Part shown: positions 1 through 64,000 of the stretch, piece after piece
Layout of the letters: the number at the start of each line of letters is the position of its first letter
Position numbering within the stretch: position 1 is the stretch's first letter
DNA from: Brevundimonas sp.
GTDB lineage: Bacteria > Pseudomonadota > Alphaproteobacteria > Caulobacterales > Caulobacteraceae
Assembly (NCBI RefSeq): GCF_013912065.1
Contig: NZ_JACESA010000005.1
Span: 62,001 to 126,000 of the forward strand
Direction: 5' to 3'
Length of the DNA stretch: 64,000 nucleotides
The notes under the pieces: generated by a model
Databases searched by the model: none
The model's input: the letters and a program-made list of their open reading frames with translations, nothing else
Told to the model about the DNA's origin: nothing
Translations under genes and position numbers: made by a program

Positions 1-207
1 ATAGGTGATGCGACCCTTGGTCAGGTCGTAGGGGGTCATCTCGACCAGGACCTTGTCGCCGGCCAGCACGCGAATACGGTTCTTGCGCATCTTGCCCGCC
101 GTGTGGGCGATGATCTCGTGGTCGTTCTCGAGCGTCACGCGGAAGGTGGCGTTCGGCAGCAGTTCGCTGACGGTGCCGGGAAACTCGAGTAGTTCTTCCT
201 TAGCCAT
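1..207 (-). CDS. infA: Translation initiation factor IF-1 (3' end outside window)
   Basis: IF-1 is a single OB-fold protein that binds the ribosomal A site during initiation. The visible 69 codons start [11 protein letters not shown] and contain the family signatures [27 protein letters not shown] and [15 protein letters not shown]. The usual length is 72 residues, so only about three residues and the stop lie beyond position 1. The ATG at 207-205 is the normal family start. UPF0262 and DUF2948 genes upstream on the same strand are a familiar alphaproteobacterial neighbourhood. The call is near certain; the gene is cut only by the window edge. Confidence 0.97.
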
Positions 208-310
208 GCGGCCTCTCACGCCCGTTGAATATGCGTTCGACCCCACGCCGGGCGGGCGCGAGGGGCGGAATGGACGGGCCTAATGCCCCAAAACGCAGAG
301 ATAGTCGAGG

Positions 311-778
311 TCAGCCGCGACGGTAGAGGGCGCAGAGCAACGTAAACAGGCGTCGCGCCGTCTCATGATCGACGACGATCTTGCCCTCGAGCCTGGCTTC
401 CAGCTGTTCGGCCCCTTCGTTGTGCAGGCCGCGCCGACCCATGTCGACCGATTCGATCTGGCTGGGCGACGAACCGCGCAGGGCTTCGTAATAGCTGTCG
501 CAGATCAGCAGATAGTCCCTCAGCACCCCCTTCAGCGGCGTCAGGCTGATGGCGTAGGTGCGGGCGAATCCCTCGCCGTCGATGTCGAACACCAGGCGAT
601 TGTCCTGCAGCGACAGTTTCAATCGATAGGGGCCGCCGTCAGCGCCCACCGGTTCGAAACTGTTCTTCTCCACCAGATCGAAGATGGCGACGCGGCGTTC
701 GTGCTCGATCTCGGCCGTGGCCGCCGGCAGGGTGACGGTGTCCAGTTCGACCGAGGTCAGCTTGTGCGGGCCGCTCAT
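311..778 (-). CDS. UPF0262 family protein
   Basis: A 155-residue protein without signal peptide or membrane segment. It matches the conserved alphaproteobacterial UPF0262 family as I recall it: a basic region [15 protein letters not shown], a core around [14 protein letters not shown] and a C-terminal [22 protein letters not shown]. Biochemical function is unknown. The ATG at 778-776 overlaps the stop of the upstream DUF2948 gene by four bases (ATGA), which implies translational coupling. A longer reading upstream in this frame exists but it is arginine-rich and antisense-like, so I start at MSGPHKL. In related genomes hisD and a low-molecular-weight phosphatase often lie in this string; they are absent here. 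Confidence 0.9.
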
Positions 779-1254
779 GCCGCATTCCCTTCGTCGGGCT
801 GATCCAGATGGGTCGGCGCGATCCGGGCCGGCCAGCGCTCGGAGATGTCGGTGACGACGGCGTCGAGGCATTCGACGTCGATCCTCAGGTCGCCGCCGCC
901 GGCGAACATCAGGATCACCCGCCCGCCCGGCGCCTCGGTCGGCATGAAATCCAGGGCCAGCAGTTCCAGCGAGGCTTCCGGGCTGCGCGACAGTCGCCGG
1001 CTCTTGACCCCCATCACGTCGCCGAACTGCATGGCGCACATGACGCGCGTCCCGCCGCACTCCCAGCAGAAGCGGCTGAAGGCGATGGTCAGGGTGCGGG
1101 CCTGTTTCTCCCAGACGATGTCAATCGGCCGCAGGATGGCGTCCTGCAGCGCGGCCGAGATGATCTGCAGATCGTCGGCGTCCTCGGCCAGCAGGCGCAG
1201 CGGCTCGACCGGCGTGCTGGGAACGGGAGGAACGGCGTCGATCTCAGTGCTCAT
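775..1254 (-). CDS. DUF2948 family protein
   Basis: A soluble protein of about 159 residues that begins [12 protein letters not shown] and ends DQPDEGNAA. The pattern [24 protein letters not shown] followed by a Trp/Cys-containing strand and [17 protein letters not shown] fits DUF2948, an uncharacterised family that regularly follows murA in Alphaproteobacteria. The ATG at 1254-1252 overlaps the murA stop by 11 bases; a GTG one codon earlier (1257) is also possible. It is followed directly by UPF0262, so murA, DUF2948 and UPF0262 form one operon. No catalytic motif is evident and no function can be assigned. Confidence 0.88.
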
Positions 1255-2533
1255 CACCCGTTCCCTTTATCCGACGGATCTCGGCCCCGCACGCGCCGAG
1301 CTTATCCTCCAAACGCTCGAAACCGCGATCCAGATGATAGACGCGGCCGACGGTCGTCTCGCCCTCGGCGGCGAGGCCGGCGATGATCAGACACATGGAG
1401 GCGCGCAGGTCGGTGGCCATCACCTGGGCGCCGTGCAGGGTCTCGACCCCGTGGACCTGGGCCTCGCCCGCATGGACCGAGATCTCGGCCCCCAGACGCG
1501 CCAGCTCCGGCACATGCATGAAGCGGTTCTCGAATATGGTCTCGCGCACGGTGCTGACGCCGTCCGCCGTGGTCATCAGGGCCATGAACTGCGCCTGCAG
1601 ATCGGTGGCGAAGCCAGGATAGATGGCGGTCTCGATATCGACCGCCTTCAGCCGCACCTTCGGATCGCGCTTGATCACCACGCCGTCGTCGGTCGGCGTC
1701 ACCTCGACCCCGGCCTCGACCATCCGGTCCGTCAGGGCGCCGATCAGATCGGCCCGCGCCTTGGTCAGCCGCACCTCGCCCCCCGCCATGGCGGCGGCGA
1801 CGGCGTAGGAGCCCATTTCGATCCGGTCGGGGATCACCGACCAGGTCGTCCCGTTCAGCGACGGGACCCCGGTGATGGTCAGGACGTCGGTGTCGATCCC
1901 GTCGATCTTCGCGCCCATGGCGGTCAGGCAGCGGGCCAGGTCGCCGATCTCAGGCTCGCGCGCGGCGCGACGCAGCACGGTCGTCCCCTGGGCCAGCACG
2001 GCGGCCAGAAGGGCGTGTTCGGTGGCGCCGACCGAGACGAACGGAAACTCGATCTCCGCGCCCTGGAGCCCCTTGGGCGCCTTGGCCGTGACATAGCCTT
2101 CTTCCAGCTCGATCTCGGCGCCCAGGGCCGTCAGGGCCTGCAGGTGCAGATCGACCGGCCGCGCCCCGATGGTGCAGCCGCCCGGCAGCGACACCTTGGC
2201 CTCGCCGGTGCGGGCCAGCAGCGGCCCCAGCACGTTGAACGAAGCCCGCATCTGGCGAACCAGATCATAGGGGGCGAAGGTGGAGGTCAGTTCGGCGGCA
2301 TGGAACAGGCTCTCCTGCCCGTCGGCGCCGTCGCGCTCGGTCACCTGGACCCCGAACTGGCGCAGCAGCTGGCCCAGGAACCGGGTGTCCGCCAGCCGCG
2401 GCATATTGGTCAGCAGCAGGGGCTGATCCGTCAGGATCGAGGCGGCCATCAGCTTGATGGCGGAGTTCTTGGCGCCGCTGACGGGAATGTCCCCGAAAAG
2501 CTGAGCGCCGCCCTGAATGGCGATACTGTCCAT
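1244..2533 (-). CDS. murA: UDP-N-acetylglucosamine 1-carboxyvinyltransferase
   Basis: Catalyses the first committed step of peptidoglycan synthesis: enolpyruvyl transfer from PEP to UDP-GlcNAc in the cytoplasm. Diagnostic stretches are [21 protein letters not shown] near the N terminus, the active-site cysteine loop [16 protein letters not shown] (fosfomycin target Cys retained) and [18 protein letters not shown] near the C terminus. Length from MDSIAIQGG is 429 residues, as expected for the family; a further 18 in-frame codons upstream are unlike family N termini and were excluded. First gene of an apparent operon with DUF2948 and UPF0262, with overlapping ends. Confidence 0.96.
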
Positions 2534-2635
2534 GACGTCCTTAAGCGCGCCCGAAGGAAACGCCTCGGGGGGATGGTTCTCTAGCAAGCCGGCGCGCGCT
2601 TGCCAAAGGGCGGAGCCGGCGCGGGCCGATGACTT

Positions 2636-2833
2636 TCAGTTGCTGTCTTTAGGCGTCGGCGACGTCCGGGCCGGCGCCTTACGCCGTCGCAGATTGGCGC
2701 GCAGGGCCGAAGCCAACCGGATCGCCCGCTCGGCCCTGGCCCGTTCCACCTCGGACGGCGCGCTCGATTCGACCGCCGAGGCGGCCACAGGCGCGGGGGG
2801 CGGCGTATCGGCGTCGTGCGGGGGGCGAGTCAT
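2636..2833 (-). CDS. Small hypothetical protein, Arg/Ala/Pro-rich
   Basis: A 65-codon reading frame that begins MTRPPHDADTPPP, has a Pro/Ala-rich N-terminal half and a basic helix (VERARAERAIRLASALRANLRRRK) then a short hydrophilic tail. It sits about 100 bases upstream of murA on the same strand. Its layout (disordered acidic head, basic amphipathic helix) resembles small conserved proteins near alphaproteobacterial murA, but I cannot name a family. The composition is close to what random high-GC sequence gives, so it could be spurious. Confidence 0.5.
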   Translation of the reverse strand: MTRPPHDADTPPPAPVAASAVESSAPSEVERARAERAIRLASALRANLRRRKAPARTSPTPKDSN

Positions 2834-2943
2834 GGCCGTAGAATGCCGCGATCACGGGCCATGTCCAAACTTTCTTTCAGATCGTCAAAAAGCCGCTTCC
2901 CTCCCCGGAAGGGTTTGGCTATACGGCCGCTTCCTCAGTCGGG

Positions 2944-3018
<75 letters not shown>

Positions 3019-3028
3019 TCTGAGACTG

Positions 3029-3057
3029 AAAAGGCCCGGCGAACGCCGGGCCTTTTT
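3029..3057 (+). terminator. Intrinsic terminator after tRNA-Thr
   Basis: Inverted repeat AAGGCCCGGC / GCCGGGCCTT with a four-base loop followed by TTTTT. This is a classical intrinsic terminator for the tRNA transcript. The A-tract on the other side means it may also work on the minus strand. Confidence 0.9.
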
Positions 3058-3086
3058 GCATTTCTGATCCAGATGTGCCGAGCCCG

Positions 3087-3674
3087 TCAGTCGTAGGCCG
3101 ACAGGCCCCGCCGCCAGGGATCGCGCTCGTCCGCGTCCCTGTCCTTGCTCCAGCTGAAGCCCAGCGACAGCGACTTGCTTGTGGAATCGGAATTGTGAGC
3201 GCCGCCGCGCCAACCCTCGTGAGGAGCATAGTAGCCCGGACCGCGCAGGCCATATCCGCCGCCGTAGCCATAGCCGTAGAGGTCGTTTCGGCCCTCGCGA
3301 TAGGCCAGGTCCAGCCGCCCGGTCTCGCCGATCGGCATCGAGACGGCGGCGGCGTAGCTGCGATACCCGCCGGTGCCGATACCCGCCTCGACCATGCCGT
3401 GGACCTGGCGGTCGTCGGTCGGGCCGGCGGCGGCAGGCTCCTGGAAGCTGGCGCCAGGGGTGCGGCTGTCGATCCAGCGCTGGATCTGTTGTTCGGTGGT
3501 CAGGCCGTGAGGCGCGGCGTCCTGGGCCGTCGGAGCGGCCACGGCGGCCTCCGGCGCCGCCGCCAGGGCGTCCGCCAGAGTCGGGGCGTTTGTCGGCGCC
3601 GTCGCGACCACGCCGTCAGCGTCACCCCCCGACGCCATCACCGCCATACCGGCCAAGAGTCCTGCGATCAGCAT
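3087..3674 (-). CDS. Hypothetical exported protein, Gly/Tyr-rich C terminus
   Basis: A 195-residue protein that starts MLIAGLLAGMAVMASGG, a hydrophobic segment compatible with a signal peptide. An Ala/Pro/Thr-rich spacer follows (about 20-60), then QQIQRWIDSRTPG, and a C-terminal half with strands such as MVEAGIGTGGYRSYAAAVSMPIG and LDLAYREGRNDLYGYGYGGGYG. The alternating pattern and the aromatic/glycine content hint at a small outer-membrane or surface beta structure, but this is inference. It is separated from msrB by about 50 bases on the same strand. I do not recognise a family. Confidence 0.7.
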   Translation of the reverse strand: MLIAGLLAGMAVMASGGDADGVVATAPTNAPTLADALAAAPEAAVAAPTAQDAAPHGLTTEQQIQRWIDSRTPGASFQEPAAAGPTDDRQVHGMVEAGIGTGGYRSYAAAVSMPIGETGRLDLAYREGRNDLYGYGYGGGYGLRGPGYYAPHEGWRGGAHNSDSTSKSLSLGFSWSKDRDADERDPWRRGLSAYD

Positions 3675-3721
3675 GCGCCGTCTCCTTCCACATCATCCTA
3701 GCACGGCGAATAAGGCCAAGG

Positions 3722-4216
3722 TCAGGCGTTTCCGTCGCCTCGCCGCAACGGGTCAGGCAGAGGCTCGCCCTCGGCTACGAACGACAAGGCGACCGAGTTG
3801 ATGCAATAGCGATTCCCGGTCGGCGGCGGCCCGTCGGGGAAGACGTGGCCCTGGTGGCTGCCGCAGCGGGCGCACTGGGTCTCTATGCGGACCATGCCGT
3901 AGCTGGTGTCGCGGATCTCGTGGACATGGGCCGGATCGACCGGCTCGGTGAAACTGGGCCAGCCGGTGCCGCTCTCGAACTTGGTTCGGCTGCGGAACAG
4001 GGGCAGGCCGCATTCGCGGCAGCAGAAGACCCCGGCCCGTTTCTCGCCCAGCAATGTGCCGCAGAAGGGCGCCTCGGTGCCGTGCGACAGCAGGACGCGC
4101 TTTTCTTCCGGGTTCAGGTCCGCCTCCAGCCGGGCGCGCTCGGCGTCGTCGGGCGGGGTCAGGTCATAGCCGGAGGGCGAGCGCAGGCGGTCGGACGGGG
4201 GGGCGAGATCGGTCAT
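3722..4216 (-). CDS. msrB: Peptide-methionine (R)-S-oxide reductase
   Basis: Reduces the R-epimer of methionine sulfoxide in proteins, using thioredoxin. MsrB hallmarks are all present: [24 protein letters not shown] with the first CxxC zinc pair, [20 protein letters not shown] with the second CxxC, and the catalytic cysteine in [11 protein letters not shown]. About 164 residues, the normal length for the cytoplasmic form; no signal peptide. The ATG at 4216 is preferred over an upstream TTG (4225). Little Shine-Dalgarno sequence precedes it, because the upstream region is taken by the hairpin ending the neighbouring gene. Confidence 0.95.
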
Positions 4217-4231
4217 GAACGTCAAAATAAG

Positions 4232-4269
4232 AAGGGGCGGGCCGAGGTTCCACCCCCTGCCCGCCCCTC
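4232..4269 (-). terminator. Hairpin terminator between the S41-like gene and msrB
   Basis: Long inverted repeat AGGGGCGGGC / GCCCGCCCCT with an 18-base loop. Read on the minus strand it is followed by TTCTTATTTT, giving an intrinsic terminator for the upstream secreted protein gene (4293-5777). Its 3' end is only a few bases from the msrB start, so msrB must be transcribed by read-through or from a promoter within this structure. Confidence 0.7.
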
Positions 4270-4292
4270 AGATGCGTCCGTCGTGGTCCGTC

Positions 4293-5777
4293 TTACTGGA
4301 ACAGGGTCGCGACCCAGGCCCGCACGGCCGTCTCGTCGGTCGGGTTGCCGGTGTAGGTCAGGCCCTGAGCGGGGGTGAAGGGGGCGTCATTGCCGCGCTC
4401 GCGGGTCATCCAGGCCTTGTGGCCATAGCTGAGGTCCGCATAGTTGGACGGCAGGCGCAGCACCGTCGGCTCGACGAAGATCGAGTCCTCGGCCGTCACC
4501 GACCCGGCCAGGCGCACGTTCGGCAGGCGGGTCAGCAGGTCCAGCGTATCCAGGCAGCCGCTGGTGCAGCCCGCATCGACCAGGACGATCACCGGCCCGG
4601 CGACGGGGTTGGGCGCGCCGGTGTCCGGCACGGAGGCCCGGCCCGGCAGGGAGAAGGTCGCCTGACCGGCCGCCAGGGCCGAATCGAAGGCGGCGACGAT
4701 CGCCTGGGTCTGTTCGATCACCGCGCTCGATTCGGCGACGAAGCGCGGATCGGCCTGCATCCGCTCCAGGGTGTCGACGAACCACTGGCGATTGGCCGGG
4801 GTGGCGCGATAGGTGATCGAGCCCGCTTCCGGCTGGCGGCTGACGGTGAATTCGGGCGTCCAGATGTGGTTGGCCAGGACATAGCCGCGTCCGGTGGCGT
4901 TCAGCGACGCGCCGTTGGCGCCGCGTAGATCGATGACGAAGCCCTGCGGACCGCGAATGGCGCCCAGTTGCGCGTCCACCGCGGCGAAGAAGGCGGCGAA
5001 GTCGGCCTCGTCGCCCAGGGTGTGGACGTGCAGCCACGGACGGCCGTTCACGGTCTCGATCGCCAGCGGCGTCGCGCCCGGCGTGTAGACGGTGGCGCGA
5101 TAGGCGGCTTCCAGTGCGGCGGCGTCGGCCGGCTGGCCCTGCAGCTGATATTCCTTGGTGCGACGACCGGTCTGGAAGTTGCACAGGGGCGGCATGCCTC
5201 CCGCGAACGGATTGTTGCGGTTCCACAGCAGATAGGGGGCGGTGCGGACGCGGCCGGCCTCGGTCGTCAGATCGCCTTCCCAGCGGTCCAGGCGTTGGGC
5301 CGCCAGTTCCTCGGCGGTCTTGCCCAGGCAGTCGATCAGGACCGAACCGACCGGCGGCGCGTTGCGAACGCCCGGCTTCACGTAGGCGACGACATATTTG
5401 CCGTCGCGCCAGGCGGTGGTGACGCCCGACCAACCGGTGGCGAAGAACGGGCCAAGGCCTTCATAGGTCGGACGGACCGAGATGTTCGAATCGCGGAAAC
5501 CGTTGGCGTAATAGCGCAGCAGATAGGCATGGCTGTCGCCGCTGTTGACGCGGCCCACCTTGGACAAGGCGTCGGCCAGGCCGGCGTCGATCCACTGGCG
5601 GAATTCGTCGCCGGGCGCGCCGGGCACGACGGCGGCGGGGTGGTTGGCGGCCAGGACGTCATGGACCGTCTGCAGGTCCTGTTGCGCCAGGGCGCGGAAA
5701 TCCTGGGCCGAGGCCGCGCCGGCGGCCAGGGTCAGGGACAGGACGGCGGCCGAGGCGGCGGCGATCAAGCGGTTCAT
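4293..5777 (-). CDS. Secreted S41-like (C-terminal processing) peptidase family protein
   Basis: A 494-residue protein with a clear signal peptide (MNRLIAAASAAVLSLTLAAG, cleavage after ASA-Q). The C-terminal half has the ClpP/crotonase-like pattern of S41 peptidases: GFVIDLRGANG (about 280), then GPVIVLVDAGCTSGCLDTLDLL (about 395), where the Ser of CTSG would be the nucleophile, then AGSVTAEDS. No PDZ domain is obvious; the N-terminal half (QQDLQTVHDVLAANHPAAV) is like the helical cap of secreted S41-related proteins. Two Cys flank the presumed Ser and may form a disulfide. The substrate is unknown; it could be a periplasmic protease or a catalytically altered relative. Confidence 0.8.
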   Translation of the reverse strand: MNRLIAAASAAVLSLTLAAGAASAQDFRALAQQDLQTVHDVLAANHPAAVVPGAPGDEFRQWIDAGLADALSKVGRVNSGDSHAYLLRYYANGFRDSNISVRPTYEGLGPFFATGWSGVTTAWRDGKYVVAYVKPGVRNAPPVGSVLIDCLGKTAEELAAQRLDRWEGDLTTEAGRVRTAPYLLWNRNNPFAGGMPPLCNFQTGRRTKEYQLQGQPADAAALEAAYRATVYTPGATPLAIETVNGRPWLHVHTLGDEADFAAFFAAVDAQLGAIRGPQGFVIDLRGANGASLNATGRGYVLANHIWTPEFTVSRQPEAGSITYRATPANRQWFVDTLERMQADPRFVAESSAVIEQTQAIVAAFDSALAAGQATFSLPGRASVPDTGAPNPVAGPVIVLVDAGCTSGCLDTLDLLTRLPNVRLAGSVTAEDSIFVEPTVLRLPSNYADLSYGHKAWMTRERGNDAPFTPAQGLTYTGNPTDETAVRAWVATLFQ

Positions 5778-5906
5778 GGTGGCTCCGGGGCTCGGGCTGG
5801 AAGCTTGGGATGCGGCCGTTAAACCTTAAGCGAACCCTGCTTGCCAAGCCCCAGACCCGGTGAAGTCGGACCGTGCGCCTGTTTTTCGGCTTTTCTCTTT
5901 CCCCGA

Positions 5907-6623
5907 CTAGAGGGGCGACGTCTGCGCTATGGCGCCCCCGAAGATCCTATGGAAGCTGGTCTTCAGCGCCGCATCCGCCTCGTCCATCGTCGCCAGCACG
6001 CCCAGATCGACCAGGCTGGTGACCCCATGTTCCTGAATGCCGCAGGGCACGATGCCGCCGAAATGATCCAGATCCGGCTCCACGTTCAGGCTGATCCCGT
6101 GGAAGCTGACCCATTTGCGCACCTTGACGCCGATAGCGGCGATCTTGTCCTCGCGCGACCAGCCGGCGCCCTTGCGTTCGACCCAGACGCCGACGCGGCC
6201 CTCGCGCACGTCGGCCGTGACGCCGAACTCGCCCAGTCCGCCGATCAGCCACTGCTCCAGCCCCCGCACGAAGGCGCGCACGTCTCGCCCCCGCCGGTTC
6301 AGGTCCAGCATGACATAGGCCACGCGCTGGCCCGGCCCGTGATAGGTGAACTGCCCGCCCCGCCCCGTACGGTGCACCGGGAACCGGCCCGCATCCAGCA
6401 GATCCTCGTCCCGCGCCGAGACCCCGGCCGTATAGAGCGGCGGATGTTCCAACAGCCAGACCATCTCGTCCGCCTCCCCCGCCGCTATGGCGGCGACGCG
6501 GGCCTCCATGAAGGCCTCGGCGGCGGCATAGTCGACATGGCCGGACGAAACCACCCATTCGACGGGGCGATCATCCTCGCGACGCAGTTTTTGAAGGTCG
6601 GGACTTAACGGCTCGGCAAGCAT
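5907..6623 (-). CDS. lipB: Octanoyltransferase (lipoate biosynthesis)
   Basis: Transfers the octanoyl group from acyl-carrier protein to the lipoyl domains of 2-oxoacid dehydrogenases; LipA then inserts sulfur. Family signatures: [14 protein letters not shown], the glycine-rich [16 protein letters not shown], catalytic Lys in [21 protein letters not shown] and catalytic Cys in [14 protein letters not shown]. 238 residues, the usual length, cytoplasmic. It is divergent from the FliN-like gene, with about 65 bases between starts. No frameshift or missing residue seen. Confidence 0.96.
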
Positions 6624-6688
6624 ACGGCTTCAATGTGCAGCCTGGGGCGTTTCCGCAAGGGACGACCTCAAAGTGAACGAGAGCGCCC

Positions 6689-6940
6689 GTGTCCCAGATC
6701 AACGCCGTCAATGTCGAAATTTCCGTGGTGCTGGGCCGAATGGTGCTGCCGATGTCCCAATTGCTGAAGATGGGACGCGGCGCGGTGATTCCCCTGGACG
6801 CCGGCGAAGGCGACGAGGTCTGGATCCTGGCGAACAATCACCCGGTCGCCCGCGGCGAGATCGAGATTCGCGAGGATCGCATCGCCATCACCGTGACCCG
6901 CCCCGCCGACGTCTACGACTTCATGGCCGGCGCGGCCTGA
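6689..6940 (+). CDS. FliN-like flagellar motor switch protein (single SpoA domain)
   Basis: An 83-residue protein starting at a GTG (MSQINAVNVEISVVLGRMVLPMSQLLKMGRG in translation). It is essentially one SpoA/surface-presentation domain: VEISVVLGR, then LLKMGRGAVIPLD, VWILANNHPVARGEIEIREDRIAITVTR. This is the core fold of FliN in the flagellar C-ring. It lacks the N-terminal extension of typical FliN, so it is either a short FliN or a paralogue. It stands alone between lipB and a tRNA, not in a flagellar operon, although flaF and flbT lie 6 kb away. Confidence 0.85.
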   Translation: MSQINAVNVEISVVLGRMVLPMSQLLKMGRGAVIPLDAGEGDEVWILANNHPVARGEIEIREDRIAITVTRPADVYDFMAGAA

Positions 6941-7036
6941 GGCCTGAACGGCCTGGGGCGCACAAAGCGCGACCGATAAAAAAGAGAGACTTTCCTTTTC
7001 CGGCGGCTTCGTCTATTCGCCGCCGCTCCGATGCGA

Positions 7037-7121
7037 GCGGTCGTGGCGGAATTGGTAGACGCGCAGCGTTGAGGTCGCTGTGGGGCAACCCGTGGAAGTT
7101 CGAGTCTTCTCGACCGCACCA
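7037..7121 (+). tRNA. tRNA-Leu (GAG)
   Basis: Class II tRNA of 85 bases with a long variable arm. Acceptor GCGGTCG (7037-7043) pairs with CGACCGC (7111-7117). The anticodon stem CAGCG/CGCTG encloses TTGAGGT (anticodon GAG). The T arm is GTTCGAGTC, the discriminator A and the encoded CCA at 7119-7121. Reads CTC and CTT leucine codons. Confidence 0.96.
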
Positions 7122-7183
7122 TCTGGCTAAACAGGGCGATTCATCGGCTAACTACGGCTGGACATACCAAGGGAGGCGACAAC

Positions 7184-8602
7184 GTGAGCACCACGGATTC
7201 CGCCTTCGCTCCAGCCGAAGCGCCCGATAACGAAGACCACGCCGCCCTGGACGAGGACTATGTCCTCACCCCCCAATTCGTCGAAAAAGTCGTGGACGCC
7301 GCCGACGCCGGAGACGGCATGCGGCTGCGGTCGCTGCTCGAGGATCTGCACCCCGCCGACGTCGCCGACCTGATGGGTTTCATCACGGCCGAGGTCCGCG
7401 CCGTGGTGGTTCTGTGGCTGCCGCCGGAGCTGCTGGCCGAGACCCTGCCCGAGCTCGACGACGGGATCCGGGAAGAAGTGCTGGAACGGGTGCCGCACGG
7501 CGCCCTGGCCGAGGCCCTGCAGGAACTGGATTCCGACGACGCCGCCGCTGTGGTCGAGGACCTGGAGCACGACCAGCGCGAACGCGTCCTGGCCGCCATG
7601 CCCGACGTCGACCGCGCCGCGATCGAGAACAGCCTGGGCTATGACGAGGAATCCGCCGGCCGCCTGATGCAGCGCGAGGTGATGGCCGCGCCCCAGTTCT
7701 GGAGCGTCGGCGACACCATCGACCACATCCGCAAACAGGGCGACGACCTGCCCGAGCTCTTCTTCGACATCTATGTGGTCGATCCGCTGAACCGGCCGGT
7801 CGGCGGCGTGCCGATCAGCAGCCTGCTGCGCGCGCCCCGCAGCGCCGCCCTCAACGACCTGATGGAGCCGATCAACGAGATCACGGTCGATCAGGATCAG
7901 GAAGAGGTCGCCTACATCTTCGAGAAATACCACCTGATCTCGGCGCCGGTCGTGGATTCGGCAGGCCGGCTGGTGGGCCAGATCACCGTCGATGACATCG
8001 TCAACATCATTCAGGAAGAGAACCGCGAGGACATCCTGCGTCTGGCCGGCGTCGCCGACGAGGATCGCGGCTCGTCCGTGTCCGAGATCGTTCGTGGCCG
8101 CGTCCCCTGGCTGGCGATCAACCTGGCGACGGCGGCCCTGGGCGCCAGCGTCATCGGCCTGTTCGAAGGCACGATCCAGCAGATCGTCGCCCTGGCGGTG
8201 CTGATGCCGATCGTCTCGGCCATCGGGGGCAATGCCGGCACCCAGGCCCTGACCGTCACCGTGCGCGCCCTGGCGACGCGCGAGCTGAACTCGGCCAACG
8301 CCATGCGGACCTTCCTGCGCGAACTGGCCGTGGGCGTGGCGAACGGCCTGGTGCTGGCCCCCCTGATCGGCGTCGCGGCGGGGTTCTGGTTCCGCGACGA
8401 GGACTGGAAGATCGGCCTGGTCATCGGGGCGGCCATGATCCTGAACCTGCTGGTCGCCGCCTGTATCGGGGTGCTGACGCCCCTGACGCTGTCGAAGCTG
8501 AAATTCGACCCCGCCGTGTCGTCGGCCGTTTTCGTCACCGCGACGACGGATTTCTTCGGATTTCTGATTTTCCTCGGCTTGGCGACCATGGTTCTGTTGT
8601 AG
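7184..8602 (+). CDS. mgtE: Magnesium transporter MgtE
   Basis: A 472-residue Mg2+ channel/transporter of the inner membrane. Domain order: acidic cytoplasmic N domain (about 30-150, with repeated LHPADVADLMG-type helices), a CBS pair (about 155-275; GQITVDDIVNIIQEE ends the second) that senses Mg2+, then five membrane helices from VPWLAINLATAALGASVIG onward. The pore-lining signature LMPIVSAIGGNAGTQALTVTVRALA is intact. GGGAGG-like sequence precedes the ATG. I see no M-box riboswitch in the 60 bases between the tRNA and the gene. The next gene begins 12 bases downstream. Confidence 0.95.
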   Translation: MSTTDSAFAPAEAPDNEDHAALDEDYVLTPQFVEKVVDAADAGDGMRLRSLLEDLHPADVADLMGFITAEVRAVVVLWLPPELLAETLPELDDGIREEVLERVPHGALAEALQELDSDDAAAVVEDLEHDQRERVLAAMPDVDRAAIENSLGYDEESAGRLMQREVMAAPQFWSVGDTIDHIRKQGDDLPELFFDIYVVDPLNRPVGGVPISSLLRAPRSAALNDLMEPINEITVDQDQEEVAYIFEKYHLISAPVVDSAGRLVGQITVDDIVNIIQEENREDILRLAGVADEDRGSSVSEIVRGRVPWLAINLATAALGASVIGLFEGTIQQIVALAVLMPIVSAIGGNAGTQALTVTVRALATRELNSANAMRTFLRELAVGVANGLVLAPLIGVAAGFWFRDEDWKIGLVIGAAMILNLLVAACIGVLTPLTLSKLKFDPAVSSAVFVTATTDFFGFLIFLGLATMVLL

Positions 8603-8614
8603 AAATCTGGCCCC

Positions 8615-10477
8615 ATGCTTGCTGGGACGGCGCCATGGGCCGCGCCGCCGTCTCGCTTTGGGGCAACACCTTTGTCTGACACGACCAAACCGACCAAGAT
8701 CTCTCGCGAAGGGGTCATTCTGATCAAGAGCTTCGAGGGCTTCCGCCCCCGGGCCATTCAGCGCGCCGACGGGCGCTGGACGATCGGTTATGGGCACACC
8801 CAGTCGGCGCGCGAGGGCCTGACGGTTTCGGAGAGCGACGCCGAACTCCTGTTGCAATACGACCTGATCCCGGTGGCCCAGGCGGTCAAGACGATCCAGG
8901 CGCCGCTGAACCAGTATCAGTTCGACGCCCTGTCGAGCTTCGCCTTTTCAGTGGGCGTCGATCGTTTCAAGACCTCCGACGTCCTGGCGCGGCTGAACGC
9001 CGGAGCCCCGCAGGAGGCCGCCGACGCTCTTATGACGTGGGTGGAAGACCCGGACGTCGTCACCCCGCCCCGCCGCCGCGCCGCCGAGCGCGCCCTGTTC
9101 GTCGCCGATCCCGCGGGCCCCGTGTCGCTGGCCGATCTGCTCGCCGCGCCCCTGCCGCCGCCCAGGGCCACTCTGGTGGAAAGCACCCCATCGCTCGAGC
9201 CGTCGGCCCAGACCGAGCCCTTCGAACCCGTAGAGCCGGAACCGTTCCCGGCCCTCTCGTCACACCCTGTCCCGGCCGCCGATCCTGAACCGGAGGCGCA
9301 GGCTTTCGCCTCGGCTCAGATTCTGTCCTTCTCCGCCGCTCAGCCCATGACGCGCGAGGCCGCCGTCGCCGCCCTGCTTGGCGAAGTCGAGCCCGAGGTC
9401 CCGACGGGCGATGAACCGGAAGTCGCGGCTGACGTCGCCGTCGAGGCGACCGCCGCTCCGACGCAGGAGGTTGCGGCCGAGGCCGAACTGGCGGACCTTG
9501 AACTGGTCCCGGAACAGGTCTCCGAGGCACCCGTCGAGCCGGTTCTCGAACCGACCCCGGAAGGCCCGATAACCCTCCCGCCGCACGAGACGTCGGAAGC
9601 CGCCGCGATCGCGCCGTCGCCGCAGCCTCAACCTACTGGACTGAGCACCGCCGCAGCCTTCTATTCGCCCTATGCGGTCCGCACCCTGGGACCCTTGGTC
9701 GGATTTGGCGTCCGCCCGGCGCTCGTTCGCCCGACCCCTCCGGTCCCCGCCGAAGGTGAAGCCGAGTCCGCCGACGCTAAGATTGAATCCTCGGAAGCTC
9801 CAGCTGAAGCCCCGGCTGAGGACCACCCGGCCGCGCTTCAAGAAGCCGAGCCGCCGACCGCCGACGCGCCGGCCGCTTTCCAGGCCGAACCCTCCGAGGC
9901 CTCGTCCGAGGACGCCGATCTCGACCCCTCGCCCGTCGTCGAACCGGCTCCGACCGAGACGACCCAGACGGAGACTGCGTTCCAGCTGGAGCCGGAATCC
10001 GCAGACCAGGTTTCCAAACCGGCCATTGTGACGCCGGCCTTTGCACACGCCTCGCCTCTTCCGGCCTTTCAGCCGAGCGCCATGCCCTTGACCCTCACGG
10101 GCGCGCCGGATCTCCAGGCTTCGTCGCCGGACACGCGCCTGGTCTGGCCCGAGCATGCCGACTTCTCGAATCCGGACCAGACGCCCCTGTTCGAATCGGA
10201 AGCGACCTCGGCCGACGGCCAGGCGTTGGACGTCGCACCATCGGCGGAACCGGCCCCCTCGCGCCGGTTCGAGTGGAGCGAAACCCTGACCTTCCTGGTG
10301 ATGGGCGTCATCGGTCTTCTATCGTTCGGCGCCTCGATGGCGGCGTTCAGACAGGCGTCCCGGTCGAACGGCGAACCGGCCTTCATAGGTTGGGTGCTGG
10401 CCGTCATCGCCCTCGCCTGCGTCGGCGTGTCGGGCTATAATCTGTATCGTCGCTGGGGCTTGGCCGACCGCGCCTAA
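8615..10477 (+). CDS. Membrane-anchored phage-type (GH24) lysozyme with long Glu/Pro-rich linker
   Basis: A 620-residue protein. Residues about 28-165 form a GH24 lysozyme domain with the Glu-Asp-Thr catalytic triad visible: Glu41 in SFEGFR, Asp52 in ADGRW, Thr56 in TIGYGHT. About 190-540 is a disordered Ala/Glu/Pro-rich stretch, and the C terminus has two membrane helices (about 557-575 and 590-608) and a short basic tail. So the enzyme would be tethered to the membrane with a linker long enough to reach peptidoglycan. There is no signal peptide; topology is unclear. An in-frame TTG at 8672 just before [13 protein letters not shown] is an alternative start. No phage genes lie nearby, so this looks like a domesticated host enzyme. 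Confidence 0.85.
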
Positions 10478-10520
10478 GACTGTTTTGCGAAAGGGGATGC
10501 ACGATGCTAACCCCTTGCGC

Positions 10521-11690
10521 ATGAGCATTCCCTTCGCGCCTCAATCCATGGAATTCGGCCTCGGCGAAAACGCCGACACGATCCGCGATACGACCGCCCG
10601 CTGGGCCGCCGATCGTCTCGCGCCCCTGGCCGCCGAGATCGATGAAACCAACGCGTTCCGGCGCGAGCTCTGGCCCGAGATGGGCGAACTGGGCCTGCAC
10701 GGAATCACGGTCGAGGAAGACTACGGCGGCCTCGGCCTCGGCTATCTCGAACATGTGGTGGCGATGGAAGAGGTGTCGCGCGCCTCGGCCTCGATCGGTC
10801 TCAGCTACGGCGCCCACTCCAACCTGTGCGTCAACCAGATCCGTCGCTGGGGCACGGCCGAACAGAAGCAGAAATATCTGCCCAAGCTCATCAGCGGCGA
10901 ACACGTCGGCGCCTTGGCCATGTCCGAAGCGGGTTCGGGTTCGGACGTCATGTCCATGCGCACCCGCGCGGACAGGAAGGGCGACCGCTATGTCCTGAAC
11001 GGAACCAAGTTCTGGATCACCAACGCCCCCCACGCCGACACCCTGGTGGTCTACGCCAAGACCGATCCTGACGCCGGCTCAAAGGGTTGCACGGCCTTTC
11101 TGATCGAGAAGGGCATGAAGGGCTTCAGCGTCTCCAAGAAGCTGGACAAGATGGGGATGCGCGGCTCGGACACCGCCGAACTGGTGTTCGAGGACTGCGA
11201 GGTTCCTGAAGAGAACATCATGGGTCCGCTGGGCGGTGGAGCGGGCGTGCTGATGAGCGGCCTCGACTACGAGCGCGCCGTGCTGTCGGCAGGCCCCCTG
11301 GGCATCATGCAGGCGGCGCTGGACGTGGTGCTGCCGTATGTTCGTGACCGCAAACAGTTCGGCAAGCCGATCGGCTCCTTCCAGCTGATGCAGGGCAAGG
11401 TGGCCGACATGTATGTCGCCCTGAACAGCGCCCGCGCCTATGTCTATGCCGTCGCCCGCGCCTGCGACGCTGGCCTGACCACCCGCTATGACGCCGCCGG
11501 CGCCATTCTCCTGGCGTCCGAGAACGCCGTGAAGGTCACCCTGGAGGCGGTCCAGGCCCTCGGCGGCGCCGGCTACACCAAGGAATGGCCGGTCGAACGC
11601 CTGGTCCGCGATGCCAAACTGTACGACATCGGCGCCGGCACCAACGAGATTCGCCGCTTCCTGATCGGTCGGGAACTGCTGGGCGGTTGA
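10521..11690 (+). CDS. ivd: Isovaleryl-CoA dehydrogenase
   Basis: FAD enzyme of leucine breakdown that oxidises isovaleryl-CoA to 3-methylcrotonyl-CoA, passing electrons to ETF. About 389 residues from [16 protein letters not shown]. Signatures: [35 protein letters not shown] and the C-terminal [34 protein letters not shown]. The Glu in [19 protein letters not shown] occupies the isovaleryl-specific catalytic position on helix G, which separates it from short-chain acyl-CoA dehydrogenases. An in-frame ATG at 10497 and a TTG at 10485 are alternative starts; AAAGGGG at 10490-10496 is too close to 10497 and too far from 10521 to decide. The rest of the leucine operon is not adjacent. Confidence 0.93.
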
Positions 11691-11719
11691 GGTTTTCTTC
11701 CGATCGGAAGGAGGCCCCC

Positions 11720-11908
11720 ATGCCCGCAAAATCAGCAGCCCAGCAAAAGGCCGCCGGCGCCGCTCTGTCGGCCAAACGCGGCGACACGCCCAAGTCCGAA
11801 TTGAAGGGCGCATCCAAGTCGATGGTCGAGTCCATGAGCGAGAAACAGCTCGAGGAATTCGCCCATACGAAACGGAAGGACAAACCCGAACACGCGGCCA
11901 AGAAATAA
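11720..11908 (+). CDS. DUF3008 family small basic protein
   Basis: A 62-residue protein, MPAKSAAQQKAAGAALSAKR followed by SKSMVESMSEKQLEEFA and a lysine-rich tail. It matches DUF3008, a short family widespread in Alphaproteobacteria and often expressed under stress; its role is unknown. The start is well supported by GGAAGGAGG at 11706-11714 six bases upstream of the ATG, and this rules out the longer reading that begins inside ivd. Confidence 0.9.
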   Translation: MPAKSAAQQKAAGAALSAKRGDTPKSELKGASKSMVESMSEKQLEEFAHTKRKDKPEHAAKK

Positions 11909-12009
11909 GGGCCCAAGACGCGATTATTCGGATTTGTTGCCGTTCTGTAAGTGGCGGGGAAACGCCTGTTCGCCTACATGGCTCGTACCCCCAGCCGAGC
12001 GCCGTCCTG

Positions 12010-12645
12010 ATGCCTTACTCCGTCAATCAGAACGATCTTCGGCGCTTCTCGGACGTGATCGAAGATCTGGGTCAGTCGGACGACCCGAAGTTGAAGCTGG
12101 AAGAGCTGGTCGCCGCTTTCGGCGAGCGCGGGTTCGGGGCGATGATCCTGATCCTGTCCATGCTGGCCCTGCTGCCCTGGCCGCCGGGCGGCAAGGCCGT
12201 CTTCGCTATGCCCATCATTCTGATGTCGCTGGAGCTGGCCTTCCAGCGCGACTCGATCTGGCTGCCCCGCTGGGCTCTTCGCGCCTCAATCAGTCGCCCC
12301 GCCTACCGCTCCGGGGTATCGCGGATCATGAAGACCGTCCGCTACGTCGAAAATCTGACGCGGCCTCGACTCCCCTTGTTGACCGGCGAGGTCGCCGACA
12401 CGGTCACCGGCCTCATCTGCGTGATCCTGGCGCTGATCATGGCCCTGCCCATCCCGTTCGGCGACGCCCTTCCCGGCATCGCAATGATCTTCTTCGCCCT
12501 CGGCATGATGCAGAGGGACGGAATCGCCATTCTGCTGGGCGCGCTCGCGACCGGCGGATGCGCCCTCTACCTGTTCCTCATCTGGCACACGGTGTTCGAG
12601 GTCACTCACCACGCCGCCGGATGGTTGGCCCAGATATTCCACTAG
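12010..12645 (+). CDS. exoD: ExoD family membrane protein
   Basis: A 211-residue integral membrane protein of the ExoD family, named from rhizobial exopolysaccharide mutants but without a defined biochemical role. Typical elements: the soluble N terminus FSDVIEDLGQSDDPKLKLEELVAAFGERGFGAMILILSMLALLPWPPGGK, then PIILMSLELAFQRDSIWLP, and two hydrophobic blocks (about 140-170 and 180-200). The ATG at 12010 is reasonable though the Shine-Dalgarno is weak. It converges on flaF across a strong bidirectional hairpin. Confidence 0.88.
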   Translation: MPYSVNQNDLRRFSDVIEDLGQSDDPKLKLEELVAAFGERGFGAMILILSMLALLPWPPGGKAVFAMPIILMSLELAFQRDSIWLPRWALRASISRPAYRSGVSRIMKTVRYVENLTRPRLPLLTGEVADTVTGLICVILALIMALPIPFGDALPGIAMIFFALGMMQRDGIAILLGALATGGCALYLFLIWHTVFEVTHHAAGWLAQIFH

Positions 12646-12655
12646 CCGAGCCATA

Positions 12656-12690
12656 CAAAAGGGCCGCCGCGTCGCCGCGACGGCCCTTCA
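12656..12690 (-). terminator. Bidirectional hairpin terminator between exoD and the flaF side
   Basis: AAGGGCCGCCGCG / CGCGACGGCCCTT imperfect hairpin. On the minus strand it is followed by CCCTTTTGT, so it works better as a terminator for transcripts coming from flaF or the 21-codon ORF; on the plus strand the tail CCCTTCATTG is weak for exoD. Confidence 0.8.
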
Positions 12691-12736
12691 TTGTCTGACC
12701 GCGAGCGGCCGGACCACAACACTCAGCCTGAAAGGA

Positions 12737-12802
12737 TCAGGCCCGGACCTCTCCGAGGACCAGGGTCGCGGCCACCGCACGCGATTGATGACAATGAGAC
12801 AC
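12737..12802 (-). CDS. 21-residue leader-like ORF with near-perfect Shine-Dalgarno
   Basis: GTG-initiated ORF of 21 codons plus TGA. Seven bases before the GTG lies the core of AAAGGAGGTGATCC, a 14-base exact complement of the expected 3' end of 16S rRNA (GGATCACCTCCTTT); none of the other genes I inspected has anything as strong. The peptide begins (f)MSHCHQSRAV and continues Ala/Val/Leu-rich, ending GEVRA. The stop codon lies inside a second hairpin (GCCTGA/TCAGGC) and a terminator follows about 50 bases later. No gene follows on this strand before the terminator; exoD is antisense. It has the shape of an attenuator leader without an obvious target, or a very small protein gene. Function unknown. 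Confidence 0.55.
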   Translation of the reverse strand: MSHCHQSRAVAATLVLGEVRA

Positions 12803-12807
12803 TGGAT

Positions 12808-12840
12808 CACCTCCTTTCGACTGTTAAACAGGGAGGTGAA
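12808..12840 (-). promoter_or_regulatory. Hairpin that sequesters the leader ORF's ribosome site
   Basis: Read on the minus strand, TCACCTCC (5' arm) pairs over eight bases with GGAGGTGA (3' arm), which is the Shine-Dalgarno of the 21-codon ORF. The loop contains a smaller inverted repeat CTGT-TTA-ACAG. Upstream, two more hairpins (GCTTCACG..CGCGAAGC and AAGACG..CGTCTT) separate it from flaF. The arrangement suggests regulated access of ribosomes, or a structured small RNA. Confidence 0.5.
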
Positions 12841-12901
12841 AGGTAAGACGCCTCAACGTCTTGCAGCAATAGGCTTCGCGATTTCGTGAAGCGGACCCGC
12901 C

Positions 12902-13267
12902 TCAGGCCGCCTGCTGGGCCCCAGCGGACAGGCCCTGCATCATCATTCGGTTGATGTCGATCAGGTCCTGGAACGTCTCTTCCCCACGCATGACCGCCGA
13001 GGAGTGACGATTGACGAACAGACTCAGCGAAATGATCTGCGCCCGCATGGGCGCAGGCAGAACATTCGTCGGCTCGCTGCAATCCGTGGCCAAGGTCGAC
13101 CACAGGCGACGATTCCAGTCGAGCGCATCTATGCGCGTCGCGAGATCGCCCTCATCGACCGTCGAGGCATGAACCAATGCGCGCGTCACCTGGCCGAACA
13201 GTCGGTACTCCAGGTCGCGCGGCGTCTCAGCCCGCGACGTCGCCGCCTTGTACGCCTGAAGCGACAT
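12902..13267 (-). CDS. flaF: Flagellar biosynthesis regulator FlaF
   Basis: A 121-residue FlaF protein, the activator or chaperone-like partner needed for flagellin translation and secretion in Caulobacter-type bacteria. Diagnostic: [26 protein letters not shown] near the N terminus and WSTLATDC.. [21 protein letters not shown] near the C terminus. It overlaps the 3' end of flbT by 41 bases on the same strand, so the pair is translationally coupled; the flagellin genes themselves are not in the window. Confidence 0.93.
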
Positions 13268-13649
13268 TCAGCACCTTCTCTTCGTATTCGACAATCTTCC
13301 GGGCGGCCATCAGGGCCTTGTAGTATTCGCGCGCCAGCACGTGCCGCGACGCCGACACGCATTCGGCGAGAATAAGGGGGTTCTTGGTCGCGCTCATGAA
13401 CTCGGAAATACGCAGCGCCAACTCGTCGTAGAATTTGGCGGCGGAAGCCTCGTCCAGGTACATCATCATGATCGGGAAATAGATGCGTCGGGCAGGCGTC
13501 GTGACCTCCTCCGCCTGCATGATGTCCTTCTCGCGCAGCACGCTGGCGCGGTTCTGAAGGATCAGCACGCCACGACGGTCGCCGTTCTGGACCACTGCGC
13601 CGTTCAGAACGAACTTCTCGCCAGGCTTCAAAGACAGCTTCAGAGCCAT
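13227..13649 (-). CDS. flbT: Flagellin mRNA repressor FlbT
   Basis: A 140-residue FlbT. In Caulobacter crescentus FlbT destabilises flagellin mRNA by binding its 5' leader until the hook is complete. Signatures: [43 protein letters not shown] and [15 protein letters not shown], with a C-terminal helix [24 protein letters not shown]. Start is unambiguous. It heads the flbT-flaF operon; the order and long overlap suggest fixed stoichiometry. Confidence 0.94.
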
Positions 13650-13798
13650 GGACGACCGAACTCCCGACAGGCGCGATCGACCTTATGGACCGCCTCGATG
13701 AATGGACCTTAAGGCGAGATGGTTAACCATCCCTTGTCTCTGTGATCGGTGGAACAGCCTCGGGGACGGAGCGTTTCATCCGGGTACAGGAGGCGACA

Positions 13799-14233
13799 AT
13801 GCCGGATGATGATTATCAGGACGACCAGGCGCAGTCCGAGGTCTTCGACGAGACCCATATCGACGACGAAGGCGACGGCGACATCCTGCTGGACGAGGCC
13901 GACCAGGTGATCGATGTCACCCAGACAGACGACGACGCCGAGGACTTCGACGAAGACGACCTCGATATCGACGATCAGTTGGCGTTGGACGGCGTGGAGC
14001 GCGACGCGGACGCCCTGTTAGGGATGGATGGACAGACGATCAGCCAGACCGACGCCGACAGCAATGGACTGCGGGCGAACGACGAGATCGAGTTGGTCTA
14101 TTCCGGCCTGATGGAAAACGAGCGCGGGGCCCAGGCCAGCGCCGCCCACTGGGAAGCCAGGCGTCTCGATGACGACGACATCGAACAACTCGGCTACGCC
14201 CCCGACCCCGAATCCGATCAGCCCCCGCGCTAA
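13799..14233 (+). CDS. Highly acidic hypothetical protein
   Basis: A 144-residue protein dominated by Asp/Glu (MPDDDYQDDQAQSEVFDETHIDDEG, then DDDAEDFDEDDLDIDD). A more ordered C-terminal part reads LRANDEIELVYSGLMENERGAQASAAHWEARRLDDDDIEQLGY. CAGGAGGCGACA immediately before the ATG at 13799 fixes the start and excludes a longer reading from 13742. No signal peptide or membrane helix. It is followed after 11 bases by another small acidic protein, with which it probably forms an operon. No function recognised. Confidence 0.75.
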   Translation: MPDDDYQDDQAQSEVFDETHIDDEGDGDILLDEADQVIDVTQTDDDAEDFDEDDLDIDDQLALDGVERDADALLGMDGQTISQTDADSNGLRANDEIELVYSGLMENERGAQASAAHWEARRLDDDDIEQLGYAPDPESDQPPR

Positions 14234-14244
14234 GGAGACAAGAC

Positions 14245-14442
14245 ATGGAAGACCACAAGAATAAGCCCGACGAATCCGCGAACACGCCCTATGCCAAGAC
14301 CAGGGTTCCAGAAGAAGGAAAGCCTGATCAACTCGCAGACAGGCTGCGGCCCGGGGAGAGCCGCGAGGAGGCGCTCGTGGACGAAGGCGTCGAAGAAACC
14401 TTCCCCGCCAGCGACCCTGTTTCGGCCAAGCATATCACCTGA
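14245..14442 (+). CDS. Small hydrophilic conserved protein
   Basis: A 65-residue hydrophilic protein, MEDHKNKPDESANTPYAKTR, ending VEETFPASDPVSAKHIT. The motif EALVDEGVEETFPASDPVS is one I associate with short proteobacterial proteins of unknown function that share a PASDPP-like tail. TAAGGAGACAAGAC precedes the ATG, so translation is well supported. It ends about 30 bases before a strong terminator, closing a two-gene operon with the acidic protein upstream. Confidence 0.8.
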   Translation: MEDHKNKPDESANTPYAKTRVPEEGKPDQLADRLRPGESREEALVDEGVEETFPASDPVSAKHIT

Positions 14443-14470
14443 TCGCTGTTCATATTTGATCCAATCGGCT

Positions 14471-14505
14471 AACCCGCTTCGTGACATTCACGGAGCGGGT
14501 TTTTC
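14471..14505 (+). terminator. Intrinsic terminator that runs into the moxR start codon
   Basis: AACCCGCTTCGTGA / TCACGGAGCGGGTT hairpin followed by TTTTT. The T-run ends one base before the ATG of the next gene (14506), and the only Shine-Dalgarno-like sequence of that gene (GGAGCGGG) is inside the 3' arm of the stem. Confidence 0.85.
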
Positions 14506-15366
<861 letters not shown>

Positions 15367-15413
15367 TCGGCATTACCGCGATTTCACTGGATCATCCTCT
15401 CGCGTCGCCCAGA

Positions 15414-16223
15414 ATGAGCGCCATGCCCGTAACCGCCCCGCATCGTTTCGTGATCGCAGGCCTCATGGCCGCCGGCCTCGGGGTCGGCCTGGGCGGCTGC
15501 GACGGCGAGAACGCGGTCCGGATCACCACCACGACCAGCTCCGACGGCGAGACCAAGGGCGTTCTCAGGGTCGTGGACGCCCTGAAATGCCCGGACACCA
15601 TGGGCGTCCTGACCCGCAAGGGGTCGGCCAATCCCGGTGGAGGCTCCTGCACCTACGGCGGACCCCGCGGCGCTGAGGTGGTCCTGTATCTGATCCCGCT
15701 GGACGAGCGCTCGGCGGAGGAAGTCTTGCGGGACTACGAGCGACGGTTGTCGGACGAAATCCCCCGGGCCGCGGTGCGGATCGATGCCCGCCAGGCGGGG
15801 GGCCAGGAGGAAGCCTCGGTTCAGGCGCCCGGCGTCGATATTCAGACCAAGGGCGAAGACGCCACCGTCAGCCTGCCCGGTATTCACATTCAGACCCAGG
15901 GCGAAAACGCCACGGTCCGTATCGCCGGCATCAACATCCAGTCCAAGGACGGCCAGGGCGTGCGCACTGAAAAGAGCACTGTCAGCGTCCAATCCGATGG
16001 TGAAACGACCCAGGTCCGCACCCAGGCGCCCGGCGAAGCCACGCGCATGACCTTCGTGCTCATCGACGACAGCGTCGAGCCCGGCGCCTGGAGCCAGGTG
16101 GGTTTCGAGGCGCGAGGTCCGGTCGGCGGCCCGCTGGTAGTCGCCACGGTGCGGTCCAAGGCGGCCAAGGATCGGGTCTTTGACGCCGCCAAGGATCTGG
16201 TCGCCCTGAACGTCGGCGACTGA
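15414..16223 (+). CDS. Hypothetical lipoprotein with short beta-type repeats
   Basis: A 269-residue protein. The N terminus VIAGLMAAGLGVGLGGC-DGEN is a lipoprotein signal with lipobox LGGC. After a mixed domain with two Cys (ALKCPDTM, GGSCTYGG) the middle has three imperfect repeats of about 17 residues (VDIQTKGEDATVSLPG, IHIQTQGENATVRIAG, INIQSKDGQG), which suggests a short beta-helix or stacked strands. A final domain follows (TRMTFVLIDDSVEPGAWSQVGFEARG). It is likely anchored in the inner or outer membrane facing the periplasm. I recognise no named family. Confidence 0.75.
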   Translation: MSAMPVTAPHRFVIAGLMAAGLGVGLGGCDGENAVRITTTTSSDGETKGVLRVVDALKCPDTMGVLTRKGSANPGGGSCTYGGPRGAEVVLYLIPLDERSAEEVLRDYERRLSDEIPRAAVRIDARQAGGQEEASVQAPGVDIQTKGEDATVSLPGIHIQTQGENATVRIAGINIQSKDGQGVRTEKSTVSVQSDGETTQVRTQAPGEATRMTFVLIDDSVEPGAWSQVGFEARGPVGGPLVVATVRSKAAKDRVFDAAKDLVALNVGD

Positions 16224-16294
16224 CGGATTTTTTCGGCTCGATCTCTCGCTCACAGCGACAGGATTCGGCGCGACGCCTTGATCCTCGGCTCGCT

Positions 16295-16978
16295 TTGCGT
16301 CACCTGACCAGCCCACAAGCGATCAGGATCGACGATTTGGCCGAGCGCCCCAAGAAGAAGACCGAAGTCCGCGCCTGGCAGCGCATGCTGTCCGGCCGCC
16401 GCCTTGACCTGCTCGACCCCTCACCCTTCGACATCGAGATCGAGGACATCGCCCACGGCCTGGCCCGCGTCGCGCGCTGGAACGGCCAGACGATCGGCGA
16501 ACACGCCTTCTCGGTCGCCCAGCACAGCGTCGTGGTCGAGGAGATCGCCGCCCATATCAAGCCGGGCCTGGATCCGAAATGGCGGCTGGCCGCCCTGCTG
16601 CACGACGCCTCCGAATACGTCATCGGCGACATGATCTCGCCGTTCAAGGCGGCGCTCGGCTCGAGTTACAAGGATTTCGAGGCGCGGCTGGAGGCAGCCA
16701 TACACGTCCGCTACGGCCTGCCGCCCAAGACGCCCCAGACGATCAAGACCCTGATCAAGAAGGCCGACAAGGCCTGCGCCTATTTCGAGGCGACCCAGTT
16801 GGCGGGGTTCAACGAGAAGGAATCCCTCAGCCTGTTCGGTTCTCCGCCCATCGACTACAGCCTGACGATCGAGCCCCAGCCGGCGTCGGTCGCCCAGGCG
16901 CGGTATCTGGAGCGCTATCAGGTCCTGGCCAAGGCGGTCGGCCTCCTTCCCGCCGACGACGCCTGGCACACGGAATAG
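16295..16978 (+). CDS. YfbR-like HD-domain hydrolase
   Basis: A 227-residue HD-superfamily protein related to YfbR-type 5'-deoxynucleotidases. Metal-binding signatures: IGEHAFSVAQHSVVVEEIA (first His), LAALLHDASEYVIGDMISPFK (HD pair) and KKADKACAYFEATQL (last Asp). The predicted activity is phosphate removal from nucleoside monophosphates. The start is a TTG at 16295, the only start-like codon before the conserved region; this is tentative. The next gene, a NUDIX-type NAD regulator, begins two bases after its stop, so both are likely coupled in nucleotide or NAD metabolism. Confidence 0.85.
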   Translation: MRHLTSPQAIRIDDLAERPKKKTEVRAWQRMLSGRRLDLLDPSPFDIEIEDIAHGLARVARWNGQTIGEHAFSVAQHSVVVEEIAAHIKPGLDPKWRLAALLHDASEYVIGDMISPFKAALGSSYKDFEARLEAAIHVRYGLPPKTPQTIKTLIKKADKACAYFEATQLAGFNEKESLSLFGSPPIDYSLTIEPQPASVAQARYLERYQVLAKAVGLLPADDAWHTE

Positions 16979-16980
16979 TC

Positions 16981-17922
16981 ATGGCGGGCGCGGCGGATCA
17001 GGGCGTTCGGATCGGCCTGTCGGTCGTCGTCATGACGCTGAAGGACCGCAAGGCCGTCGTCCTGACCACCCAGGCCGAGGACGGGGCGCGGGTTCTGCCC
17101 TTCGGCCCCTTCGATCCGGCCCGCGACCGCACCTTTGAACGCGCCCTGCGCGACTTCGTGACCCAACAGACCGGCTTCCGGCTGGGGTTCGTCGAACAGC
17201 TCTACACCTTCGGCGACGCCGGCCGCGGCGGCGCCTCCACGCCTGGACGACAACGCGACGTCTCGGTCGGCTATCTGGCCCTGACCTCCGACGCGGCCGA
17301 GGGCCAGACCCACGACGCCCGCTGGGACGCCGTCCTCGACGTCTTCCCCTGGGAAGACCGCCGCACCCCGGGCGCCGACCTGCAACAGGCCCTGGTCGAC
17401 GGCCTGACCCATTGGGCGGGCGGCGACGACCGCCGCTGGGCCCGCGCCCGCGCCCTGTTCGCCCTGAGCCCCGAGCACCGCTGGAACGAGGAACGGGTGC
17501 TGGAACGCTATGAGCTGTTGTACGAGGCGCGGCTGGTCGAGGAGGCCTGGCGCGACGCCGGGCAGACCCCGCCCGACGCCGCCCCGCCCCTCCCCGGCAT
17601 GACCATGGGATCGGACCACCGCCGCATCCTGGCGACCGGCCTGGGGCGGCTGCGCAGCAAGCTGAAATACCGACCGGTGCTGTTCGACCTGACGCCGAAC
17701 GTCTTCACCCTGTCCGAACTCCAGGCCGCCGCCGAAGCCGTCTCGGGACTGACGCTTCACAAGCAGAATTTTCGTCGCGGAGTCGAACGGACCGGCCTGG
17801 TCGAACCCACCGGACGACTGTCCTCGGCCACCGGCGGACGCCCGGCGGAACTGTTTCGATTCAAGGGCGTCGATCCCCAGACAGGCGCCGCTCCGGGCCT
17901 GTCCCTGCCGGCGCAAAGATAG
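16981..17922 (+). CDS. NUDIX-domain / winged-helix regulator, NadQ-like
   Basis: A 313-residue protein. The first half (GLSVVVMTLKDRKAVVLTT, RALRDFVTQQTGFRLGFVEQLYTFGDAGR) follows a NUDIX-like fold with a degenerate NUDIX box. The second half (RLRSKLKYRPVLFDLTPNVFTLSELQAAAEAVSGLTLHKQNFRRGVERTGLVEP) matches the winged-helix DNA-binding region of NrtR/NadQ-type NAD regulators. NadQ is the predicted repressor of NAD synthesis genes in Alphaproteobacteria. ATG 16981 follows the HD gene stop. A longer reading from 16579 lies wholly inside the HD gene and is a shadow. Confidence 0.8.
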   Translation: MAGAADQGVRIGLSVVVMTLKDRKAVVLTTQAEDGARVLPFGPFDPARDRTFERALRDFVTQQTGFRLGFVEQLYTFGDAGRGGASTPGRQRDVSVGYLALTSDAAEGQTHDARWDAVLDVFPWEDRRTPGADLQQALVDGLTHWAGGDDRRWARARALFALSPEHRWNEERVLERYELLYEARLVEEAWRDAGQTPPDAAPPLPGMTMGSDHRRILATGLGRLRSKLKYRPVLFDLTPNVFTLSELQAAAEAVSGLTLHKQNFRRGVERTGLVEPTGRLSSATGGRPAELFRFKGVDPQTGAAPGLSLPAQR

Positions 17923-18008
17923 GGTCCGATTTCTTTCAAAGACCGCTTGCGGTGCAGGCCGCCTGCCATTAGAGAAGCCGCTCGCTCGACCAAGCGACTA
18001 TGCACCGC

Positions 18009-18099
<91 letters not shown>

Positions 18100-18140
18100 T
18101 TCCTATTGATTTAACTCAAGAAAAAGCCCGCGCCGGGGCC

Positions 18141-18719
18141 TTACCCATCAATCGGCCCATCATCGCGATTTCTTCCCTCTGAACGGCGTCCGCGCTCGTA
18201 TCTGAGGTGCAGGCTGTGCTTCAATCGCGGTGGCTTCTCGCCTTCATGCAGCGTGCGTAACAGGGTCTCACCGCTCAACCGGGGGTGCGTCACGTGGTTC
18301 ATAAGGTGGATGTGCGGACCGGCCACCCAGTGCTCCCCCGACGTATCCCGCTGGTCGAAATAGAGCAGGTGCCACTCGTGCCGAAACTCCTCAAGCCAGA
18401 AGAAATGCGCGTTGAAGAGCCGCCTCTCCCGAAACGTCGCCATTACCTTATTGACCGTTGTCTGTGCCCCGCTTGAAAGCCGGCCGACGCCATTGGTCGC
18501 TAGCGCATCCAGGTTCTCGGGCGACAGATGGAGGTGCGGCGGGTGGTAGTGTCGGTGGATCGCGATGTGACCGATAGGAATGGCGCCGACATCGCTCGCG
18601 AGGATGAGCCCTGTTAAGTCGTCATCGCGAACCGTGACGTCCCTAGCATAGGCCTTTAGGGCCTGCTTGTCGGCTATATCCAGGAACTCAAGGAAATCTA
18701 AGGTCTGCTGAGATGCCAT
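18141..18719 (-). CDS. His-rich hypothetical protein, possible element cargo
   Basis: A 192-residue soluble protein, MASQQTLDFLEFLDIADKQ. The centre is rich in His and aromatic residues (IPIGHIAIHRHYHPPHLHLSPENL, FNAHFFWLEEFRHEWHLLYFDQRD, HWVAGPHIHLMNHV). The His pairs could bind metal, but I recognise no family. It lies just inside the left att site, transcribed toward the tRNA and away from the phage-like operon. That position is typical of accessory cargo in integrative elements, including defence genes; this is inference from location only. Confidence 0.75.
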   Translation of the reverse strand: MASQQTLDFLEFLDIADKQALKAYARDVTVRDDDLTGLILASDVGAIPIGHIAIHRHYHPPHLHLSPENLDALATNGVGRLSSGAQTTVNKVMATFRERRLFNAHFFWLEEFRHEWHLLYFDQRDTSGEHWVAGPHIHLMNHVTHPRLSGETLLRTLHEGEKPPRLKHSLHLRYERGRRSEGRNRDDGPIDG

Positions 18720-19055
18720 CGCGGCAGCGTAGGGCTAGGCCGCGAACGACGAAACCCCGCCTCTTGCGAGACGGGGTATTTCCGTTCATCGTGTCCGTGG
18801 GCGTAGAAACCCGGACTGAAGATAGGTCGAGCGATCCGTTGGCGCGGAAAGCCGACTGAATGCGGAGCTTGGCGGCTCTCGCGACGGTAGAGGTTGGCGC
18901 CTCTGACCGACCGACATCCTATGTCGGGAGGCTGGCGCCATACAATACCCTCGCGGGAAAATCGTCAGGCCTGTCTCTTCAGCAGGTTTCTACCCTCCCG
19001 ATACCAGGCGGTCCCTGGTGATGGCCGTAGAAAGCCTGAACCTGAAGAGCTACCC
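18720..19055. other. Intergenic region with one hairpin
   Basis: No gene supported. It contains a hairpin at about 18754-18775 (ACCCCGCCTC / GAGACGGGGT) in front of the minus-strand gene and otherwise the shared promoter region of the two divergent transcripts. No repeats or further inverted elements noticed. Confidence 0.5.
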
Positions 19056-19562
19056 ATGACCCACATTATCGCCCTCGACGGGCAATGGGAGGGCCTGCGC
19101 GCCTTCCCCCGCACACTTCGCACACCTGACCACCGCAAGCGCTTGGAGGCCGCCCTAGACCGGCTTGGCGGACTATATGAGCAGATGGCGACCCGCGCTG
19201 CCCTGCTGACCGCGGGTATGGATCGGGTGGATGGCCTCCGAGCCGGGATGATCGATCAACTCGACGCGATGGACGGCGACGCCGACCTAGAGCCGACACT
19301 GTGCCACCCCGGCGCCTGGGGCAGTGACCACCTCGACGGAATTGAGGACGATCGCTCTGACTTCGAGCCAGACAGCGACGGTGAACCTGATAACGACGAG
19401 GAGCCCAGTCTCTGCGGCGAGATCGGGCTGCCCCACCAGGGCCATGCCGTCGGGTCTGGCGTTACAGGGTTCGGGTCCTTCGGCGAGATCACCTACGACC
19501 TAGAGGCTCAGTGCGAGGACGAAGGGCACGAAAGTGACCGCGAACCGGAGGACGGCGAATGA
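19056..19562 (+). CDS. Hypothetical acidic protein of the element
   Basis: A 168-residue protein from MTHIIALDGQWEGLRAFPRT. An N-terminal helical domain (DHRKRLEAALDRLGGLYEQMATRAALLTAGMDRVDGLRAGMIDQLDAMDGDADLEPTL) is followed by a strongly acidic, Gly-rich tail (DDRSDFEPDSDGEPDNDEEPS). The first domain, the tail's GAWGSDHLDGIEDD and its setting are like small proteins I associate with alphaproteobacterial prophages, of unknown role. Its stop overlaps the start of a 50-residue ORF (ATGA). A longer start at 18894 is not supported by composition. Confidence 0.7.
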   Translation: MTHIIALDGQWEGLRAFPRTLRTPDHRKRLEAALDRLGGLYEQMATRAALLTAGMDRVDGLRAGMIDQLDAMDGDADLEPTLCHPGAWGSDHLDGIEDDRSDFEPDSDGEPDNDEEPSLCGEIGLPHQGHAVGSGVTGFGSFGEITYDLEAQCEDEGHESDREPEDGE

Positions 19563-19711
19563 TCGCCGCCAACGACAACTGGCCGCCCATGACGTCAGAC
19601 ACCCGGGCGGCGATGGTCGAGGCGATCCTTGAAGAGTTCGACTTGCTCTGCCTCGGCACGCCCTCACCTGATCGGATCGAAGCGGAAATCCGTCAAAGGA
19701 CGATCCACTAG
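19559..19711 (+). CDS. 50-residue hypothetical protein, coupled to the gene before
   Basis: ORF of 50 codons starting at the ATG within ATGA at 19559, so its start overlaps the stop of the preceding gene. Peptide MIAANDNWPPMTSDTRAAMV, then EAILEEFDLLC and a basic C terminus RIEAEIRQRTIH. It ends right before the hairpin at 19717, as expected for the last gene of a two-gene unit. Function unknown; the coupling is the main argument that it is translated. Confidence 0.6.
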   Translation: MIAANDNWPPMTSDTRAAMVEAILEEFDLLCLGTPSPDRIEAEIRQRTIH

Positions 19712-19716
19712 GGCGG

Positions 19717-19748
19717 CGGGGGGCTGCCGGGATTTCGGCAGCCCCCTA
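19717..19748. terminator. Hairpin between convergent element genes
   Basis: GGGGGGCTGCCG / CGGCAGCCCCCT with a short loop, placed exactly between two convergent transcripts. It lacks a T-run on either strand, so termination is probable from position rather than classical form. Confidence 0.55.
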
Positions 19749-20129
19749 GCCTAGCTTGGTGCACCGCTCTGAAGCCCCCTCAGGGCAAAGCGCTCGGATC
19801 GTGTAGGGCCGCAGCCTGCCGTCCGGCATTTCGGCCATGCATGTGACGGCCTGGGGCAGATCGGGGCTCACAACCATTGGCTCAGATCTCGACGGGCGCG
19901 CCATGGACCACTCCGCATCTGTCGCCGCCTTCAGCCTCAAACCCACGATGCAATGAGCGGCGAAATCTGCGCCTTTGATGCTGCCGCCTGTCTCGATGCG
20001 GCGGTCCCGCTCATTGGTCGCCATGAAGACTACCAACAGCGCTACCACGCCCGCCACGACCAGGAGAAGGACGGCGCCGCCGCAACCTACAGCGCCCTTC
20101 CCCATCGACTTCCAGCTATCGCCCGCCAT
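19746..20129 (-). CDS. Small membrane protein of the element
   Basis: A 127-residue protein: short basic N terminus MAGDSWKSMGKGAVGCGG, one strong membrane helix AVLLLVVAGVVALLVVFMA, then a soluble domain with four Cys (AAHCIVGL, AVTCMAEM, RALCPEG, SERCTKLG), two pairs that could be disulfides in the periplasm. N-in topology is predicted. It is the last gene of the minus-strand operon and starts 9 bases after the 275-residue gene ends. Could be a lysis or superinfection factor, but nothing identifies it. Confidence 0.65.
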   Translation of the reverse strand: MAGDSWKSMGKGAVGCGGAVLLLVVAGVVALLVVFMATNERDRRIETGGSIKGADFAAHCIVGLRLKAATDAEWSMARPSRSEPMVVSPDLPQAVTCMAEMPDGRLRPYTIRALCPEGASERCTKLG

Positions 20130-20138
20130 TGCTCTTCC

Positions 20139-20966
20139 TCATCGCCGCCGGCGAAGTCGTAGCAGAGCCATCGCCCGTTCGCACCAAAGGAGCGCCAGGG
20201 CGACGGGGCGTCCTATCCGCTCGGCTCGGCGGTTCATGCGGATGCGGTGAAGCGTGACGGCCAGATTCCCATGGCCGGACATCAGCACCCTCAAGCGATC
20301 CTGTTCTGCGCCGTCGATGGGGCCGACGGTCCAGCTCTCAATATGGACCGATCCGCCCGGCGAGGTCGGAGCCCGAAGCACGAACGCCAAGAGGTCGCCG
20401 CCCAGCAACAGTGGGTCCGATGCCCCTTCGACCATCGAAAGATATTCTGAGCGGGCTCGCTTCTTTCGGTCATCGGCTACCTGGCGCGCGACGATTTCAA
20501 CCATCCGGTCCACGCTGCTGCCTGTCGCCGGCATGGCCTCCAGTTCTGCAACGTCAGAAGGCGGGGGCTTAAGCGTATACCCGTCACCCAGGGCCACCGG
20601 CTCGAAACCGTCGCGGGAGTGCATAATCCAGCCCTGGACACGCTGCGCCTGTCGGCTCCACCCCCAAATAAACATCGACGACCGATGGGCAGACTGATCA
20701 TCCAGCGCCGAAAGGGTGCCCTTCAGCAGCGCCGCTTGGGTCGGCAGGACATCGTCGAGATCAGCCCCCAGCGATAGCTGCAGGTGGGTGAGCCATCGGT
20801 CGAACAGGTCACCGCTGCCTGTGGAGGCAATGAGGACACCCAGGCGCTGGATAGGCACGACCTTGCTCGCGAAACCCGTTGGTCCCACAGCCCGGAAGGT
20901 GCCCGCCTGAGTGTCGCAGACCACCAAACAGGCCTCAGCTGTCAGAAGGGAATTCACAAGGCTCAC
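20139..20966 (-). CDS. Hypothetical protein after the tape measure; possible Ntn-hydrolase fold
   Basis: A 275-residue protein whose start overlaps the tape-measure stop... in fact the tape measure starts upstream and this gene follows it, sharing ATGA-type ends at 20963-20966. The first 60 residues (LTAEACLVVCDTQAGTFRAVG, SKVVPIQRLGVLIASTGSGDLFDRWLTHLQLSL) loosely follow the strand pattern of proteasome-like (HslV-type) Ntn hydrolases, but no N-terminal Thr nucleophile is evident. The C terminus is a basic helix, ERAMALLRLRRRR. In this position phages usually encode a distal-tail protein. Identity open. Confidence 0.65.
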   Translation of the reverse strand: MSLVNSLLTAEACLVVCDTQAGTFRAVGPTGFASKVVPIQRLGVLIASTGSGDLFDRWLTHLQLSLGADLDDVLPTQAALLKGTLSALDDQSAHRSSMFIWGWSRQAQRVQGWIMHSRDGFEPVALGDGYTLKPPPSDVAELEAMPATGSSVDRMVEIVARQVADDRKKRARSEYLSMVEGASDPLLLGGDLLAFVLRAPTSPGGSVHIESWTVGPIDGAEQDRLRVLMSGHGNLAVTLHRIRMNRRAERIGRPVALALLWCERAMALLRLRRRR

Positions 20967-23287
20967 AGAATCACCTCCGAGGGGCCGCTGAGCGTGATGT
21001 ATGCCCCATCGCCATCTGGCGTCAGCCCCATGGCCAGACCGCCGTTGGCGAAGCCCGGCAGACGTCCACCGTTGATCATCTCCAAAAGCGGCAGGTGCTT
21101 GCGGGTCTGCTCGGCGTTGATGACAAACTCGCCGTTCGAAAGACGGGCCAGGATGCTGTCGGACTTTTCCGACCCTGGCCCACTCACCCGTCCGCCGCCC
21201 GCAAAGCCGAGGAACCCAGCGATTTTCGTAAGCCAGGACGCCCCCTGCGCCGCGCCCTGTGACGCGCCAACTGCCTTAGCTCCGACTGTGGCGCCGTTGC
21301 CGCCGCCGAACAACATGCGGGCCAGCGGTTCGGTGATCGACTGGCGGACCGCGATCGCTGCAAGATCGGCGATGATCTGGCGGGCGACATTGGAGAACAC
21401 TTCACCGAGATTGCGGCTGTTCACGATGGCGTCCACCAGGCCGGCGTTGAGCGCGTCTAGCCCGCTGGCGGCAACGTCCTCATAGGCCTCCCGTATCTGG
21501 TCGGCATCGGTGAGGGCGCGCTCCCTCCACTGATCCAGCGGCCCCATGGTGTCGCGGATGACGCCCTCGGTTTGCGCTTTGAAAACCCGGTCCTGGTCAG
21601 CCAGCATCGCAGCTTGTGTCTGTGGCGAAGACTTAAGGAAGTTGGGGTCGCGCTGCATGTCCTCCCGCGCCCGGCGTTGCGCCTCCTTCAGAAGATCAAG
21701 CTCGATGACCCGGCGCGCCGCCGCCGATTTCGCGGCTCCCGCCTGCAACGACAAGAGCTGGACCGTCAGATCGCTGACCATACGCTCCTGGGCGATCCGT
21801 TCATCATCGAGATCGCGAAGGAGAATGGCGTTGCGGACCCGATCCTCGCGGAGAGCGACTTCGCGGTTCGCGGCGTCCAACTGCTGACGCTCCGCCTTCG
21901 TGATGTCCTTTCGTGCCTCTCGGCTGTCGAGTTGCGCTTTCTCCGCCGCTCGCTCAGCAGCAAGTTGGGCGGTTTCAGAGTCGAACCTCTGCTGCACGGT
22001 CATCGTCTCTTCGTCGATGATCCCCAGCGCGCGGGCGCGGAGCTTGTTGATTTCGGACTCCACCCTTTCGGCGCGACGAGCCTCCCGTTCGGCCGAGCGA
22101 TCCACCGGGACGCGGGGGGCTGGAATGTCCAGTGTGCCGCCCGATGTCCGGTCGGTCCGCTGCGGCGCGGCCGTCAGTGCTCGCTCATTCTTCAGCCGGT
22201 AGATCTCGTTGATCTGTTCTTGGTTGCGGGTGAATGTCTCGTAAGCGTTCGGCCCCATGCTGCGCGCCATGATCGCGCCGCCCGCCCCGGCTGCGCCGCC
22301 AGAAGACCCAATCACCGTCGGACGGTCCGCCTCACGCCCCTTCATGGCGTCGACGGACCCATATCGGAGCATCAGGTTGGAGTTCTCTACGGTCAGGCGC
22401 TGAAGCTGCCGGTCGAGGCCGCGCGTCGTTCGGTCATCCAACTGGCGCCATGCGTCCATAGCGTCACCGAGAGCGACAGCTAGTTGCGCCACCCATCCCA
22501 CCACCGTCATGATTGCGGGCACCAGGTCGATGAAAGCCGACTTTAGCTGGATATCGATGATCTGGCTGAGCGTGTCGAACTCGCCTTGGGCGGCGCTCGC
22601 TCGGCGGATCATCTCCTGGTCCATGACGATGCCCAGGCTGCGGGCTTCATCTCTCAGCGTTGCGACATCGACGGCGCTATCACGCAGGGCGTTGGAGAGC
22701 GGGCCAAGGCCTAGTTGTTCCGCAATCGCAGCCCGGTCCGCTTCCGACTTCAGGTTCTTGATCGCATCAGTGACGAAGTCGAGCGCTTCCTCGGTGGACT
22801 TGAACCCGCGCAACTCTTCGGGGCCGATCTTGAGGAAGCCGAAGGCCTTCATGGCGGATTTCGAGGTGCCTGCCGTGGCCTGCGCCAGCTTGTTGGCGAA
22901 GCTGTCTAATGCCTTGTCGGCGTCCTTGGCGTCGGCGCCGGTTTGCTGTGCGACGAACCGCCATTCCTGCAACGCATCGGTGCCAACGCCCACCTTCCGC
23001 GCACTGTTCGCCAGATCGTCCGCCATGCGGAGCCCTTGGACGCCTAGGTTCAGCGCCCCCGCCACCGCGAGCCCGAACAGGGTCACCAGACCTGTGACCA
23101 CCGTCGATAGCTTCCCGACCACCCCTGAGAGGGCGTCCCCGATGCGGCTTCCGCCGGCGCCAGCTTGGGCTTCCATCCTGCCGGTCGACATTTTCAGGTC
23201 GAGTTCGGCGGCGTCCAAATCCTGCTTTAGTCTGTCCTTCGTCGCGCGAATCTCGAAGGAAGCGCTTCCGACTACCGGACCGCTCAT
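20963..23287 (-). CDS. Phage tail tape-measure protein
   Basis: A 774-residue protein with the usual tape-measure layout: N-terminal coiled-coil SFEIRATKDRLKQDLDAAELDLK, a hydrophobic stretch (VVTGLVTLFGLAVAGALNLGVQG, about 60-85), long helical segments rich in Arg/Glu/Ala (about 400-560) and a hydrophobic Gly-rich C terminus (FLGFAGGGRVSGPGSEKSDSILARLSNGEFVINAEQTRKHLP), a motif common at tape-measure ends. It would set tail length and help DNA ejection. GAAAGGTGAC precedes the ATG. No tail-tube, tail-terminator or baseplate gene flanks it, which is unusual. Confidence 0.88.
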   Translation of the reverse strand: MSGPVVGSASFEIRATKDRLKQDLDAAELDLKMSTGRMEAQAGAGGSRIGDALSGVVGKLSTVVTGLVTLFGLAVAGALNLGVQGLRMADDLANSARKVGVGTDALQEWRFVAQQTGADAKDADKALDSFANKLAQATAGTSKSAMKAFGFLKIGPEELRGFKSTEEALDFVTDAIKNLKSEADRAAIAEQLGLGPLSNALRDSAVDVATLRDEARSLGIVMDQEMIRRASAAQGEFDTLSQIIDIQLKSAFIDLVPAIMTVVGWVAQLAVALGDAMDAWRQLDDRTTRGLDRQLQRLTVENSNLMLRYGSVDAMKGREADRPTVIGSSGGAAGAGGAIMARSMGPNAYETFTRNQEQINEIYRLKNERALTAAPQRTDRTSGGTLDIPAPRVPVDRSAEREARRAERVESEINKLRARALGIIDEETMTVQQRFDSETAQLAAERAAEKAQLDSREARKDITKAERQQLDAANREVALREDRVRNAILLRDLDDERIAQERMVSDLTVQLLSLQAGAAKSAAARRVIELDLLKEAQRRAREDMQRDPNFLKSSPQTQAAMLADQDRVFKAQTEGVIRDTMGPLDQWRERALTDADQIREAYEDVAASGLDALNAGLVDAIVNSRNLGEVFSNVARQIIADLAAIAVRQSITEPLARMLFGGGNGATVGAKAVGASQGAAQGASWLTKIAGFLGFAGGGRVSGPGSEKSDSILARLSNGEFVINAEQTRKHLPLLEMINGGRLPGFANGGLAMGLTPDGDGAYITLSGPSEVIL

Positions 23288-23409
23288 GTGTCACCTTTCA
23301 AAGAATAGCCCCCCGCGACAGCAAGCGCGGGGGGCAGTTGATGCGGCGGCTCCGAACGACCAGAACCCGCCGCTACGCCGGAAACCCTCAAGAACCGGCG
23401 CTCGGACAT
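23284..23409 (-). CDS. Possible 41-residue ORF bridging two element genes
   Basis: ORF of 41 codons whose ATG overlaps the stop of the 230-residue gene (TGATG at 23411-23407) and whose TGA overlaps the ATG of the tape measure (ATGA at 23287-23284). Such double coupling is a hallmark of packed phage operons. Against it, the peptide (MSERRFLRVSGVAAG, then Pro-rich) has no evident fold and its 3' half is occupied by a very stable GC hairpin. It may be chance. Confidence 0.3.
   Translation of the reverse strand: MSERRFLRVSGVAAGSGRSEPPHQLPPALAVAGGYSLKGDT
23308..23335 (-). terminator. GC-rich hairpin before the tape measure
   Basis: GCCCCCCGCG / CGCGGGGGGC with an eight-base loop; on the minus strand it is followed by TATTCTTTG. 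It could be a partial terminator that lowers tape-measure expression relative to upstream genes, or a processing site. Confidence 0.5.
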
Positions 23410-24101
23410 CAGGCCACCTCAGAGAAGGTCGGCGGCTCGATGCCCAAGTCATTCGCTGCTTTGCGAGCGCCACTGGCGAGGCCAGGGAGCAAGCTGCGCA
23501 GGATTTCGTGCGACCGATGGAAGGCGCGCTCGTCTTCGCAGTGCTGGCGGTGACGCTCGGCGGCTTCCTTGATCGTCTGATATTCGGCGACGGCGTCTGC
23601 GTGGGCTGAGACGCAGCGCTGCAGCTCGTGTTCGGAGCGTGCGCGGTCCGCGTCCTCCTTTGCGGCGGCGCCGCGCTCAGCCTGCAGGCGGCTCTTTTCG
23701 ATGAAACCCCAGACGTGGCACGCTTCGACGATTAGGTTCTGGTGCCGCAGCTGCGACTGATCGCGTGGGATCAGGCCGCCGATGCCATGACGCGCCCGCC
23801 ACGAAGCCTCGTCGGGATGTTCGAACCCGACCGGCCGCTCTTCGGTGAAAAACCGTTCCCGGAGCGCTTGGCGTTCGCTGGCGCTTGGCGCACGGAGCGG
23901 CCCGTTGCCAGGATGAAGTTGGTCGCGGATTTGCTCGATGCGTTTTTCCGCATCGCCGTCCCTGATCATCAGCGGGTCCGGGTTCATCGGATGGATCGGC
24001 GGCCAAGCCGGGCAACCGGCCAGGTCCGCGCCATAGAACTCAGCCGGATCCAGGGCCATCGACAGATCGATCACCGGCTTTACGTCTTCGACGTCCGCCA
24101 T
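23409..24101 (-). CDS. Hypothetical element protein, coiled-coil C-terminal half
   Basis: A 230-residue soluble protein, MADVEDVKPVIDLSMALDPA. An N-terminal Pro/Trp-containing part (CPAWPPIHPMNPDPLMIRDGD) is followed by helices (EKRIEQIRDQLHP, SERQALRERFFTEERP) and a long predicted coiled coil (SRLQAERGAAAKEDADRARSEHELQRCVSAHADAV). GGAGGAC stands seven bases before the ATG. It lies where tailed phages encode tail or capsid-assembly proteins, but no match is recognised. Confidence 0.7.
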   Translation of the reverse strand: MADVEDVKPVIDLSMALDPAEFYGADLAGCPAWPPIHPMNPDPLMIRDGDAEKRIEQIRDQLHPGNGPLRAPSASERQALRERFFTEERPVGFEHPDEASWRARHGIGGLIPRDQSQLRHQNLIVEACHVWGFIEKSRLQAERGAAAKEDADRARSEHELQRCVSAHADAVAEYQTIKEAAERHRQHCEDERAFHRSHEILRSLLPGLASGARKAANDLGIEPPTFSEVA

Positions 24102-24103
24102 GG

Positions 24104-24451
24104 TCAGTCCTCCGCCTTCGGCAGTTTGTAATGGCTCTGCGAGATCGGCTTGACGGTGTTTGTCACCTGCTCACCGTCGTGGATCGCTTTCGGCGGCGTG
24201 TGGCCTGGGCGGTCGGCGGGAAGCCGATATCCGAGGCGGCTCTTGTCTGCGGCGTTAGCGACCGCTTGGCCGCCGGCCGGCAGCCGGAAACCAAACGGGC
24301 CGGCAAGGCGCTCGGTGTTGACCACGGGCTGAGCCTCGGCCTCTTGGCGGCCCAGCTCCTTGCCGACCTCCATAGCCACCAGCAGGCCGATCTGCGCAGC
24401 CAGCGTGGGTTCGCCTTTCGGCTTGTCGTTTGTGATCGCGGTCTTGGTCAT
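24104..24451 (-). CDS. Small hypothetical element protein
   Basis: A protein of about 115 residues from MTKTAITNDKPKGEPTLAAQIG. GAAAGGAATACCC before this ATG supports it over an ATG five codons upstream. It has an amphipathic helix LLVAMEVGKELGRQEAEA and a Pro/Gly/basic remainder with repeated YRLPA/FRLPAGG/YKLPK motifs, which may be a short repeat. It ends two bases before the next gene. No family recognised. Confidence 0.65.
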   Translation of the reverse strand: MTKTAITNDKPKGEPTLAAQIGLLVAMEVGKELGRQEAEAQPVVNTERLAGPFGFRLPAGGQAVANAADKSRLGYRLPADRPGHTPPKAIHDGEQVTNTVKPISQSHYKLPKAED

Positions 24452-24462
24452 GGGTATTCCTT

Positions 24463-24693
24463 TCAATGCAGGGAGAAATCACCCTCGGCCCGCTCACGCA
24501 TGGCGTGCTCGGCGAGGATCGGGTTGATGAGCGTTGCGATAGCGTGGCTGACTTCGGCTTCCGCCTGGGCCTGGCCGACGGCGTCGCGACGGGCTATTTC
24601 GGCGGCCAGGCGTTCGACTTGCTGACGCAGGCTCTCGAAAGCCTCGTCCGAGACCTCGTCATTGACTGACGGCGCGGGGGGCTGGTCCGTCAT
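24463..24693 (-). CDS. Small helical hypothetical element protein
   Basis: A 76-residue protein: disordered head MTDQPPAPSVNDEVSDE and one long helix (AFESLRQQVERLAAEIARRDAVGQAQAEAEVSHAIATLINPILAEHAMRERAEG) of coiled-coil type. Its ATG overlaps the terminase stop by four bases. The size and placement resemble small head-assembly or scaffold-like proteins, without direct evidence. Confidence 0.65.
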   Translation of the reverse strand: MTDQPPAPSVNDEVSDEAFESLRQQVERLAAEIARRDAVGQAQAEAEVSHAIATLINPILAEHAMRERAEGDFSLH

Positions 24694-26171
24694 GCTGACG
24701 CTCCTGACGTGTAACGGGGCGCAACGCGGGCCGATCTCTGAGCGCGGCCGTCGCGGAGGCCTGATTTGAGGAACAGGGCCACGGTCGAGGTTTTGCGGGG
24801 CTGGATCAGCGACAGCACACCGGCAACGGCGTTGGCCAAGTCGTCATGACCGTTAGGGGCGTGGTCGATCGAGTCCTTGCCACCCCTCGCCACGCGACGC
24901 TCCAGGCCCACGATCTGGGTCACCAGGACGGGGTTATCGAGCAGGTCCGCCGTCCGGCTGTTCAGGCCGGGCAGCATGTCGCGGTAGAGATCGCTCCGGG
25001 GCCGGTCTGCGATGTTGTAGGCGACACCGTTCTTGCGGAAACGCTCGCGGGGCCACTCGCCGGCGTAACGGTCCCCGGTGACTTCGGTGATCCCATATTC
25101 CTTCAGCAGGCCGCAGAAGTCTTCCACGACAGCCTCAGGGCTGAAGGGCGGCTTGCGCTCTCTCACGGCGTCCAGGACCGCCGTCTCGCCATCAGCATGG
25201 CCAATGGCCAGCGTCATGGCGTCGTTCGACCCACCAGATGGATCGACGAAGGCGAAATAGCTGACCCAGCCCACCGGCCGGCGCTCGGTGACGCCCTGCG
25301 AAACGCAAGCGTCCACTACGTCCCGGTCGATGAAGGCCTGAACGTCGTTGCGGAACTCCCCGCCATATTCAGACGCCGCCGCCGCCGCGTCACGAGCGTA
25401 GGCCCGATCAACGACCCGCTGAGGAAGTGTCGAGTTGAACTCGCGCGATGCCCCCTTCGCGACGAGAACCACGGGATCGCCATTGGCGCCGTAGTCGCGG
25501 CGGAAGGTACCATACAGTTCACCCCGCTTGGCGTAGGGGCTGGAGATCACGAAGAGCGGACCGCCTGTCGTCGCAAGGGATGGACGGAGGGCGTTCAGGA
25601 TCTCGCTGTCGGGGTTCGCAGCGCCCTCAATCTGCCAGAAGGCGATTTCATCCGCGATGGCCGCCACGGCTGTGATCGACCGCACGGTGCGGAAGTTGGC
25701 CGGCTTCACCTCGATGTCCACCAGCGTCGATAGACGGATGGTATCGGCCGTGGGCTCGCCTTCGATCAGGTCAGCCAAGACCGGCGAGTGCTGAAGGATG
25801 CCCTTGGCATGCATGAAGGCCCTGCCCGCCTGGGTGACGCTCGCCGCCAGGATGGGGATGACGCCCCGCTCGCCTGGGGCCAGGAAGGGGGCGTGATCGC
25901 AGAGACCACCCACGTATGCAGCGAGGGTGCCAGCAGCGCGGGTCTTGCCGCCTCGACGCCCCACGATGCCCCATAGCTCTTCGACCTGCTCCAAAGGCTC
26001 CAGATCGCGCTGGGTCAGGGCCGTGTAGATGGTCCGCTCATCTTGGGTCAGGGGCTCGCCCATGGCCGCGATCAGCAGCGTCCGCCAAGGGCGCCAGCTG
26101 TCACCCTCGATGGCCCCGCCCAGCAGGTTGGGATCGGTCAGGGCTTCGCGCATGGAGACGAGGGGCTTCAT
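24690..26171 (-). CDS. Terminase large subunit
   Basis: A 493-residue phage DNA-packaging motor. ATPase domain: Walker A in IVGRRGGKTRAAGTLAAYV (about 70), Walker B-like ITAVAAIADEIAFWQIEG (about 170), coupling motif LFVISSPYAKRGELYGTF. Nuclease domain: FAFVDPSGGSNDAMTLAIGH (first Asp), TGDRYAGEWPRERF (second) and NGHDDLANAVAG (third Asp pair). All key residues look intact, so this motor should be functional. It is not followed by a portal gene, which is the normal order in tailed phages. Confidence 0.9.
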   Translation of the reverse strand: MKPLVSMREALTDPNLLGGAIEGDSWRPWRTLLIAAMGEPLTQDERTIYTALTQRDLEPLEQVEELWGIVGRRGGKTRAAGTLAAYVGGLCDHAPFLAPGERGVIPILAASVTQAGRAFMHAKGILQHSPVLADLIEGEPTADTIRLSTLVDIEVKPANFRTVRSITAVAAIADEIAFWQIEGAANPDSEILNALRPSLATTGGPLFVISSPYAKRGELYGTFRRDYGANGDPVVLVAKGASREFNSTLPQRVVDRAYARDAAAAASEYGGEFRNDVQAFIDRDVVDACVSQGVTERRPVGWVSYFAFVDPSGGSNDAMTLAIGHADGETAVLDAVRERKPPFSPEAVVEDFCGLLKEYGITEVTGDRYAGEWPRERFRKNGVAYNIADRPRSDLYRDMLPGLNSRTADLLDNPVLVTQIVGLERRVARGGKDSIDHAPNGHDDLANAVAGVLSLIQPRKTSTVALFLKSGLRDGRAQRSARVAPRYTSGASA

Positions 26172-26608
26172 TCGGCCGCCTCGGGGACGTGCGCCACGCT
26201 GGCGCGGGTTTGGAGATAGGACGACACAGAGGCCGGGGCCGGTCGCCTGCGGCTGGGCTGACGCCGGTTCAGGGACGACAGGGCGCGGATGGCTCCGTTG
26301 GCTGCCCTGGTCATCTCTTCGGCGGGGACAGTCTCTCCGCGCGCCATCCGGGCTGTCAGGTCTTCGACGTGAACCTGCATCGATGCGGCGGCCCTGATCT
26401 GGAGCCGCGTCGCTTCTGTCATGGGCGTGGGCTGCTCGCTGGTCAGGGCTTCCACCAGGTCACGGTAGCGGCGGGCCGTCACCGACCGGCCGTCCACGCC
26501 AGGCAGCGAGGCAGAGCCGTTGGTTACACGGCTGCGACCACACCCCTTCCTGACAGCTTGGACCGACCTATGCACCGGCGAACAGACCTCGTTATTGATG
26601 GGTGGCAT
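26168..26608 (-). CDS. Putative small-terminase-like protein
   Basis: A protein of up to 146 residues ending PEAAE, directly overlapping the large-terminase start (ATGA). The middle is helical (RRYRDLVEALTSEQPTPMTEATRLQIRAAASMQVHVEDLTARMARGETVPAEEMTRAANGAIRALSSL), the kind of helical assembly region seen in small terminase subunits of alphaproteobacterial phages, and the N terminus is basic. No clear HTH. The exact start is uncertain, because the first 20 codons overlap another possible gene. Confidence 0.65.
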   Translation of the reverse strand: MPPINNEVCSPVHRSVQAVRKGCGRSRVTNGSASLPGVDGRSVTARRYRDLVEALTSEQPTPMTEATRLQIRAAASMQVHVEDLTARMARGETVPAEEMTRAANGAIRALSSLNRRQPSRRRPAPASVSSYLQTRASVAHVPEAAE

Positions 26609-26909
26609 AGTGGGTGCAATCTCCCTCTAGGTCAACGATGGCGTGGCGGCTGGGGTTATCGGGGAGACAGTCTCCGCCCAACGTCTCAGCGGGCGGGAAA
26701 ATGTCAGTGGTTCGGGCTGTCTCTGGGCACGGTTCCCAAGCCCACCTCTGGACCGGATCACCCTCGTGGACCTCGACGCAGTCAATCACCTGCAAGCCGG
26801 GGACATCCCCACCTGAGTGGAGACGGGACAGACGGGACACACCCCCTATAGGGGTGTCCCCTTTGTCCCCCTCAGGACATGTCCCCCGGGACAGTTTGTC
26901 CCCCATCAT
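26592..26909 (-). CDS. Doubtful 105-residue ORF across the TGTCCC array
   Basis: ORF that would start at 26909, overlapping the stop of the RepA-like gene by four bases, and run to 26592. Its first 30 codons are encoded by the TGTCCC/GGGACA array, so they are constrained by DNA repeats. The remainder (VIDCVEVHEGDPVQRWAWEPCPETARTTD, then AIVDLEGDCTHYATHQ) reads like a small structured phage protein with four Cys. It may start internally. Real but misplaced start and pure artefact are both possible. Confidence 0.4.
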   Translation of the reverse strand: MMGDKLSRGTCPEGDKGDTPIGGVSRLSRLHSGGDVPGLQVIDCVEVHEGDPVQRWAWEPCPETARTTDIFPPAETLGGDCLPDNPSRHAIVDLEGDCTHYATHQ

Positions 26910-26916
26910 TTGTCCC
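26825..26916. repeat. Array of GGGACA/TGTCCC hexamers
   Basis: Eight copies of one hexamer in 92 bases: GGGACA at 26825, 26834 and 26888, TGTCCC at 26855, 26864, 26880, 26897 and 26911, in both orientations. The centre forms a larger palindrome (GGGACAC...GTGTCCC, 26834-26860, around CCCCCTATAGGGG). It lies at the 3' end of the RepA-like ATPase gene. It looks like iterons of a replication origin or a multi-operator. Confidence 0.7.
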
Positions 26917-28129
26917 CCTCTTCAATGATCCAACACAGGGGCTCAGCGACCCCGACTATCCCCTTCGCCACCAGTTCCTTGACGGCTCGGGCGAACGACT
27001 TTTTGCGGGCCTCTGGAGACGCATCGCTGATCTCCATGCGGTATGCGTATTCCCGCCACAGGGTGACCTTGACGACCTGGGCCCCGTTTGGGATCGGTCC
27101 GCCTGGTGACCGCTCGCCGCCTTCGGACACCGCCTGATTGAGAGCCTTGAGCGCCACCTTCTGCGACGCCGACAGACGCGGCCCCTTGGCACGCTCCCGC
27201 GCCGCTGGAGCCTCAAGGATCTCGAACCGGCCGCCATCTGAGGCGAGATGGAATGTCAGGCCGACGCGGCTGTAGTTGCTCTTCGTCAGGGTCAGGGTCA
27301 GCAGGCGCCGCTCATCAGGGTCCGACTGCTCTTCGTTGACGGTGAGGTGCAGGAACGCCCGCGACTGGTTCCGCCAAGCCGTGGAGCCAGACGTGCCCCG
27401 TCCGCCCTTCATCCCATCGACCGACGGGTGACCGAGCAAGAGGATCGAGATGTCGTGTTCCTTCGCGATGGCATTGAGCCGGCGCATGAAGGCCGAGACC
27501 TGATATCGATCGATCTCGTTTCCGCCGAAGATGGCCGCCGCATAGTCGAGGACCAGCAGGTTGGCGCCCACCTCTCGGACCTTGGCCAGCAGGCTCTCCA
27601 TGAGAGGCGTGATGACCAGGTCGCCGGTGTCGGCGAAGTAGGCGACAATCGTGTCCATCCCCACGCCAGGCAGAGCGGTGATGAGGGGAGCGACCTTTTC
27701 GAACTCGACGCCGGCGCCGTCGCAAATGCGGATGAGGCGGCGCACGATCTCGTCGGTGTCATCCTCCGCGAAGAGCCCGACGGATTTCCACCCCAGGACG
27801 GTCGTGTCGAGCCATTTAGCGCTGTGCTTCGACGCCATGCAGACCATCAGCCAAAGGGCCAGCAGGGTCTTGCCGGAACCGCCGTCGCCATAGAGCGAGG
27901 TGACGCAGCCGCCTGGGATCAGTCCAGGGACAAGGAAGTAGCGATCAGCCGGTTCGCGGCCCACCCACGATGCCAGATCAATGAAGGGAAGCGCGGGGTC
28001 GTTGGCCGCAAGCTCGACGGCCTGGCCGGCGGGGCTGCGTGAGGGCACCCACTGCTCCCCGGTGAACACCTCGCCGCCACCGAGAGGATCGGTCCGAGTG
28101 TCACCCTTATTTGCCAGGGCAGAGCCCAT
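26906..28129 (-). CDS. RepA-like RecA-fold ATPase (replicative helicase type)
   Basis: A 407-residue ATPase of the AAA_25/RepA class. Walker A is CVTSLYGDGGSGKTLLALWL (about 85), Walker B is ANLLVLDYAAAIFGG (about 195), followed by ISILLLGHPSVDG and a C-terminal helical region with a winged-helix-like end (KSFARAVKELVAKGIVGVAEP). Such proteins act as hexameric helicases or origin melters for plasmids, satellites and prophages. The hexamer array at its 3' end is a candidate target. It starts just after the AlpA-like regulator, in one operon. Confidence 0.85.
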   Translation of the reverse strand: MGSALANKGDTRTDPLGGGEVFTGEQWVPSRSPAGQAVELAANDPALPFIDLASWVGREPADRYFLVPGLIPGGCVTSLYGDGGSGKTLLALWLMVCMASKHSAKWLDTTVLGWKSVGLFAEDDTDEIVRRLIRICDGAGVEFEKVAPLITALPGVGMDTIVAYFADTGDLVITPLMESLLAKVREVGANLLVLDYAAAIFGGNEIDRYQVSAFMRRLNAIAKEHDISILLLGHPSVDGMKGGRGTSGSTAWRNQSRAFLHLTVNEEQSDPDERRLLTLTLTKSNYSRVGLTFHLASDGGRFEILEAPAARERAKGPRLSASQKVALKALNQAVSEGGERSPGGPIPNGAQVVKVTLWREYAYRMEISDASPEARKKSFARAVKELVAKGIVGVAEPLCWIIEEGDK

Positions 28130-28132
28130 GGA

Positions 28133-28366
28133 TCACCCCGCCGCCTGAAGCTGTGTCAGGTGACGGCGGACTTCGCCCACGTTCCAGGCAGTCACCTGGG
28201 GGCCGAGTTTGCGGGGCTGTGGGAAGCCGTCGCGTTTCACCCAGCGCCAGACACTGGCCGGGGTTGCTGAATAGAGGCGGGCGACGGTGCCGATGCGCAC
28301 GAAGGCGGCATCAGGAAGGGTGTCAAACTCCCTAAGCGCTGCGTCGTCGTTGTTATGGGTTGTCAC
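28133..28366 (-). CDS. AlpA/excisionase-like small HTH protein
   Basis: A small DNA-binding protein of about 77 residues with a MerR/AlpA-type helix-turn-helix: AAFVRIGTVARLYSATPASVWRWVKRDGFPQPRKLGPQVTAWNVGEVRRHL. AlpA-type proteins activate integrase expression or promote excision in P4-like satellites. GGGAGCC seven bases before a GTG at 28366 supports that start; a longer version from an ATG at 28399 is possible. It is immediately upstream of the ATPase. Confidence 0.8.
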   Translation of the reverse strand: MTTHNNDDAALREFDTLPDAAFVRIGTVARLYSATPASVWRWVKRDGFPQPRKLGPQVTAWNVGEVRRHLTQLQAAG

Positions 28367-28468
28367 TGTGTGGCTCCCGTTGAGAGGAAGCCGCACCATC
28401 TATGGGGAGTGCCCGGTCAAATAGACGACACGATTATTCTGGCGTTTCGATACGCCTACCCGTTTCGA

Positions 28469-29017
28469 TTACTCGGCTCTACGGCCGGGTTTGCGCCATG
28501 TGGCAGGGGCCTCGTTCGCCCAGACCACTGTTTCGAAACGGCGCCTGGATAGTCCGGGGTGATTACGTCGCAGCGCCACAAAGGCCTCGTCCTTGGTCAT
28601 CTTGCCGCTAGCGGATCGAACCATCCCCTTAAACTCGGCCCGCACCCTGGCCTCGGCCACAGACGATGACACCGGCGTCGCGAGATCGTTTGCGGCGACC
28701 GGCTGAGCTTCACGCCGCTTCCGGTCACTCTCCGCAGCAGCCAACAGCGCGTCCAGTGGATGCCCGGCCACCCGGCTTTCGAGCAAGAGCGGGAACCGCT
28801 CGCCGGAATCGCTGATCAAGGCGCCCGCCTCGACGGCCGCCCTGGCCCCATCGTCCATCCAGCCCGACGGCGCTGCCGCGACCAGTTGGCCGTCATGGTC
28901 GCGGACGTATGCAACGACAGCCCCACTGGCGAGGTAGCGTCCCAGCTTGTCGATGCCCCAGATCTCGCGGACCGCATCAAGCGTCACGATCCCCACAGGC
29001 AGAAACCCGCCGGTCAT
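28469..29017 (-). CDS. Hypothetical protein coupled to the integrase
   Basis: A protein of about 182 residues from [44 protein letters not shown]. Its ATG overlaps the integrase stop by four bases, so I reject the longer reading that begins inside the integrase gene. The C terminus ([44 protein letters not shown]) looks like a small basic helical, possibly DNA-binding domain. Similar proteins are common beside integrases of alphaproteobacterial islands; role unknown. Confidence 0.75.
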
Positions 29018-30246
29018 GCCGCACCGTGGAGCGAGACGACCTCGCCGCTGACCGCCGGCCGGGCGATGAACCGGGCCCAATCCTCCATAAGGCGCTGGCG
29101 CTTCCCGAACAGGTCTCCGCGCCGATAAGCGGCTTCGACTTTGTCTCCGATGGTGTGGGCCAGGGCCATTTCCGCAACATCGCGGGGGTAGTTGGTCCGC
29201 TCAGCCGCCCAATCGCGGAAGGTCGAGCGGAACCCATGAGACGTCACGTCCACGCCCATGCGCCGCAGCACGGCCGTCAGCGTCATGTTCGAAAGCTCAG
29301 TCCGCCGAGCCGAGGGGAACACCAAATCCGTCCCGGCCATCCGGGGCAGGCCGTCCAGCAGGGCGACCGCGGCGTCGGACAGAGGGACGCGATGCTCCTT
29401 GCCGGCCTTCATGCGCTCGCCAGGAACGGTCCAGACCTTGGCTGCGAGATCGATCTCGGACCACTTTGCGCCTCTGACCTCGCCGGTCCGAGCTGCGGTC
29501 AGGACGACAAACTCCAGGGCACGGGCGCCCAGACCTTGTGCAGACCGGAGCCGCCCCATGAACTCGCCCATGTCATCGATCGGCAGCGCTGCATGGTGCT
29601 GGGTCTTTGCTATGCGCTTGGGCGCCGCAAGCTGCTGGTCGAGGTGATCGCGCCAGCGCGCCGGGTTCAGGCCGTCACGATAGCCGCGTGACGTGGCCCA
29701 CCCCATGATCCGCTCAATCCGCCCCCTGAGGCGCGTCGCGGTTTCGGTGCGCTCTTTCCAGATCGGCTCCAGGACCGAAAGGACATGAGCGACCTCGATG
29801 TCTCGCACCGACAGCTTGCCGATCTTCGGCGATGCGTAGGTCGCGAGCGTGTTTTCCCACTGCTGCCGATGCTTGTCGTTGCGCCAGCTGTCACCGTGCG
29901 CGGCGATGTAGGCCTTGGCGGCCTGATCGAACGTGACGACCTTGGCCGTCTCGGCCTTCAACGCGCTCTTGCGGGCGCGGCGGTCTTCAATCGGATCGAC
30001 GCCGTCTGCAATCTTCTCGCGGGCCCGTCGTGCGGCATCGCGCGCGCCGGCGAGCGTCACATCAGGAAATCCGCCTAAGCCCATGTCCCGCCGCTGTCCG
30101 CCGACCATGGCGCGCAGGATCCACGACCGGCCACCACTCGGGAGAACCTGAAGGTAAAGGCCCGCGACGCCGCCGACGGCATGGAGGCCGGGGGCTGTCA
30201 GGCGGGAGACCGCCAGGGGGCTTAATTCTTTCGCTTTGCGCGCCAT
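29014..30246 (-). CDS. Tyrosine site-specific integrase (P4 type, DUF4102)
   Basis: A 410-residue integrase from [20 protein letters not shown]. Layout: N-terminal DUF4102 arm-binding domain ([40 protein letters not shown]), SAM-like core-binding domain (about 105-200) and catalytic domain with Arg in [17 protein letters not shown], HxxR in [12 protein letters not shown], His in [10 protein letters not shown] and the Tyr in [11 protein letters not shown]. All catalytic residues are present. This type commonly inserts into tRNA 3' ends, in accord with the tRNA-Ser att site. It is next to the right att. Confidence 0.93.
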
Positions 30247-30278
30247 CAGGACACCCAACAATCAACCCATCAATATGG

Positions 30279-30365
30279 TTGCGACTGGTTGATATGCGTT
30301 GCGACGGGTTGCGTCTAGCTATTTCAGCGCTGACGGGCGTTCTGAGGGCCTGTTGCGACGGGTTG
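30279..30365. repeat. Three direct repeats beside the right att site
   Basis: TTGCGAC[T/G]GGTTG at 30279-30291, 30299-30311 and 30353-30365. The first two are 20 bases apart, on the same face of the helix. They lie between the integrase start and the att core, the normal place for arm-type integrase sites or an integrase operator. Confidence 0.7.
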
Positions 30366-30393
30366 ATACGGCGTGGAGTTCGGCGGAGGCGGA

Positions 30394-30408
30394 CACCCTC
30401 TCCGCCAT
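30394..30408 (+). repeat. Right attachment site
   Basis: Exact 15-base copy of the tRNA-Ser 3' end (18085-18099), marking the right end of the element. No tRNA body precedes it. Confidence 0.9.
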
Positions 30409-30513
30409 CGTCCTGGCGCCCTCGAAATCGAGGGTGTGCAGGTCAGAGACCTGATCAAAATCTTGCATCATCCATTGTCGTCGCAGGATCGTGGCGACCC
30501 GAAGCTCATGAGC

Positions 30514-30543
30514 CGGGCCGCCGCCTGGCGATTGGCGGCGGCC
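30514..30543 (-). terminator. Hairpin after the PI-PLC/phosphatase gene
   Basis: GGGCCGCCGCC / GGCGGCGGCCC with an eight-base loop, 17 bases past the stop of the fusion gene. There is no T-run, so it may be a weak terminator or an mRNA-stabilising end structure. Confidence 0.45.
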
Positions 30544-30559
30544 CTTGTCATGTATCTGG

Positions 30560-32386
30560 TTACTGATTCAGCCCCGCCGTCCTCAGCGCCGCCTGAACCT
30601 CCGCGCGTGCGGCCTCCATGTCGCGGCGGAAGGCTTCCGAGCGCTGTTCGGCGCCATAGATGACCATGCCGGACTGGATGCCGGCCTCGACGGCGCTGTA
30701 GCTGTGGGAGCCGCAGATGTAGCGGCTCTCGGCGAACTCCCGACCGCGCGCGTACAGGGCGTCGGCGCGCTGGGGCGCCAGTTCGGCCAGGATCATTCCC
30801 ACATGGACGCCGTGGGCCGAGTGGCCGGACGGATAGTCGGGATTGCCGGCCAGATGCTCGCTCTTGGCTTCGCAGATCGGCTGGTCCGTGCCGATATAGG
30901 GGCGTTTCGTGGCCCAGTGGGTCTTGGCGTCGCCGACCACCGAACGATCTTCGCCCGCCCGGTCCAGCAGGGCGGTCAGGACCGGGGCGGTCTGCGGGGT
31001 CAGACGGACGCCCAGGGCCTGGGCGAAGTCGTCATAGACCTCGCCGGAGACGTCGGAGGTCGCCAGGGCCCAACGGGGCGTGCCCTGCAGGACGCGGGTC
31101 TCCATGAAGACACCCCTGTCGGCCACGGCGCGGGGCGAACCGGGCTCGGGCGGCGGGGCCAGAACATGGGTCAGATCGGGCCGGTCCTGCGCCGCCAGAT
31201 AACCGCGCGTGGGGGCGCCGTCCGTCAGTTCGACGGCCAGGCCGTCGCAACGCCCCTCGGTCCGCACCGGATTGCAGACAGCGGCTGCGCCTCCCGTCAG
31301 CCGGACCGCATAGGCCGGGAAGCGCGGATCGGCCCACATATAGTCGGTCGAGACATATTGGGCCCCGCTGGCGAAGGCGGCGCTGCGGCTGGACACGTCG
31401 CCGACGCGGGCCTCGACCGTATCGGCGTCGGCGCGGGTGCGGACGATGAAGCCGGCGCGGACGGCGGCCTGGATTCGGGCCTGGTCGGCGACAGGATCAT
31501 TGAGCGTCAGATAGGCGGCGGCGGGCGAGGTCTCGTCCGTATTGACGAAGAAGACGCGGCCCTCCAGCGAACGCCGCGCGCCGCGATAGGCCGCGACCTT
31601 CTCGGGCCCTTCGTCGAGGGCGAAGAAGACCTTGCCCCGCGCCGCGCCCAGTATGGGCCAGCCCCCCGCCAGAACGGCGTCGCGCAGGGTGGGATGGCGG
31701 CCCTGCACCAGGTCCGGCGTGATCAGCTGGTCGGCGGAAAAGACCGAACGGACCTCGGCGTCCAGAGCGTCCCAGGCGGCGGCGTCGAAATCGAGCGGCG
31801 GCGTCCCGCCCGGCATGGTCGCGTCGCCCGTCTTGACGTTCAGCATGATCAGGATCGGCGCATGGTCGGGGTGGGCGCGCGACCAGTCCCGGATCTCGGT
31901 CAGACAGGCCACGAAGGTCAGGCAGCTGCTGCGGAAATCCACGTCCGGCATGTGCAGGGTCTTGAACCCCGGCCGGCCCATGGCTTCGGCGAAGGCGGCG
32001 CTGGTCGGGGCGACCTGACCCGGCCGGCCGAGAGCCGACAGCGGATGGGCGTAACGACCGCCCTGCGGGTCGTTCAACACGTCGATCTCGATCTGACGGG
32101 CGCCGACGTCCAACTGTGTGCTCAAGGGGCGGTGAGAATAGTCCAGGGCCACGGCGCTGGGCCGCACGGCGATCATCGCCTGAAGCTCGGCTGCGGGGAT
32201 GGCCAGCTTGTAACTATTGTGGGTGCCCACGGCGGTCACGTCGTTCATGCCCAAACGACGGTCCATCCAGGCGGCGGCGCAGGCGTCGCCCCCGGCCGCG
32301 CGAACATCGGCCGCGCCGAGATCACAGGCGGGCTGTGCGACGCCGAGGGCGGAGCTCGCCAGAAGGGCGGCCATCAGGTTGAACAT
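30560..32386 (-). CDS. Secreted fusion: PI-specific phospholipase C + class A acid phosphatase
   Basis: A 608-residue exported protein (signal MFNLMAALLASSALGVAQPA). Residues about 40-390 are a Ca2+-dependent phosphoinositide phospholipase C-like domain: first catalytic His56 in AVGTHNSYK, metal-ligand region ARQIEIDV, second His145 in TLHMPDVDF. Residues about 410-608 are a PAP2/class A acid phosphatase: K488-THWATK-RP, PSGHSAHG (519-526), SRYICGSH (554-561). The Asp that normally follows the last His by four residues is Ala565. The two domains could release inositol phosphate from phosphoinositides and then free Pi. It follows a signalling TBDR by 76 bases. Confidence 0.85.
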   Translation of the reverse strand: MFNLMAALLASSALGVAQPACDLGAADVRAAGGDACAAAWMDRRLGMNDVTAVGTHNSYKLAIPAAELQAMIAVRPSAVALDYSHRPLSTQLDVGARQIEIDVLNDPQGGRYAHPLSALGRPGQVAPTSAAFAEAMGRPGFKTLHMPDVDFRSSCLTFVACLTEIRDWSRAHPDHAPILIMLNVKTGDATMPGGTPPLDFDAAAWDALDAEVRSVFSADQLITPDLVQGRHPTLRDAVLAGGWPILGAARGKVFFALDEGPEKVAAYRGARRSLEGRVFFVNTDETSPAAAYLTLNDPVADQARIQAAVRAGFIVRTRADADTVEARVGDVSSRSAAFASGAQYVSTDYMWADPRFPAYAVRLTGGAAAVCNPVRTEGRCDGLAVELTDGAPTRGYLAAQDRPDLTHVLAPPPEPGSPRAVADRGVFMETRVLQGTPRWALATSDVSGEVYDDFAQALGVRLTPQTAPVLTALLDRAGEDRSVVGDAKTHWATKRPYIGTDQPICEAKSEHLAGNPDYPSGHSAHGVHVGMILAELAPQRADALYARGREFAESRYICGSHSYSAVEAGIQSGMVIYGAEQRSEAFRRDMEAARAEVQAALRTAGLNQ

Positions 32387-32462
32387 CTAGGACTCCATGG
32401 GTCGTGAAACAGGATGAGCGATATCTATCGGAGCGCCGCGAACGCCCCGGCAGACGCAAACG

Positions 32463-35400
32463 TCATTGCAGGGACCAGCGCAGGCTGGCGGTCAGGCTGG
32501 GACCGACACGACCGAGTTGCAGCAGGCGGCGCGTGTCGTATTCGTAGGCCAGATCGGTCGTGTCGGTCAGGTTTGAGGCCGCGATCACCAGTTGCCCGCC
32601 CGAGCCGATGTCGACAGAGGCCTGGGCGTCGAGATAGCCCGCGGCGCCCACGGTGAAGTCCGACACCCCTCCCCCCTGCATGTCCGCCTCGGAACGGAAG
32701 GCCGAGCGCCAGGACCAGGAGAGGCCGGCGGTGATCGGTCCGCGTTCGAAGAAGGGATTGATCGAATAGGCCAGGCGCGAAACCCCGGCCAGACTGCGAC
32801 CGCCGGGGCCGTGGGCGTCCGTCAGGGTCGCGCTGGCCCACAGGCCGAAACCGGACGGAAGCCGTCGGTGCAGGCCGACCTCCAGCCCACGGCTCACCGC
32901 CTGGCCCAGATTGGCCGGCCGCGACATCACCACCTCGGTGCGCACCAGCGGACCGGCCCGCGTCTCGAACACCAGGTCCTCGGGAACCGCCACCACGCCG
33001 ATGAAGTCGTCGATCGTCTTGTGGAAGACGGCGACGCTGAGCGCGCCCCGCGAAAAGGTCCATTCATAGGAGGCGTCGAGATTGATCGACATATAGGGAT
33101 CGAGGTCGGGGTTTCCGCCGACGCCGGTGAAGAGCGAGCCCGGCGACGGGTCGTCGATCTCCACCTGGCCACGATCATAGATGGCCGAGACGAGCGAGCT
33201 GGCGGGGGCGGTCGCCAGACGAAGGTCCGCCAGCGAAGGCCGGGTCATGGTCCGCGACGCCGCCAACCTCAGCCTGCGGCCCTGATCGAGATCGAAGGCG
33301 ATGTTCAGACTGGGAAGAAGGCGAAGATCGGAGCCCACATGGGACTCAGGACGGATCGCCGCGACACCGTTTTGATCCGCAGTCAGGAAAGCCCCGTGCA
33401 CGGTCGTTCGGGTCGTGACCAGGCGCAGACCCAGATTGCCGAAGAAGGGCGTCGCATCGGCCTGCCCCTCGAAATCAACGCGGCCATAGGCGGCCCCCAC
33501 CCGCTCGCGGACCTCGTAGGAATTCTGCATGTCCGCGCCGGTGGGCGTCAGGTCGTCGGGATAGACGCCCAGGCCGTCGCTTTCTCCGGGAATGACGAAG
33601 GCGTCCTGAAAGGGATCGAAGTCCGCCACGGCCCAGCGGCCGGGATGAGCGCGTATCAGCGCATCGAAGACGCCGTCGTGAACCTGCAAGCCGAGGAAGG
33701 TGGGCGTCACGGTCGCGCCCGGCCGCAGAGCCGCTTCGCGGTCGCGCCGCTGATAGTCGCGGGATCGGTCGCTGACCTGACCGCCGAAACGAACATCGAC
33801 CAGGCTGAGCGGCCCGATCCGGCGGTTCGCCGTGCGGCGGATATCCAGGAGGGCCGTAACATCGTCGTCGACGGACTCGATCGCGCGTACGCCCAACCGC
33901 TTGAACGTAAAGGCCATGGGGTCGCCGAGATCGAGATCGGTCTCGATCAGTGCGGCCTTGCGGCTGGATGCGGCGTCGCCGACATCGAAACCATAGGCGT
34001 TCGGCTGGCTTGAACGGAAGGAGATCCGCTCCAGCGGCGTATCCAGTCGGGACCGGGCTTCGGACAGGCTGACACGTGGCGTGAGCGTCCAATCGCCCAG
34101 GATGATCGTCGCGACGCCTGAAACCACGATGTTCAGATGCGATTGTTCGGAGAATTCGGTGTTGTTGTCGATCGTCCCGGCCCGGACGGAACCCCCGGTG
34201 ACCACGCCGTCGGTAATGGTCGCCGTCGCATCCGGCGCCGCGACCAACTCGCCCAGTCCATAGACGACCCTGTCCTCGCGGATGGCGTTGTCGAACGTCG
34301 AGACCAGGCTGTCGAACCGCAGGTGAACCGAGTCCGACGGACGCCATTCGCCGCCGAGGAAGGCGCTGCGGCGCAGACGGTCTTCCTGTTCGACGGTGGT
34401 GCGGACGTCGCTGGGCGCAACGACGTTTTCGCCGCCGATCGTCACCGGCAGATATCGCTGAATCTGAAACCGATCATAGAGGACCGTGCGCCCCTCCTGC
34501 GACAGTCCTCCGACCAGTCCCCAGGCGCCGTCGGCGGAGACGAAACGTCCGGCGATGGACAGATCGGCCTCGGGCTGGTGCGTGCGCGCCTCCGTCGCCA
34601 CCCCGGCGCGAAGGCTCAGGAAGGGGTCCCCGTCCAGGCCGCCGACGGTCTCTATGTCGATGTTCGACCCGATCCCCCCTTCGATCAGATCCGGCGTCGC
34701 CGACTTGGTCAGTTGCGCGCCCGCCAGCAGATCGGCCGAAAGCGCGCGGAAACGGAACTGCCGACCGCTCTGGGTTGAGTTGCGGATATTCTCATTGAAG
34801 GCGACCGGGGCGCCGTTCAGCGTCACAGATTGGAACAACGGCCCCAATCCCCGGACGCTGACGAACTGGCCTTCGCCCACCTCTCGCTCGATGGCCACAC
34901 CGGGCACACGCTGCAGCGCCTCGGCGAGATTGGCGGCGGGCAGTTCGCCGATCCGGGTCGAAGACGCGCTGTCCGAAATGACATCGGCGATCTGCTTGCG
35001 ACGCAGCGATTCCTCGATCTGTTCCGACAGGCGTCCGATGACCGTGATCGAATCCAGTTCAGTGGCGACGACGGGGGGCGGACGGGCGGCTGTGGGGGGC
35101 TCCAGCCACACCCGCACCCCCCGTGCGCCGATGAAGCGGTGTCGCAGGCCGGTGCCCTCAAGCATTCGAGCGACCGCCGCACGCCAGGACATGCGGCCTC
35201 GAACCGGTCGGCTGCGCTGCACCTCGCCCGTGGGAGAGATGAAAGCCAGTTCGCACCCGGCGGAAATACAGAGCTCCACCAGGGCGCGCCGGGCGTCCTG
35301 GGCGGGAATATCGAAGCTCTGCAACGCCTGTTGCGCCCGAGCCGGCACGGGGAAACCGCCGAAAGCCAGCATGGACACGACGACCGCCGCGACAGTGACA

Positions 35401-35474
35401 CGTCGCGCACCGAGCGGCGTCGATGGTGCGAACGGTTTCAAGCGTGCCGTGCCTTGCGACAAGAGGGCGAACAA
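32463..35474 (-). CDS. TonB-dependent receptor with STN signalling domain
   Basis: About 1003 residues. A long signal region (ARRVTVAAVVVSMLAFGGFPVPARAQ) is followed by an STN/secretin-like domain (about 50-125: LQSFDIPAQDARRALVELCISAG, RPVRGRMSWRAAVARMLEGTGL), a plug (GELPAANLAEALQRVPGVAIERE, FVSVRGLGPLFQSVTLNG) and a beta-barrel ending LQLGRVGPSLTASLRWSLQ. The STN marks it as a transducer that signals through FecR to the ECF sigma factor; both genes lie directly upstream. The start is a TTG at 35474. Likely ligand is a phosphorus or inositol compound, given the downstream fusion enzyme; this is inference. Confidence 0.9.
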   Translation of the reverse strand: MFALLSQGTARLKPFAPSTPLGARRVTVAAVVVSMLAFGGFPVPARAQQALQSFDIPAQDARRALVELCISAGCELAFISPTGEVQRSRPVRGRMSWRAAVARMLEGTGLRHRFIGARGVRVWLEPPTAARPPPVVATELDSITVIGRLSEQIEESLRRKQIADVISDSASSTRIGELPAANLAEALQRVPGVAIEREVGEGQFVSVRGLGPLFQSVTLNGAPVAFNENIRNSTQSGRQFRFRALSADLLAGAQLTKSATPDLIEGGIGSNIDIETVGGLDGDPFLSLRAGVATEARTHQPEADLSIAGRFVSADGAWGLVGGLSQEGRTVLYDRFQIQRYLPVTIGGENVVAPSDVRTTVEQEDRLRRSAFLGGEWRPSDSVHLRFDSLVSTFDNAIREDRVVYGLGELVAAPDATATITDGVVTGGSVRAGTIDNNTEFSEQSHLNIVVSGVATIILGDWTLTPRVSLSEARSRLDTPLERISFRSSQPNAYGFDVGDAASSRKAALIETDLDLGDPMAFTFKRLGVRAIESVDDDVTALLDIRRTANRRIGPLSLVDVRFGGQVSDRSRDYQRRDREAALRPGATVTPTFLGLQVHDGVFDALIRAHPGRWAVADFDPFQDAFVIPGESDGLGVYPDDLTPTGADMQNSYEVRERVGAAYGRVDFEGQADATPFFGNLGLRLVTTRTTVHGAFLTADQNGVAAIRPESHVGSDLRLLPSLNIAFDLDQGRRLRLAASRTMTRPSLADLRLATAPASSLVSAIYDRGQVEIDDPSPGSLFTGVGGNPDLDPYMSINLDASYEWTFSRGALSVAVFHKTIDDFIGVVAVPEDLVFETRAGPLVRTEVVMSRPANLGQAVSRGLEVGLHRRLPSGFGLWASATLTDAHGPGGRSLAGVSRLAYSINPFFERGPITAGLSWSWRSAFRSEADMQGGGVSDFTVGAAGYLDAQASVDIGSGGQLVIAASNLTDTTDLAYEYDTRRLLQLGRVGPSLTASLRWSLQ

Positions 35475-35521
35475 TCAGTGACCGACCCTTACCGCGACCG
35501 CATGACAGCTCTGCGATAGAC

Positions 35522-36529
35522 TTAATCCGCGTGTATCAGCGCGCGTCCGTCGGCAGTGTGTTCGATGGAAATCGGCAACAGATCGTCCATGCGGTCGACC
35601 AGCCCCGTTTCCCCCGTCAGAGGCAGAACAGCCGTCACCCGCATCTCGGCCAGGACAGGGTCGGCGATAACCATCGGCATGTCGACATAGCGTCCCATCT
35701 CCTCGATCACGACCGACAATGGGACGTTATGGAAGACCAGCCTGCGGTCACGCCATGCGGTGGCGGTTTCGACATCGACCCGGCTCAAGCTCACCCGGTC
35801 GAGACCCGGCTTGAAAACGGCCTGCTGACCCGGCGCCAGGACCACGGCGCGTTCGAGCACGCGCGACTTGCCGACATCAACGCGACTGATGGCGACCCGA
35901 CCCTCCAGCAAGGACACCTCGGCACGATCCCGCCTCAGAACCGTGGCGAAGCGGGTGCCGGTCACGATCACATGTCGATCGGCGACGGCGACCTGGAAAG
36001 GCCGCTCCGAATTGTGCGCGACATCGAAATAGGCCCCGCCCTGCAACAGTTCCACGCGTCGAGCGTCCGGACCGAACCGGACCTGTATGCGCGAGCCCGA
36101 ATCCAGGGTCACACGAGACCCGTCCTCGAGCGCGACGTCAGTGATCTGACGCGGCGCGCTGGCGTAAACACGACCGCCCGCTTCGATTGGGGCTGACGAC
36201 AGGCCGGGCAGGACCAGGGCGGCGACGGCGAAGGCGGCGACAGCGGAGGCGGCAAGCCCGCCGGCGATCAGGAAGCGCCGCTGCGGATTGGAGGCGCGCC
36301 GTCCCCGCAGCCGCGCCAGGTCGTTGGCGAAGACAGACGCCAAAGGCGTCAGACCAGCCAGGTGGGCTTTCGCAGCCTCGTACTGACGAAGATGGTCTTC
36401 ATTCTCTTCAAGCCACTCGAGGAAGGCCGCCTGATCGCGCGCGGCGACGTTTGGCCGGCGCATCCGCGCCAGCCAGGATTCGGCGGTTCGCGGCCGACGA
36501 TCGAACAGGGATGTCAGGCGCTGAATCAT
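35522..36529 (-). CDS. FecR-family anti-sigma regulator
   Basis: A 335-residue inner-membrane regulator. Cytoplasmic N-terminal domain SWLARMRRPNVAARDQAAFLEWLEENEDHLRQYE (FecR N signature, about 18-55), one membrane helix (about 86-108, LIAGGLAASAVAAFAVAALVLPG), then a periplasmic FecR domain (YASAPRQITDVALEDGSRVTLDSGSRIQVRF, VTGTRFATVLRRDRAEVSLLEGRVAI) and a C-terminal STN-like part. It transmits receptor occupancy to the sigma factor encoded 84 bases upstream and lies 47 bases before the receptor gene. Confidence 0.93.
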   Translation of the reverse strand: MIQRLTSLFDRRPRTAESWLARMRRPNVAARDQAAFLEWLEENEDHLRQYEAAKAHLAGLTPLASVFANDLARLRGRRASNPQRRFLIAGGLAASAVAAFAVAALVLPGLSSAPIEAGGRVYASAPRQITDVALEDGSRVTLDSGSRIQVRFGPDARRVELLQGGAYFDVAHNSERPFQVAVADRHVIVTGTRFATVLRRDRAEVSLLEGRVAISRVDVGKSRVLERAVVLAPGQQAVFKPGLDRVSLSRVDVETATAWRDRRLVFHNVPLSVVIEEMGRYVDMPMVIADPVLAEMRVTAVLPLTGETGLVDRMDDLLPISIEHTADGRALIHAD

Positions 36530-36613
36530 GCGCGAACGATACGCTCCGGGACGTGGCAGGGGGATAGGGCGCCGACGCCTTCAATACTCACAACGACGGT
36601 TGCGCCAGACACC

Positions 36614-37117
36614 TCAGTCATCTCGTGAAATCTTCAGCTGACGGAGGGCTTCGGCAATATGTTTCTCGACCATGCTGACGGACACGCCCAACCGCGTCGC
36701 AATCTGGCGATAGGTCATCTCTTCGAACCGGTGAAGCAGGAAGGCGTCACGCGTGGATCTGGGCAGAGCGCGGATGACGGCGGCGGCGGCGGCCAGGTTT
36801 TCTCGCCCGATCAGATGCTGGTCAGCGGCGGGCGTATCGCTGGCGACCGCGCGCGGTCCGGCGTCCAGGGTATGGATGTCGTCGGTGCCGCGCACGCCCT
36901 TGCGGCCAGCGGATTTCCACCGGTCCATCTGCAGGTTGCGGGCGATCACGAACAGCAGGGGGCGCGCGTCGGCGCCGGACATGTCGTGGCCGGCGCGATG
37001 AAAGCGAACGAAGGCCTCCTGCACCACATCCTCGGCGTCATCGGGCGACAGGCCCCTACGCTGGAGATAACCCATCAGGTCGCGGCGCAGTTCGGTGAAA
37101 TGACGATCAAGCGCCAT
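36614..37117 (-). CDS. FecI-like ECF sigma factor
   Basis: A 167-residue ECF sigma factor. Region 2: YLQRRGLSPDDAEDVVQEAFVRFHRA, then LLFVIARNLQMDRWKSA. Region 4: LPRSTRDAFLLHRFEEMTYRQIATRLGVSVSMVEKHIAEALRQLK. GGAGGAGGGGACG precedes the ATG at 37117; the 13 codons upstream are rejected. It should direct transcription of the receptor and enzyme genes downstream when released by FecR. No -35/-10 match could be verified by eye. Confidence 0.93.
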   Translation of the reverse strand: MALDRHFTELRRDLMGYLQRRGLSPDDAEDVVQEAFVRFHRAGHDMSGADARPLLFVIARNLQMDRWKSAGRKGVRGTDDIHTLDAGPRAVASDTPAADQHLIGRENLAAAAAVIRALPRSTRDAFLLHRFEEMTYRQIATRLGVSVSMVEKHIAEALRQLKISRDD

Positions 37118-37156
37118 CGTCCCCTCCTCCCGATCTGACGCGAGCCATGAACGCAC

Positions 37157-37186
37157 GAAAACGTCCCCTCCTCGCGGAGGGGACGT
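37157..37186 (-). terminator. Intrinsic terminator after the second TBDR
   Basis: ACGTCCCCTCC / GGAGGGGACGT with a four-base loop followed on the minus strand by TTTTCGTG. It separates the TBDR at 37262-40033 from the sigma-factor gene, so they are separate transcripts. Confidence 0.8.
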
Positions 37187-37261
37187 CGCGCCAGGCCGAC
37201 CTCTGGGGGATCAAGAGGCCGACCTGGTGTCTATCGAATGAGGTTCAATCCGAGAAATGGA

Positions 37262-40033
37262 TCAGAACTCCATCCGCAGGCCGAAGTTGATGCGGCGACC
37301 CGACAGCTCGTACATGGTCGGGAAGGACGGATCCATCGTATAGCCCTTGGTGGCTTCGTCGGTGACGTTGATGCCTTCCAGGTTGATCTGGAGGCTGTCG
37401 GTCACATTGTAGCTGGCCGACAGGTCGAGCTGACCATAGCCCTCACGCCAGATCGGGTACATCTCGTAACCGATCCCTTCGACATACTTGTCCTTGTAGT
37501 TGTAGGAGGCGCGCGCCTGGAACTTGGCGTTCTCGTAGAACAGGGTGACGTTGTAGGTGTTGTCGGCCAGACCGACCGGCGGGGTCGGGATGCCTAGGGT
37601 GGACGAGCCGGAGAGCGAGCTGTCCAGCACCGTGTAGTTGGCGTTGATCCCGAAGCCTTCCAGCGGGGCGTAGAACTGTCCGAACGGCACCATGGCGACC
37701 AGTTCGACACCGCTGACGTCATAGGAGCCCGGCTCGTTGATCGGCTGATAGACGTCGAACTCATAGACGCCGTCGATCGTGCCGTTGGCGTTGTACTTGG
37801 TGACGTTCGGCACCGTGCCCGTCAGGGCCTGACGCACGACGCCTTCGATTTCCTTCCAGAAGTAGGAGACCGCCAGCAGACCGCCGTCGCCCAGATACTG
37901 TTCCAGACCGACTTCCCACTGCTTGGCGTAGGTCGGCTTCAGGTTCGGGTTGCCGTCCGTGAAGCGGAACGAGTTGAAGCTGGCCGTGCGCTTGTAGGCC
38001 AGGTCGGTCAGAGCCGGACGGATCAGGGTCTCCGACGCCGCGGCGCGGAAGATCAGGCTGTCCGTCAGATCCGCCGTGATGTTGATGCTCGGCAGGACCT
38101 TGTCATAGCTGCCGTCGCTCGACACCGGATCGGGCGTATAGCCGGTCGAGCCGTTCGGGTTCTGGATCTGGTGATAGCCCGAGGAGGTGATCGAGGTGTC
38201 GATATACCGGGCGCCGCCGTTGACCGCGACCGGAACCGGACCCAGGTCGAAGTTCAGATCGGCCATGGCGTAGAGCGCCAGAACCTCTTCCGTCACTTCG
38301 TAGTAGTCGCCCACGTTGAACGGGGTGAAGAAGCCGTCATAACGGAAGGTGCGACGGGCGTATTCATTGGAGACCTGGTTCCAGGTCAGGTCGCGGACGT
38401 TGAAGTCGCCGCCGGGGACCAGGTCGCCGATCGGCGTCAGCTCGCTGTCCGCCAGCGTGCGGGTGTTGAGCCAGGCGGTGCTGCCCGCCGAGGGTCCCTG
38501 GATGTTTAGCGAGCCGTACTGACGCTGCTTGGACTTGTCCGTATAGCGGGCGCCGACCTGAACGCTGGTCAGGGCCGGGAAGAAGTCCAGATCCAGGTAT
38601 TTGGTGAAGTCGACCTGGGCGGCGTACTTGTCGTCGTCGATGGCCTCGTAGTTGGTCTCATAGGCTTCGAACAGATAGCGTTCCGGCGAGTTGTACATGT
38701 CGAAACCGGCGGACGAGGCGCTCGGGATCGTCTCGCCGCCCTCGGCCGTCCACCGCGTCCGCGACGGCGCATAGGCGACGTGCTTCAGGTTGGCGTTGTC
38801 CAGGGTCTTCTCGGCGCCGGAGTAGCCGGCGATGGCGTGCAGCTTCCAGCTGTCGCCGCTCCAGTTCAGCTCGGTCCCGAACTGCTTGTAGTCAGTCTCG
38901 TTGATCCGCTCCTTGCTGAGGAACTCGTGCTGGGTCGCGGTGTAGGAGACGTCGCGCAGCACGACCATGCCATAGTCGGCTAGGGTGGTGTCGTCGTACT
39001 CGTGGATCGTCTCCAGGGTCGAGCGGCTGGAGGCCGAATAGGCCGCCGCGTCGTACTCGTCCTCGGTCGTGTCATAGCTGCCGACCATGGCGTCGAAGGC
39101 CAGGCTGAAGTTCGACGACGGACGATACTGCAGCGAGACCGTGCCGCCCCACTGATCCTGGGTGTTCAGATAGGCGCGGTCGCCGACCTTGTCCTGGAAG
39201 ATGATACGGTTGGTCTCGTTCGTGTCGGCGCGATTCTTGACAATGACGCCGGCGTCGCGGGCCAGAACGGCCGCGGCCTGGACGCCACGAGCGCCCGTGG
39301 AGGTCGCCAGGAAGCGGGACATCGGGCGGAAGTTGATGCCGGATTCCGAGTCGGTGCGGTTGGTGCGACGAGCGGTCGAGAAGGACACCAGCGCGCCGAA
39401 GTCGCCCCAGGTGTCGCTGGCCAGGAAGGCGATCTTCGGATCGACTTCTTCGGAGATCGAGTTGTAGGCGCCTTCGACCGAACCGACCACCCGTCGTCCG
39501 GCGTAGTCGAACGGACGGGCCGTCGAAATATTGACCGAGCCGGCGATGCCGCCCTCTTCGTCCGAGGCGCGCGGCGACTTCTGGACGGTGACCTGCTGGA
39601 TGATTTCCGAGGCGAAGATGTCGAACTCGACGTCACGGCCGCCGCTGCCCGAAGCCGTCGCCAAGCCGTTGATGCTGACGAAGGTGAACTCGCTGGGCAG
39701 GCCGCGCACGTTGACGCGCTGGCCCAGGCCCTTGTTGCGTTCGATGGTCACGCCGGGGATGCGCTGCAGCGCCTCGGCCAGGTTCTGTTCCGGGAAGTTG
39801 GCGACGTCGGTCGCGACGATCGAGTCGGAGAAGCCGACGGTCTTGCGCTTGATGTCCACCGCCTCTTCAAGGCTGCGGCGGTACGAGCCGGTGACGACGA
39901 TTTCGTCGACGACGGCCGCTTCGGCGCCGGTCTGCGCGGTCATGACGACTTGGTCGGCCGATTGCGCCAGGGCGGCGAACGGCGATGCAGCCACGACGGC
40001 GAAGGCCGTGGTGCCAAGGATTCGGTTCTTCAT
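37262..40033 (-). CDS. TonB-dependent receptor (no STN domain)
   Basis: A 923-residue outer-membrane receptor. Signal peptide MKNRILGTTAFAVVAASPFAALAQ, TonB box-like DEIVVTGSYRRSLEEAV, plug with NFPEQNLAEALQRIPGVTIERNKGLGQRVNVRGLPSEFTFVSINGL, then a 22-strand-type barrel, C-terminal ELSGRRINFGLRMEF ending in Phe as required for insertion. This subtype (TIGR01782-like, long extracellular loops) is abundant in Caulobacterales and often imports carbohydrate-type substrates. It lacks an STN domain, so is not a transducer. Its own terminators flank it on both sides of the gene's 3' end. Confidence 0.92.
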   Translation of the reverse strand: MKNRILGTTAFAVVAASPFAALAQSADQVVMTAQTGAEAAVVDEIVVTGSYRRSLEEAVDIKRKTVGFSDSIVATDVANFPEQNLAEALQRIPGVTIERNKGLGQRVNVRGLPSEFTFVSINGLATASGSGGRDVEFDIFASEIIQQVTVQKSPRASDEEGGIAGSVNISTARPFDYAGRRVVGSVEGAYNSISEEVDPKIAFLASDTWGDFGALVSFSTARRTNRTDSESGINFRPMSRFLATSTGARGVQAAAVLARDAGVIVKNRADTNETNRIIFQDKVGDRAYLNTQDQWGGTVSLQYRPSSNFSLAFDAMVGSYDTTEDEYDAAAYSASSRSTLETIHEYDDTTLADYGMVVLRDVSYTATQHEFLSKERINETDYKQFGTELNWSGDSWKLHAIAGYSGAEKTLDNANLKHVAYAPSRTRWTAEGGETIPSASSAGFDMYNSPERYLFEAYETNYEAIDDDKYAAQVDFTKYLDLDFFPALTSVQVGARYTDKSKQRQYGSLNIQGPSAGSTAWLNTRTLADSELTPIGDLVPGGDFNVRDLTWNQVSNEYARRTFRYDGFFTPFNVGDYYEVTEEVLALYAMADLNFDLGPVPVAVNGGARYIDTSITSSGYHQIQNPNGSTGYTPDPVSSDGSYDKVLPSINITADLTDSLIFRAAASETLIRPALTDLAYKRTASFNSFRFTDGNPNLKPTYAKQWEVGLEQYLGDGGLLAVSYFWKEIEGVVRQALTGTVPNVTKYNANGTIDGVYEFDVYQPINEPGSYDVSGVELVAMVPFGQFYAPLEGFGINANYTVLDSSLSGSSTLGIPTPPVGLADNTYNVTLFYENAKFQARASYNYKDKYVEGIGYEMYPIWREGYGQLDLSASYNVTDSLQINLEGINVTDEATKGYTMDPSFPTMYELSGRRINFGLRMEF

Positions 40034-40153
40034 TTTGGATAGCCCCCAGTGAGTTCTAGGCGCTTCAACGACGGGGTCTCCCGGCCCCTCAATGTGTGAC
40101 AGGGCTTTTCATTCAATCTTCACGGCGCTGTCGCGTTCGACCGGCTTCGGCAC

Positions 40154-40187
40154 GAAAAACGGCCCGCAGGCGCATCCTGCGGGCCGT
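40154..40187 (-). terminator. Intrinsic terminator after the DUF1190 operon
   Basis: ACGGCCCGCAGG / CCTGCGGGCCGT with a five-base loop, followed on the minus strand by TTTTTCGTG. Strong terminator for the leftward channel-DUF2491-DUF350-DUF1190 transcript. Confidence 0.9.
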
Positions 40188-40213
40188 CGATAAACGCCTC
40201 CAGTGGCCGACGA

Positions 40214-40831
40214 CTATCCGCCGTAGCTGCGCCCGCCGCCGCCGAAGCCGCCGCGTGACACGACGGTGGTGCGGCTCTGGACCCGCGTGGGCGCCTGGCG
40301 GGCCACGTCGCCGTGCTCGCGGGCGTTGGTGACGGTCCGGCCGCTGCGATAGTCGCGATAGGTGTAACCGCCGCCATAGCCGTTCGAATATCGGTTCTCA
40401 CGGTCGCGATACAGCGGCCCGCCCCCGCGATAGCCGCCGCCGTTCAACAGCTGTCCGACCACGAACCCGGCCAGAAGCGGCGAGAAGAACGAGCCCCCGC
40501 CCCCGTTGTTCGGCTGACATTGGGACGGCCCCCACTGGCCCTCGCATTCCTCGCGGGTGGCGTAACGCGGCGCGGTCTTGGCCGCCTCCTCCCGGGCCTT
40601 GGCCAGGGCGGCGTCGCATTCGTTGTCGGGTATGTCGTCGGCGGCCCGGCATTCGTCCAGCGAGGCATAGGCCAGCGTCGGCTCCGGCGGCGGCGCCGGA
40701 ACCTGTTGGGGCGAGCCGCAGGCGGCCAGAGAGAAGCTGGCGGTCGCCATCAGGCTGCTGACATGCAGTACGCGCGACCGCTTCAGCCGCCGCATGGTGT
40801 CGGTTTTGGGCAGGTCCTTGGGATCGGTCAT
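40214..40831 (-). CDS. DUF1190 family lipoprotein-like protein (YjfM type)
   Basis: A 205-residue protein from MTDPKDLPKTDTMRRLKRSR. A signal-like segment SLMATASFSLAAC-GSPQ ends in a lipobox-like Cys. The conserved DUF1190 part has repeated Cys-containing motifs (SLDECRAADDIPDNECDAALAKAREEA, YATREECEGQWGPSQCQ) and a Gly/Arg/Tyr-rich tail (YRGGGPLYRDRENRYSNGYGGGYTY). It corresponds to E. coli YjfM, partner of YjfL. The start lies five bases after the DUF350 gene ends. A longer reading upstream lies in DUF350 and is a shadow. Confidence 0.88.
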   Translation of the reverse strand: MTDPKDLPKTDTMRRLKRSRVLHVSSLMATASFSLAACGSPQQVPAPPPEPTLAYASLDECRAADDIPDNECDAALAKAREEAAKTAPRYATREECEGQWGPSQCQPNNGGGGSFFSPLLAGFVVGQLLNGGGYRGGGPLYRDRENRYSNGYGGGYTYRDYRSGRTVTNAREHGDVARQAPTRVQSRTTVVSRGGFGGGGRSYGG

Positions 40832-40836
40832 GGCGG

Positions 40837-41250
40837 TCACGACGTCATGCAGGCGGCGTTGAGCAGCCCGACGCAGATGGAGATGGAGGCCAGATAAACG
40901 GCGGCGGCGATCTCGCCCGCCTCGATCCGGACGACCAGATTGCGGAAGGCCAGGCGGCTGATGGCCACGAAGACCACGATCTGGATCACGCCGGCCAGGA
41001 GGGCCCAGGCCGCGAACTCCATCAGGCTGACCGTGTGCGACAGGGCCGAGGCCAGAGGCAGGACATAGCCGATAAGCGCGCCGCCCAGCGCGATGGCGGC
41101 GGCCGTATTGCCTTGGCGGATCAGCGTACGCTCGTGATACGGCGTGACCCACTGGTAGACCAACTTGAACGCCAGGGTGAAGGCGCCGGCGACCGCGAAG
41201 GCGATCAGGAAGGCGACCGCCCCCTGCTGAAAAATGAACCAGTCGAACAT
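40837..41250 (-). CDS. DUF350 membrane protein (YjfL type)
   Basis: A 137-residue inner-membrane protein with four hydrophobic segments in two similar halves: VAFLIAFAVAGAFTLAFKLVYQWVTPYHE, AIALGGALIGYVLPLASALSH, AAWALLAGVIQIVVFVAISRLAFR, IAAAVYLASISICVGLLNAACM. This matches DUF350/YjfL, a family often adjacent to PspA-like and glutathionylspermidine-synthase-like genes. TLIRQGNTAAAIALGG is the most characteristic stretch. In operon with DUF2491 (24 bases upstream) and DUF1190 downstream. Confidence 0.92.
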   Translation of the reverse strand: MFDWFIFQQGAVAFLIAFAVAGAFTLAFKLVYQWVTPYHERTLIRQGNTAAAIALGGALIGYVLPLASALSHTVSLMEFAAWALLAGVIQIVVFVAISRLAFRNLVVRIEAGEIAAAVYLASISICVGLLNAACMTS

Positions 41251-41274
41251 CGTCTTATCCTTCTTGGATCGCGC

Positions 41275-41922
41275 TCAGGCGCGGAACTCGGCCATTTCCA
41301 GTGGAATGCCGATCATGATTTCGTGGGTGGTTTCGCCGCCCTCGGGCTGCTGTTCCAGGGCGATCATCAGTTCGCGTCCTCCCGCCAGATCGCGGGCGTA
41401 CAACATGCAGGTCTGGAAGATTTTCGCATAGGGCGTCGTCGCGGCTCGGTCGTCCCAGATTGTCTCCCACAGGGTCACGGGCGGCTGGACGGCGTCGCTC
41501 TCGGCGAACCAGAAACGGGGATAATCCGGCAATTCTTCGGCCGCCCCATGAAAGACCGGCGCCGACAAACGGTCGCGCCACACGCGCCGCTCGCGCTCGC
41601 CGGGCGGATAGGCCGAGGTCCAGGGGATGAACAGGCTGAAGTCATAGCTTTCCAACCCGGCCTCGTCGTCGCTCATGGCCTGAAGCATGACGTGGTCGTC
41701 GGTATAGAAGCGGTGCACATACTGGCCGCCGTCCAGGCTGACCAACCCCTGGGCCGAGATGTCCAGCACGTCGCGATCCAGGGCGAAATGAGTCTCGTCC
41801 CCCAGCCGGCGCCAGGCCAGCGGGTCCAGCGAGACGGTCCGACCCACCGTGATGTTACGCACCGTCGCCAGCCGCGCTGTCGGCTCGGTCTTTTCCGACG
41901 ATCCGAAGAGTTTCTTGAACAT
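41275..41922 (-). CDS. DUF2491 family protein (YjfK type)
   Basis: A 215-residue soluble protein beginning MFKKLFGSSEKTEPTARLAT. DUF2491 features include TVSLDPLAWRRLGDETHFALDRDVLDISAQGLVSLDGGQYVHRFYTDDHVMLQAM and C-terminal TCMLYARDLAGGRELMIALEQQPEGGETTHEIMIGIPLEMAEFR. It is the counterpart of E. coli YjfK. Function unknown. It begins six bases after the potassium-channel gene ends, so the two are cotranscribed. Confidence 0.9.
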   Translation of the reverse strand: MFKKLFGSSEKTEPTARLATVRNITVGRTVSLDPLAWRRLGDETHFALDRDVLDISAQGLVSLDGGQYVHRFYTDDHVMLQAMSDDEAGLESYDFSLFIPWTSAYPPGERERRVWRDRLSAPVFHGAAEELPDYPRFWFAESDAVQPPVTLWETIWDDRAATTPYAKIFQTCMLYARDLAGGRELMIALEQQPEGGETTHEIMIGIPLEMAEFRA

Positions 41923-41927
41923 CGATC

Positions 41928-42971
41928 CTAGCTTCCGGCCAGACTGGCCTGCGCCAGTCGAACGGCCGACACATAGAACAGGCGGTCGCCCGGCTCCACG
42001 CCCGTTTCAGGCGGCGGATTGAAATGCGGCGCCTCGGCCCCCTGCGGCTGGTGCGCCAGCAGGGTCGCGCGATGGTGGAGAAGACGCTGAGCCAAGTCGC
42101 CGAATGACCGCGCCGCGCCCTGCCAGGTCAGGCTGAACAGGGTGGCGCTCACGTCCAGTTGGCTGGTCAGGGCGCTGATGACCTGGCTGGAGCCCGGATC
42201 GCGGGCGGAACGCGCCAGCATCTCAGGCCCTGAAGACAGGACGATCTCGACCTGCGGGCAGTGCTGGGCCAGAAGGCGGGCGCTGTCGGCGTCGTCGAAG
42301 AAACAGACCACATGGGCCGTCTTCGGCGCGGCGGCCGAGGCCGCAAGCGTGGCCGTCAGCGTGTCGGCGTCGCTGTCGGCATAGACCAGAATGCGACTGG
42401 CGGTCGCCGCGCCCGCGCGCGCCAGAGCATCGGCTGAGGTCAGACTTTCGCTGTGCACATAGCGAACCCGCGAATCCAGATCATTGACCACGTGGCGCGT
42501 CACCAGGACCAGGGTCTGCGCCGTGTTCAACTCCGCGCACAATTCGCTGATCATCTTCGGCGTGCGGGTCGGGTGATAGCCGATCATAATGATCGTGTCG
42601 GTCATCTTGGAATAGTCTCCCTTGCCTGCACGCCTCAGACGCCAGATGTCGCCGATGGCGCCCAGCACCTTGGCCACCACCGTCGTGAAGGCCGCTATGG
42701 CGCCGGGGAAAATCCAGATGGCGGTGATCAGGCGCCCGGCGACGTCTTGCGGACTGAGGTCGCCATAACCGACCGTATAGGCCGTTGTGGCGTACCAGTA
42801 GATGAAGGTGACCGGCGAATGCAGCTCGGTTTCGCCGGCCAGGGCCAGCAATAGCCAGGACGAAACCGCGTGAAGCAGGATCAGTCCACCCAGCATCCGC
42901 CAGTGCGTGTCGGCCATGGCTTGGAACGCCCGGTCGAAAATCAGCGCCAGTTTCATCCTAGGCAGCAACAT
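41928..42971 (-). CDS. Potassium channel with TrkA-N-like domain
   Basis: A 347-residue channel. Two membrane helices (about 25-48 and 82-105) flank a pore loop with the K+ selectivity filter TVGYGD at residues 66-71. The cytoplasmic part (about 120-340) has an RCK/TrkA-N-like fold (TDTIIMIGYHP, TLVLVTRHV, VRYVHSESLTSADALARAGAATASRILVYADSDADTL), but the usual GxGxxG nucleotide loop is replaced by GYHPTR, so nucleotide binding may be altered or lost. First gene of the leftward half of the Yjf module; divergent from the DUF2170 gene. Confidence 0.9.
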   Translation of the reverse strand: MLLPRMKLALIFDRAFQAMADTHWRMLGGLILLHAVSSWLLLALAGETELHSPVTFIYWYATTAYTVGYGDLSPQDVAGRLITAIWIFPGAIAAFTTVVAKVLGAIGDIWRLRRAGKGDYSKMTDTIIMIGYHPTRTPKMISELCAELNTAQTLVLVTRHVVNDLDSRVRYVHSESLTSADALARAGAATASRILVYADSDADTLTATLAASAAAPKTAHVVCFFDDADSARLLAQHCPQVEIVLSSGPEMLARSARDPGSSQVISALTSQLDVSATLFSLTWQGAARSFGDLAQRLLHHRATLLAHQPQGAEAPHFNPPPETGVEPGDRLFYVSAVRLAQASLAGS

Positions 42972-43025
42972 GCCATTCCCTTCGTCTCAACCAACTGACC
43001 GCAAACCCCTAGGCGAAGTCAAGCG

Positions 43026-43047
43026 TTCATGTTACGCGTTACATGAA
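43026..43047. promoter_or_regulatory. 22-bp near-palindrome at the divergent Yjf promoter
   Basis: Arms TTCATGT (43026-43032) and ACATGAA (43041-43047) around TACGCGTT; only the two bases flanking ACGCGT break perfect symmetry. It lies two bases before the ATG of the RHH/DUF2170 gene and about 55 bases before the channel gene. It is a likely operator for both directions. Confidence 0.65.
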
Positions 43048-43049
43048 AC

Positions 43050-43730
43050 ATGACCACGACCGCTCCGCCCTCCTCCGCCGCCAATGATCGCATTCGTGCG
43101 TGGCGGCAGGCGCGTCGCGAGGCCGGGCTGGTCAAGCTGGAGCTCTGGGTGCCTGAATCCGCCCGCGACGATGTGAAGGCCGCCGTTCGCGCCATTCTCA
43201 CAGACTCAACGCGTGGCCCCCAGCTTGCCGGCCGCGCGCGCCGCCCCACTTCTCATTCCATCCCCTCTGGAGACGACCACCATATGGACGCCGTGATCGA
43301 AACCCCCTGGACCGTGCCGGCCATCAAGACCGCGCTGGAACAGTCCCCCCTGCTGCGCGACGGGGAAATGAGCCTGCGCGTCGTGGAGGGGGCGGACCCC
43401 GTGCTGCTGGCCACGATGCACGAATACGGCGACCTGCCGATCTATCTCAGCGTCGGCGGCGCCCAGATCGTCTGTTCGGTCCTGTTGTGGCCGGTCGCCG
43501 AACAGGCCGACCGTCACGCCTTCAACGAGTTCTTGCTCAAGGCCCAGCGCGTGGTGCCGCTGTCCGCCTTCGCCATCACCAATGTGGGCGGCGAAGACGT
43601 GTATGAGTTGATGGGCGAACTGTCGTGCAAGACGACATTGCAGACCATCCTCATCGAACTGCGCACCCTGGCCGAGAATGCGATCGACGCCACCGAACTG
43701 CGTGAAACCTTCGGCGCCGACGCCGCCTGA
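43050..43730 (+). CDS. Ribbon-helix-helix-like/DUF2170 fusion (YjfI type)
   Basis: A 226-residue protein. The N-terminal ~55 residues (NDRIRAWRQARREAGLVKLELWVPESARDDVKAAVRAIL) have the strand-helix-helix pattern of a ribbon-helix-helix DNA-binding domain. After a basic linker, DUF2170 starts at about residue 79 (MDAVIETPWTVPAIKTALEQSPLL.. VPLSAFAITNVGGEDVYELMGELS). As I recall, E. coli YjfI consists of the second part only. An internal ATG at 43284 preceded by GGAGACGACC could also give the short form. The palindrome two bases upstream suggests autoregulation. Confidence 0.85.
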   Translation: MTTTAPPSSAANDRIRAWRQARREAGLVKLELWVPESARDDVKAAVRAILTDSTRGPQLAGRARRPTSHSIPSGDDHHMDAVIETPWTVPAIKTALEQSPLLRDGEMSLRVVEGADPVLLATMHEYGDLPIYLSVGGAQIVCSVLLWPVAEQADRHAFNEFLLKAQRVVPLSAFAITNVGGEDVYELMGELSCKTTLQTILIELRTLAENAIDATELRETFGADAA

Positions 43731-43745
43731 TCCGGAGACCCGACC

Positions 43746-44486
43746 ATGTCCATGCTCAGAAAACTCTCCGCACTGTTCCGCGGCTCCGCCCATGACGCCG
43801 CCCAGGGCGTCGTTGACGCCAATGCGCTGAAGATTCTCGACCAGGAAATCCGCGACGCCGACAACGCCCAGGGCAAGGCGCGCGACGACCTCGCCGGCCT
43901 GGTGGCGCGCCGCCGCATGGCGGAAAACGAAATGGCCAGCTTCCGCGACCAGATCGCCAAATACGAAAGCTCGGCCCGCACCGCCCTGGGCCAGGGCAAG
44001 ACCGACCTGGCGCGCGAGGTCGCCTCGCGCATCGCCGAGCTGGAGGTCGAGATCACCAGCCGCGGCCCGCTGATCGAAGACATGAAGACGGCCGAAACCC
44101 GGCTGCGCACCGCCATCGCCTCGACCGACCAGAAGATCGAGACGCTTCGTCGCGAGATCGACATCGTCAAGGTCAACGACTCCGTCCAGCGCGCCCAGAC
44201 CTCGGTCGCCCTGAACTCGGCCGGCGCCCAGTCGCGCATCGGCTCGGCCGCCGACAGCCTGCAACGCATCAAGCAGCGCCAGGCCATTCAGGAAGAGAAG
44301 CTAAACGCCAGCCAGGCCCTGGAAGACCGCCGCACCGGCGCCGACCTGGACGCCAAGCTGCGCGACGCCGGCATCCTGCCCGGCCATTCCTCGGCCGACG
44401 ACGTCCTGGCCCGCCTCAGCCAGCCCGACGTGACCGTGGTCACGCCGCGCATCGGCCAGTCCACGCCCGACAAGGACCCGGCCTGA
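43746..44486 (+). CDS. PspA/IM30 family protein (YjfJ type)
   Basis: A 246-residue ESCRT-III-like membrane-remodelling protein. It is almost all coiled coil: MSMLRKLSALFRGSAHDAAQ, then VDANALKILDQEIRDADNAQGKARDDLAGLVARRRMAENEMASF, and TRLRTAIASTDQKIETLRREIDIVKVNDSVQRAQ. Pfam PspA/IM30 pattern; about the family length. It is E. coli YjfJ's counterpart, distinct from the phage-shock PspA regulated by PspF. The gene lies 15 bases after DUF2170 and 4 bases before the ATP-grasp gene. Confidence 0.92.
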   Translation: MSMLRKLSALFRGSAHDAAQGVVDANALKILDQEIRDADNAQGKARDDLAGLVARRRMAENEMASFRDQIAKYESSARTALGQGKTDLAREVASRIAELEVEITSRGPLIEDMKTAETRLRTAIASTDQKIETLRREIDIVKVNDSVQRAQTSVALNSAGAQSRIGSAADSLQRIKQRQAIQEEKLNASQALEDRRTGADLDAKLRDAGILPGHSSADDVLARLSQPDVTVVTPRIGQSTPDKDPA

Positions 44487-44489
44487 CCC

Positions 44490-45656
44490 ATGGAGCGTCT
44501 GCGCCTCGAACCCCGAACCGACTGGGACGCCAAGGCCGAGGAACTCGGCTTCACCTGGCGCCACACCGACGGCAAACCCTATTGGGACGAGACGGCGGCC
44601 TACGCCTTCTCGCTGGCCGAGATCGAGGACGGGATCGAGGCGCCGACCGCCGAACTGCACGGCCTGTGCCTGGATCTGGTCAACGACGCCGTTCAGTCCG
44701 AGCGGCTGATGGAGCAGCTCGATATTCCAGAAACCATGCGGGACTATGTGGCCGACAGCTGGAAGCGGGGCGACCCGTCCCTCTATGGCCGGTTCGACTT
44801 CGCCTATGACGGCGCTGGCCCGGCCAAGCTCTACGAATACAACGCCGACACCCCGACCAGCATCTATGAGACGGCGGTGTTCCAGTGGCTGTGGCTGGAG
44901 GACCAGATCGCCGCCGGCGTCCTGCCCGCCGACGCCGACCAGTTCAACAGCCTGCACGAGAAGCTGGTCGACCGGTTCCGCGCCATCTTCCCCGACGGCG
45001 GCTTCATCCATTTCGCCTCGGACGCCGACTTCGTCGAGGACCGCCAGACGGTGCGCTTCCTCGAGGACCTGGCCCGTCAGGCCGGTCTGGACCCCCAGTT
45101 CGTCGCCATCGACCAGATCGGCCTGAACGAAGAGGGCCGGTTTGTCGATCACGAGAACTGGATCATCCAAGCCCTGTTCAAGCTCTACCCCTGGGAACAG
45201 ATGCTGCGCGATGAATACGCCACGCCCCTGCCCACGGCCGACGTCCGCGTCCTTGAGCCGGCCTGGAAGAGCATCCTGTCCAACAAGGCCATCCTGCCCC
45301 TGCTGTGGGAACGCCACAAAGGCCACCCCAATCTGCTGGAAGCCTATTTCGAGGGCGATCCCGCCGAAGCCGCCCTGGGGGCCTCCTATGTGCGCAAGCC
45401 GCTGTTCTCGCGCGAAGGCGACAATGTCGAACTGATCGACCAGGGCCACAGCGCGGCCGACGTCGTCGACGGCGGCTATGGCGAGGGGCGCTACATCCGC
45501 CAGGCCCTTTGCAATCCGCCCCTCTTCGACGGCAACCACGTCATCGTCGGCTCCTGGGTCGTCGGCGAGGAACCGGCGGGCATCAGCCTGCGCGAGGACC
45601 CGGGCCGGATCACCCGCAACACTTCGCGCTTCGTGCCCCACTTCATCCGCGACTGA
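44490..45656 (+). CDS. Glutathionylspermidine synthase-like ATP-grasp ligase (YjfC type)
   Basis: A 388-residue protein of the glutathionylspermidine-synthase C-terminal (GSP_synth) family. Motifs: RFDFAYDGAGPAKLYEYNADTPTSIYETAVFQWLW, ALFKLYPWEQMLRDEYATPLPTADVRVLEPAWKSILSNKAILPLLWE, and the ATP-binding ASYVRKPLFSREGDNVELID. It lacks the amidase domain of E. coli Gss and corresponds to YjfC. The likely chemistry is an amide bond between a carboxylate and an amine (spermidine-like), but the real substrate is unknown. Last gene of the rightward operon; convergent with the acyl-CoA dehydrogenase. Confidence 0.93.
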   Translation: MERLRLEPRTDWDAKAEELGFTWRHTDGKPYWDETAAYAFSLAEIEDGIEAPTAELHGLCLDLVNDAVQSERLMEQLDIPETMRDYVADSWKRGDPSLYGRFDFAYDGAGPAKLYEYNADTPTSIYETAVFQWLWLEDQIAAGVLPADADQFNSLHEKLVDRFRAIFPDGGFIHFASDADFVEDRQTVRFLEDLARQAGLDPQFVAIDQIGLNEEGRFVDHENWIIQALFKLYPWEQMLRDEYATPLPTADVRVLEPAWKSILSNKAILPLLWERHKGHPNLLEAYFEGDPAEAALGASYVRKPLFSREGDNVELIDQGHSAADVVDGGYGEGRYIRQALCNPPLFDGNHVIVGSWVVGEEPAGISLREDPGRITRNTSRFVPHFIRD

Positions 45657-45676
45657 GGCCGCTTTCCCGCCGTCGC

Positions 45677-47476
45677 TCAGAACCAGGCGTCACGCATTTC
45701 CAGGGTCGTGTCGTCGCGACGGATCAGCAGGTCGAGCTGAGGCTCGACCTTGGGCAATTCCCAGTGGAAGAAGTACCGCGCGGCCTGACGCTTGCCGTCG
45801 TAGAAGTCGCCGGTCTTGCCAGCCGCCGCCAGCGCCTGTTCCAGCCAGATCCAGGCCAGGACCGCATGGCCGACGACCTCCAGATAGGCCGAGGCGTTGG
45901 CCAAGGCCCGTTCGGGATCGCCGTCGCTCCAGACCGCGGCTGTCGCCTCGCCGATCCGGGCCATGGTCCGCATCAGGGCCTCGCCATACGGCTGCAGTTC
46001 CGGATGATCTGCGGTCCGGGCCACCGTCGCCAGAACCGTCTCGCCCAGCAGTTTCAGCCCCGACCCGCCGTCCATGATCGCCTTGCGGCCCAGCAGGTCC
46101 ATCCCCTGGATCCCGTGCGTCCCTTCGTGGATCGGGTTCAACCGGTTGTCGCGATAGAACTGCTCGACCGGATAGTCGCGGGTATAGCCGTATCCGCCCA
46201 GCACCTGGATCGCCAGGCTGTTGCCCTCCAGGCACCATTGTGACGGCCAGCTCTTGGCGATCGGCGTCAGCATGTCCAGCAGCCGCCGCGCCCGGTCCCG
46301 CTCGGTCGCCGCCTCGGCCGTGGCTTCATCGTCGGTCAGGCGCGCGCAGTACAGGTTCAGCGCCAGCGCTCCCTCGGCATAGGCCTTCTGCGCCAGCAGC
46401 ATCCGCCGAACATCGGCGTGCTCGATGATCGGCACGGGCGGACTGGCGGGATCCTTTGCCGAGACCGGCCGGCCCTGCGGCCGTCCACGCGCATAGTCCA
46501 GGGCGTGCAGATAGCCGGTATAGCCCAGGGCCGCCGCCCCCGCCCCGACCCCGATCCGCGCCTCGTTCATCATGTGGAACATGGCGGCCAGCCCCTGGTT
46601 CGGCACCCCGACCAGTTCGCCGACGGCGCCCGCCTCGCCCCCCGGCCGGTGCTTGCCCTCGCCGAAATTCAGCAGGGTGTTGGTCGTGCCGCGATAGCCC
46701 ATCTTGTGGTTCAGCCCCGCCAGGACGACGTCGTTGCGCTCGCCCGGCGCACCGCTCTCGTCCAGCCTGTGTTTGGGAACCACGAACAGAGAAATCCCCT
46801 TCACCCCCGCCGGCGCCCCCTCTATCCGGGCCAGCACCATATGGACGATGGTCTCTGACAGGTCGTGATCCCCGCCCGAAATCCACATCTTCGAGCCGAA
46901 CAGCCGATAGGTTCCGTCGGCCTGCGGAACCGCGCGGGTGCGTATATCCCCCAGCGACGAGCCCGCCTGGGGCTCGGACAGGCACATGGTGCCGAAGAAC
47001 CGCCCCTCCAGCATGGGCCGCACATAGGCGTCGATCTGCGCGGCCGTGCCGTGGGTCTTCAGCAGATTGGCCGCGCCTATGGTCAGGAACGGATAGGCGG
47101 CGCTGCCGACATTGGCGGCCTGGAACCAGGCGAAGCCCGCGCGCTCGATCACATTGGGCAGTTGCAGCCCGCCCAGATCATAATCCTGCGACGCCGAGAA
47201 CAGTCCGGCCTCGCGAAAAGCGGCCACAGCCTGCGCCACCTCGGGGATCATCGTCACCCGTTCGCCGTCAAAGGTCGGCTCGTTCTGGTCGGCCTTGCGA
47301 TTGTGCGGGGCGAAATGGTCGGCCGCGATCTGGGCGCAGGTGTCCAGAACCCCGTCGAACGACACCCGATCATGATCCGCGAACCGCGCCCGCTGCGTCA
47401 GCCGCTCGACCCCCAGCCATTCGTACAGGATGAAATCCAGGTCGCGCCGTGACAGGATCAGCGAGGCGTCAGACAT
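45677..47476 (-). CDS. Acyl-CoA dehydrogenase, DmdC/long-subfamily type
   Basis: A 599-residue FAD acyl-CoA dehydrogenase, longer than classic 380-residue enzymes because of a C-terminal extension (about 470-599, ACAD_C). Signatures: FGTMCLSEPQAGSSLGDIRTRA, YRLFGSKMWISGGDHDLSETIVHMVLAR and VLGGYGYTRDYPVEQFYRDNRLNPIHEGTHGIQGMDLLGRK; the Glu in NPIHEGTHGIQ is in the position of the catalytic base of this subfamily. Members act on 3-methylmercaptopropionyl-CoA (DmdC) or on other acyl-CoAs; the substrate cannot be told here. No neighbouring fatty-acid genes. Confidence 0.92.
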   Translation of the reverse strand: MSDASLILSRRDLDFILYEWLGVERLTQRARFADHDRVSFDGVLDTCAQIAADHFAPHNRKADQNEPTFDGERVTMIPEVAQAVAAFREAGLFSASQDYDLGGLQLPNVIERAGFAWFQAANVGSAAYPFLTIGAANLLKTHGTAAQIDAYVRPMLEGRFFGTMCLSEPQAGSSLGDIRTRAVPQADGTYRLFGSKMWISGGDHDLSETIVHMVLARIEGAPAGVKGISLFVVPKHRLDESGAPGERNDVVLAGLNHKMGYRGTTNTLLNFGEGKHRPGGEAGAVGELVGVPNQGLAAMFHMMNEARIGVGAGAAALGYTGYLHALDYARGRPQGRPVSAKDPASPPVPIIEHADVRRMLLAQKAYAEGALALNLYCARLTDDEATAEAATERDRARRLLDMLTPIAKSWPSQWCLEGNSLAIQVLGGYGYTRDYPVEQFYRDNRLNPIHEGTHGIQGMDLLGRKAIMDGGSGLKLLGETVLATVARTADHPELQPYGEALMRTMARIGEATAAVWSDGDPERALANASAYLEVVGHAVLAWIWLEQALAAAGKTGDFYDGKRQAARYFFHWELPKVEPQLDLLIRRDDTTLEMRDAWF

Positions 47477-47784
47477 TCAGAACTCCGAAAACATGCGCCT
47501 TTCGGCGATGCGGGCGGGCAGCCTAGGTCGGCCCTCGCCCGGCCGCAAGCTGTCGGCGAACGTCACGCGGCGACCCGCCCCCGGCCCTATTCGACCAGCT
47601 GCTAACGCAATTTCGGAAATGATCCTTCATCTTATCAAACGGTTCGAAATAAGTCTGGCCATCAGACCGGCGCCCTCCAGACCTGTGTTAGGCTTGGGGT
47701 CATGGTCTTTGGCATCGTGATCGAACCGACTTGGACTCTTGGACTCGTTAGACTGTTTTTTCCAAGTCCAACTTCGCCCTCGCC
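47477..47784. other. Intergenic region, 308 bases, short repeats
   Basis: No gene supported. Near the right end CTTGGACT occurs twice (CTTGGACTCTTGGACT) with a distant inverse TCCAAGTCC, around GTTTTTTCC at about 47756, perhaps the 3' end structure of the leftward hydroxylase operon. The left part would hold the acyl-CoA dehydrogenase promoter. Base composition is noticeably AT-richer around 47605-47660. Confidence 0.4.
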
Positions 47785-48732
47785 CTAGCCGAGGTCGTCC
47801 GCCACCAGATGCTGAAGCACGCGCTTTTCCAGCACCAGCAGGGCGCCGGCCCGGTTGGTGCGCATGACCAGGCCTTCGGCCAGCGGCCGCGCCGCCTGAT
47901 GCACGGCCCCGGCCAGGCGCTGGAAGTCCGCCTTTCCTTCTCCGGCGATCCCATGCAGGCCGCACAGCTGACGCCAGTCCTGGACGAAGCCTTGCAGCAT
48001 CAGATCGAACCGGGCGGCCCGGGATCGCACTTCGGGAGTATCGGCGGCCAGGGTGATTTCGGCGCGCAGATCGTCGATCAGAAGCTGCACCTCCGCCGCT
48101 GGCATGACGGACGAGCGCTGATCGTGCTCGGTCAAGAGTTGAGACCGGGCCGAAGGCTCCCAGCCCACGGTCCGCCATTGCTCGCGCGGCGGCGTCGGCC
48201 CGCAGGCGAACTGCCAGAAGGCCGCCGTGCCCGTGGTGTCGGCGACCAGATGGACCCGCTCCGCCTCGGACCCGTTTTCCACATGGTGGCGGCGCCAGTT
48301 GTCGAAGATCCAGGCTTCGCCGGCGCCCATGTGCACGACCTCGCCGTCGCAGTGGAACCGCACCTCCGGCCGGGTGAAGACCGGAATGTGCAGCCGCACC
48401 CGCGTATGCCAGTGATAATTGATGTCGGCGTGTTCGGGCACGACGGCGCCGGGGGCCAGACGCATCAGGCGCGACCGGCTCCACACCACCCCGAACCCGG
48501 CCAGCACCTGGCGCAGATAGGGCGCCTCGTTCAGCCAGCGGGTCGGCAGCATCTGGCCATGAACCGCATCCGTCTCGCAGCCCCCGGCGCTGATCAGCCG
48601 CGAGGCGCTGTTGCCGGGCGCCCGATCGGGATGCGGCCCCCAGGCCTCGACCGGCAGGGCCGCGACCTCGGTCTGCAGCCGTTCGACATCGAACAGGACA
48701 GGAAGCTGGAAGAAGGGTCGAGAGAGGCGCAT
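47785..48732 (-). CDS. Aspartyl/asparaginyl beta-hydroxylase-like protein (2OG-Fe)
   Basis: A 315-residue protein. The central domain fits the Asp/Asn hydroxylase cupin fold: RLMRLAPGAVVPEHADINYHWHTRVRLHIPVFTRPEVRFHCDGEVVHMGAGEAWIFDNWRRHHVENGSEAERVHLVADT. His in PEHADINYHW, His in RRHHVENG and Arg in AERVHLV would provide iron and 2-oxoglutarate ligands. A helical C-terminal 110 residues is extra. The start is four bases after the TPR-sulfotransferase stop. It may hydroxylate a peptide or an amino acid of a surface molecule. Confidence 0.85.
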   Translation of the reverse strand: MRLSRPFFQLPVLFDVERLQTEVAALPVEAWGPHPDRAPGNSASRLISAGGCETDAVHGQMLPTRWLNEAPYLRQVLAGFGVVWSRSRLMRLAPGAVVPEHADINYHWHTRVRLHIPVFTRPEVRFHCDGEVVHMGAGEAWIFDNWRRHHVENGSEAERVHLVADTTGTAAFWQFACGPTPPREQWRTVGWEPSARSQLLTEHDQRSSVMPAAEVQLLIDDLRAEITLAADTPEVRSRAARFDLMLQGFVQDWRQLCGLHGIAGEGKADFQRLAGAVHQAARPLAEGLVMRTNRAGALLVLEKRVLQHLVADDLG

Positions 48733-48736
48733 CGGG

Positions 48737-50668
48737 TCAGTCCCTGTAGCCGGTCAGCGCATCGCCCAGCGCCGCTTTCAAAGGCCCGAGCCAGGGCTCG
48801 TACCGCCGCCATTGATCCAGTCCGTCGCGGCCGATCGGCCGGCGCACCTGTTCCGAACTGGGGGTTCGCACGCTGCGCCGGGTCTGATGGAAATCGAGAC
48901 AAGCCGGTTCGAAGGCCAGGCCGCAGTGCGCCAACATGCGCCGCACCTGCCCGTCCAGATCTTCGACCACGTCCTCGTACTGCACCCTCAACACCCGCCC
49001 CGGCAGCACCATATCCCAGTGCCGCATCATCCCCAGATAGGCGCGGTAGTAGCGGGCCATGTGGTCGACGTCATAGACGAACTCCTGATTGGTCGTCCCG
49101 AACAACTGCTTCAGATTGCTGAAGCAACAGGCGACGGGCTCGCGTTTCACATCGATGATCCGCGCCTTCGGCAGGATCAGATGAATCAGGCCGATGTGCC
49201 AGAAATTGTTCGGCATCTTGTCGATGAAGAAGGGCCGACCGTCGCGGCGATAGATGCGGGTCTCGGCCAGAAAACGCTCGCCCACGGCGCGGACCTCCGC
49301 CGCCGACAGCCGATGGGCCGCCTCGGGCTGAACAGGCAGGCCGCACGCCGGATCGCGCCCGAACAGTTCGCCGGCGTAACGGCCGATCTCGGTCAGCTCC
49401 TGCGTCCCCTCCACCTGGGAATGCGAGGCCAGGATTTGTTCGATCAGGGTCGAACCCGAACGCGGCAGCCCCAGGACGAAGATCGGATCGGCCTCCGCCA
49501 AGCCCCATCCCTCGCGCGCGGCGAAGAAGTCGGCGGTGAAGGCCTGGACGGTCGCCAGGGCGCAGGCCTCCGCCGCCTCGGGACTGTGCCGACTGGCCCG
49601 ACGCCGCACCCCGTTGCCCTGCTCGTACCAGCGCCAGGAGGCCTCGTATTCGGCGCGGTCCTCCATCGCCTTGCCCAGGGCGAAGGCCAGATAGACCCGG
49701 TCCATCTCCTGCAGATCCGGCCTTGCCGCCGCGGCCTTCATCCGCCCGATGTCGTCGTCGGTGAAACCATGGGTCTTCAGATTGGCCAGGCTGAACCAGG
49801 CCACGCCATAGTCGGGCCGGGCGGCCAGGGCGGCGCGATAATCGGCCACCGCCTCCTCGGTCCGCCCCGTGATCTTCAGGGCGTTGGCGCGCCACAGCCG
49901 CAGTTCGGCGACCTCAGTCGCCGACGACGTCGGGCCGTCCAGCAAGCGCTGATACAGGTCGATCACCGGCTCATGGTCGCCCAGGGCGACACAGGCCGCG
50001 CCATAGAGTTTAAGATCGTCGCGATTGACCGGCGCATGGGCCAGCAGCCGTTCGGCCTGCTCCCGCGCCTGCCGGGGCTTCTGCCGCTGCAGCAAGACCA
50101 TGGCGTAGTCCCGGCGGGCGGCGTGATAGTCGGGGGAGCGATCCAGCACGCCTTCCAGCAGGGTCTCAGCCTCGTCCAGCGCGCCGGCCGCCATGCGGAT
50201 ACGGGCCAGCAGACGCAGGGCGCCCGTATTGTCTTCGTGCCGCTGCAGGAAGTCGCGGATCACCGCCTCGGCCGGCGCCAGATCGCCGTCGGCGAACAGA
50301 CTGTCGGCCATCACCACCTCAGGAGGCAGCGACCGCAGCGTGGCCAGCCTCTGGGCCGCCAGCCCCGCCCGGTCGCCGTCGCCCCCCATCCGGTACAGCT
50401 GCTCCAGCATGTCCCAACTGGCGGGCAGGCTCGGGTTCAACCGAACGGCCTCATGCAGGGCCTCGACCGCAGCGGGCGCGTTCCCGAGCAGAACCTGGCA
50501 ATGGCCGCGCTCCTGATGAAGCCGGCTGAAGCGCGGATGCTCGGCCTGCACGCGCGCCAGAACCGCCAGGGCCGCCGGAACACGTCCCGCCGCCCGGTGC
50601 GCCCTCGCCTCCTGCATCAGGCGGTCGCGCTCGGTCGAGACGGCGTCGATCCCGGCCGGCGCGTTCAT
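48737..50668 (-). CDS. TPR-domain sulfotransferase
   Basis: A 643-residue protein from MNAPAGIDAVSTERDRLMQE. The first ~350 residues are tetratricopeptide repeats (AGRVPAALAVLARVQAEHPRFSRLHQERGH, EAVRLNPSLPASWDMLEQL, SPDYHAARRDYAMVLLQR). The C-terminal half is a sulfotransferase domain with the PAPS 5'-phosphosulfate loop FVLGLPRSGSTLIEQILASH, a DKMPNNFWHIG motif, and RIIDVKREPVACCFSNLKQLF for the 3'-phosphate. TPR-sulfotransferases resemble protein-tyrosine sulfotransferases. Overlaps the upstream hydroxylase-like gene by four bases; I reject the longer reading into that gene. Confidence 0.9.
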   Translation of the reverse strand: MNAPAGIDAVSTERDRLMQEARAHRAAGRVPAALAVLARVQAEHPRFSRLHQERGHCQVLLGNAPAAVEALHEAVRLNPSLPASWDMLEQLYRMGGDGDRAGLAAQRLATLRSLPPEVVMADSLFADGDLAPAEAVIRDFLQRHEDNTGALRLLARIRMAAGALDEAETLLEGVLDRSPDYHAARRDYAMVLLQRQKPRQAREQAERLLAHAPVNRDDLKLYGAACVALGDHEPVIDLYQRLLDGPTSSATEVAELRLWRANALKITGRTEEAVADYRAALAARPDYGVAWFSLANLKTHGFTDDDIGRMKAAAARPDLQEMDRVYLAFALGKAMEDRAEYEASWRWYEQGNGVRRRASRHSPEAAEACALATVQAFTADFFAAREGWGLAEADPIFVLGLPRSGSTLIEQILASHSQVEGTQELTEIGRYAGELFGRDPACGLPVQPEAAHRLSAAEVRAVGERFLAETRIYRRDGRPFFIDKMPNNFWHIGLIHLILPKARIIDVKREPVACCFSNLKQLFGTTNQEFVYDVDHMARYYRAYLGMMRHWDMVLPGRVLRVQYEDVVEDLDGQVRRMLAHCGLAFEPACLDFHQTRRSVRTPSSEQVRRPIGRDGLDQWRRYEPWLGPLKAALGDALTGYRD

Positions 50669-51285
50669 CGGGCCGCACCGGCCGTCAGCAGCGGCGCCAG
50701 CCAGCCCGGTTCGGGCTGATCCGCGTCGTAATACTCGAAGATCAGATGGATACGGTCCGTGTCGCCGCCATTGCGCACCCAATGGGGCCCCAGGTTGTTG
50801 ACCTCGACCGCCTCGCCCGCCGGGAAATGGTGCGTCTGCTCGCCGAAGAAGGACGTCACCTGCGGGTTGGTCGTGATCGGCACATGGATCTTGTGCGGCC
50901 ATTTGGCCGCCGGATTGGCGTCGATGTGCGGGTGGATCACGCCGCCGGCCGGCATCCGGGCCAGCATCACCCGGGGAAAGACGCCGCGCGCATACCCATA
51001 CTCCCGCACCGCCTGGGTCAGCACCGGCTCGACCAGACCGCGCCATTCCGCCCAGGCCGGCCGATCATGCGATCCCCGCCAGTCGCGCGGACTGTCGATG
51101 AAGCGGAACACGACATGTCGGGTCTGGCCCAGAGCCTCGAACTTGTTCGGCTTGCTCCTGTTTTCAGTATCCCAGACGGCCTCGGGCATGGCCAGCACGG
51201 CGGCGCTCAGAGCGCCGATATCGACCGGGCCCAGCTGGCGAACCGTTGCGGTCTTGCGCGGATTGCCCACTGGCGCAACGTTCAT
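50665..51285 (-). CDS. Second aspartyl/asparaginyl hydroxylase-like protein
   Basis: A 206-residue protein from MNVAPVGNPRKTATVRQLG. Core: YARGVFPRVMLARMPAGGVIHPHIDANPAAKWPHKIHVPITTNPQVTSFFGEQTHHFPAGEAVEVNNLGPHWVRNGGDTDRIHLIFEYYD. HPHID, the later His in GPHWVRNGG and Arg in DRIHLIFE are in ligand positions. The compact size equals the single catalytic domain. It overlaps the TPR-sulfotransferase by four bases (ATGA) and starts four bases after the small sulfotransferase ends, so all are one operon. Confidence 0.87.
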   Translation of the reverse strand: MNVAPVGNPRKTATVRQLGPVDIGALSAAVLAMPEAVWDTENRSKPNKFEALGQTRHVVFRFIDSPRDWRGSHDRPAWAEWRGLVEPVLTQAVREYGYARGVFPRVMLARMPAGGVIHPHIDANPAAKWPHKIHVPITTNPQVTSFFGEQTHHFPAGEAVEVNNLGPHWVRNGGDTDRIHLIFEYYDADQPEPGWLAPLLTAGAAR

Positions 51286-51289
51286 GGGA

Positions 51290-51940
51290 TCACCGCACCC
51301 CTTCGAAGGTGTAGCCGAACAGTTCGATGTCCTGAGCATAGCGCGCGGCGACGCCGTCGATCAGGTCCTGTTCGTAATAGGCGCGATAATCGTCGCGTCG
51401 GCTGCTGTTCACCCGGTCCAGCGGGCGCGAGGGAATGCCGATCCGGGCGCAGATATCGTCGTAAGAGGCCTGCATCTCCTCGACCCGCCCGAAGGCGTCG
51501 GTCAGCAGCGTCTTGCCATCCTCGTCCACCAGCAGCGAGGCCTGGGGCTGAAACAGGATGTGGTGCTCCGGCGGCTGCTGGAACAGGAAGTGGCGCATCA
51601 CGTCACGCGGCCGTTGCTGGAACACGTCGCCGTCGCGGAGCATGAAGGCGCAGTAGGAGACGAAACGGTCGAACGGGTTCCGCACGAACGCGAACTTGAA
51701 ATAGCCGGCAAAGGCCTCCTCGCCGACATAGGGCCGGACCTGCTGCAGAGACAGGTGGCCATGGCGGATCGCCGCCAGATCCTCCCAGGGGAAGCGCTTG
51801 TCGATGAACAGTCCCACCTGTTCGACGTCTTCATCGCCCAGCTGTTCGCGCAGAGCCTGCCGAACCGAATGGGTTCCGGTCTTGGGCACGGCGGCGAATA
51901 TGAACCGGTGACGATGGGAAACGATCATACTTCCGGACAT
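51290..51940 (-). CDS. Sulfotransferase family 2 protein
   Basis: A 216-residue sulfotransferase, start MSGSMIVSHRHRFIFAAVPKTGTHSVRQAL with the PAPS-binding PKTGTHSV loop, then FKFAFVRNPFDRFVSYCAFML for the 3'-phosphate (R, S) and a C-terminal region SSRRDDYRAYYEQDLIDGVAARYAQDIELFGYTFEG typical of Golgi-like sulfotransferases that act on carbohydrates. No signal peptide. It is separated from the TBDR by an intrinsic terminator. Confidence 0.9.
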   Translation of the reverse strand: MSGSMIVSHRHRFIFAAVPKTGTHSVRQALREQLGDEDVEQVGLFIDKRFPWEDLAAIRHGHLSLQQVRPYVGEEAFAGYFKFAFVRNPFDRFVSYCAFMLRDGDVFQQRPRDVMRHFLFQQPPEHHILFQPQASLLVDEDGKTLLTDAFGRVEEMQASYDDICARIGIPSRPLDRVNSSRRDDYRAYYEQDLIDGVAARYAQDIELFGYTFEGVR

Positions 51941-51943
51941 CCA

Positions 51944-51982
51944 GAAAAGGGCGCCCCACTCCTCGAAAGGAACGGGGCGCCC
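51944..51982 (-). terminator. Intrinsic terminator after the TBDR
   Basis: GGGCGCCCC / GGGGCGCCC with a 16-base loop, followed on the minus strand by TTTTCT. Placed between the receptor gene and the sulfotransferase, so the four downstream genes probably receive only part of the transcription. Confidence 0.8.
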
Positions 51983-52002
51983 AGCCTAGTCTAAGCTTGG
52001 TC

Positions 52003-54789
52003 TCAGAACTTGTAGGTCAGTCCGGCCATATAGGTCGTGCCGCTCTGGTTCTGATTGTACAGGTACTCGTTCTGACCCCAGAACTGGGTGTCCTTCTCGT
52101 TCGTCAGATTGACGGCGTCCAGCGTGAGCTGCAACTCGTCAGTGATGTTGAAGAAGGCTGCGGCGTCGATATAGGTGCCGCCCTCGAAGCCGCGCGTGCT
52201 GGCGCTCATGAGGCTGTCACTGCGACCGCTATACCATTTGTCACGGTGGTTCAGCGAGGCGCGCGCGCCCCAACGGTTCGTCTCGTAATAGACTGTGGCG
52301 TTGTAGCTGGTCTCGGATATCCCGGTCAGGACGTCGTCCGCATCGACATAGGTGTAGTTGGCCACTACGCCCAGGTTGTCGAACGGCGCCGGCAAGAAGG
52401 AGAGCTGGCTTTGCGCCGCCAGTTCCAGACCCGTCAGCTGGTGGTTGCCTTCGACGTTGATCGGCATCGAGAACTCGGTGACGATCGTGGAAGCCGTCGC
52501 GCCCGGTATCGTGGAGAAGGGCACGCCGGTCTCGCTGAAGGGAATGTTTTCCAGCGTCTGTGAGCCGATGAAGTTCTTGATGTCCTTGTGGAACACGCTG
52601 GCGGACATCAGTCCGACGTCGCCGAAATAGTACTCGACAGCGAAGTCCAAGGTCGTGTCCTTGTAAGGCTCCAGATTGGGGTTGCCGCGCGACGCGGTGA
52701 TCTCGCCGGTGTCCGGATCCTGGAAGGCGCTGCCTTCGGCCGCCATCGAGCCGAGGCCCGGACGGTTCAGGTTTTGCGTCGCCGAGAAGCGGACCAGGAC
52801 GTCCGGCGTGACTTCCAGCACCGAGTTCATCGCCGGCAGAACGCCATCATAGCCGCCCTCGACGTCGGTCGTGCCGAGATAGGCGTAGCTGTCGCCCTGG
52901 ATCCAGCCGGTGCTGTGGGTGTCGGTGCTATAGCCGCGCAGACCGATGTTGCCGCGGAAACGCCGGCCGCCGAGGTCGCTGTCCCAATCCGCCTGGATGA
53001 AGCCGGACAGGGTCTCTTCGGTGGTTTCGTAAACGTTCTCGATATCCTGCAGCGCGCCGCCGGTTCCGTCCTTGTTGGTCTCCAGCCGGTGGTATTCGTT
53101 GTATTTGGCGAAGGCCTTGTCGTAGTCCCCCACCAACCATGATCCGAAGGCGTTGGTGAAGACCGAGGTCACATCATTTACAGCCGTCCCGCGCATCTTC
53201 GACCGGGTGCCGTTGACGTTGTCGTCGTAGAAGAGGTCGATGCCTTCCTGACGGAACTTGTGATAGGCGACGCCGGCGCGCAGGGTCCAGACATCGGTCA
53301 TCTCGAACCGCGCGTTCAGTTCGCCCTCGTGCAGCTCGGATTCGTTGCTGAAGGCGCGATAGTAGAACGAGTCCATCGCATAGTTGGCGGGGTTGGTCGG
53401 ATCCCAGTTCGGATATTCGAACGAAACCGAGCGGCCGTCCGCGCCGTAGTCGGCGACCAGATTTCCCTTGGCGCGCATGTACAGCTTGTCGTCGTAGGGT
53501 GTGTCGTAGGTCGACTTTTCCCAACCGACGTGACCGTCGATCTTCAGGCGATCCGACATCTCCCATTCACCGGTCAGCACGACCTGATTGAACTCGTTCT
53601 CGTTCAGCGACCGGCGATGTTCGCTGCCGAAGGTCGTGCCGGTGACATCGGTCATGGTGACGTAGTTGTCGCTGTCCCAGGCGATGTCGTTGATCACCGA
53701 CGGCGACTGGAATATCGCCGGCCAGACGCTGCTCGCAGCCGTGTCGAAGGCGACAGAGCCGGTCGAGGACAGCGGACGCGTGGCGAGATGGTATTCATTG
53801 CGGCGCGTCGTGAACTCGCCGTGCAGAACGTCGAGGGTCAGTTCCATGCCATCCATCGGACGCCACTGAGCCGCCGCCGTGAGGCCCAGCCGTTCCTGTT
53901 CGGCGTTCCACGACGAGATACGGTTGCCGTCGGCGAAATACAGATCGCCGGACAGGAACTTGGCCTGCTGGGCGGACGACAGGTTCGAGATGTCCAGGCC
54001 ACGGCCGACCAGGGTCTGAAGCGTGGAGGCGCTAGGCTTGGAGTAGTTGTAGGTGTTGTGGCCCTGCTCCGTCGTCTCGCGCTTACTGTAGGCGGCCGAG
54101 AAGGAGACGCCGAAGACGTTGTCCCAGTTCTGGGTGAACAGGGCGGCGACGCGCGGCTGGGTGTCTTCAGTATATTCGTTGGTGCCGACCTTGACCGAAA
54201 TGGCGCCGTCGGCGCCGACGCCATAGTCGAACGGCTTGCCGGTGAACAGGCCGACGGTGCCGGCCATGCCCCCTTCCTTCTGCGCGGCTTCGAAGGTCTT
54301 CTCGACCTCGACCCGTGAGAACAGTTCAGACGCGAAGATGTTGAAATCGAAGGCGCGGTCACGCGAGCGCTGACCCCGGCTGTCCTGGGCGGAGTCGACA
54401 TTGCCCAGCACTTCCATGCCGTTCAGCTGAACGCGGGCGAAGTCCGGGCCCAGGCCGCGCAGCGAGATGCGACGACCTTCGCCGGCTTCACGGTTGATCT
54501 GCACGCCGGGCAGGCGCTGCAGCGATTCAGCGAGGTTGAGGTCCGGGAACTTGGCCATGTCCTCGGCGACGATGGCGTCGACCTGGATGACCGAGTCCTG
54601 CTTGATCGCGCGCGCGTCGCTCAGCGACTTGCGGAAACCGGTGACGATGACCTCATCCACCTCGGCGGAGGGCGCCTCCTGGGCGAAGGCGCCCGTCGCG
54701 CCGGCGCCGGCGACGACCGCCGACACCGAGACCAGAAGAAACTTCTTGAGGTTCGGACCCATGACCCGAACGGGATATCGCTTCGACAT
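52003..54789 (-). CDS. TonB-dependent receptor (sulfotransferase cluster)
   Basis: A 928-residue outer-membrane receptor. Signal MSKRYPVRVMGPNLKKFLLV..GAFAQ, TonB box-like DEVIVTGFRKSLSDAR, plug KFPDLNLAESLQRLPGVQINREAGEGRRISLRGLGPDFARVQLNG, and a barrel ending TYMAGLTYKF (C-terminal Phe). GGGGGACATAGA precedes the ATG at 54789; 17 extra codons upstream were dropped. It is of the same large-loop subtype as the receptor at 37262. It would import the substrate or receive the modification made by the downstream enzymes. Confidence 0.92.
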   Translation of the reverse strand: MSKRYPVRVMGPNLKKFLLVSVSAVVAGAGATGAFAQEAPSAEVDEVIVTGFRKSLSDARAIKQDSVIQVDAIVAEDMAKFPDLNLAESLQRLPGVQINREAGEGRRISLRGLGPDFARVQLNGMEVLGNVDSAQDSRGQRSRDRAFDFNIFASELFSRVEVEKTFEAAQKEGGMAGTVGLFTGKPFDYGVGADGAISVKVGTNEYTEDTQPRVAALFTQNWDNVFGVSFSAAYSKRETTEQGHNTYNYSKPSASTLQTLVGRGLDISNLSSAQQAKFLSGDLYFADGNRISSWNAEQERLGLTAAAQWRPMDGMELTLDVLHGEFTTRRNEYHLATRPLSSTGSVAFDTAASSVWPAIFQSPSVINDIAWDSDNYVTMTDVTGTTFGSEHRRSLNENEFNQVVLTGEWEMSDRLKIDGHVGWEKSTYDTPYDDKLYMRAKGNLVADYGADGRSVSFEYPNWDPTNPANYAMDSFYYRAFSNESELHEGELNARFEMTDVWTLRAGVAYHKFRQEGIDLFYDDNVNGTRSKMRGTAVNDVTSVFTNAFGSWLVGDYDKAFAKYNEYHRLETNKDGTGGALQDIENVYETTEETLSGFIQADWDSDLGGRRFRGNIGLRGYSTDTHSTGWIQGDSYAYLGTTDVEGGYDGVLPAMNSVLEVTPDVLVRFSATQNLNRPGLGSMAAEGSAFQDPDTGEITASRGNPNLEPYKDTTLDFAVEYYFGDVGLMSASVFHKDIKNFIGSQTLENIPFSETGVPFSTIPGATASTIVTEFSMPINVEGNHQLTGLELAAQSQLSFLPAPFDNLGVVANYTYVDADDVLTGISETSYNATVYYETNRWGARASLNHRDKWYSGRSDSLMSASTRGFEGGTYIDAAAFFNITDELQLTLDAVNLTNEKDTQFWGQNEYLYNQNQSGTTYMAGLTYKF

Positions 54790-54929
54790 TCTATGTCCCC
54801 CGACAAACTGGTGTGAACCAAGTTGCGCGATCCGGCGCACGACATCCGTGACACCGCCATCAACAGCGACACTCAGTAGGGTCGCCGGATTGCAATCGTG
54901 TGACGGTTTGAGGGATTTATGTTGAATTT

Positions 54930-54954
54930 TGTGGTTATGTGTGGGAATCCCACA
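54930..54954. promoter_or_regulatory. Operator-like repeat, receptor side
   Basis: TGTGGTTATGTGTGGGA (54930-54946) runs into the inverted repeat TGTGGGA-A-TCCCACA (54940-54954). The 17-base unit recurs at 55094-55110 with one mismatch. Lies about 140-165 bases upstream of the receptor start. Confidence 0.6.
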
Positions 54955-55093
54955 TAGGCGATGGCTCGGCAGTACCTATGAATTATTAGAGCCTTACCGA
55001 GGAAACTCTCCTTCTGGACCGATATAAGCGGATATCGGATGATTTTCAGGCTCATTCCTAAACTGTGGGATATGAAGCAGTTAGGTGTCTATA

Positions 55094-55110
55094 TGTGGTT
55101 GTGTGTGGGA
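55094..55110. promoter_or_regulatory. Operator-like repeat, DeoR side
   Basis: TGTGGTTGTGTGTGGGA, 16 of 17 bases identical to 54930-54946, about 25 bases before the DeoR ATG. A further TGTGGGA half-site is at 55064-55070. Likely autoregulatory site. Confidence 0.6.
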
Positions 55111-55133
55111 TTTGGCTTTGATAGGGAGCAATC

Positions 55134-55973
55134 ATGAACCGCCCCAGCGCCAAAGAATCGAGAAGCATGAGCCAGGGCGCTCGTCTGGCGGAGATCCTCC
55201 AACTGCTCGAGGACAAGCTGTTCTGGACCGTGGGCGAGCTCGCCGAACGCTTCGACGTCTCGGAGGAGACGATCCGGCGAGACGCGCGTCAGCTCGAGCG
55301 CAGCGGCGTCGTTCAGAAGGTGCACGGCGGTCTCTCGGCGACCAATAATCTGATCGAAGCCCCTTATCGTATCCGCCTGCGCGAGAATGCGGAGGCGAAG
55401 CAGAAGATCGCCCAGAAGGCGGCGTCCCTGGTCAGCGAAGGCATGACCCTTCTGCTCGATTCGGGCACGACCTGCCACTGGCTCGCGCGCAGTCTCGCCT
55501 CCGTCCGCAACCTCACAATCGTGACCAACAGCGTGGAAATCGCTCACGAAGTGCTGGGCAATCCCGGTCAGCGGCTGCTGCTCGCCGGCGGCCAGATCAA
55601 CACCGTCCACCACGCCGCCTTCGGGCCGGAAGCCAAGTCCTTCTGCCGGCGCTTCGCCCCCGACCTGACCATTCTCTCGATGGGCGCCGTGGACGCGGAT
55701 CGGGGATTCCTCGATTTCGACGCCGACGAGGCGTCGTTCAAGCAAAGCCTGCTCGAGCAGGCGCGGCGCGTCGTCGTGCTGGCGGATCACACGAAATTCG
55801 CCAAGTCTGGCTTTATCCAGGTCGCCGCCTTCCGCGACGTCCAGGACCTAGTGACGGACCTGCCGCCCCCCAACACGACACTCAGGGCAGCCGCCCAGTG
55901 GGAAACCAGGCTCCATGTCGTGGAAAGCACGGCCGGCGCGCCCTATAGAAACGGCGCAGACCGGGCGGTCTAG
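55134..55973 (+). CDS. DeoR/GlpR-family transcriptional repressor
   Basis: A 279-residue regulator. HTH: RLAEILQLLEDKLFWTVGELAERFDVSEETIRRDARQLERSGVVQKVHGGL (about 15-65, DeoR signature). Effector domain: LVSEGMTLLLDSGTTCHWLARSL (sugar-phosphate loop SGTT), LTIVTNSVEIAHEVL, DLTILSMGAVDADRGFLDFDADEASFKQ and VVLADHTKFAKSGFI. DeoR proteins sense phosphorylated sugars. AGGGAGCAATC before ATG supports this start; an internal ATG at 55167 is possible. Divergent from the TBDR and the likely controller of the sulfotransferase cluster. Confidence 0.92.
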   Translation: MNRPSAKESRSMSQGARLAEILQLLEDKLFWTVGELAERFDVSEETIRRDARQLERSGVVQKVHGGLSATNNLIEAPYRIRLRENAEAKQKIAQKAASLVSEGMTLLLDSGTTCHWLARSLASVRNLTIVTNSVEIAHEVLGNPGQRLLLAGGQINTVHHAAFGPEAKSFCRRFAPDLTILSMGAVDADRGFLDFDADEASFKQSLLEQARRVVVLADHTKFAKSGFIQVAAFRDVQDLVTDLPPPNTTLRAAAQWETRLHVVESTAGAPYRNGADRAV

Positions 55974-55979
55974 GCGGCC

Positions 55980-56717
55980 TCAGCGGACACGAGTGTCGAC
56001 GCTGATCCGAACCGCATCGTGACGCCAATATTCCTGATCGAACTCGACGACACGGCCCTGGCCGTCATGACTGGTGCGCTGGACCGACAGGCCCGGCAGA
56101 CCGGTCTTCACCCGTAAGGCCTCGGCCTCGTATCCCGTCAGGGCGCAGGGCTGCATGGTGACCTGGTTGCGCGCCACCGAGAGCCCGTAGGCGCTCTTCA
56201 ATATGTCGGTCAGCGACTGATCGAACGAAAATCGCAGCAGGTCCGGGGTCAGGGCGGCGTCCACGATGATCCGTTCGACGAGGACGGCGCGACCGTCCAC
56301 GTAGCGCCGCCGCAAGATTTTGTGCAGCGGAGCGCCCGTCGGTCGCCCGAAGACCTCGGCCAGCAGAGGATCGGCCAGAATGGTTTCGGCCGAGATCGTC
56401 TCGGTCGCCGGAACCCGTCCCTGCGCCTCCACATAGGAGATGAACCCCTCCCATCGCGTCGGATCATAGACCACGGGAGGGGGCGAGACATACCAGCCGC
56501 TGCGATCGCGCCGATAGATCAGCCCCTCGGCTTCCAGCTGAAACAGACCCTCGCGGATCGTGCCGCGCGCGACCCCCAGTTCCCCCTGCAGCCGGCGTTC
56601 GGACGGCAGTTTGTCGCCGGCCCTCAGTTCGCCCGAGGCGATGCGACCGGCCATATGGTCGCGCATGCCCAGATAATGCAGGCCCTCCAGCTTCTGGTCG
56701 GGAGTGGGGTTCGCCAT
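55980..56717 (-). CDS. GntR/HutC-family regulator with UTRA domain, phosphonate cluster
   Basis: A 245-residue repressor. Winged helix: YLGMRDHMAGRIASGELRAGDKLPSERRLQGELGVARGTIREGLFQLEAEGLIYRRDRSGWYVSPPP (GntR signature PSER..LG.ARGT). UTRA effector domain about 85-235: GAPLHKILRRRYVDGRAVLVERIIVDAAL. PhnF/PhnR-type members control phosphonate use. Divergent from the secreted phosphodiesterase; three palindromes of a GntR type lie at the promoters of the cluster. Confidence 0.88.
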   Translation of the reverse strand: MANPTPDQKLEGLHYLGMRDHMAGRIASGELRAGDKLPSERRLQGELGVARGTIREGLFQLEAEGLIYRRDRSGWYVSPPPVVYDPTRWEGFISYVEAQGRVPATETISAETILADPLLAEVFGRPTGAPLHKILRRRYVDGRAVLVERIIVDAALTPDLLRFSFDQSLTDILKSAYGLSVARNQVTMQPCALTGYEAEALRVKTGLPGLSVQRTSHDGQGRVVEFDQEYWRHDAVRISVDTRVR

Positions 56718-56829
56718 TCAAATCCTGAGGTTAGCCGGACGCCTTGATCCGACTCCGGCCGGGCCGCGTCAAGCCGCGACCGACCGTGCCCTCTTTTCAC
56801 GAAAGCTTCGCCAAAGCCTGTATCAGATT

Positions 56830-56841
56830 TGGTATGTACCA
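56830..56841. promoter_or_regulatory. GntR-type operator 1
   Basis: TGGTATGTACCA: arms TGGTA/TACCA around TG, between the divergent GntR and phosphodiesterase genes. One of three similar sites in the cluster. Confidence 0.7.
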
Positions 56842-56941
56842 GATCGATTTGTACGAGGCCCATCCTCGCCCTGCCGCCCGCTGAGCGCCTGCCCGTCCGA
56901 CGGACGAACCGCCTTCGCCCTCTTCATCCTGGGAGCCTTCC

Positions 56942-58603
56942 ATGAACACCCCCATTCGGCGCATGACCCTGCTGGCCGCAGCGCTCGCCGTTCTCGCCGC
57001 CCCGAACGGCGCCGTCGCCGAAACGGCCCGCAAGGCCGGCCATGTGATCATCATCGGCGTGGACGGCATGAGCCCCGACGGGGTGAGGAACGCCGAGACG
57101 CCGATCATGCATGACATGATGGCGCGCGGCAGCTGGAGCCTGCACGCTCGCGGCGTGATGCCGACCACCAGCGGCGCCAACTGGGCTTCGATCATCGATG
57201 GCGCGGGCCCCGAACAGCACGGCGTAACCAGCAATGACTGGCAGGTGGGCGAGTTCAACTTCCCAACCTCGGTGACGGGCTCGGGCGGCTATTTTCCTTC
57301 CATCTTCCAGGTGCTGACCGATCAGCATCCCGAGTGGGAGATCGGCTCGATCTATCACTGGGAGGGCTTCGGCAACCTCTACGACCACCGCTTTGTCGAC
57401 TACGACATCCACGGCCCGACGGAAGACGAGACCGCCGCCCTGGCCGAGGCCTATATCAAGGCGAAGAAGCCCCAGTTTCTGTTCGTGCATCTCGATCTCG
57501 TCGACCATGCCGGGCACGAATACGGATGGGGCACGCCGCAGTACAATCAGGCGGTGGCCAAGGCCGACACCCTGATCGGCCAGATCCGACAGGCGACCGT
57601 CGAGGCCGGCATCGCCGATGACACCGTCATCCTGATCACCTCCGATCACGGCGGCGTCGGCAAGGGGCACGGCGGCGAAACCATGGCCGAGCTGGAAATC
57701 CCCTGGATCGTCTCCGGCAAGGCCATCAAGCCTGGCGTCGAGCTGGATTTGCCGATCAATACCTTCGACACCGCCGCCACGGCGGCCTGGCTGCTGGGCG
57801 CCGACATCCCCTACGCCTGGATCGGCCGGCCGGTGCGCCCGATCGAACGCGGCGAGGCGATGCCGGTGCAGGCCTATCGCTCCAGCAGCTTCTACGCCTC
57901 GCCCGTGATCCTGCCGGAAGGCGACGGCAATGCGCCCTCGGGAGGTCTGTTCATCGATCGGACCGCGCAGATGAGCATCCGCAACCCCAACGATGTGGGC
58001 GAGGTTCGCTACACCCTCGACAGCAGCGTCCCGACCGCCCAGTCGCCGCTGTTCACCGCTCCGGTCGCGATCACGCGCAACACCATCGTCCGCGCCAGCC
58101 TGTTTATCGACGGCGTGGCGGCCAGCCCGCCGGCGACCGGCCAGTTCCGTATCGTCGACACCCATGGCCAGGCGCGGGGCGTGCGCTACAGCGTCTATCT
58201 GCTGCCGGAATCGCCGGTGCGTCTGCCCGACTTCGCCCGGATCGAGCCGGCGGCCACGGGGACGACCTATGAGATGGCCCTCGACGGCGTGACCTTGCCG
58301 CGCGAGGACGCCGTCGCCGTGGTGTTCGAAGGCGAGCTGGAGATCACCACCGCCGGCGCCTACACCTTCTCCCTCGCTTCGGACGACGGCAGCAAGCTGT
58401 ACGTCGACGGCAAGACAGTGGTGGACAACGACGGCGACCACGGCGTGATCACCAAGGCAGGGAGCGTCGAACTGCAACCCGGCAAGCACCCCATCCGCGT
58501 CGAATGGTTCAACGGCGGCGGCGGCGCCTGGCTGGGCGCCTATTACGAAGGCCCTGGCGTTCCGCGCCAGTTCATCGACCCGAACCGTCTGTCGCCGCGT
58601 TGA
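56942..58603 (+). CDS. Secreted alkaline-phosphatase-superfamily phosphodiesterase with PA14 domain
   Basis: A 553-residue exported enzyme (signal MNTPIRRMTLLAAALAVLAA). Catalytic core of the type I phosphodiesterase/nucleotide pyrophosphatase family: metal ligand Asp41 in IIIGVDGMSPDGV, nucleophile region PTTSGANWASIIDGAGPEQHGV (Ser/Thr 75-77), FVHLDLVDHAGHEYGWG and ILITSDHGGVGKGHGGET. About 440-550 is a PA14-like beta domain (ITTAGAYTFSLASDDGSKLYVDGKTVVDNDG), probably for carbohydrate binding. With phosphonate genes around it, the substrate may be a phosphonate ester or phosphonoglycan; that is inference. Confidence 0.88.
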   Translation: MNTPIRRMTLLAAALAVLAAPNGAVAETARKAGHVIIIGVDGMSPDGVRNAETPIMHDMMARGSWSLHARGVMPTTSGANWASIIDGAGPEQHGVTSNDWQVGEFNFPTSVTGSGGYFPSIFQVLTDQHPEWEIGSIYHWEGFGNLYDHRFVDYDIHGPTEDETAALAEAYIKAKKPQFLFVHLDLVDHAGHEYGWGTPQYNQAVAKADTLIGQIRQATVEAGIADDTVILITSDHGGVGKGHGGETMAELEIPWIVSGKAIKPGVELDLPINTFDTAATAAWLLGADIPYAWIGRPVRPIERGEAMPVQAYRSSSFYASPVILPEGDGNAPSGGLFIDRTAQMSIRNPNDVGEVRYTLDSSVPTAQSPLFTAPVAITRNTIVRASLFIDGVAASPPATGQFRIVDTHGQARGVRYSVYLLPESPVRLPDFARIEPAATGTTYEMALDGVTLPREDAVAVVFEGELEITTAGAYTFSLASDDGSKLYVDGKTVVDNDGDHGVITKAGSVELQPGKHPIRVEWFNGGGGAWLGAYYEGPGVPRQFIDPNRLSPR

Positions 58604-58610
58604 GATCGAG

Positions 58611-58639
58611 ACCGGCCGGACGGAGGCTCCGTCCGGTCG
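58611..58639 (+). terminator. Hairpin after the phosphodiesterase gene
   Basis: CCGGACGGA / TCCGTCCGG with a three-base loop, eight bases past the stop. No T-run; likely 3' end structure of the transcript. Confidence 0.5.
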
Positions 58640-58660
58640 AACATGCCTGTACGGCCAGTA

Positions 58661-58689
58661 GCGACATCTGGTATAGTCCAGATAGTCGC
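58661..58689. promoter_or_regulatory. GntR-type operator 2, extended palindrome
   Basis: Core TGGTATAGTCCA (58669-58680), inside the larger inverted repeat GCGAC..TCTGG / CCAGA..GTCGC. Situated directly before the HD-protein gene. Confidence 0.7.
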
Positions 58690-58703
58690 TAATGGAGACG
58701 CTC

Positions 58704-59279
58704 ATGACCCGCCCCCAATCCGCCGAAGATTTCGTAGCCACCATCTTCGACCTGTTCGATCGCATGGGCGGGGACCACTACGGCGAGGCGGTGACCCAGC
58801 TGGATCACGCGCTGCAGACGGCCCATCACGCCCGCGAAGCCGGCGAACCGGATGCTCTGGTGGCCGCCGCCCTGCTGCATGACATTGGCCATCTGCTGCA
58901 GAAACACGGCGAGGACGCCGCCGATCGCGGTATCGACACCCTGCACGAACGGATCGGCGCCGCCTGGCTGGCCCAGGCCTTCGGCCCTGACGTCTCGGAA
59001 CCGGTGCGGCTGCATGTGGAGGCCAAACGCTATCTGGCCACCCGTGCTCCAGGCTATGTCGAGGGCCTCAGCGCCGCCTCTCTCCAAAGCCTGCAATTGC
59101 AGGGCGGCCCAATGGGCGAAGCCGAAGCGGCGGCGTTCGAGACCGTCGCCCATTTCGACCCGGCCGTACGCCTGCGTCGCTATGACGAACTGGGCAAGGC
59201 GGAGAAGGTCCAGATCGCCCCCCTCGCCGCCTATCGCGACCTGCTGACCGCACTTGCCCGCCAAAACGCCGCGACCTGA
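58704..59279 (+). CDS. HD-domain protein of phosphonate degradation clusters (PhnZ-like)
   Basis: A 191-residue protein from MTRPQSAEDFVATIFDLFDRMGGDHYGEAVTQLDHALQTAHHA. HD-superfamily metal ligands: His in LDHALQT, HD pair in AALLHDIGHLLQ, His in HERIGAAWLAQAF and in RLHVEAKRYL. It fits the HDIG family that accompanies phosphonate operons and is related to the diiron oxygenase PhnZ, which cleaves hydroxylated aminoethylphosphonate. GGAGA seven bases before 58704 favours that ATG over 58692. No PhnY hydroxylase is visible here, so its true role is open. Confidence 0.87.
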   Translation: MTRPQSAEDFVATIFDLFDRMGGDHYGEAVTQLDHALQTAHHAREAGEPDALVAAALLHDIGHLLQKHGEDAADRGIDTLHERIGAAWLAQAFGPDVSEPVRLHVEAKRYLATRAPGYVEGLSAASLQSLQLQGGPMGEAEAAAFETVAHFDPAVRLRRYDELGKAEKVQIAPLAAYRDLLTALARQNAAT

Positions 59280-59292
59280 ACTGGCCCGGCGA

Positions 59293-60093
59293 TCAGCCCC
59301 GTCGAGCGGCCTCGGCTTTCAGGCCCGGCATCAGATCGGCGACCGTGTCGATGACGAGGTCGGCGCCGGCCGCATACAGCCGCTCGGCGGCCTGCGCCAG
59401 CAGATCCGCGCGCTCGCCAGGGTCCAGATCGTTCAGGGCCTGGGCCGTCAGGCCGACCATATTGCCTGACGCGGCGACACCTACGGTGAAACAGCCGGCG
59501 TTGCGGCCTTCCGCCATCCCGACCTCGGCGTCATCGACCTTGACCACCCGCGACAGCGGCCAGACGTCCAGATCCAGACAGGCCTTGTAGATCATCTGCG
59601 GCGACGGCCGCCCCTGCGGCGTCTCGTGGGCGCAGATCACCGTGTCGGGCGCATAATCCTGGTCCGCAGCACGGGGCAGGACGGCCTGCATCATCTCGCG
59701 CGTATAGCCGGTGCAGGAGGCGATCTTCAGACCCTCGGCCCGGAGTTCCGCGACCACTTCGGCCGCCCCCGGTATCAGGGTGGCGGTTTCCCGCGCCAGC
59801 CGGATCATCGGCGCCTGAAGGGCCGCCATGACCCGGTCGACGGCGGCCTGATCGGGATCGGCGCCCTGGGCCTTACGCCAGGCCAGGGCGACCGCCGGCT
59901 GTTCGAACAGGGCGCGGACATGGTCGGCCTTGGCCCGGCCCATGTCGCGGCGCGCCTCCGCCTCGTCGACCGTAACGCCGAGGGCCGCGAAGGCCTCGAC
60001 CAGGGCCAGGACCGGAGCCCGGCTGCCGAAGTCGATCATGGTGCCGGCCCAGTCGAACACCACCATGTCGAAACAGTCGTTAATTCGGGTCAT
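59293..60093 (-). CDS. phnX: Phosphonoacetaldehyde hydrolase
   Basis: A 266-residue HAD-superfamily enzyme that splits phosphonoacetaldehyde into acetaldehyde and phosphate. Nucleophile Asp in MVVFDWAGTMIDFGSRAP, the Schiff-base Lys in RDMGRAKADHVRALFEQP, LIPGAAEVVAELRAEGLKIASCTGYTREMM and the metal-binding VVKVDDAEVGMAEGRNAGCFTVGV. Length and motifs match the family. Overlaps the FAD oxidoreductase gene by four bases, so both are made together; the longer reading from 60297 is rejected. Confidence 0.93.
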   Translation of the reverse strand: MTRINDCFDMVVFDWAGTMIDFGSRAPVLALVEAFAALGVTVDEAEARRDMGRAKADHVRALFEQPAVALAWRKAQGADPDQAAVDRVMAALQAPMIRLARETATLIPGAAEVVAELRAEGLKIASCTGYTREMMQAVLPRAADQDYAPDTVICAHETPQGRPSPQMIYKACLDLDVWPLSRVVKVDDAEVGMAEGRNAGCFTVGVAASGNMVGLTAQALNDLDPGERADLLAQAAERLYAAGADLVIDTVADLMPGLKAEAARRG

Positions 60094-61223
60094 GGTTCGA
60101 TAGTCTCCTCGAAAAGATCGGCGATCACTTCCTCGCCGAAGGCGAAGGCGGTGGAGGCGCCATTGCCGGCGGTGACGAGCGCCAGACGGACGCGGGGGTG
60201 GGGCGCGGCGATCACACTGCCCTCCGCCCCCTTGGCGTAGGTTCCGACCCAACGATCGACGACCGGGGGCGCGTCCCGCCCGGTGGCGGCGCGCCATTCG
60301 TCCAGGATCAGACGTTCGACGGCCGCGCTGGCGAAGGGATTCGGAGTGGCGGCGTCGTGGTGGCTGTCGCCGACCACCAGGGCGCCGTCGACGTCCTGCA
60401 CCGCGATCAGGTGAACCCCGTTGGCCAGGGCCTCGCCCTGCTCAGCCTCCAACCGTGCCCGCAGGGCGGCCGCCTGGGGCAGGTCGGCATAGCCGCCGTA
60501 GCGGACGAGGCCGAGGTCCGACATCACCGGAGCGGCCAGAACGAACCCGGGCGACGCCAGCCGCATCATCTGCAACTTGCAACGGGTCAGACCCGCGTCG
60601 GCCAGATGTTCGGGATAGAGGCCGTTCAGGTCGTCGCCCGGACAGACCACCACCGCCTCCGCCTCCACCACGCCGCGCCCGGTGACGACGCGCGGCGGCT
60701 CGATCGTATGGACGGCGCTCTGCCGGTGAAAGACGACGCCGAACTTGTCGGTCAGCCAGGTCGCCAGACGCGGTATGGCGCTGCGTGAATCGACCCTCAG
60801 CTCGTGCGGGCTCCACAGGGCGGCGACGGTTTCGGGACCGGTGACCTCCGGCGCCCGCGCCCACGCCTCGTCTGCGGACAGAAGTCGGCATCCCTCGGCC
60901 ATCTCGGTCGCCATGAAAGCGTCAAGCACAGCCTCGGCCTCCGGGCGTCGCACCGGCAGCCACAACCCACGTTGCAGGACCGCGATCCCGGCTTCGGCGG
61001 CGACCTCTTCCCAGACCTCGCGGCTGCGACGGGCGCGGCGCCAGATCGCCCCTCGGGGCTGGCCCGTGATGGTGACAAAGCCGAAATTGCGGATCGAGGC
61101 GCCGTTGGCCTGGGCGTCGCGGTCGATCACCACCACCGAAAGGCCACGCCGGGCGGCGGCCAGGGCGGCGGCCAGGCCGACGATCCCCGCCCCAACGACC
61201 GCCACGTCATATCGCGCCTTCAT
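60090..61223 (-). CDS. FAD-dependent oxidoreductase of phosphonate clusters (TIGR03364-like)
   Basis: A 377-residue DAO-family flavoenzyme starting MKARYDVAVVGAGIVGLAAALAA with the GxGxxG nucleotide motif, RNFGFVTITGQPRGAIWRRARRSREVWEE, and C-terminal APPVVDRWVGTYAKGAEGSVIAAPHPRVRLALVTAGNGASTAFAFGEEV. This type recurs in phosphonate operons; known relatives oxidise aminoethylphosphonate or N-methyl-aminoethylphosphonate to phosphonoacetaldehyde, the PhnX substrate. No PhnW aminotransferase is present in the window, so this enzyme probably replaces it. GGCGAGGC precedes the ATG at 61223. Confidence 0.9.
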   Translation of the reverse strand: MKARYDVAVVGAGIVGLAAALAAARRGLSVVVIDRDAQANGASIRNFGFVTITGQPRGAIWRRARRSREVWEEVAAEAGIAVLQRGLWLPVRRPEAEAVLDAFMATEMAEGCRLLSADEAWARAPEVTGPETVAALWSPHELRVDSRSAIPRLATWLTDKFGVVFHRQSAVHTIEPPRVVTGRGVVEAEAVVVCPGDDLNGLYPEHLADAGLTRCKLQMMRLASPGFVLAAPVMSDLGLVRYGGYADLPQAAALRARLEAEQGEALANGVHLIAVQDVDGALVVGDSHHDAATPNPFASAAVERLILDEWRAATGRDAPPVVDRWVGTYAKGAEGSVIAAPHPRVRLALVTAGNGASTAFAFGEEVIADLFEETIEP

Positions 61224-61257
61224 GCCTCGCCGTCCCGTCATTCATCTGTCGCAGCAC

Positions 61258-61269
61258 TGGTCTAGACCA
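61258..61269. promoter_or_regulatory. GntR-type operator 3, perfect palindrome
   Basis: TGGTCTAGACCA, a perfect 12-base palindrome between the divergent FAD oxidoreductase and transporter genes. It matches the pattern of sites 1 and 2. Confidence 0.75.
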
Positions 61270-61293
61270 CGATGACGCAACAGGAGCAAGACA

Positions 61294-62589
61294 GTGATCG
61301 AACGCCTCCGTCTCTGGCTGGCGCGGGCCAATCCCGTGGCCTTCGTCCTGTTCGCCGGTCTCGCCGGCTTCTGCGCCTATTTCTCGATGTACGCCTTCCG
61401 CAAGCCCTTCACGGCGGCGACCTTCGATCTCGTGCCGGGCTGGGATTTCGCGCTCGATTACAAGGTGGCCCTGGTCATCGCCCAGGTCGCCGGCTACGCC
61501 TTGTCGAAACTGGCGGGCGTCAAGCTGATCGCCGAAATGCAGCCCGAAAGGCGCGCGGCGGCCATCGTGGTGCTGATCGGTTTTTCCTGGATCGCCCTGG
61601 TGTTGTTCGCCGTCGTCCCGGCGCCCTGGAACGTCGCCGCCCTGTTCCTGAACGGCCTGCCGCTGGGCCTGATCTGGGGCCTGGTCTTCGGCTTCATGGA
61701 GGGACGGCGCACCAGCGAGGTGCTGGGCGCGATCCTGTGCGCCAGCTTCATCCTGTCTTCCGGCGTGGTGAAATCGGTCGGCAAGGCGCTGATGGATTCA
61801 GCCCAGGTCAGTGCCTTCTGGATGCCCGCCGCGACCGGGGTCATCTTCATGCCCCTGCTGGCGATCTCGGTGCTGGCCCTCGCCGCCCTGCCCCCGCCCA
61901 GTCCCGCCGATGAGGCCGAACGGGTGGCGCGTCGACCGATGATGGCCAAGGAAAGATCCGCCTTCCTGTCCGCCCACTGGCCGGCCCTGCTGCTGCTGGT
62001 CGCCGCCTATGTGCTGCTGACCGCCTTCCGCGACCTGCGCGATAATTTCGCCGCCGAAATCTGGCGCGCCCTGGGCTATGGCGACGCCGCCGCCGTCTTC
62101 ACCGCCAGCGAAGGGCCGGTGGCGGCCCTGTCGCTGGTGTCGATGGGCGTGCTGATCTTGGTCAAGAACAACGGCCGGGCCCTGTTGCTGATGCACGGGG
62201 TCATACTGGCGGGCTTCGCCGTCCTGGGGCTTTCGACCCTGGCCTTCCAGAACCATCTGCTGTCGCCGATCGCCTGGATGATCGCCAGCGGCGCGGGGCT
62301 TTACCTGGCCTATACGCCGTTCAACGCCATGCTGTTCGACCGGATGATCGCCTATACGGGCACGGTGGCGACGGCGGGTTTCCTGATCTATGTCGCCGAC
62401 GCCTCGGGCTATATGGGTAGCGTGGTCCTGCTGCTGGTCCGCAACTTCGCCGCCATCGACCTGCCCTGGCTGCCCTTCTTCGTCACCGCCGCCTATGGCG
62501 CCAGCCTGGCCGGCGCGGCCCTAGTGGCCGCCGCGGCGGTGCTTTTCCTGCGAGAGCGAAAGAGAACCTCCGTGCCGGCCTTGCAATAG
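61294..62589 (+). CDS. DUF5690-type membrane transporter of the phosphonate cluster
   Basis: A 431-residue protein with about twelve membrane helices, MFS-like. The first segment (PVAFVLFAGLAGFCAYFSMYAFRKPFTAATF) resembles the GlpT/UhpT organophosphate transporters, where the same YAFRKPF region helps bind phosphate. Others: LPLGLIWGLVFGFMEGRRTSEVLGAILCASFILSSGVVK and AAYVLLTAFRDLRDNFAAEIWRALGYGD. It fits DUF5690, which I associate with phosphonate clusters. Its job would be uptake of aminoethylphosphonate or its N-methyl form. Start follows AGGAGC.. by nine bases. Confidence 0.87.
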   Translation: MIERLRLWLARANPVAFVLFAGLAGFCAYFSMYAFRKPFTAATFDLVPGWDFALDYKVALVIAQVAGYALSKLAGVKLIAEMQPERRAAAIVVLIGFSWIALVLFAVVPAPWNVAALFLNGLPLGLIWGLVFGFMEGRRTSEVLGAILCASFILSSGVVKSVGKALMDSAQVSAFWMPAATGVIFMPLLAISVLALAALPPPSPADEAERVARRPMMAKERSAFLSAHWPALLLLVAAYVLLTAFRDLRDNFAAEIWRALGYGDAAAVFTASEGPVAALSLVSMGVLILVKNNGRALLLMHGVILAGFAVLGLSTLAFQNHLLSPIAWMIASGAGLYLAYTPFNAMLFDRMIAYTGTVATAGFLIYVADASGYMGSVVLLLVRNFAAIDLPWLPFFVTAAYGASLAGAALVAAAAVLFLRERKRTSVPALQ

Positions 62590-62597
62590 GCCGGCAC
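62572..62597. terminator. Bidirectional hairpin spanning the transporter stop codon
   Basis: GTGCCGGCC / GGCCGGCAC with an eight-base loop, between the convergent transporter and the secreted-protein gene. No T-run. Confidence 0.5.
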
Positions 62598-62619
62598 CGA
62601 GCCAACTAGGGCCGCAGCC

Positions 62620-63573
62620 TCAGTCTGCCTTCAACACCTCGGCCGGCAGGTTCGGGACGTAGGTTGCTATGACTTCACGTGTCTCGTTGTTGATGCCGTA
62701 GAGCACGCGGGGTTCTGTTCGGTCCCACGCCCAACCCTGCCCGGGGATGGGAACCCTGAAGGTCGCGACGTGGACGAGCATCGATCCTGCGTCCGGCAGG
62801 CGAAGAACATAAAGCTCCGGGGCGTCGTGGCCGGTCATATAGATAAGACCGTCATCGCCGAAACCGCCGCCTGACGTGGATGTCGGCGCCAGGCGCTCCA
62901 ACACCGAAGCCGGAAAAGTCCAACTCTGGGTGCGCCGCCACTGATCGTCGAAGCGCACCAGTTGACTGTACGAATGATCCCGTCCCGGCTCGCCGCCGCG
63001 GCCGTCATAGTTGGCGAAGGCGGCCCACCAGGCGCCGTCCCGACGATCGACCCAGGTAAGCGACCCGATCTGTTCGCCCAGTGCGACCGAGCGGCGATGT
63101 TCTAGCGTGCGGGGATCGAAGAATTCCACCGAGCTTGTCATGGGAACATGCGGAAAGTTGGAATGGGCGCAGACCAGATCGTCTTCCAACACCAGACAGG
63201 CGTTCAAGTGGACGAACTGCGTCCGGTCTCCCTGCCATTCCGCCAGTTTGCGGCCGTCGGCCTTGGCGTAGCGGCCTATGCGCGTGTTGACGACGGCATA
63301 GAAATCATCGCCGCTCGCGGCCGCCCCCTGGCCGGCCTCGGCGGCCGGGTAACGCCGCAGTTCGATGGCCTGATAGACCGGCGCTGGGGGGGGCGCAGGG
63401 ATCGGCCTCTCTTCGCGCTTAGGAAAATTACGCAGCACAGGCGGCTCAAGCGGAGCGGCTTCCTGCGCTACGGGCGTCCGTGCTCCGAGCTCGGTCGGGG
63501 CCGGCGTTTGAGCGGCGGCGGACTGAGCCGCCATGCCGATCATGGCTGCGGTGCAGAGGAGAAGGCGCTTCAT
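62620..63573 (-). CDS. Hypothetical secreted protein, beta-propeller-like
   Basis: A 317-residue exported protein (signal MKRLLLCTAAMIGMAAQSAAAQ) with a Pro-rich spacer (RNFPKREERPIPAPPPAPVYQ), then repeated short strand blocks with Trp/Gly/Asp (DGRKLAEWQGDRTQFVHLNACLVLEDDLVCAHSNFP, IGSLTWVDRRDGAWWAAFANYDGRG, DDQWRRTQSWTFP, GFGDDGLIYMTGHDAPELYVLRL) that look like blades of a beta-propeller. Overlaps the GDPD gene stop by four bases, so it is cotranscribed and may bind the same substrate class. Family not named. Confidence 0.75.
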   Translation of the reverse strand: MKRLLLCTAAMIGMAAQSAAAQTPAPTELGARTPVAQEAAPLEPPVLRNFPKREERPIPAPPPAPVYQAIELRRYPAAEAGQGAAASGDDFYAVVNTRIGRYAKADGRKLAEWQGDRTQFVHLNACLVLEDDLVCAHSNFPHVPMTSSVEFFDPRTLEHRRSVALGEQIGSLTWVDRRDGAWWAAFANYDGRGGEPGRDHSYSQLVRFDDQWRRTQSWTFPASVLERLAPTSTSGGGFGDDGLIYMTGHDAPELYVLRLPDAGSMLVHVATFRVPIPGQGWAWDRTEPRVLYGINNETREVIATYVPNLPAEVLKAD

Positions 63574-64000
63574 GGTTGGACATCCGATCTGACGGCATCG
63601 CGTCGAGCGAGATAGGTGGAGAGAGCTTGCGGCGCATCGGTCTGGATCATGCTGGCGCCGAGGTCGATCAGTCGCCCCCAATGCGCCTCGGGCGCCGCGA
63701 CGGCGTCGACATCCAGGTGACCCGCCGAGTGATTCGGGCTGAGAGTGTTGACCCAGGCCCGTCGGCCGACCGCGTGGAGAGCGCGAGCGCTGTGCGCAAA
63801 ATAGGCTTCATCTCGAAAGAGCACCTCGACGGCCACGGGGGACAGGGGCTCGAAGACGGCGGCCGCCCGCATCAACTCTCCCTGAGATTCATCGATGATG
63901 GGCATGAAAAGGGCCTTGCGGAACAGCTCGGGAAAGGCGTCGCTTCCTGACGGTGCGTTCCCGGTCTTCATCAGCACATGGTCCGCGAGGTCCATACGAT
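63570..64000 (-). CDS. Glycerophosphodiester phosphodiesterase family protein, C-terminal part
   Basis: The visible ~143 residues are the C-terminal end of a GDPD-type TIM-barrel enzyme: ALHAVGRRAWVNTLSPNHSAG, then the family terminal motif HWGRLIDLGASMIQTDAPQALSTYLARR. The 5' part with the catalytic His-Glu residues lies outside the window, so activity cannot be judged. GDPD enzymes release glycerol 3-phosphate from phospholipid head groups. Together with the overlapping secreted gene it is a third phosphorus-scavenging unit in this stretch. Confidence 0.8.
   Translation of the reverse strand, partial: RMDLADHVLMKTGNAPSGSDAFPELFRKALFMPIIDESQGELMRAAAVFEPLSPVAVEVLFRDEAYFAHSARALHAVGRRAWVNTLSPNHSAGHLDVDAVAAPEAHWGRLIDLGASMIQTDAPQALSTYLARRDAVRSDVQP

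What the first reader, a model, noticed from the sequence alone, without database searches (positions are those of the whole stretch)
40214..45656. Complete divergent YjfIJKLMC module with a potassium channel
All six counterparts of E. coli yjfI-J-K-L-M-C are present, split into two divergent operons, with a K+ channel added. PspA-type membrane remodelling, a GSP-synthase-like ligase, DUF350 and a channel together suggest an envelope stress or membrane-repair system coupled to K+ efflux and polyamine- or peptide-type ligation. The system as a whole has no established function that I know of.
Basis: partly seen in the sequence, partly recalled or inferred. Interest (0 to 1): 0.75.

Follow-up and report, generated by a model that had tools for sequence, protein, structure and literature searches.

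The report
Envelope module with Gly-Gly-tailed lipoprotein and ligase
The seven genes are real and belong to an already described kind of bacterial envelope gene cluster, but comparing many genomes shows that its peptide ligase usually sits near a membrane-anchored protein with a conserved, mostly Gly-Gly tail, which may be the ligase's natural target.

Summary
In detail: six YjfI/J/K/L/M/C counterparts plus a K+ channel lie at 40214-45656 as two divergent gene groups in a Brevundimonas-like genome. The set, channel included, is already in print (Ravi et al. 2024, PMC11237479; section 19 read). The channel is optional: 46 of 76 full modules, 12 gains or losses on the ligase tree. What seems new is the lipoprotein's C-terminus...SRGGFGGGGRSYGG. 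A GF[GST]-type motif, variable linker and mostly Gly-Gly end occurs in a protein encoded near 178 of 188 YgiC/YjfC-type ligases (147 end in GG), but near 0 of 13 long, GspS-type ligases (motif widened after first misses). In 30 ligase loci picked for lacking Pfam DUF1190, 22 have it adjacent with the earlier, narrower motif, against 1 of 13 GspS loci and 2 of 227 other ORF anchors. I infer that the ligase joins this C-terminal glycine to a polyamine, in a unit to which PspA-type membrane genes are added. The association is shown; the chemistry is not. The tail probably faces the periplasm, the main objection, and 31 of 178 tails do not end in GG. Two key papers could not be read, so priority is unverified.

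The parts
40214..40831 (-). DUF1190 (YjfM/YgiB-like) protein; by eye a KRS-hydrophobic start and lipobox Cys38
   Evidence: Pfam 2.4e-36; translation; alignment
40217..40255 (-). C-terminal tail RGGFGGGGRSYGG, residues 193-205: proposed acyl substrate of the ligase
40837..41250 (-). DUF350 (YjfL-like) membrane protein
   Evidence: Pfam 1.4e-36; 4TM according to PMC11237479
41275..41922 (-). DUF2491 (YjfK-like), beta-rich predicted fold
   Evidence: Pfam 7.8e-52; AlphaFold2 model pLDDT 93.1, pTM 0.87; no significant PDB fold match
41928..42971 (-). K+ channel (filter TVGYGD) with TrkA_N-like cytosolic domain; optional member
   Evidence: Pfam; MthK by phmmer 9.7e-8; alignment of 47; 46 of 76 full modules
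43026..43047 (.). Palindrome TTCATGTTACGCGTTACATGAA, candidate operator of the divergent promoter region
   Evidence: Only site in the genome within 3 mismatches; at least 16 of 18 positions kept in 10 of 11 Brevundimonas-like loci
43050..43730 (+). DUF2170 (YjfI/BacA-like; CesT/Tir-type domain according to the literature)
   Evidence: Pfam 2.8e-47; NCBIfam BacA model 152.9 bits, below its cut-off 300; PMC11237479, PMC10948618
43746..44486 (+). PspA/IM30 family protein (YjfJ-like)
   Evidence: Pfam 3.8e-47
44490..45656 (+). YjfC/YgiC-type ATP-grasp acid-amine ligase
   Evidence: Pfam 4.1e-148; PDB 7uk8 (YgiC) 6.7e-118, 7uk6 (YjfC) 1.8e-117; catalytic residues kept

Best explanation
The locus is a divergent, channel-bearing form of the known PspA / GspS-like-ligase envelope module. 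SHOWN: a YgiC/YjfC-type ligase encoded with a membrane-anchored protein (anchor judged by eye) whose C-terminus carries a GF[GST]-type motif, a variable linker and a mostly Gly-Gly end; DUF350, then DUF2170-PspA-DUF2491, then a K+ channel are added in nested fashion. INFERRED: the ligase activates the C-terminal carboxylate of that protein (as GspS activates the glycine of glutathione) and joins it to a polyamine, giving a polycationic tail on an envelope protein before or during export. The capped protein, with DUF350, would act at the membrane; the YjfI-YjfJ dyad, where present, would respond by PspA-type membrane remodelling; the channel would adjust K+. In this organism the amine is probably of the homospermidine class rather than spermidine made by SpeE.
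For: Tailed protein in the ligase neighbourhood: 78 of 78 in set 1 (76 drawn by having DUF1190, plus 2 E. coli), 76 of 80 in set 2 (drawn by the ligase), 24 of 30 in set 3 (drawn for lacking Pfam DUF1190); 64, 63 and 20 end in GG (motif widened after misses). DUF1190 genes lie at most 3.7 kb from the ligase in sets 1-2. Narrower motif, adjacent ORFs only, set 3: 22 of 30; GspS loci 1 of 13 (that ORF ends LLGTLC); other ORFs of 250 aa or more as anchors 2 of 227. Controls: GspS-type loci 0 of 13 and no GG-ending ORF within 450 bases on the same strand in any of the 13; DUF4178 loci without ligase 0 of 20 with motif and GG end; DUF1190-like loci without a ligase in the stretch 0 of 7 end in GG. 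Terminus-specific: 110 of 133 distinct DUF1190 tails end in GG against 19.9 on average when the last 12 residues are shuffled (largest of 2000: 32). In 17 YgiB-type genes the last two codons vary only among Gly codons, all four used at -2. Two-gene units keep the tail without DUF350 or PspA. Active site: R316, D318, E330, N332, E392, K498, K533, R598 of GspS kept in 24 of 24 ligases; E391, T446, Q582, D610 not (roles recalled). Precedent: SUMO ...LGG-COOH joined to spermidine in cells (PMC12270671, passages). A table in PMC12506659 says YgiC lacks the GspS activity (passage). No SpeD or SpeE in this genome, but a homospermidine-type synthase model above cut-off.
Against: The ligase needs ATP and is presumably cytosolic (no signal-peptide tool was run), while the tail follows a signal anchor or lipobox and is probably periplasmic; YgiB is listed among vesicle proteins of an E. 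coli tolA mutant (PMC7973035, passage). Capping would have to precede translocation. 31 of 178 tails do not end in GG (13 GS, 10 SS, 8 others). 10 of 188 ligase loci show no tailed protein, three of them (L135, L138, L186) at contig ends. With the strict R[GS]G[FY] form the counts fall to 65 of 78, 67 of 80 and 22 of 30. 14 of 21 non-DUF1190 tailed proteins match a loose KRS-hydrophobic start seen in DUF1190 (one of them, L224, not convincing), so they are probably remote relatives, not independent inventions. Sets 1 and 2 share some genomes (identical ligases L017/L136, L089/L188). The 31-row alignment A3 was a favourable pick: 29 of its 30 relatives end in GG against 31 of the 41 set 2 rows left out. 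No chemistry, complex structure or mass spectrum was available. Pederick 2023 and Iyer 2009 could not be read.
Confidence: 0.5

Rival explanations
1. Known-module reading only: a PspA envelope operon in which the ligase makes a small peptide-polyamine metabolite, DUF1190 is a metal-chelating or sensing lipoprotein, and its Gly-rich tail does something else.
For: Close to the printed view (PMC11237479 section 19: 'metal-chelating lipoprotein'). The ligase is related to GspS, which acts on free glutathione. The tail is probably periplasmic.
Against: Does not explain why the tail motif tracks the ligase, in two-gene units and where Pfam sees no DUF1190, yet is missing beside GspS-type genes (0 of 13).
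Confidence: 0.27
2. The tail is a docking or sorting signal: the ligase or another partner binds the GF motif and the C-terminus non-covalently, without polyamine transfer to it.
For: Motif plus free C-terminus is a common recognition format; the GF motif is at least as constant as the GG end (178 against 147 of 178), and Ser ends are tolerated.
Against: The commonest partner is an enzyme of a class that activates C-terminal carboxylates, with the recalled catalytic residues kept in 24 of 24.
Confidence: 0.15
3. The channel makes this a K+-efflux membrane-damage or anti-phage system.
For: T[VI]GYGD filter in 44 of 47 channels and gene position inside the module.
Against: Channel absent from 30 of 76 full modules, 12 changes on the tree; the nearest relative L128 (92% ligase identity) lacks it; only weak PADLOC hits, all to PspA.
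Confidence: 0.05

Closest known systems
PspA 'third group' operon of Ravi et al. 2024 (PMC11237479)
   Same: CesT/Tir-PspA dyad, GspS-like ATP-grasp ligase, K+ channel, DUF350, DUF1190, DUF2491 are all listed there
   Different: Here two divergent groups with the lipoprotein gene opposite to its ligase and a palindrome between them; the tail is not mentioned in section 19, and 'glycine' does not occur in the paper's main text
E. coli yjfIJKLMC and ygiBC
   Same: Same families; all three lipoproteins end in GG; window ligase 47% (YjfC) and 49% (YgiC) identical
   Different: No channel; six collinear genes, or a two-gene unit
E. coli YgiC/YjfC peptide--spermidine ligases (PDB 7uk8, 7uk6)
   Same: Sequence match along nearly the whole protein
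   Different: Natural acyl substrate not stated in any source I could read; this report proposes one
Bifunctional glutathionylspermidine synthetase/amidase (GspS)
   Same: GSP_synth domain and recalled catalytic residues
   Different: 620-660 aa in the 13 control loci, none with a tailed neighbour; other residues at E391, T446, Q582, D610
SUMO/ubiquitin-spermidine conjugates (PMC12270671)
   Same: C-terminal Gly-Gly carboxylate joined to spermidine
   Different: Eukaryotic, made by E1/E2 on a beta-grasp protein; here an ATP-grasp enzyme and a Gly/Ser-rich tail, conjugation not shown
P. aeruginosa bac cluster (BacA/BacB)
   Same: DUF2170 plus PspA pair
   Different: Its authors find no spermidine-synthase homologue in or around the operon (passage)

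Membership tests
PspA / GspS-like ligase operon (Ravi 2024, third group) | DUF2170-PspA dyad adjacent on one strand | tested here: met
PspA / GspS-like ligase operon (Ravi 2024, third group) | GspS-like ligase, DUF350, DUF1190, DUF2491 and K+ channel in the same neighbourhood | tested here: met
PspA / GspS-like ligase operon (Ravi 2024, third group) | Role in envelope stress or membrane dynamics | not testable with these tools
   E. coli yjfIJKL is up in heat-evolved strains (PMC12492005, passages); no test here
YgiC/YjfC peptide--spermidine ligase | Near full-length similarity to solved YgiC and YjfC | tested here: met
YgiC/YjfC peptide--spermidine ligase | ATP/Mg and carboxylate-activating residues kept | tested here: met
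   8 positions in 24 of 24 sequences, window included (roles and numbering recalled, read off a 620-aa GspS of locus L248)
YgiC/YjfC peptide--spermidine ligase | Amide bond formation between a peptide and spermidine | not testable with these tools
   needs an enzyme assay
Glutathionylspermidine synthetase (GspS) | NCBIfam equivalog score | tested here: not met
   156.2 bits against cut-off 882
Ubiquitin-like / Pup-like tagging | C-terminal Gly-Gly (or similar) encoded with a dedicated carboxylate-activating enzyme | tested here: inconclusive
   Tail association shown; that the enzyme acts on it is inferred
Ubiquitin-like / Pup-like tagging | Conjugation to protein lysines | not testable with these tools
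   the amine proposed here is a free polyamine; not filed as a member
Anti-phage defence system | Good match to a described defence family | tested here: not met
   PADLOC: 3 weak hits to the PspA protein, best E 0.0017 (LmuB); none for the other six

The most novel reading that the evidence does not exclude
YgiC/YjfC ligases are protein C-terminal polyamine ligases: their natural substrate is the mostly Gly-Gly tail of a co-encoded membrane-anchored protein (YgiB, YjfM and remote relatives), so many Pseudomonadota carry a polyamine-capping system for an envelope protein, with homospermidine-class amines used where SpeE is missing.
Probability: 0.45. Interest if true: 0.82.

Novelty: new member of a known kind. 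Interest (0 to 1): 0.6.

Why it matters
The natural peptide substrate of YgiC and YjfC is not stated in any source I could read, although the 3' ends of ygiB and yjfM with their ligase junctions match (at least 80% of each query) in 5375 and 5370 of 5426 E. coli genomes. If the conserved tail of the neighbouring lipoprotein is that substrate, targeted mass spectrometry in a laboratory strain can settle it, and bacterial envelope biology gains a protein C-terminal polyamine modification, chemically parallel to SUMO-spermidine. It also reorders the module: the tail-ligase pair is the core, and PspA, DUF2491 and the channel are additions.

Tried and rejected
Channel as the key: rejected as a defining part. 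Anti-phage defence: only weak PADLOC hits. K+ efflux coupling: no evidence for or against. Unrelated tail families: I first took the non-DUF1190 tailed proteins for independent families; 14 of 21 match a loose KRS-hydrophobic start, so I call them probable remote relatives. Universal Gly-Gly: rejected, 31 of 178 end otherwise. SpeD/SpeE spermidine as the amine here: no hit for either; other routes to spermidine were not searched. DUF2491 function: confident model but no significant fold match in the PDB (best E 0.041, TM-scores of the 50 rows shown 0.37 or less) and one chance-level sequence hit (E 0.035). DUF1190 profile against the PDB: one chance-level hit (E 0.031). The DUF1190 structure job was accepted but not finished when I stopped.

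Motif history: one search used [GS]GF[GST] with 4-45 residues to the end, written when four set 3 tails had already been printed; one search allowed 3-45; one search added RGGYG, RGGFK, RSGFF, RRGLG and more first letters after misses were seen, and demanded a G, S, T or E end for non-DUF1190 ORFs. The loose form also made chance hits: 1 of 13 GspS loci, ORFs in 8 of 20 DUF4178 loci, none ending in GG, and one of the seven DUF1190-like ORFs without ligase (L127, ends EVRID). In one search a gap bug left 18 loci without a tailed protein; correct it. One search is a partial control: 20 of the 22 matching genomes were fetched; 15 of 20 loci have a DUF350 hit and 4 a PspA hit, several weak. Of the seven DUF1190-like ORFs without ligase, several are weak and two genomes (G246, G395) have a ligase elsewhere. 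For alignment A3 I used 30 of the 55 rows listed; the choice favoured GG ends.
Full report
OBSERVATION. All seven genes are present at the stated coordinates, each with a Pfam match above its cut-off. Minus strand: DUF1190, DUF350, DUF2491, K+ channel. Plus strand: DUF2170, PspA, GspS-like ligase. The genome held has 3.54 Mb in 45 contigs. The best ligase relative found is in Brevundimonas sp. UBA6550 at 92%, so I take the source to be Brevundimonas-like (Caulobacteraceae).

ALREADY IN PRINT. Ravi et al. 2024 (PMC11237479; section 19 and passages seen) describe an operon group with the CesT/Tir-PspA dyad, a GspS-related ATP-grasp ligase, a potassium channel, DUF350, a DUF1190 lipoprotein and DUF2491. 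The gene set is therefore not new. E. coli yjfIJKL is upregulated in strains evolved to grow at 45.3 C (PMC12492005, passages). YgiC and YjfC have solved structures (7uk8, 7uk6) and are named peptide--spermidine ligases in the RefSeq K-12 record; the primary paper (Pederick 2023) I know only by its title in reference lists. A table in PMC12506659 says that YgiC lacks the GspS activity (passage).

NESTED MODULE. I gathered 188 ligase loci, window not counted. Set 1: 78 loci (76 drawn by DUF1190, plus two of E. coli; seven further DUF1190-like loci had no ligase). Set 3: 30 ligase loci, namely 27 genomes with a single-domain-sized ligase but no DUF1190 match, and 3 further loci whose genome has DUF1190 elsewhere. 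Sets 1 and 2 share some genomes. Of the 188, 76 hold all six genes (35 of 78, 41 of 80, 0 of 30); 46 of the 76 have the channel and 44 have PspA and DUF2491 on opposite strands. On a tree of these 76 ligases the channel needs 12 changes, 11 forced by well-supported branches. Smaller units are common: DUF1190 plus ligase alone (28 of 78, 21 of 80), or with DUF350 (15 of 78, 10 of 80). In Pseudomonadota 102 of 396 genomes have a GSP_synth match, GspS included, and 74 of 396 have DUF1190. Within the window's order DUF1190 was found in 11 of 100 genomes, all in the window's family.

THE TAIL. E. coli YjfM ends ...SRGGYGRSSSARGHWGG, YgiB ...TRGGFG...SSRSMGG, the window protein ...SRGGFGGGGRSYGG. 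Of 133 distinct DUF1190 tails 110 end in GG; shuffling the last 12 residues gives 19.9 on average and at most 32 in 2000 trials; Gly stands at -2 in 121 and at -1 in 112. In a 31-row alignment the only invariant columns after residue 141 are GFG (195-197) and G204, with R193 and G205 nearly invariant and a linker of variable length; that alignment favoured GG ends (29 of its 30 relatives against 31 of 41 set 2 rows left out), so the frequencies are the ones to trust. In 17 YgiB-type two-gene loci (E. coli and 16 loci of one family that I take for Enterobacteriaceae) the last two codons vary only among Gly codons, all four being used at -2. Among set 1 and window proteins with a score above 80, no other module protein ends in GG: DUF350 0 of 51, DUF2491 0 of 36, DUF2170 0 of 36, PspA 0 of 36, ligase 0 of 79, channel 0 of 25.

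THE TAIL TRACKS THE LIGASE. With the widened motif a tailed protein lies in the neighbourhood of 78 of 78, 76 of 80 and 24 of 30 ligases in sets 1-3, ending in GG in 64, 63 and 20. In sets 1 and 2 the DUF1190 gene is at most 3.7 kb away and within 450 bases in 68 of 78 and 45 of 71. Set 3 is the sharper test, because it was picked for lacking Pfam DUF1190: with the narrower motif an adjacent ORF qualifies in 22 of 30, of which 18 end in GG, against 1 of 13 GspS-type loci and 2 of 227 other ORF anchors. A stricter form, R[GS]G[FY] with a small-residue end within 4.5 kb on either strand, gives 65 of 78, 67 of 80, 22 of 30 and 0 of 13. GspS-type control loci were classed by length (620-660 aa). 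Further controls: seven DUF1190-like ORFs without a ligase in the stretch, 0 of 7 ending in GG, several weak; 20 DUF4178 loci without ligase, 0 of 20 with motif and GG end. The tail therefore goes with the ligase rather than with DUF350 or PspA. Set 3 tailed proteins that I read are mostly short, with one N-terminal hydrophobic stretch or lipobox by eye and a Ser/Gly-rich linker; of ten scanned, none reaches a Pfam cut-off. 14 of 21 non-DUF1190 tailed proteins match a loose KRS-hydrophobic start, so they are probably remote relatives of DUF1190.

MECHANISM. Eight positions that I recall as ATP/Mg-binding or catalytic in GspS are kept in 24 of 24 ligases, while E391, T446, Q582 and D610, recalled as contacts to the rest of glutathione or spermidine, are not. 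An enzyme that keeps carboxylate activation but has changed substrate contacts, encoded near a protein with a conserved C-terminal end, suggests that this end is the acyl substrate. Joining spermidine to a C-terminal Gly-Gly is chemically known: SUMO in cells and ubiquitin in vitro (PMC12270671, passages). In the window genome SpeD and SpeE gave no match, but a deoxyhypusine-synthase-like protein scores 565 against a cut-off of 500 for 1,9-bis(guanidino)-5-aza-nonane synthase, near a PLP decarboxylase of unassigned specificity, so the amine is likely of the homospermidine class. The step from association to chemistry is inference. The chief difficulty is topology: the tail follows a signal anchor and should end up outside the cytosol, so capping would have to come before translocation.

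OTHER PARTS. The channel's best solved relative by sequence is MthK; T[VI]GYGD is found in 44 of 47 channels and a GxGxx[GA] pattern in the first part of the cytosolic domain in 1 of 47, so a classical NAD site is unlikely. DUF2491 gives a confident beta-rich model (pLDDT 93.1, pTM 0.87), 14 invariant residues in 24 sequences with no Cys or His among them, which argues against a Cys-His amidase, and no significant fold match in the PDB. A palindrome, TTCATGTTACGCGTTACATGAA, lies 2 bases before the DUF2170 start; it is the only such site in the genome within three mismatches and is kept at 16 or more of 18 positions in 10 of 11 Brevundimonas-like loci (L139 has 13), but not in most other loci. 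In six of these loci the random-segment control also reached 16-18, I assume because a segment covered the site itself. I take it for an operator of both gene groups; the regulator is unknown.

NOVELTY. Module: a member of a known kind. Tail-ligase link: I found no mention in what I saw of the papers held (searches; only three held papers contain DUF1190 or UPF0441), but two key papers were not readable, so priority is not established.

Noticed in passing
window 43026-43047: 22-bp palindrome in the divergent promoter region, unique in the genome within 3 mismatches and kept in 10 of 11 Brevundimonas-like loci.
   Followed up: partly
window 45677-47476: Acyl-CoA dehydrogenase converges on the ligase gene; in E. 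coli aidB, annotated as isovaleryl-CoA dehydrogenase, directly follows yjfC. May be coincidence.
   Followed up: no
window 35522-40033: Sigma-70-family factor, FecR and a TonB-dependent receptor lie directly beside the module on the minus strand.
   Followed up: no
window 47785-50641: Aspartyl/asparaginyl beta-hydroxylase-like protein next to a TPR-sulfotransferase.
   Followed up: no
L002 1501-1881 (G000 contig C18): Second DUF350 gene of the genome, next to ORFs that look like a trypsin-type protease and QueG (by eye); no ligase seen in the 3.4 kb held.
   Followed up: no
L254 983-3689: Homospermidine-type synthase near a PLP decarboxylase in a genome without SpeD and SpeE matches.
   Followed up: partly
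L289 6998-7189: Small ORF ending SRGGYGGGGGYSGGGSGHK in a DUF350-DUF4178 locus without ligase; resembles the tail but lacks the Gly-Gly end.
   Followed up: no
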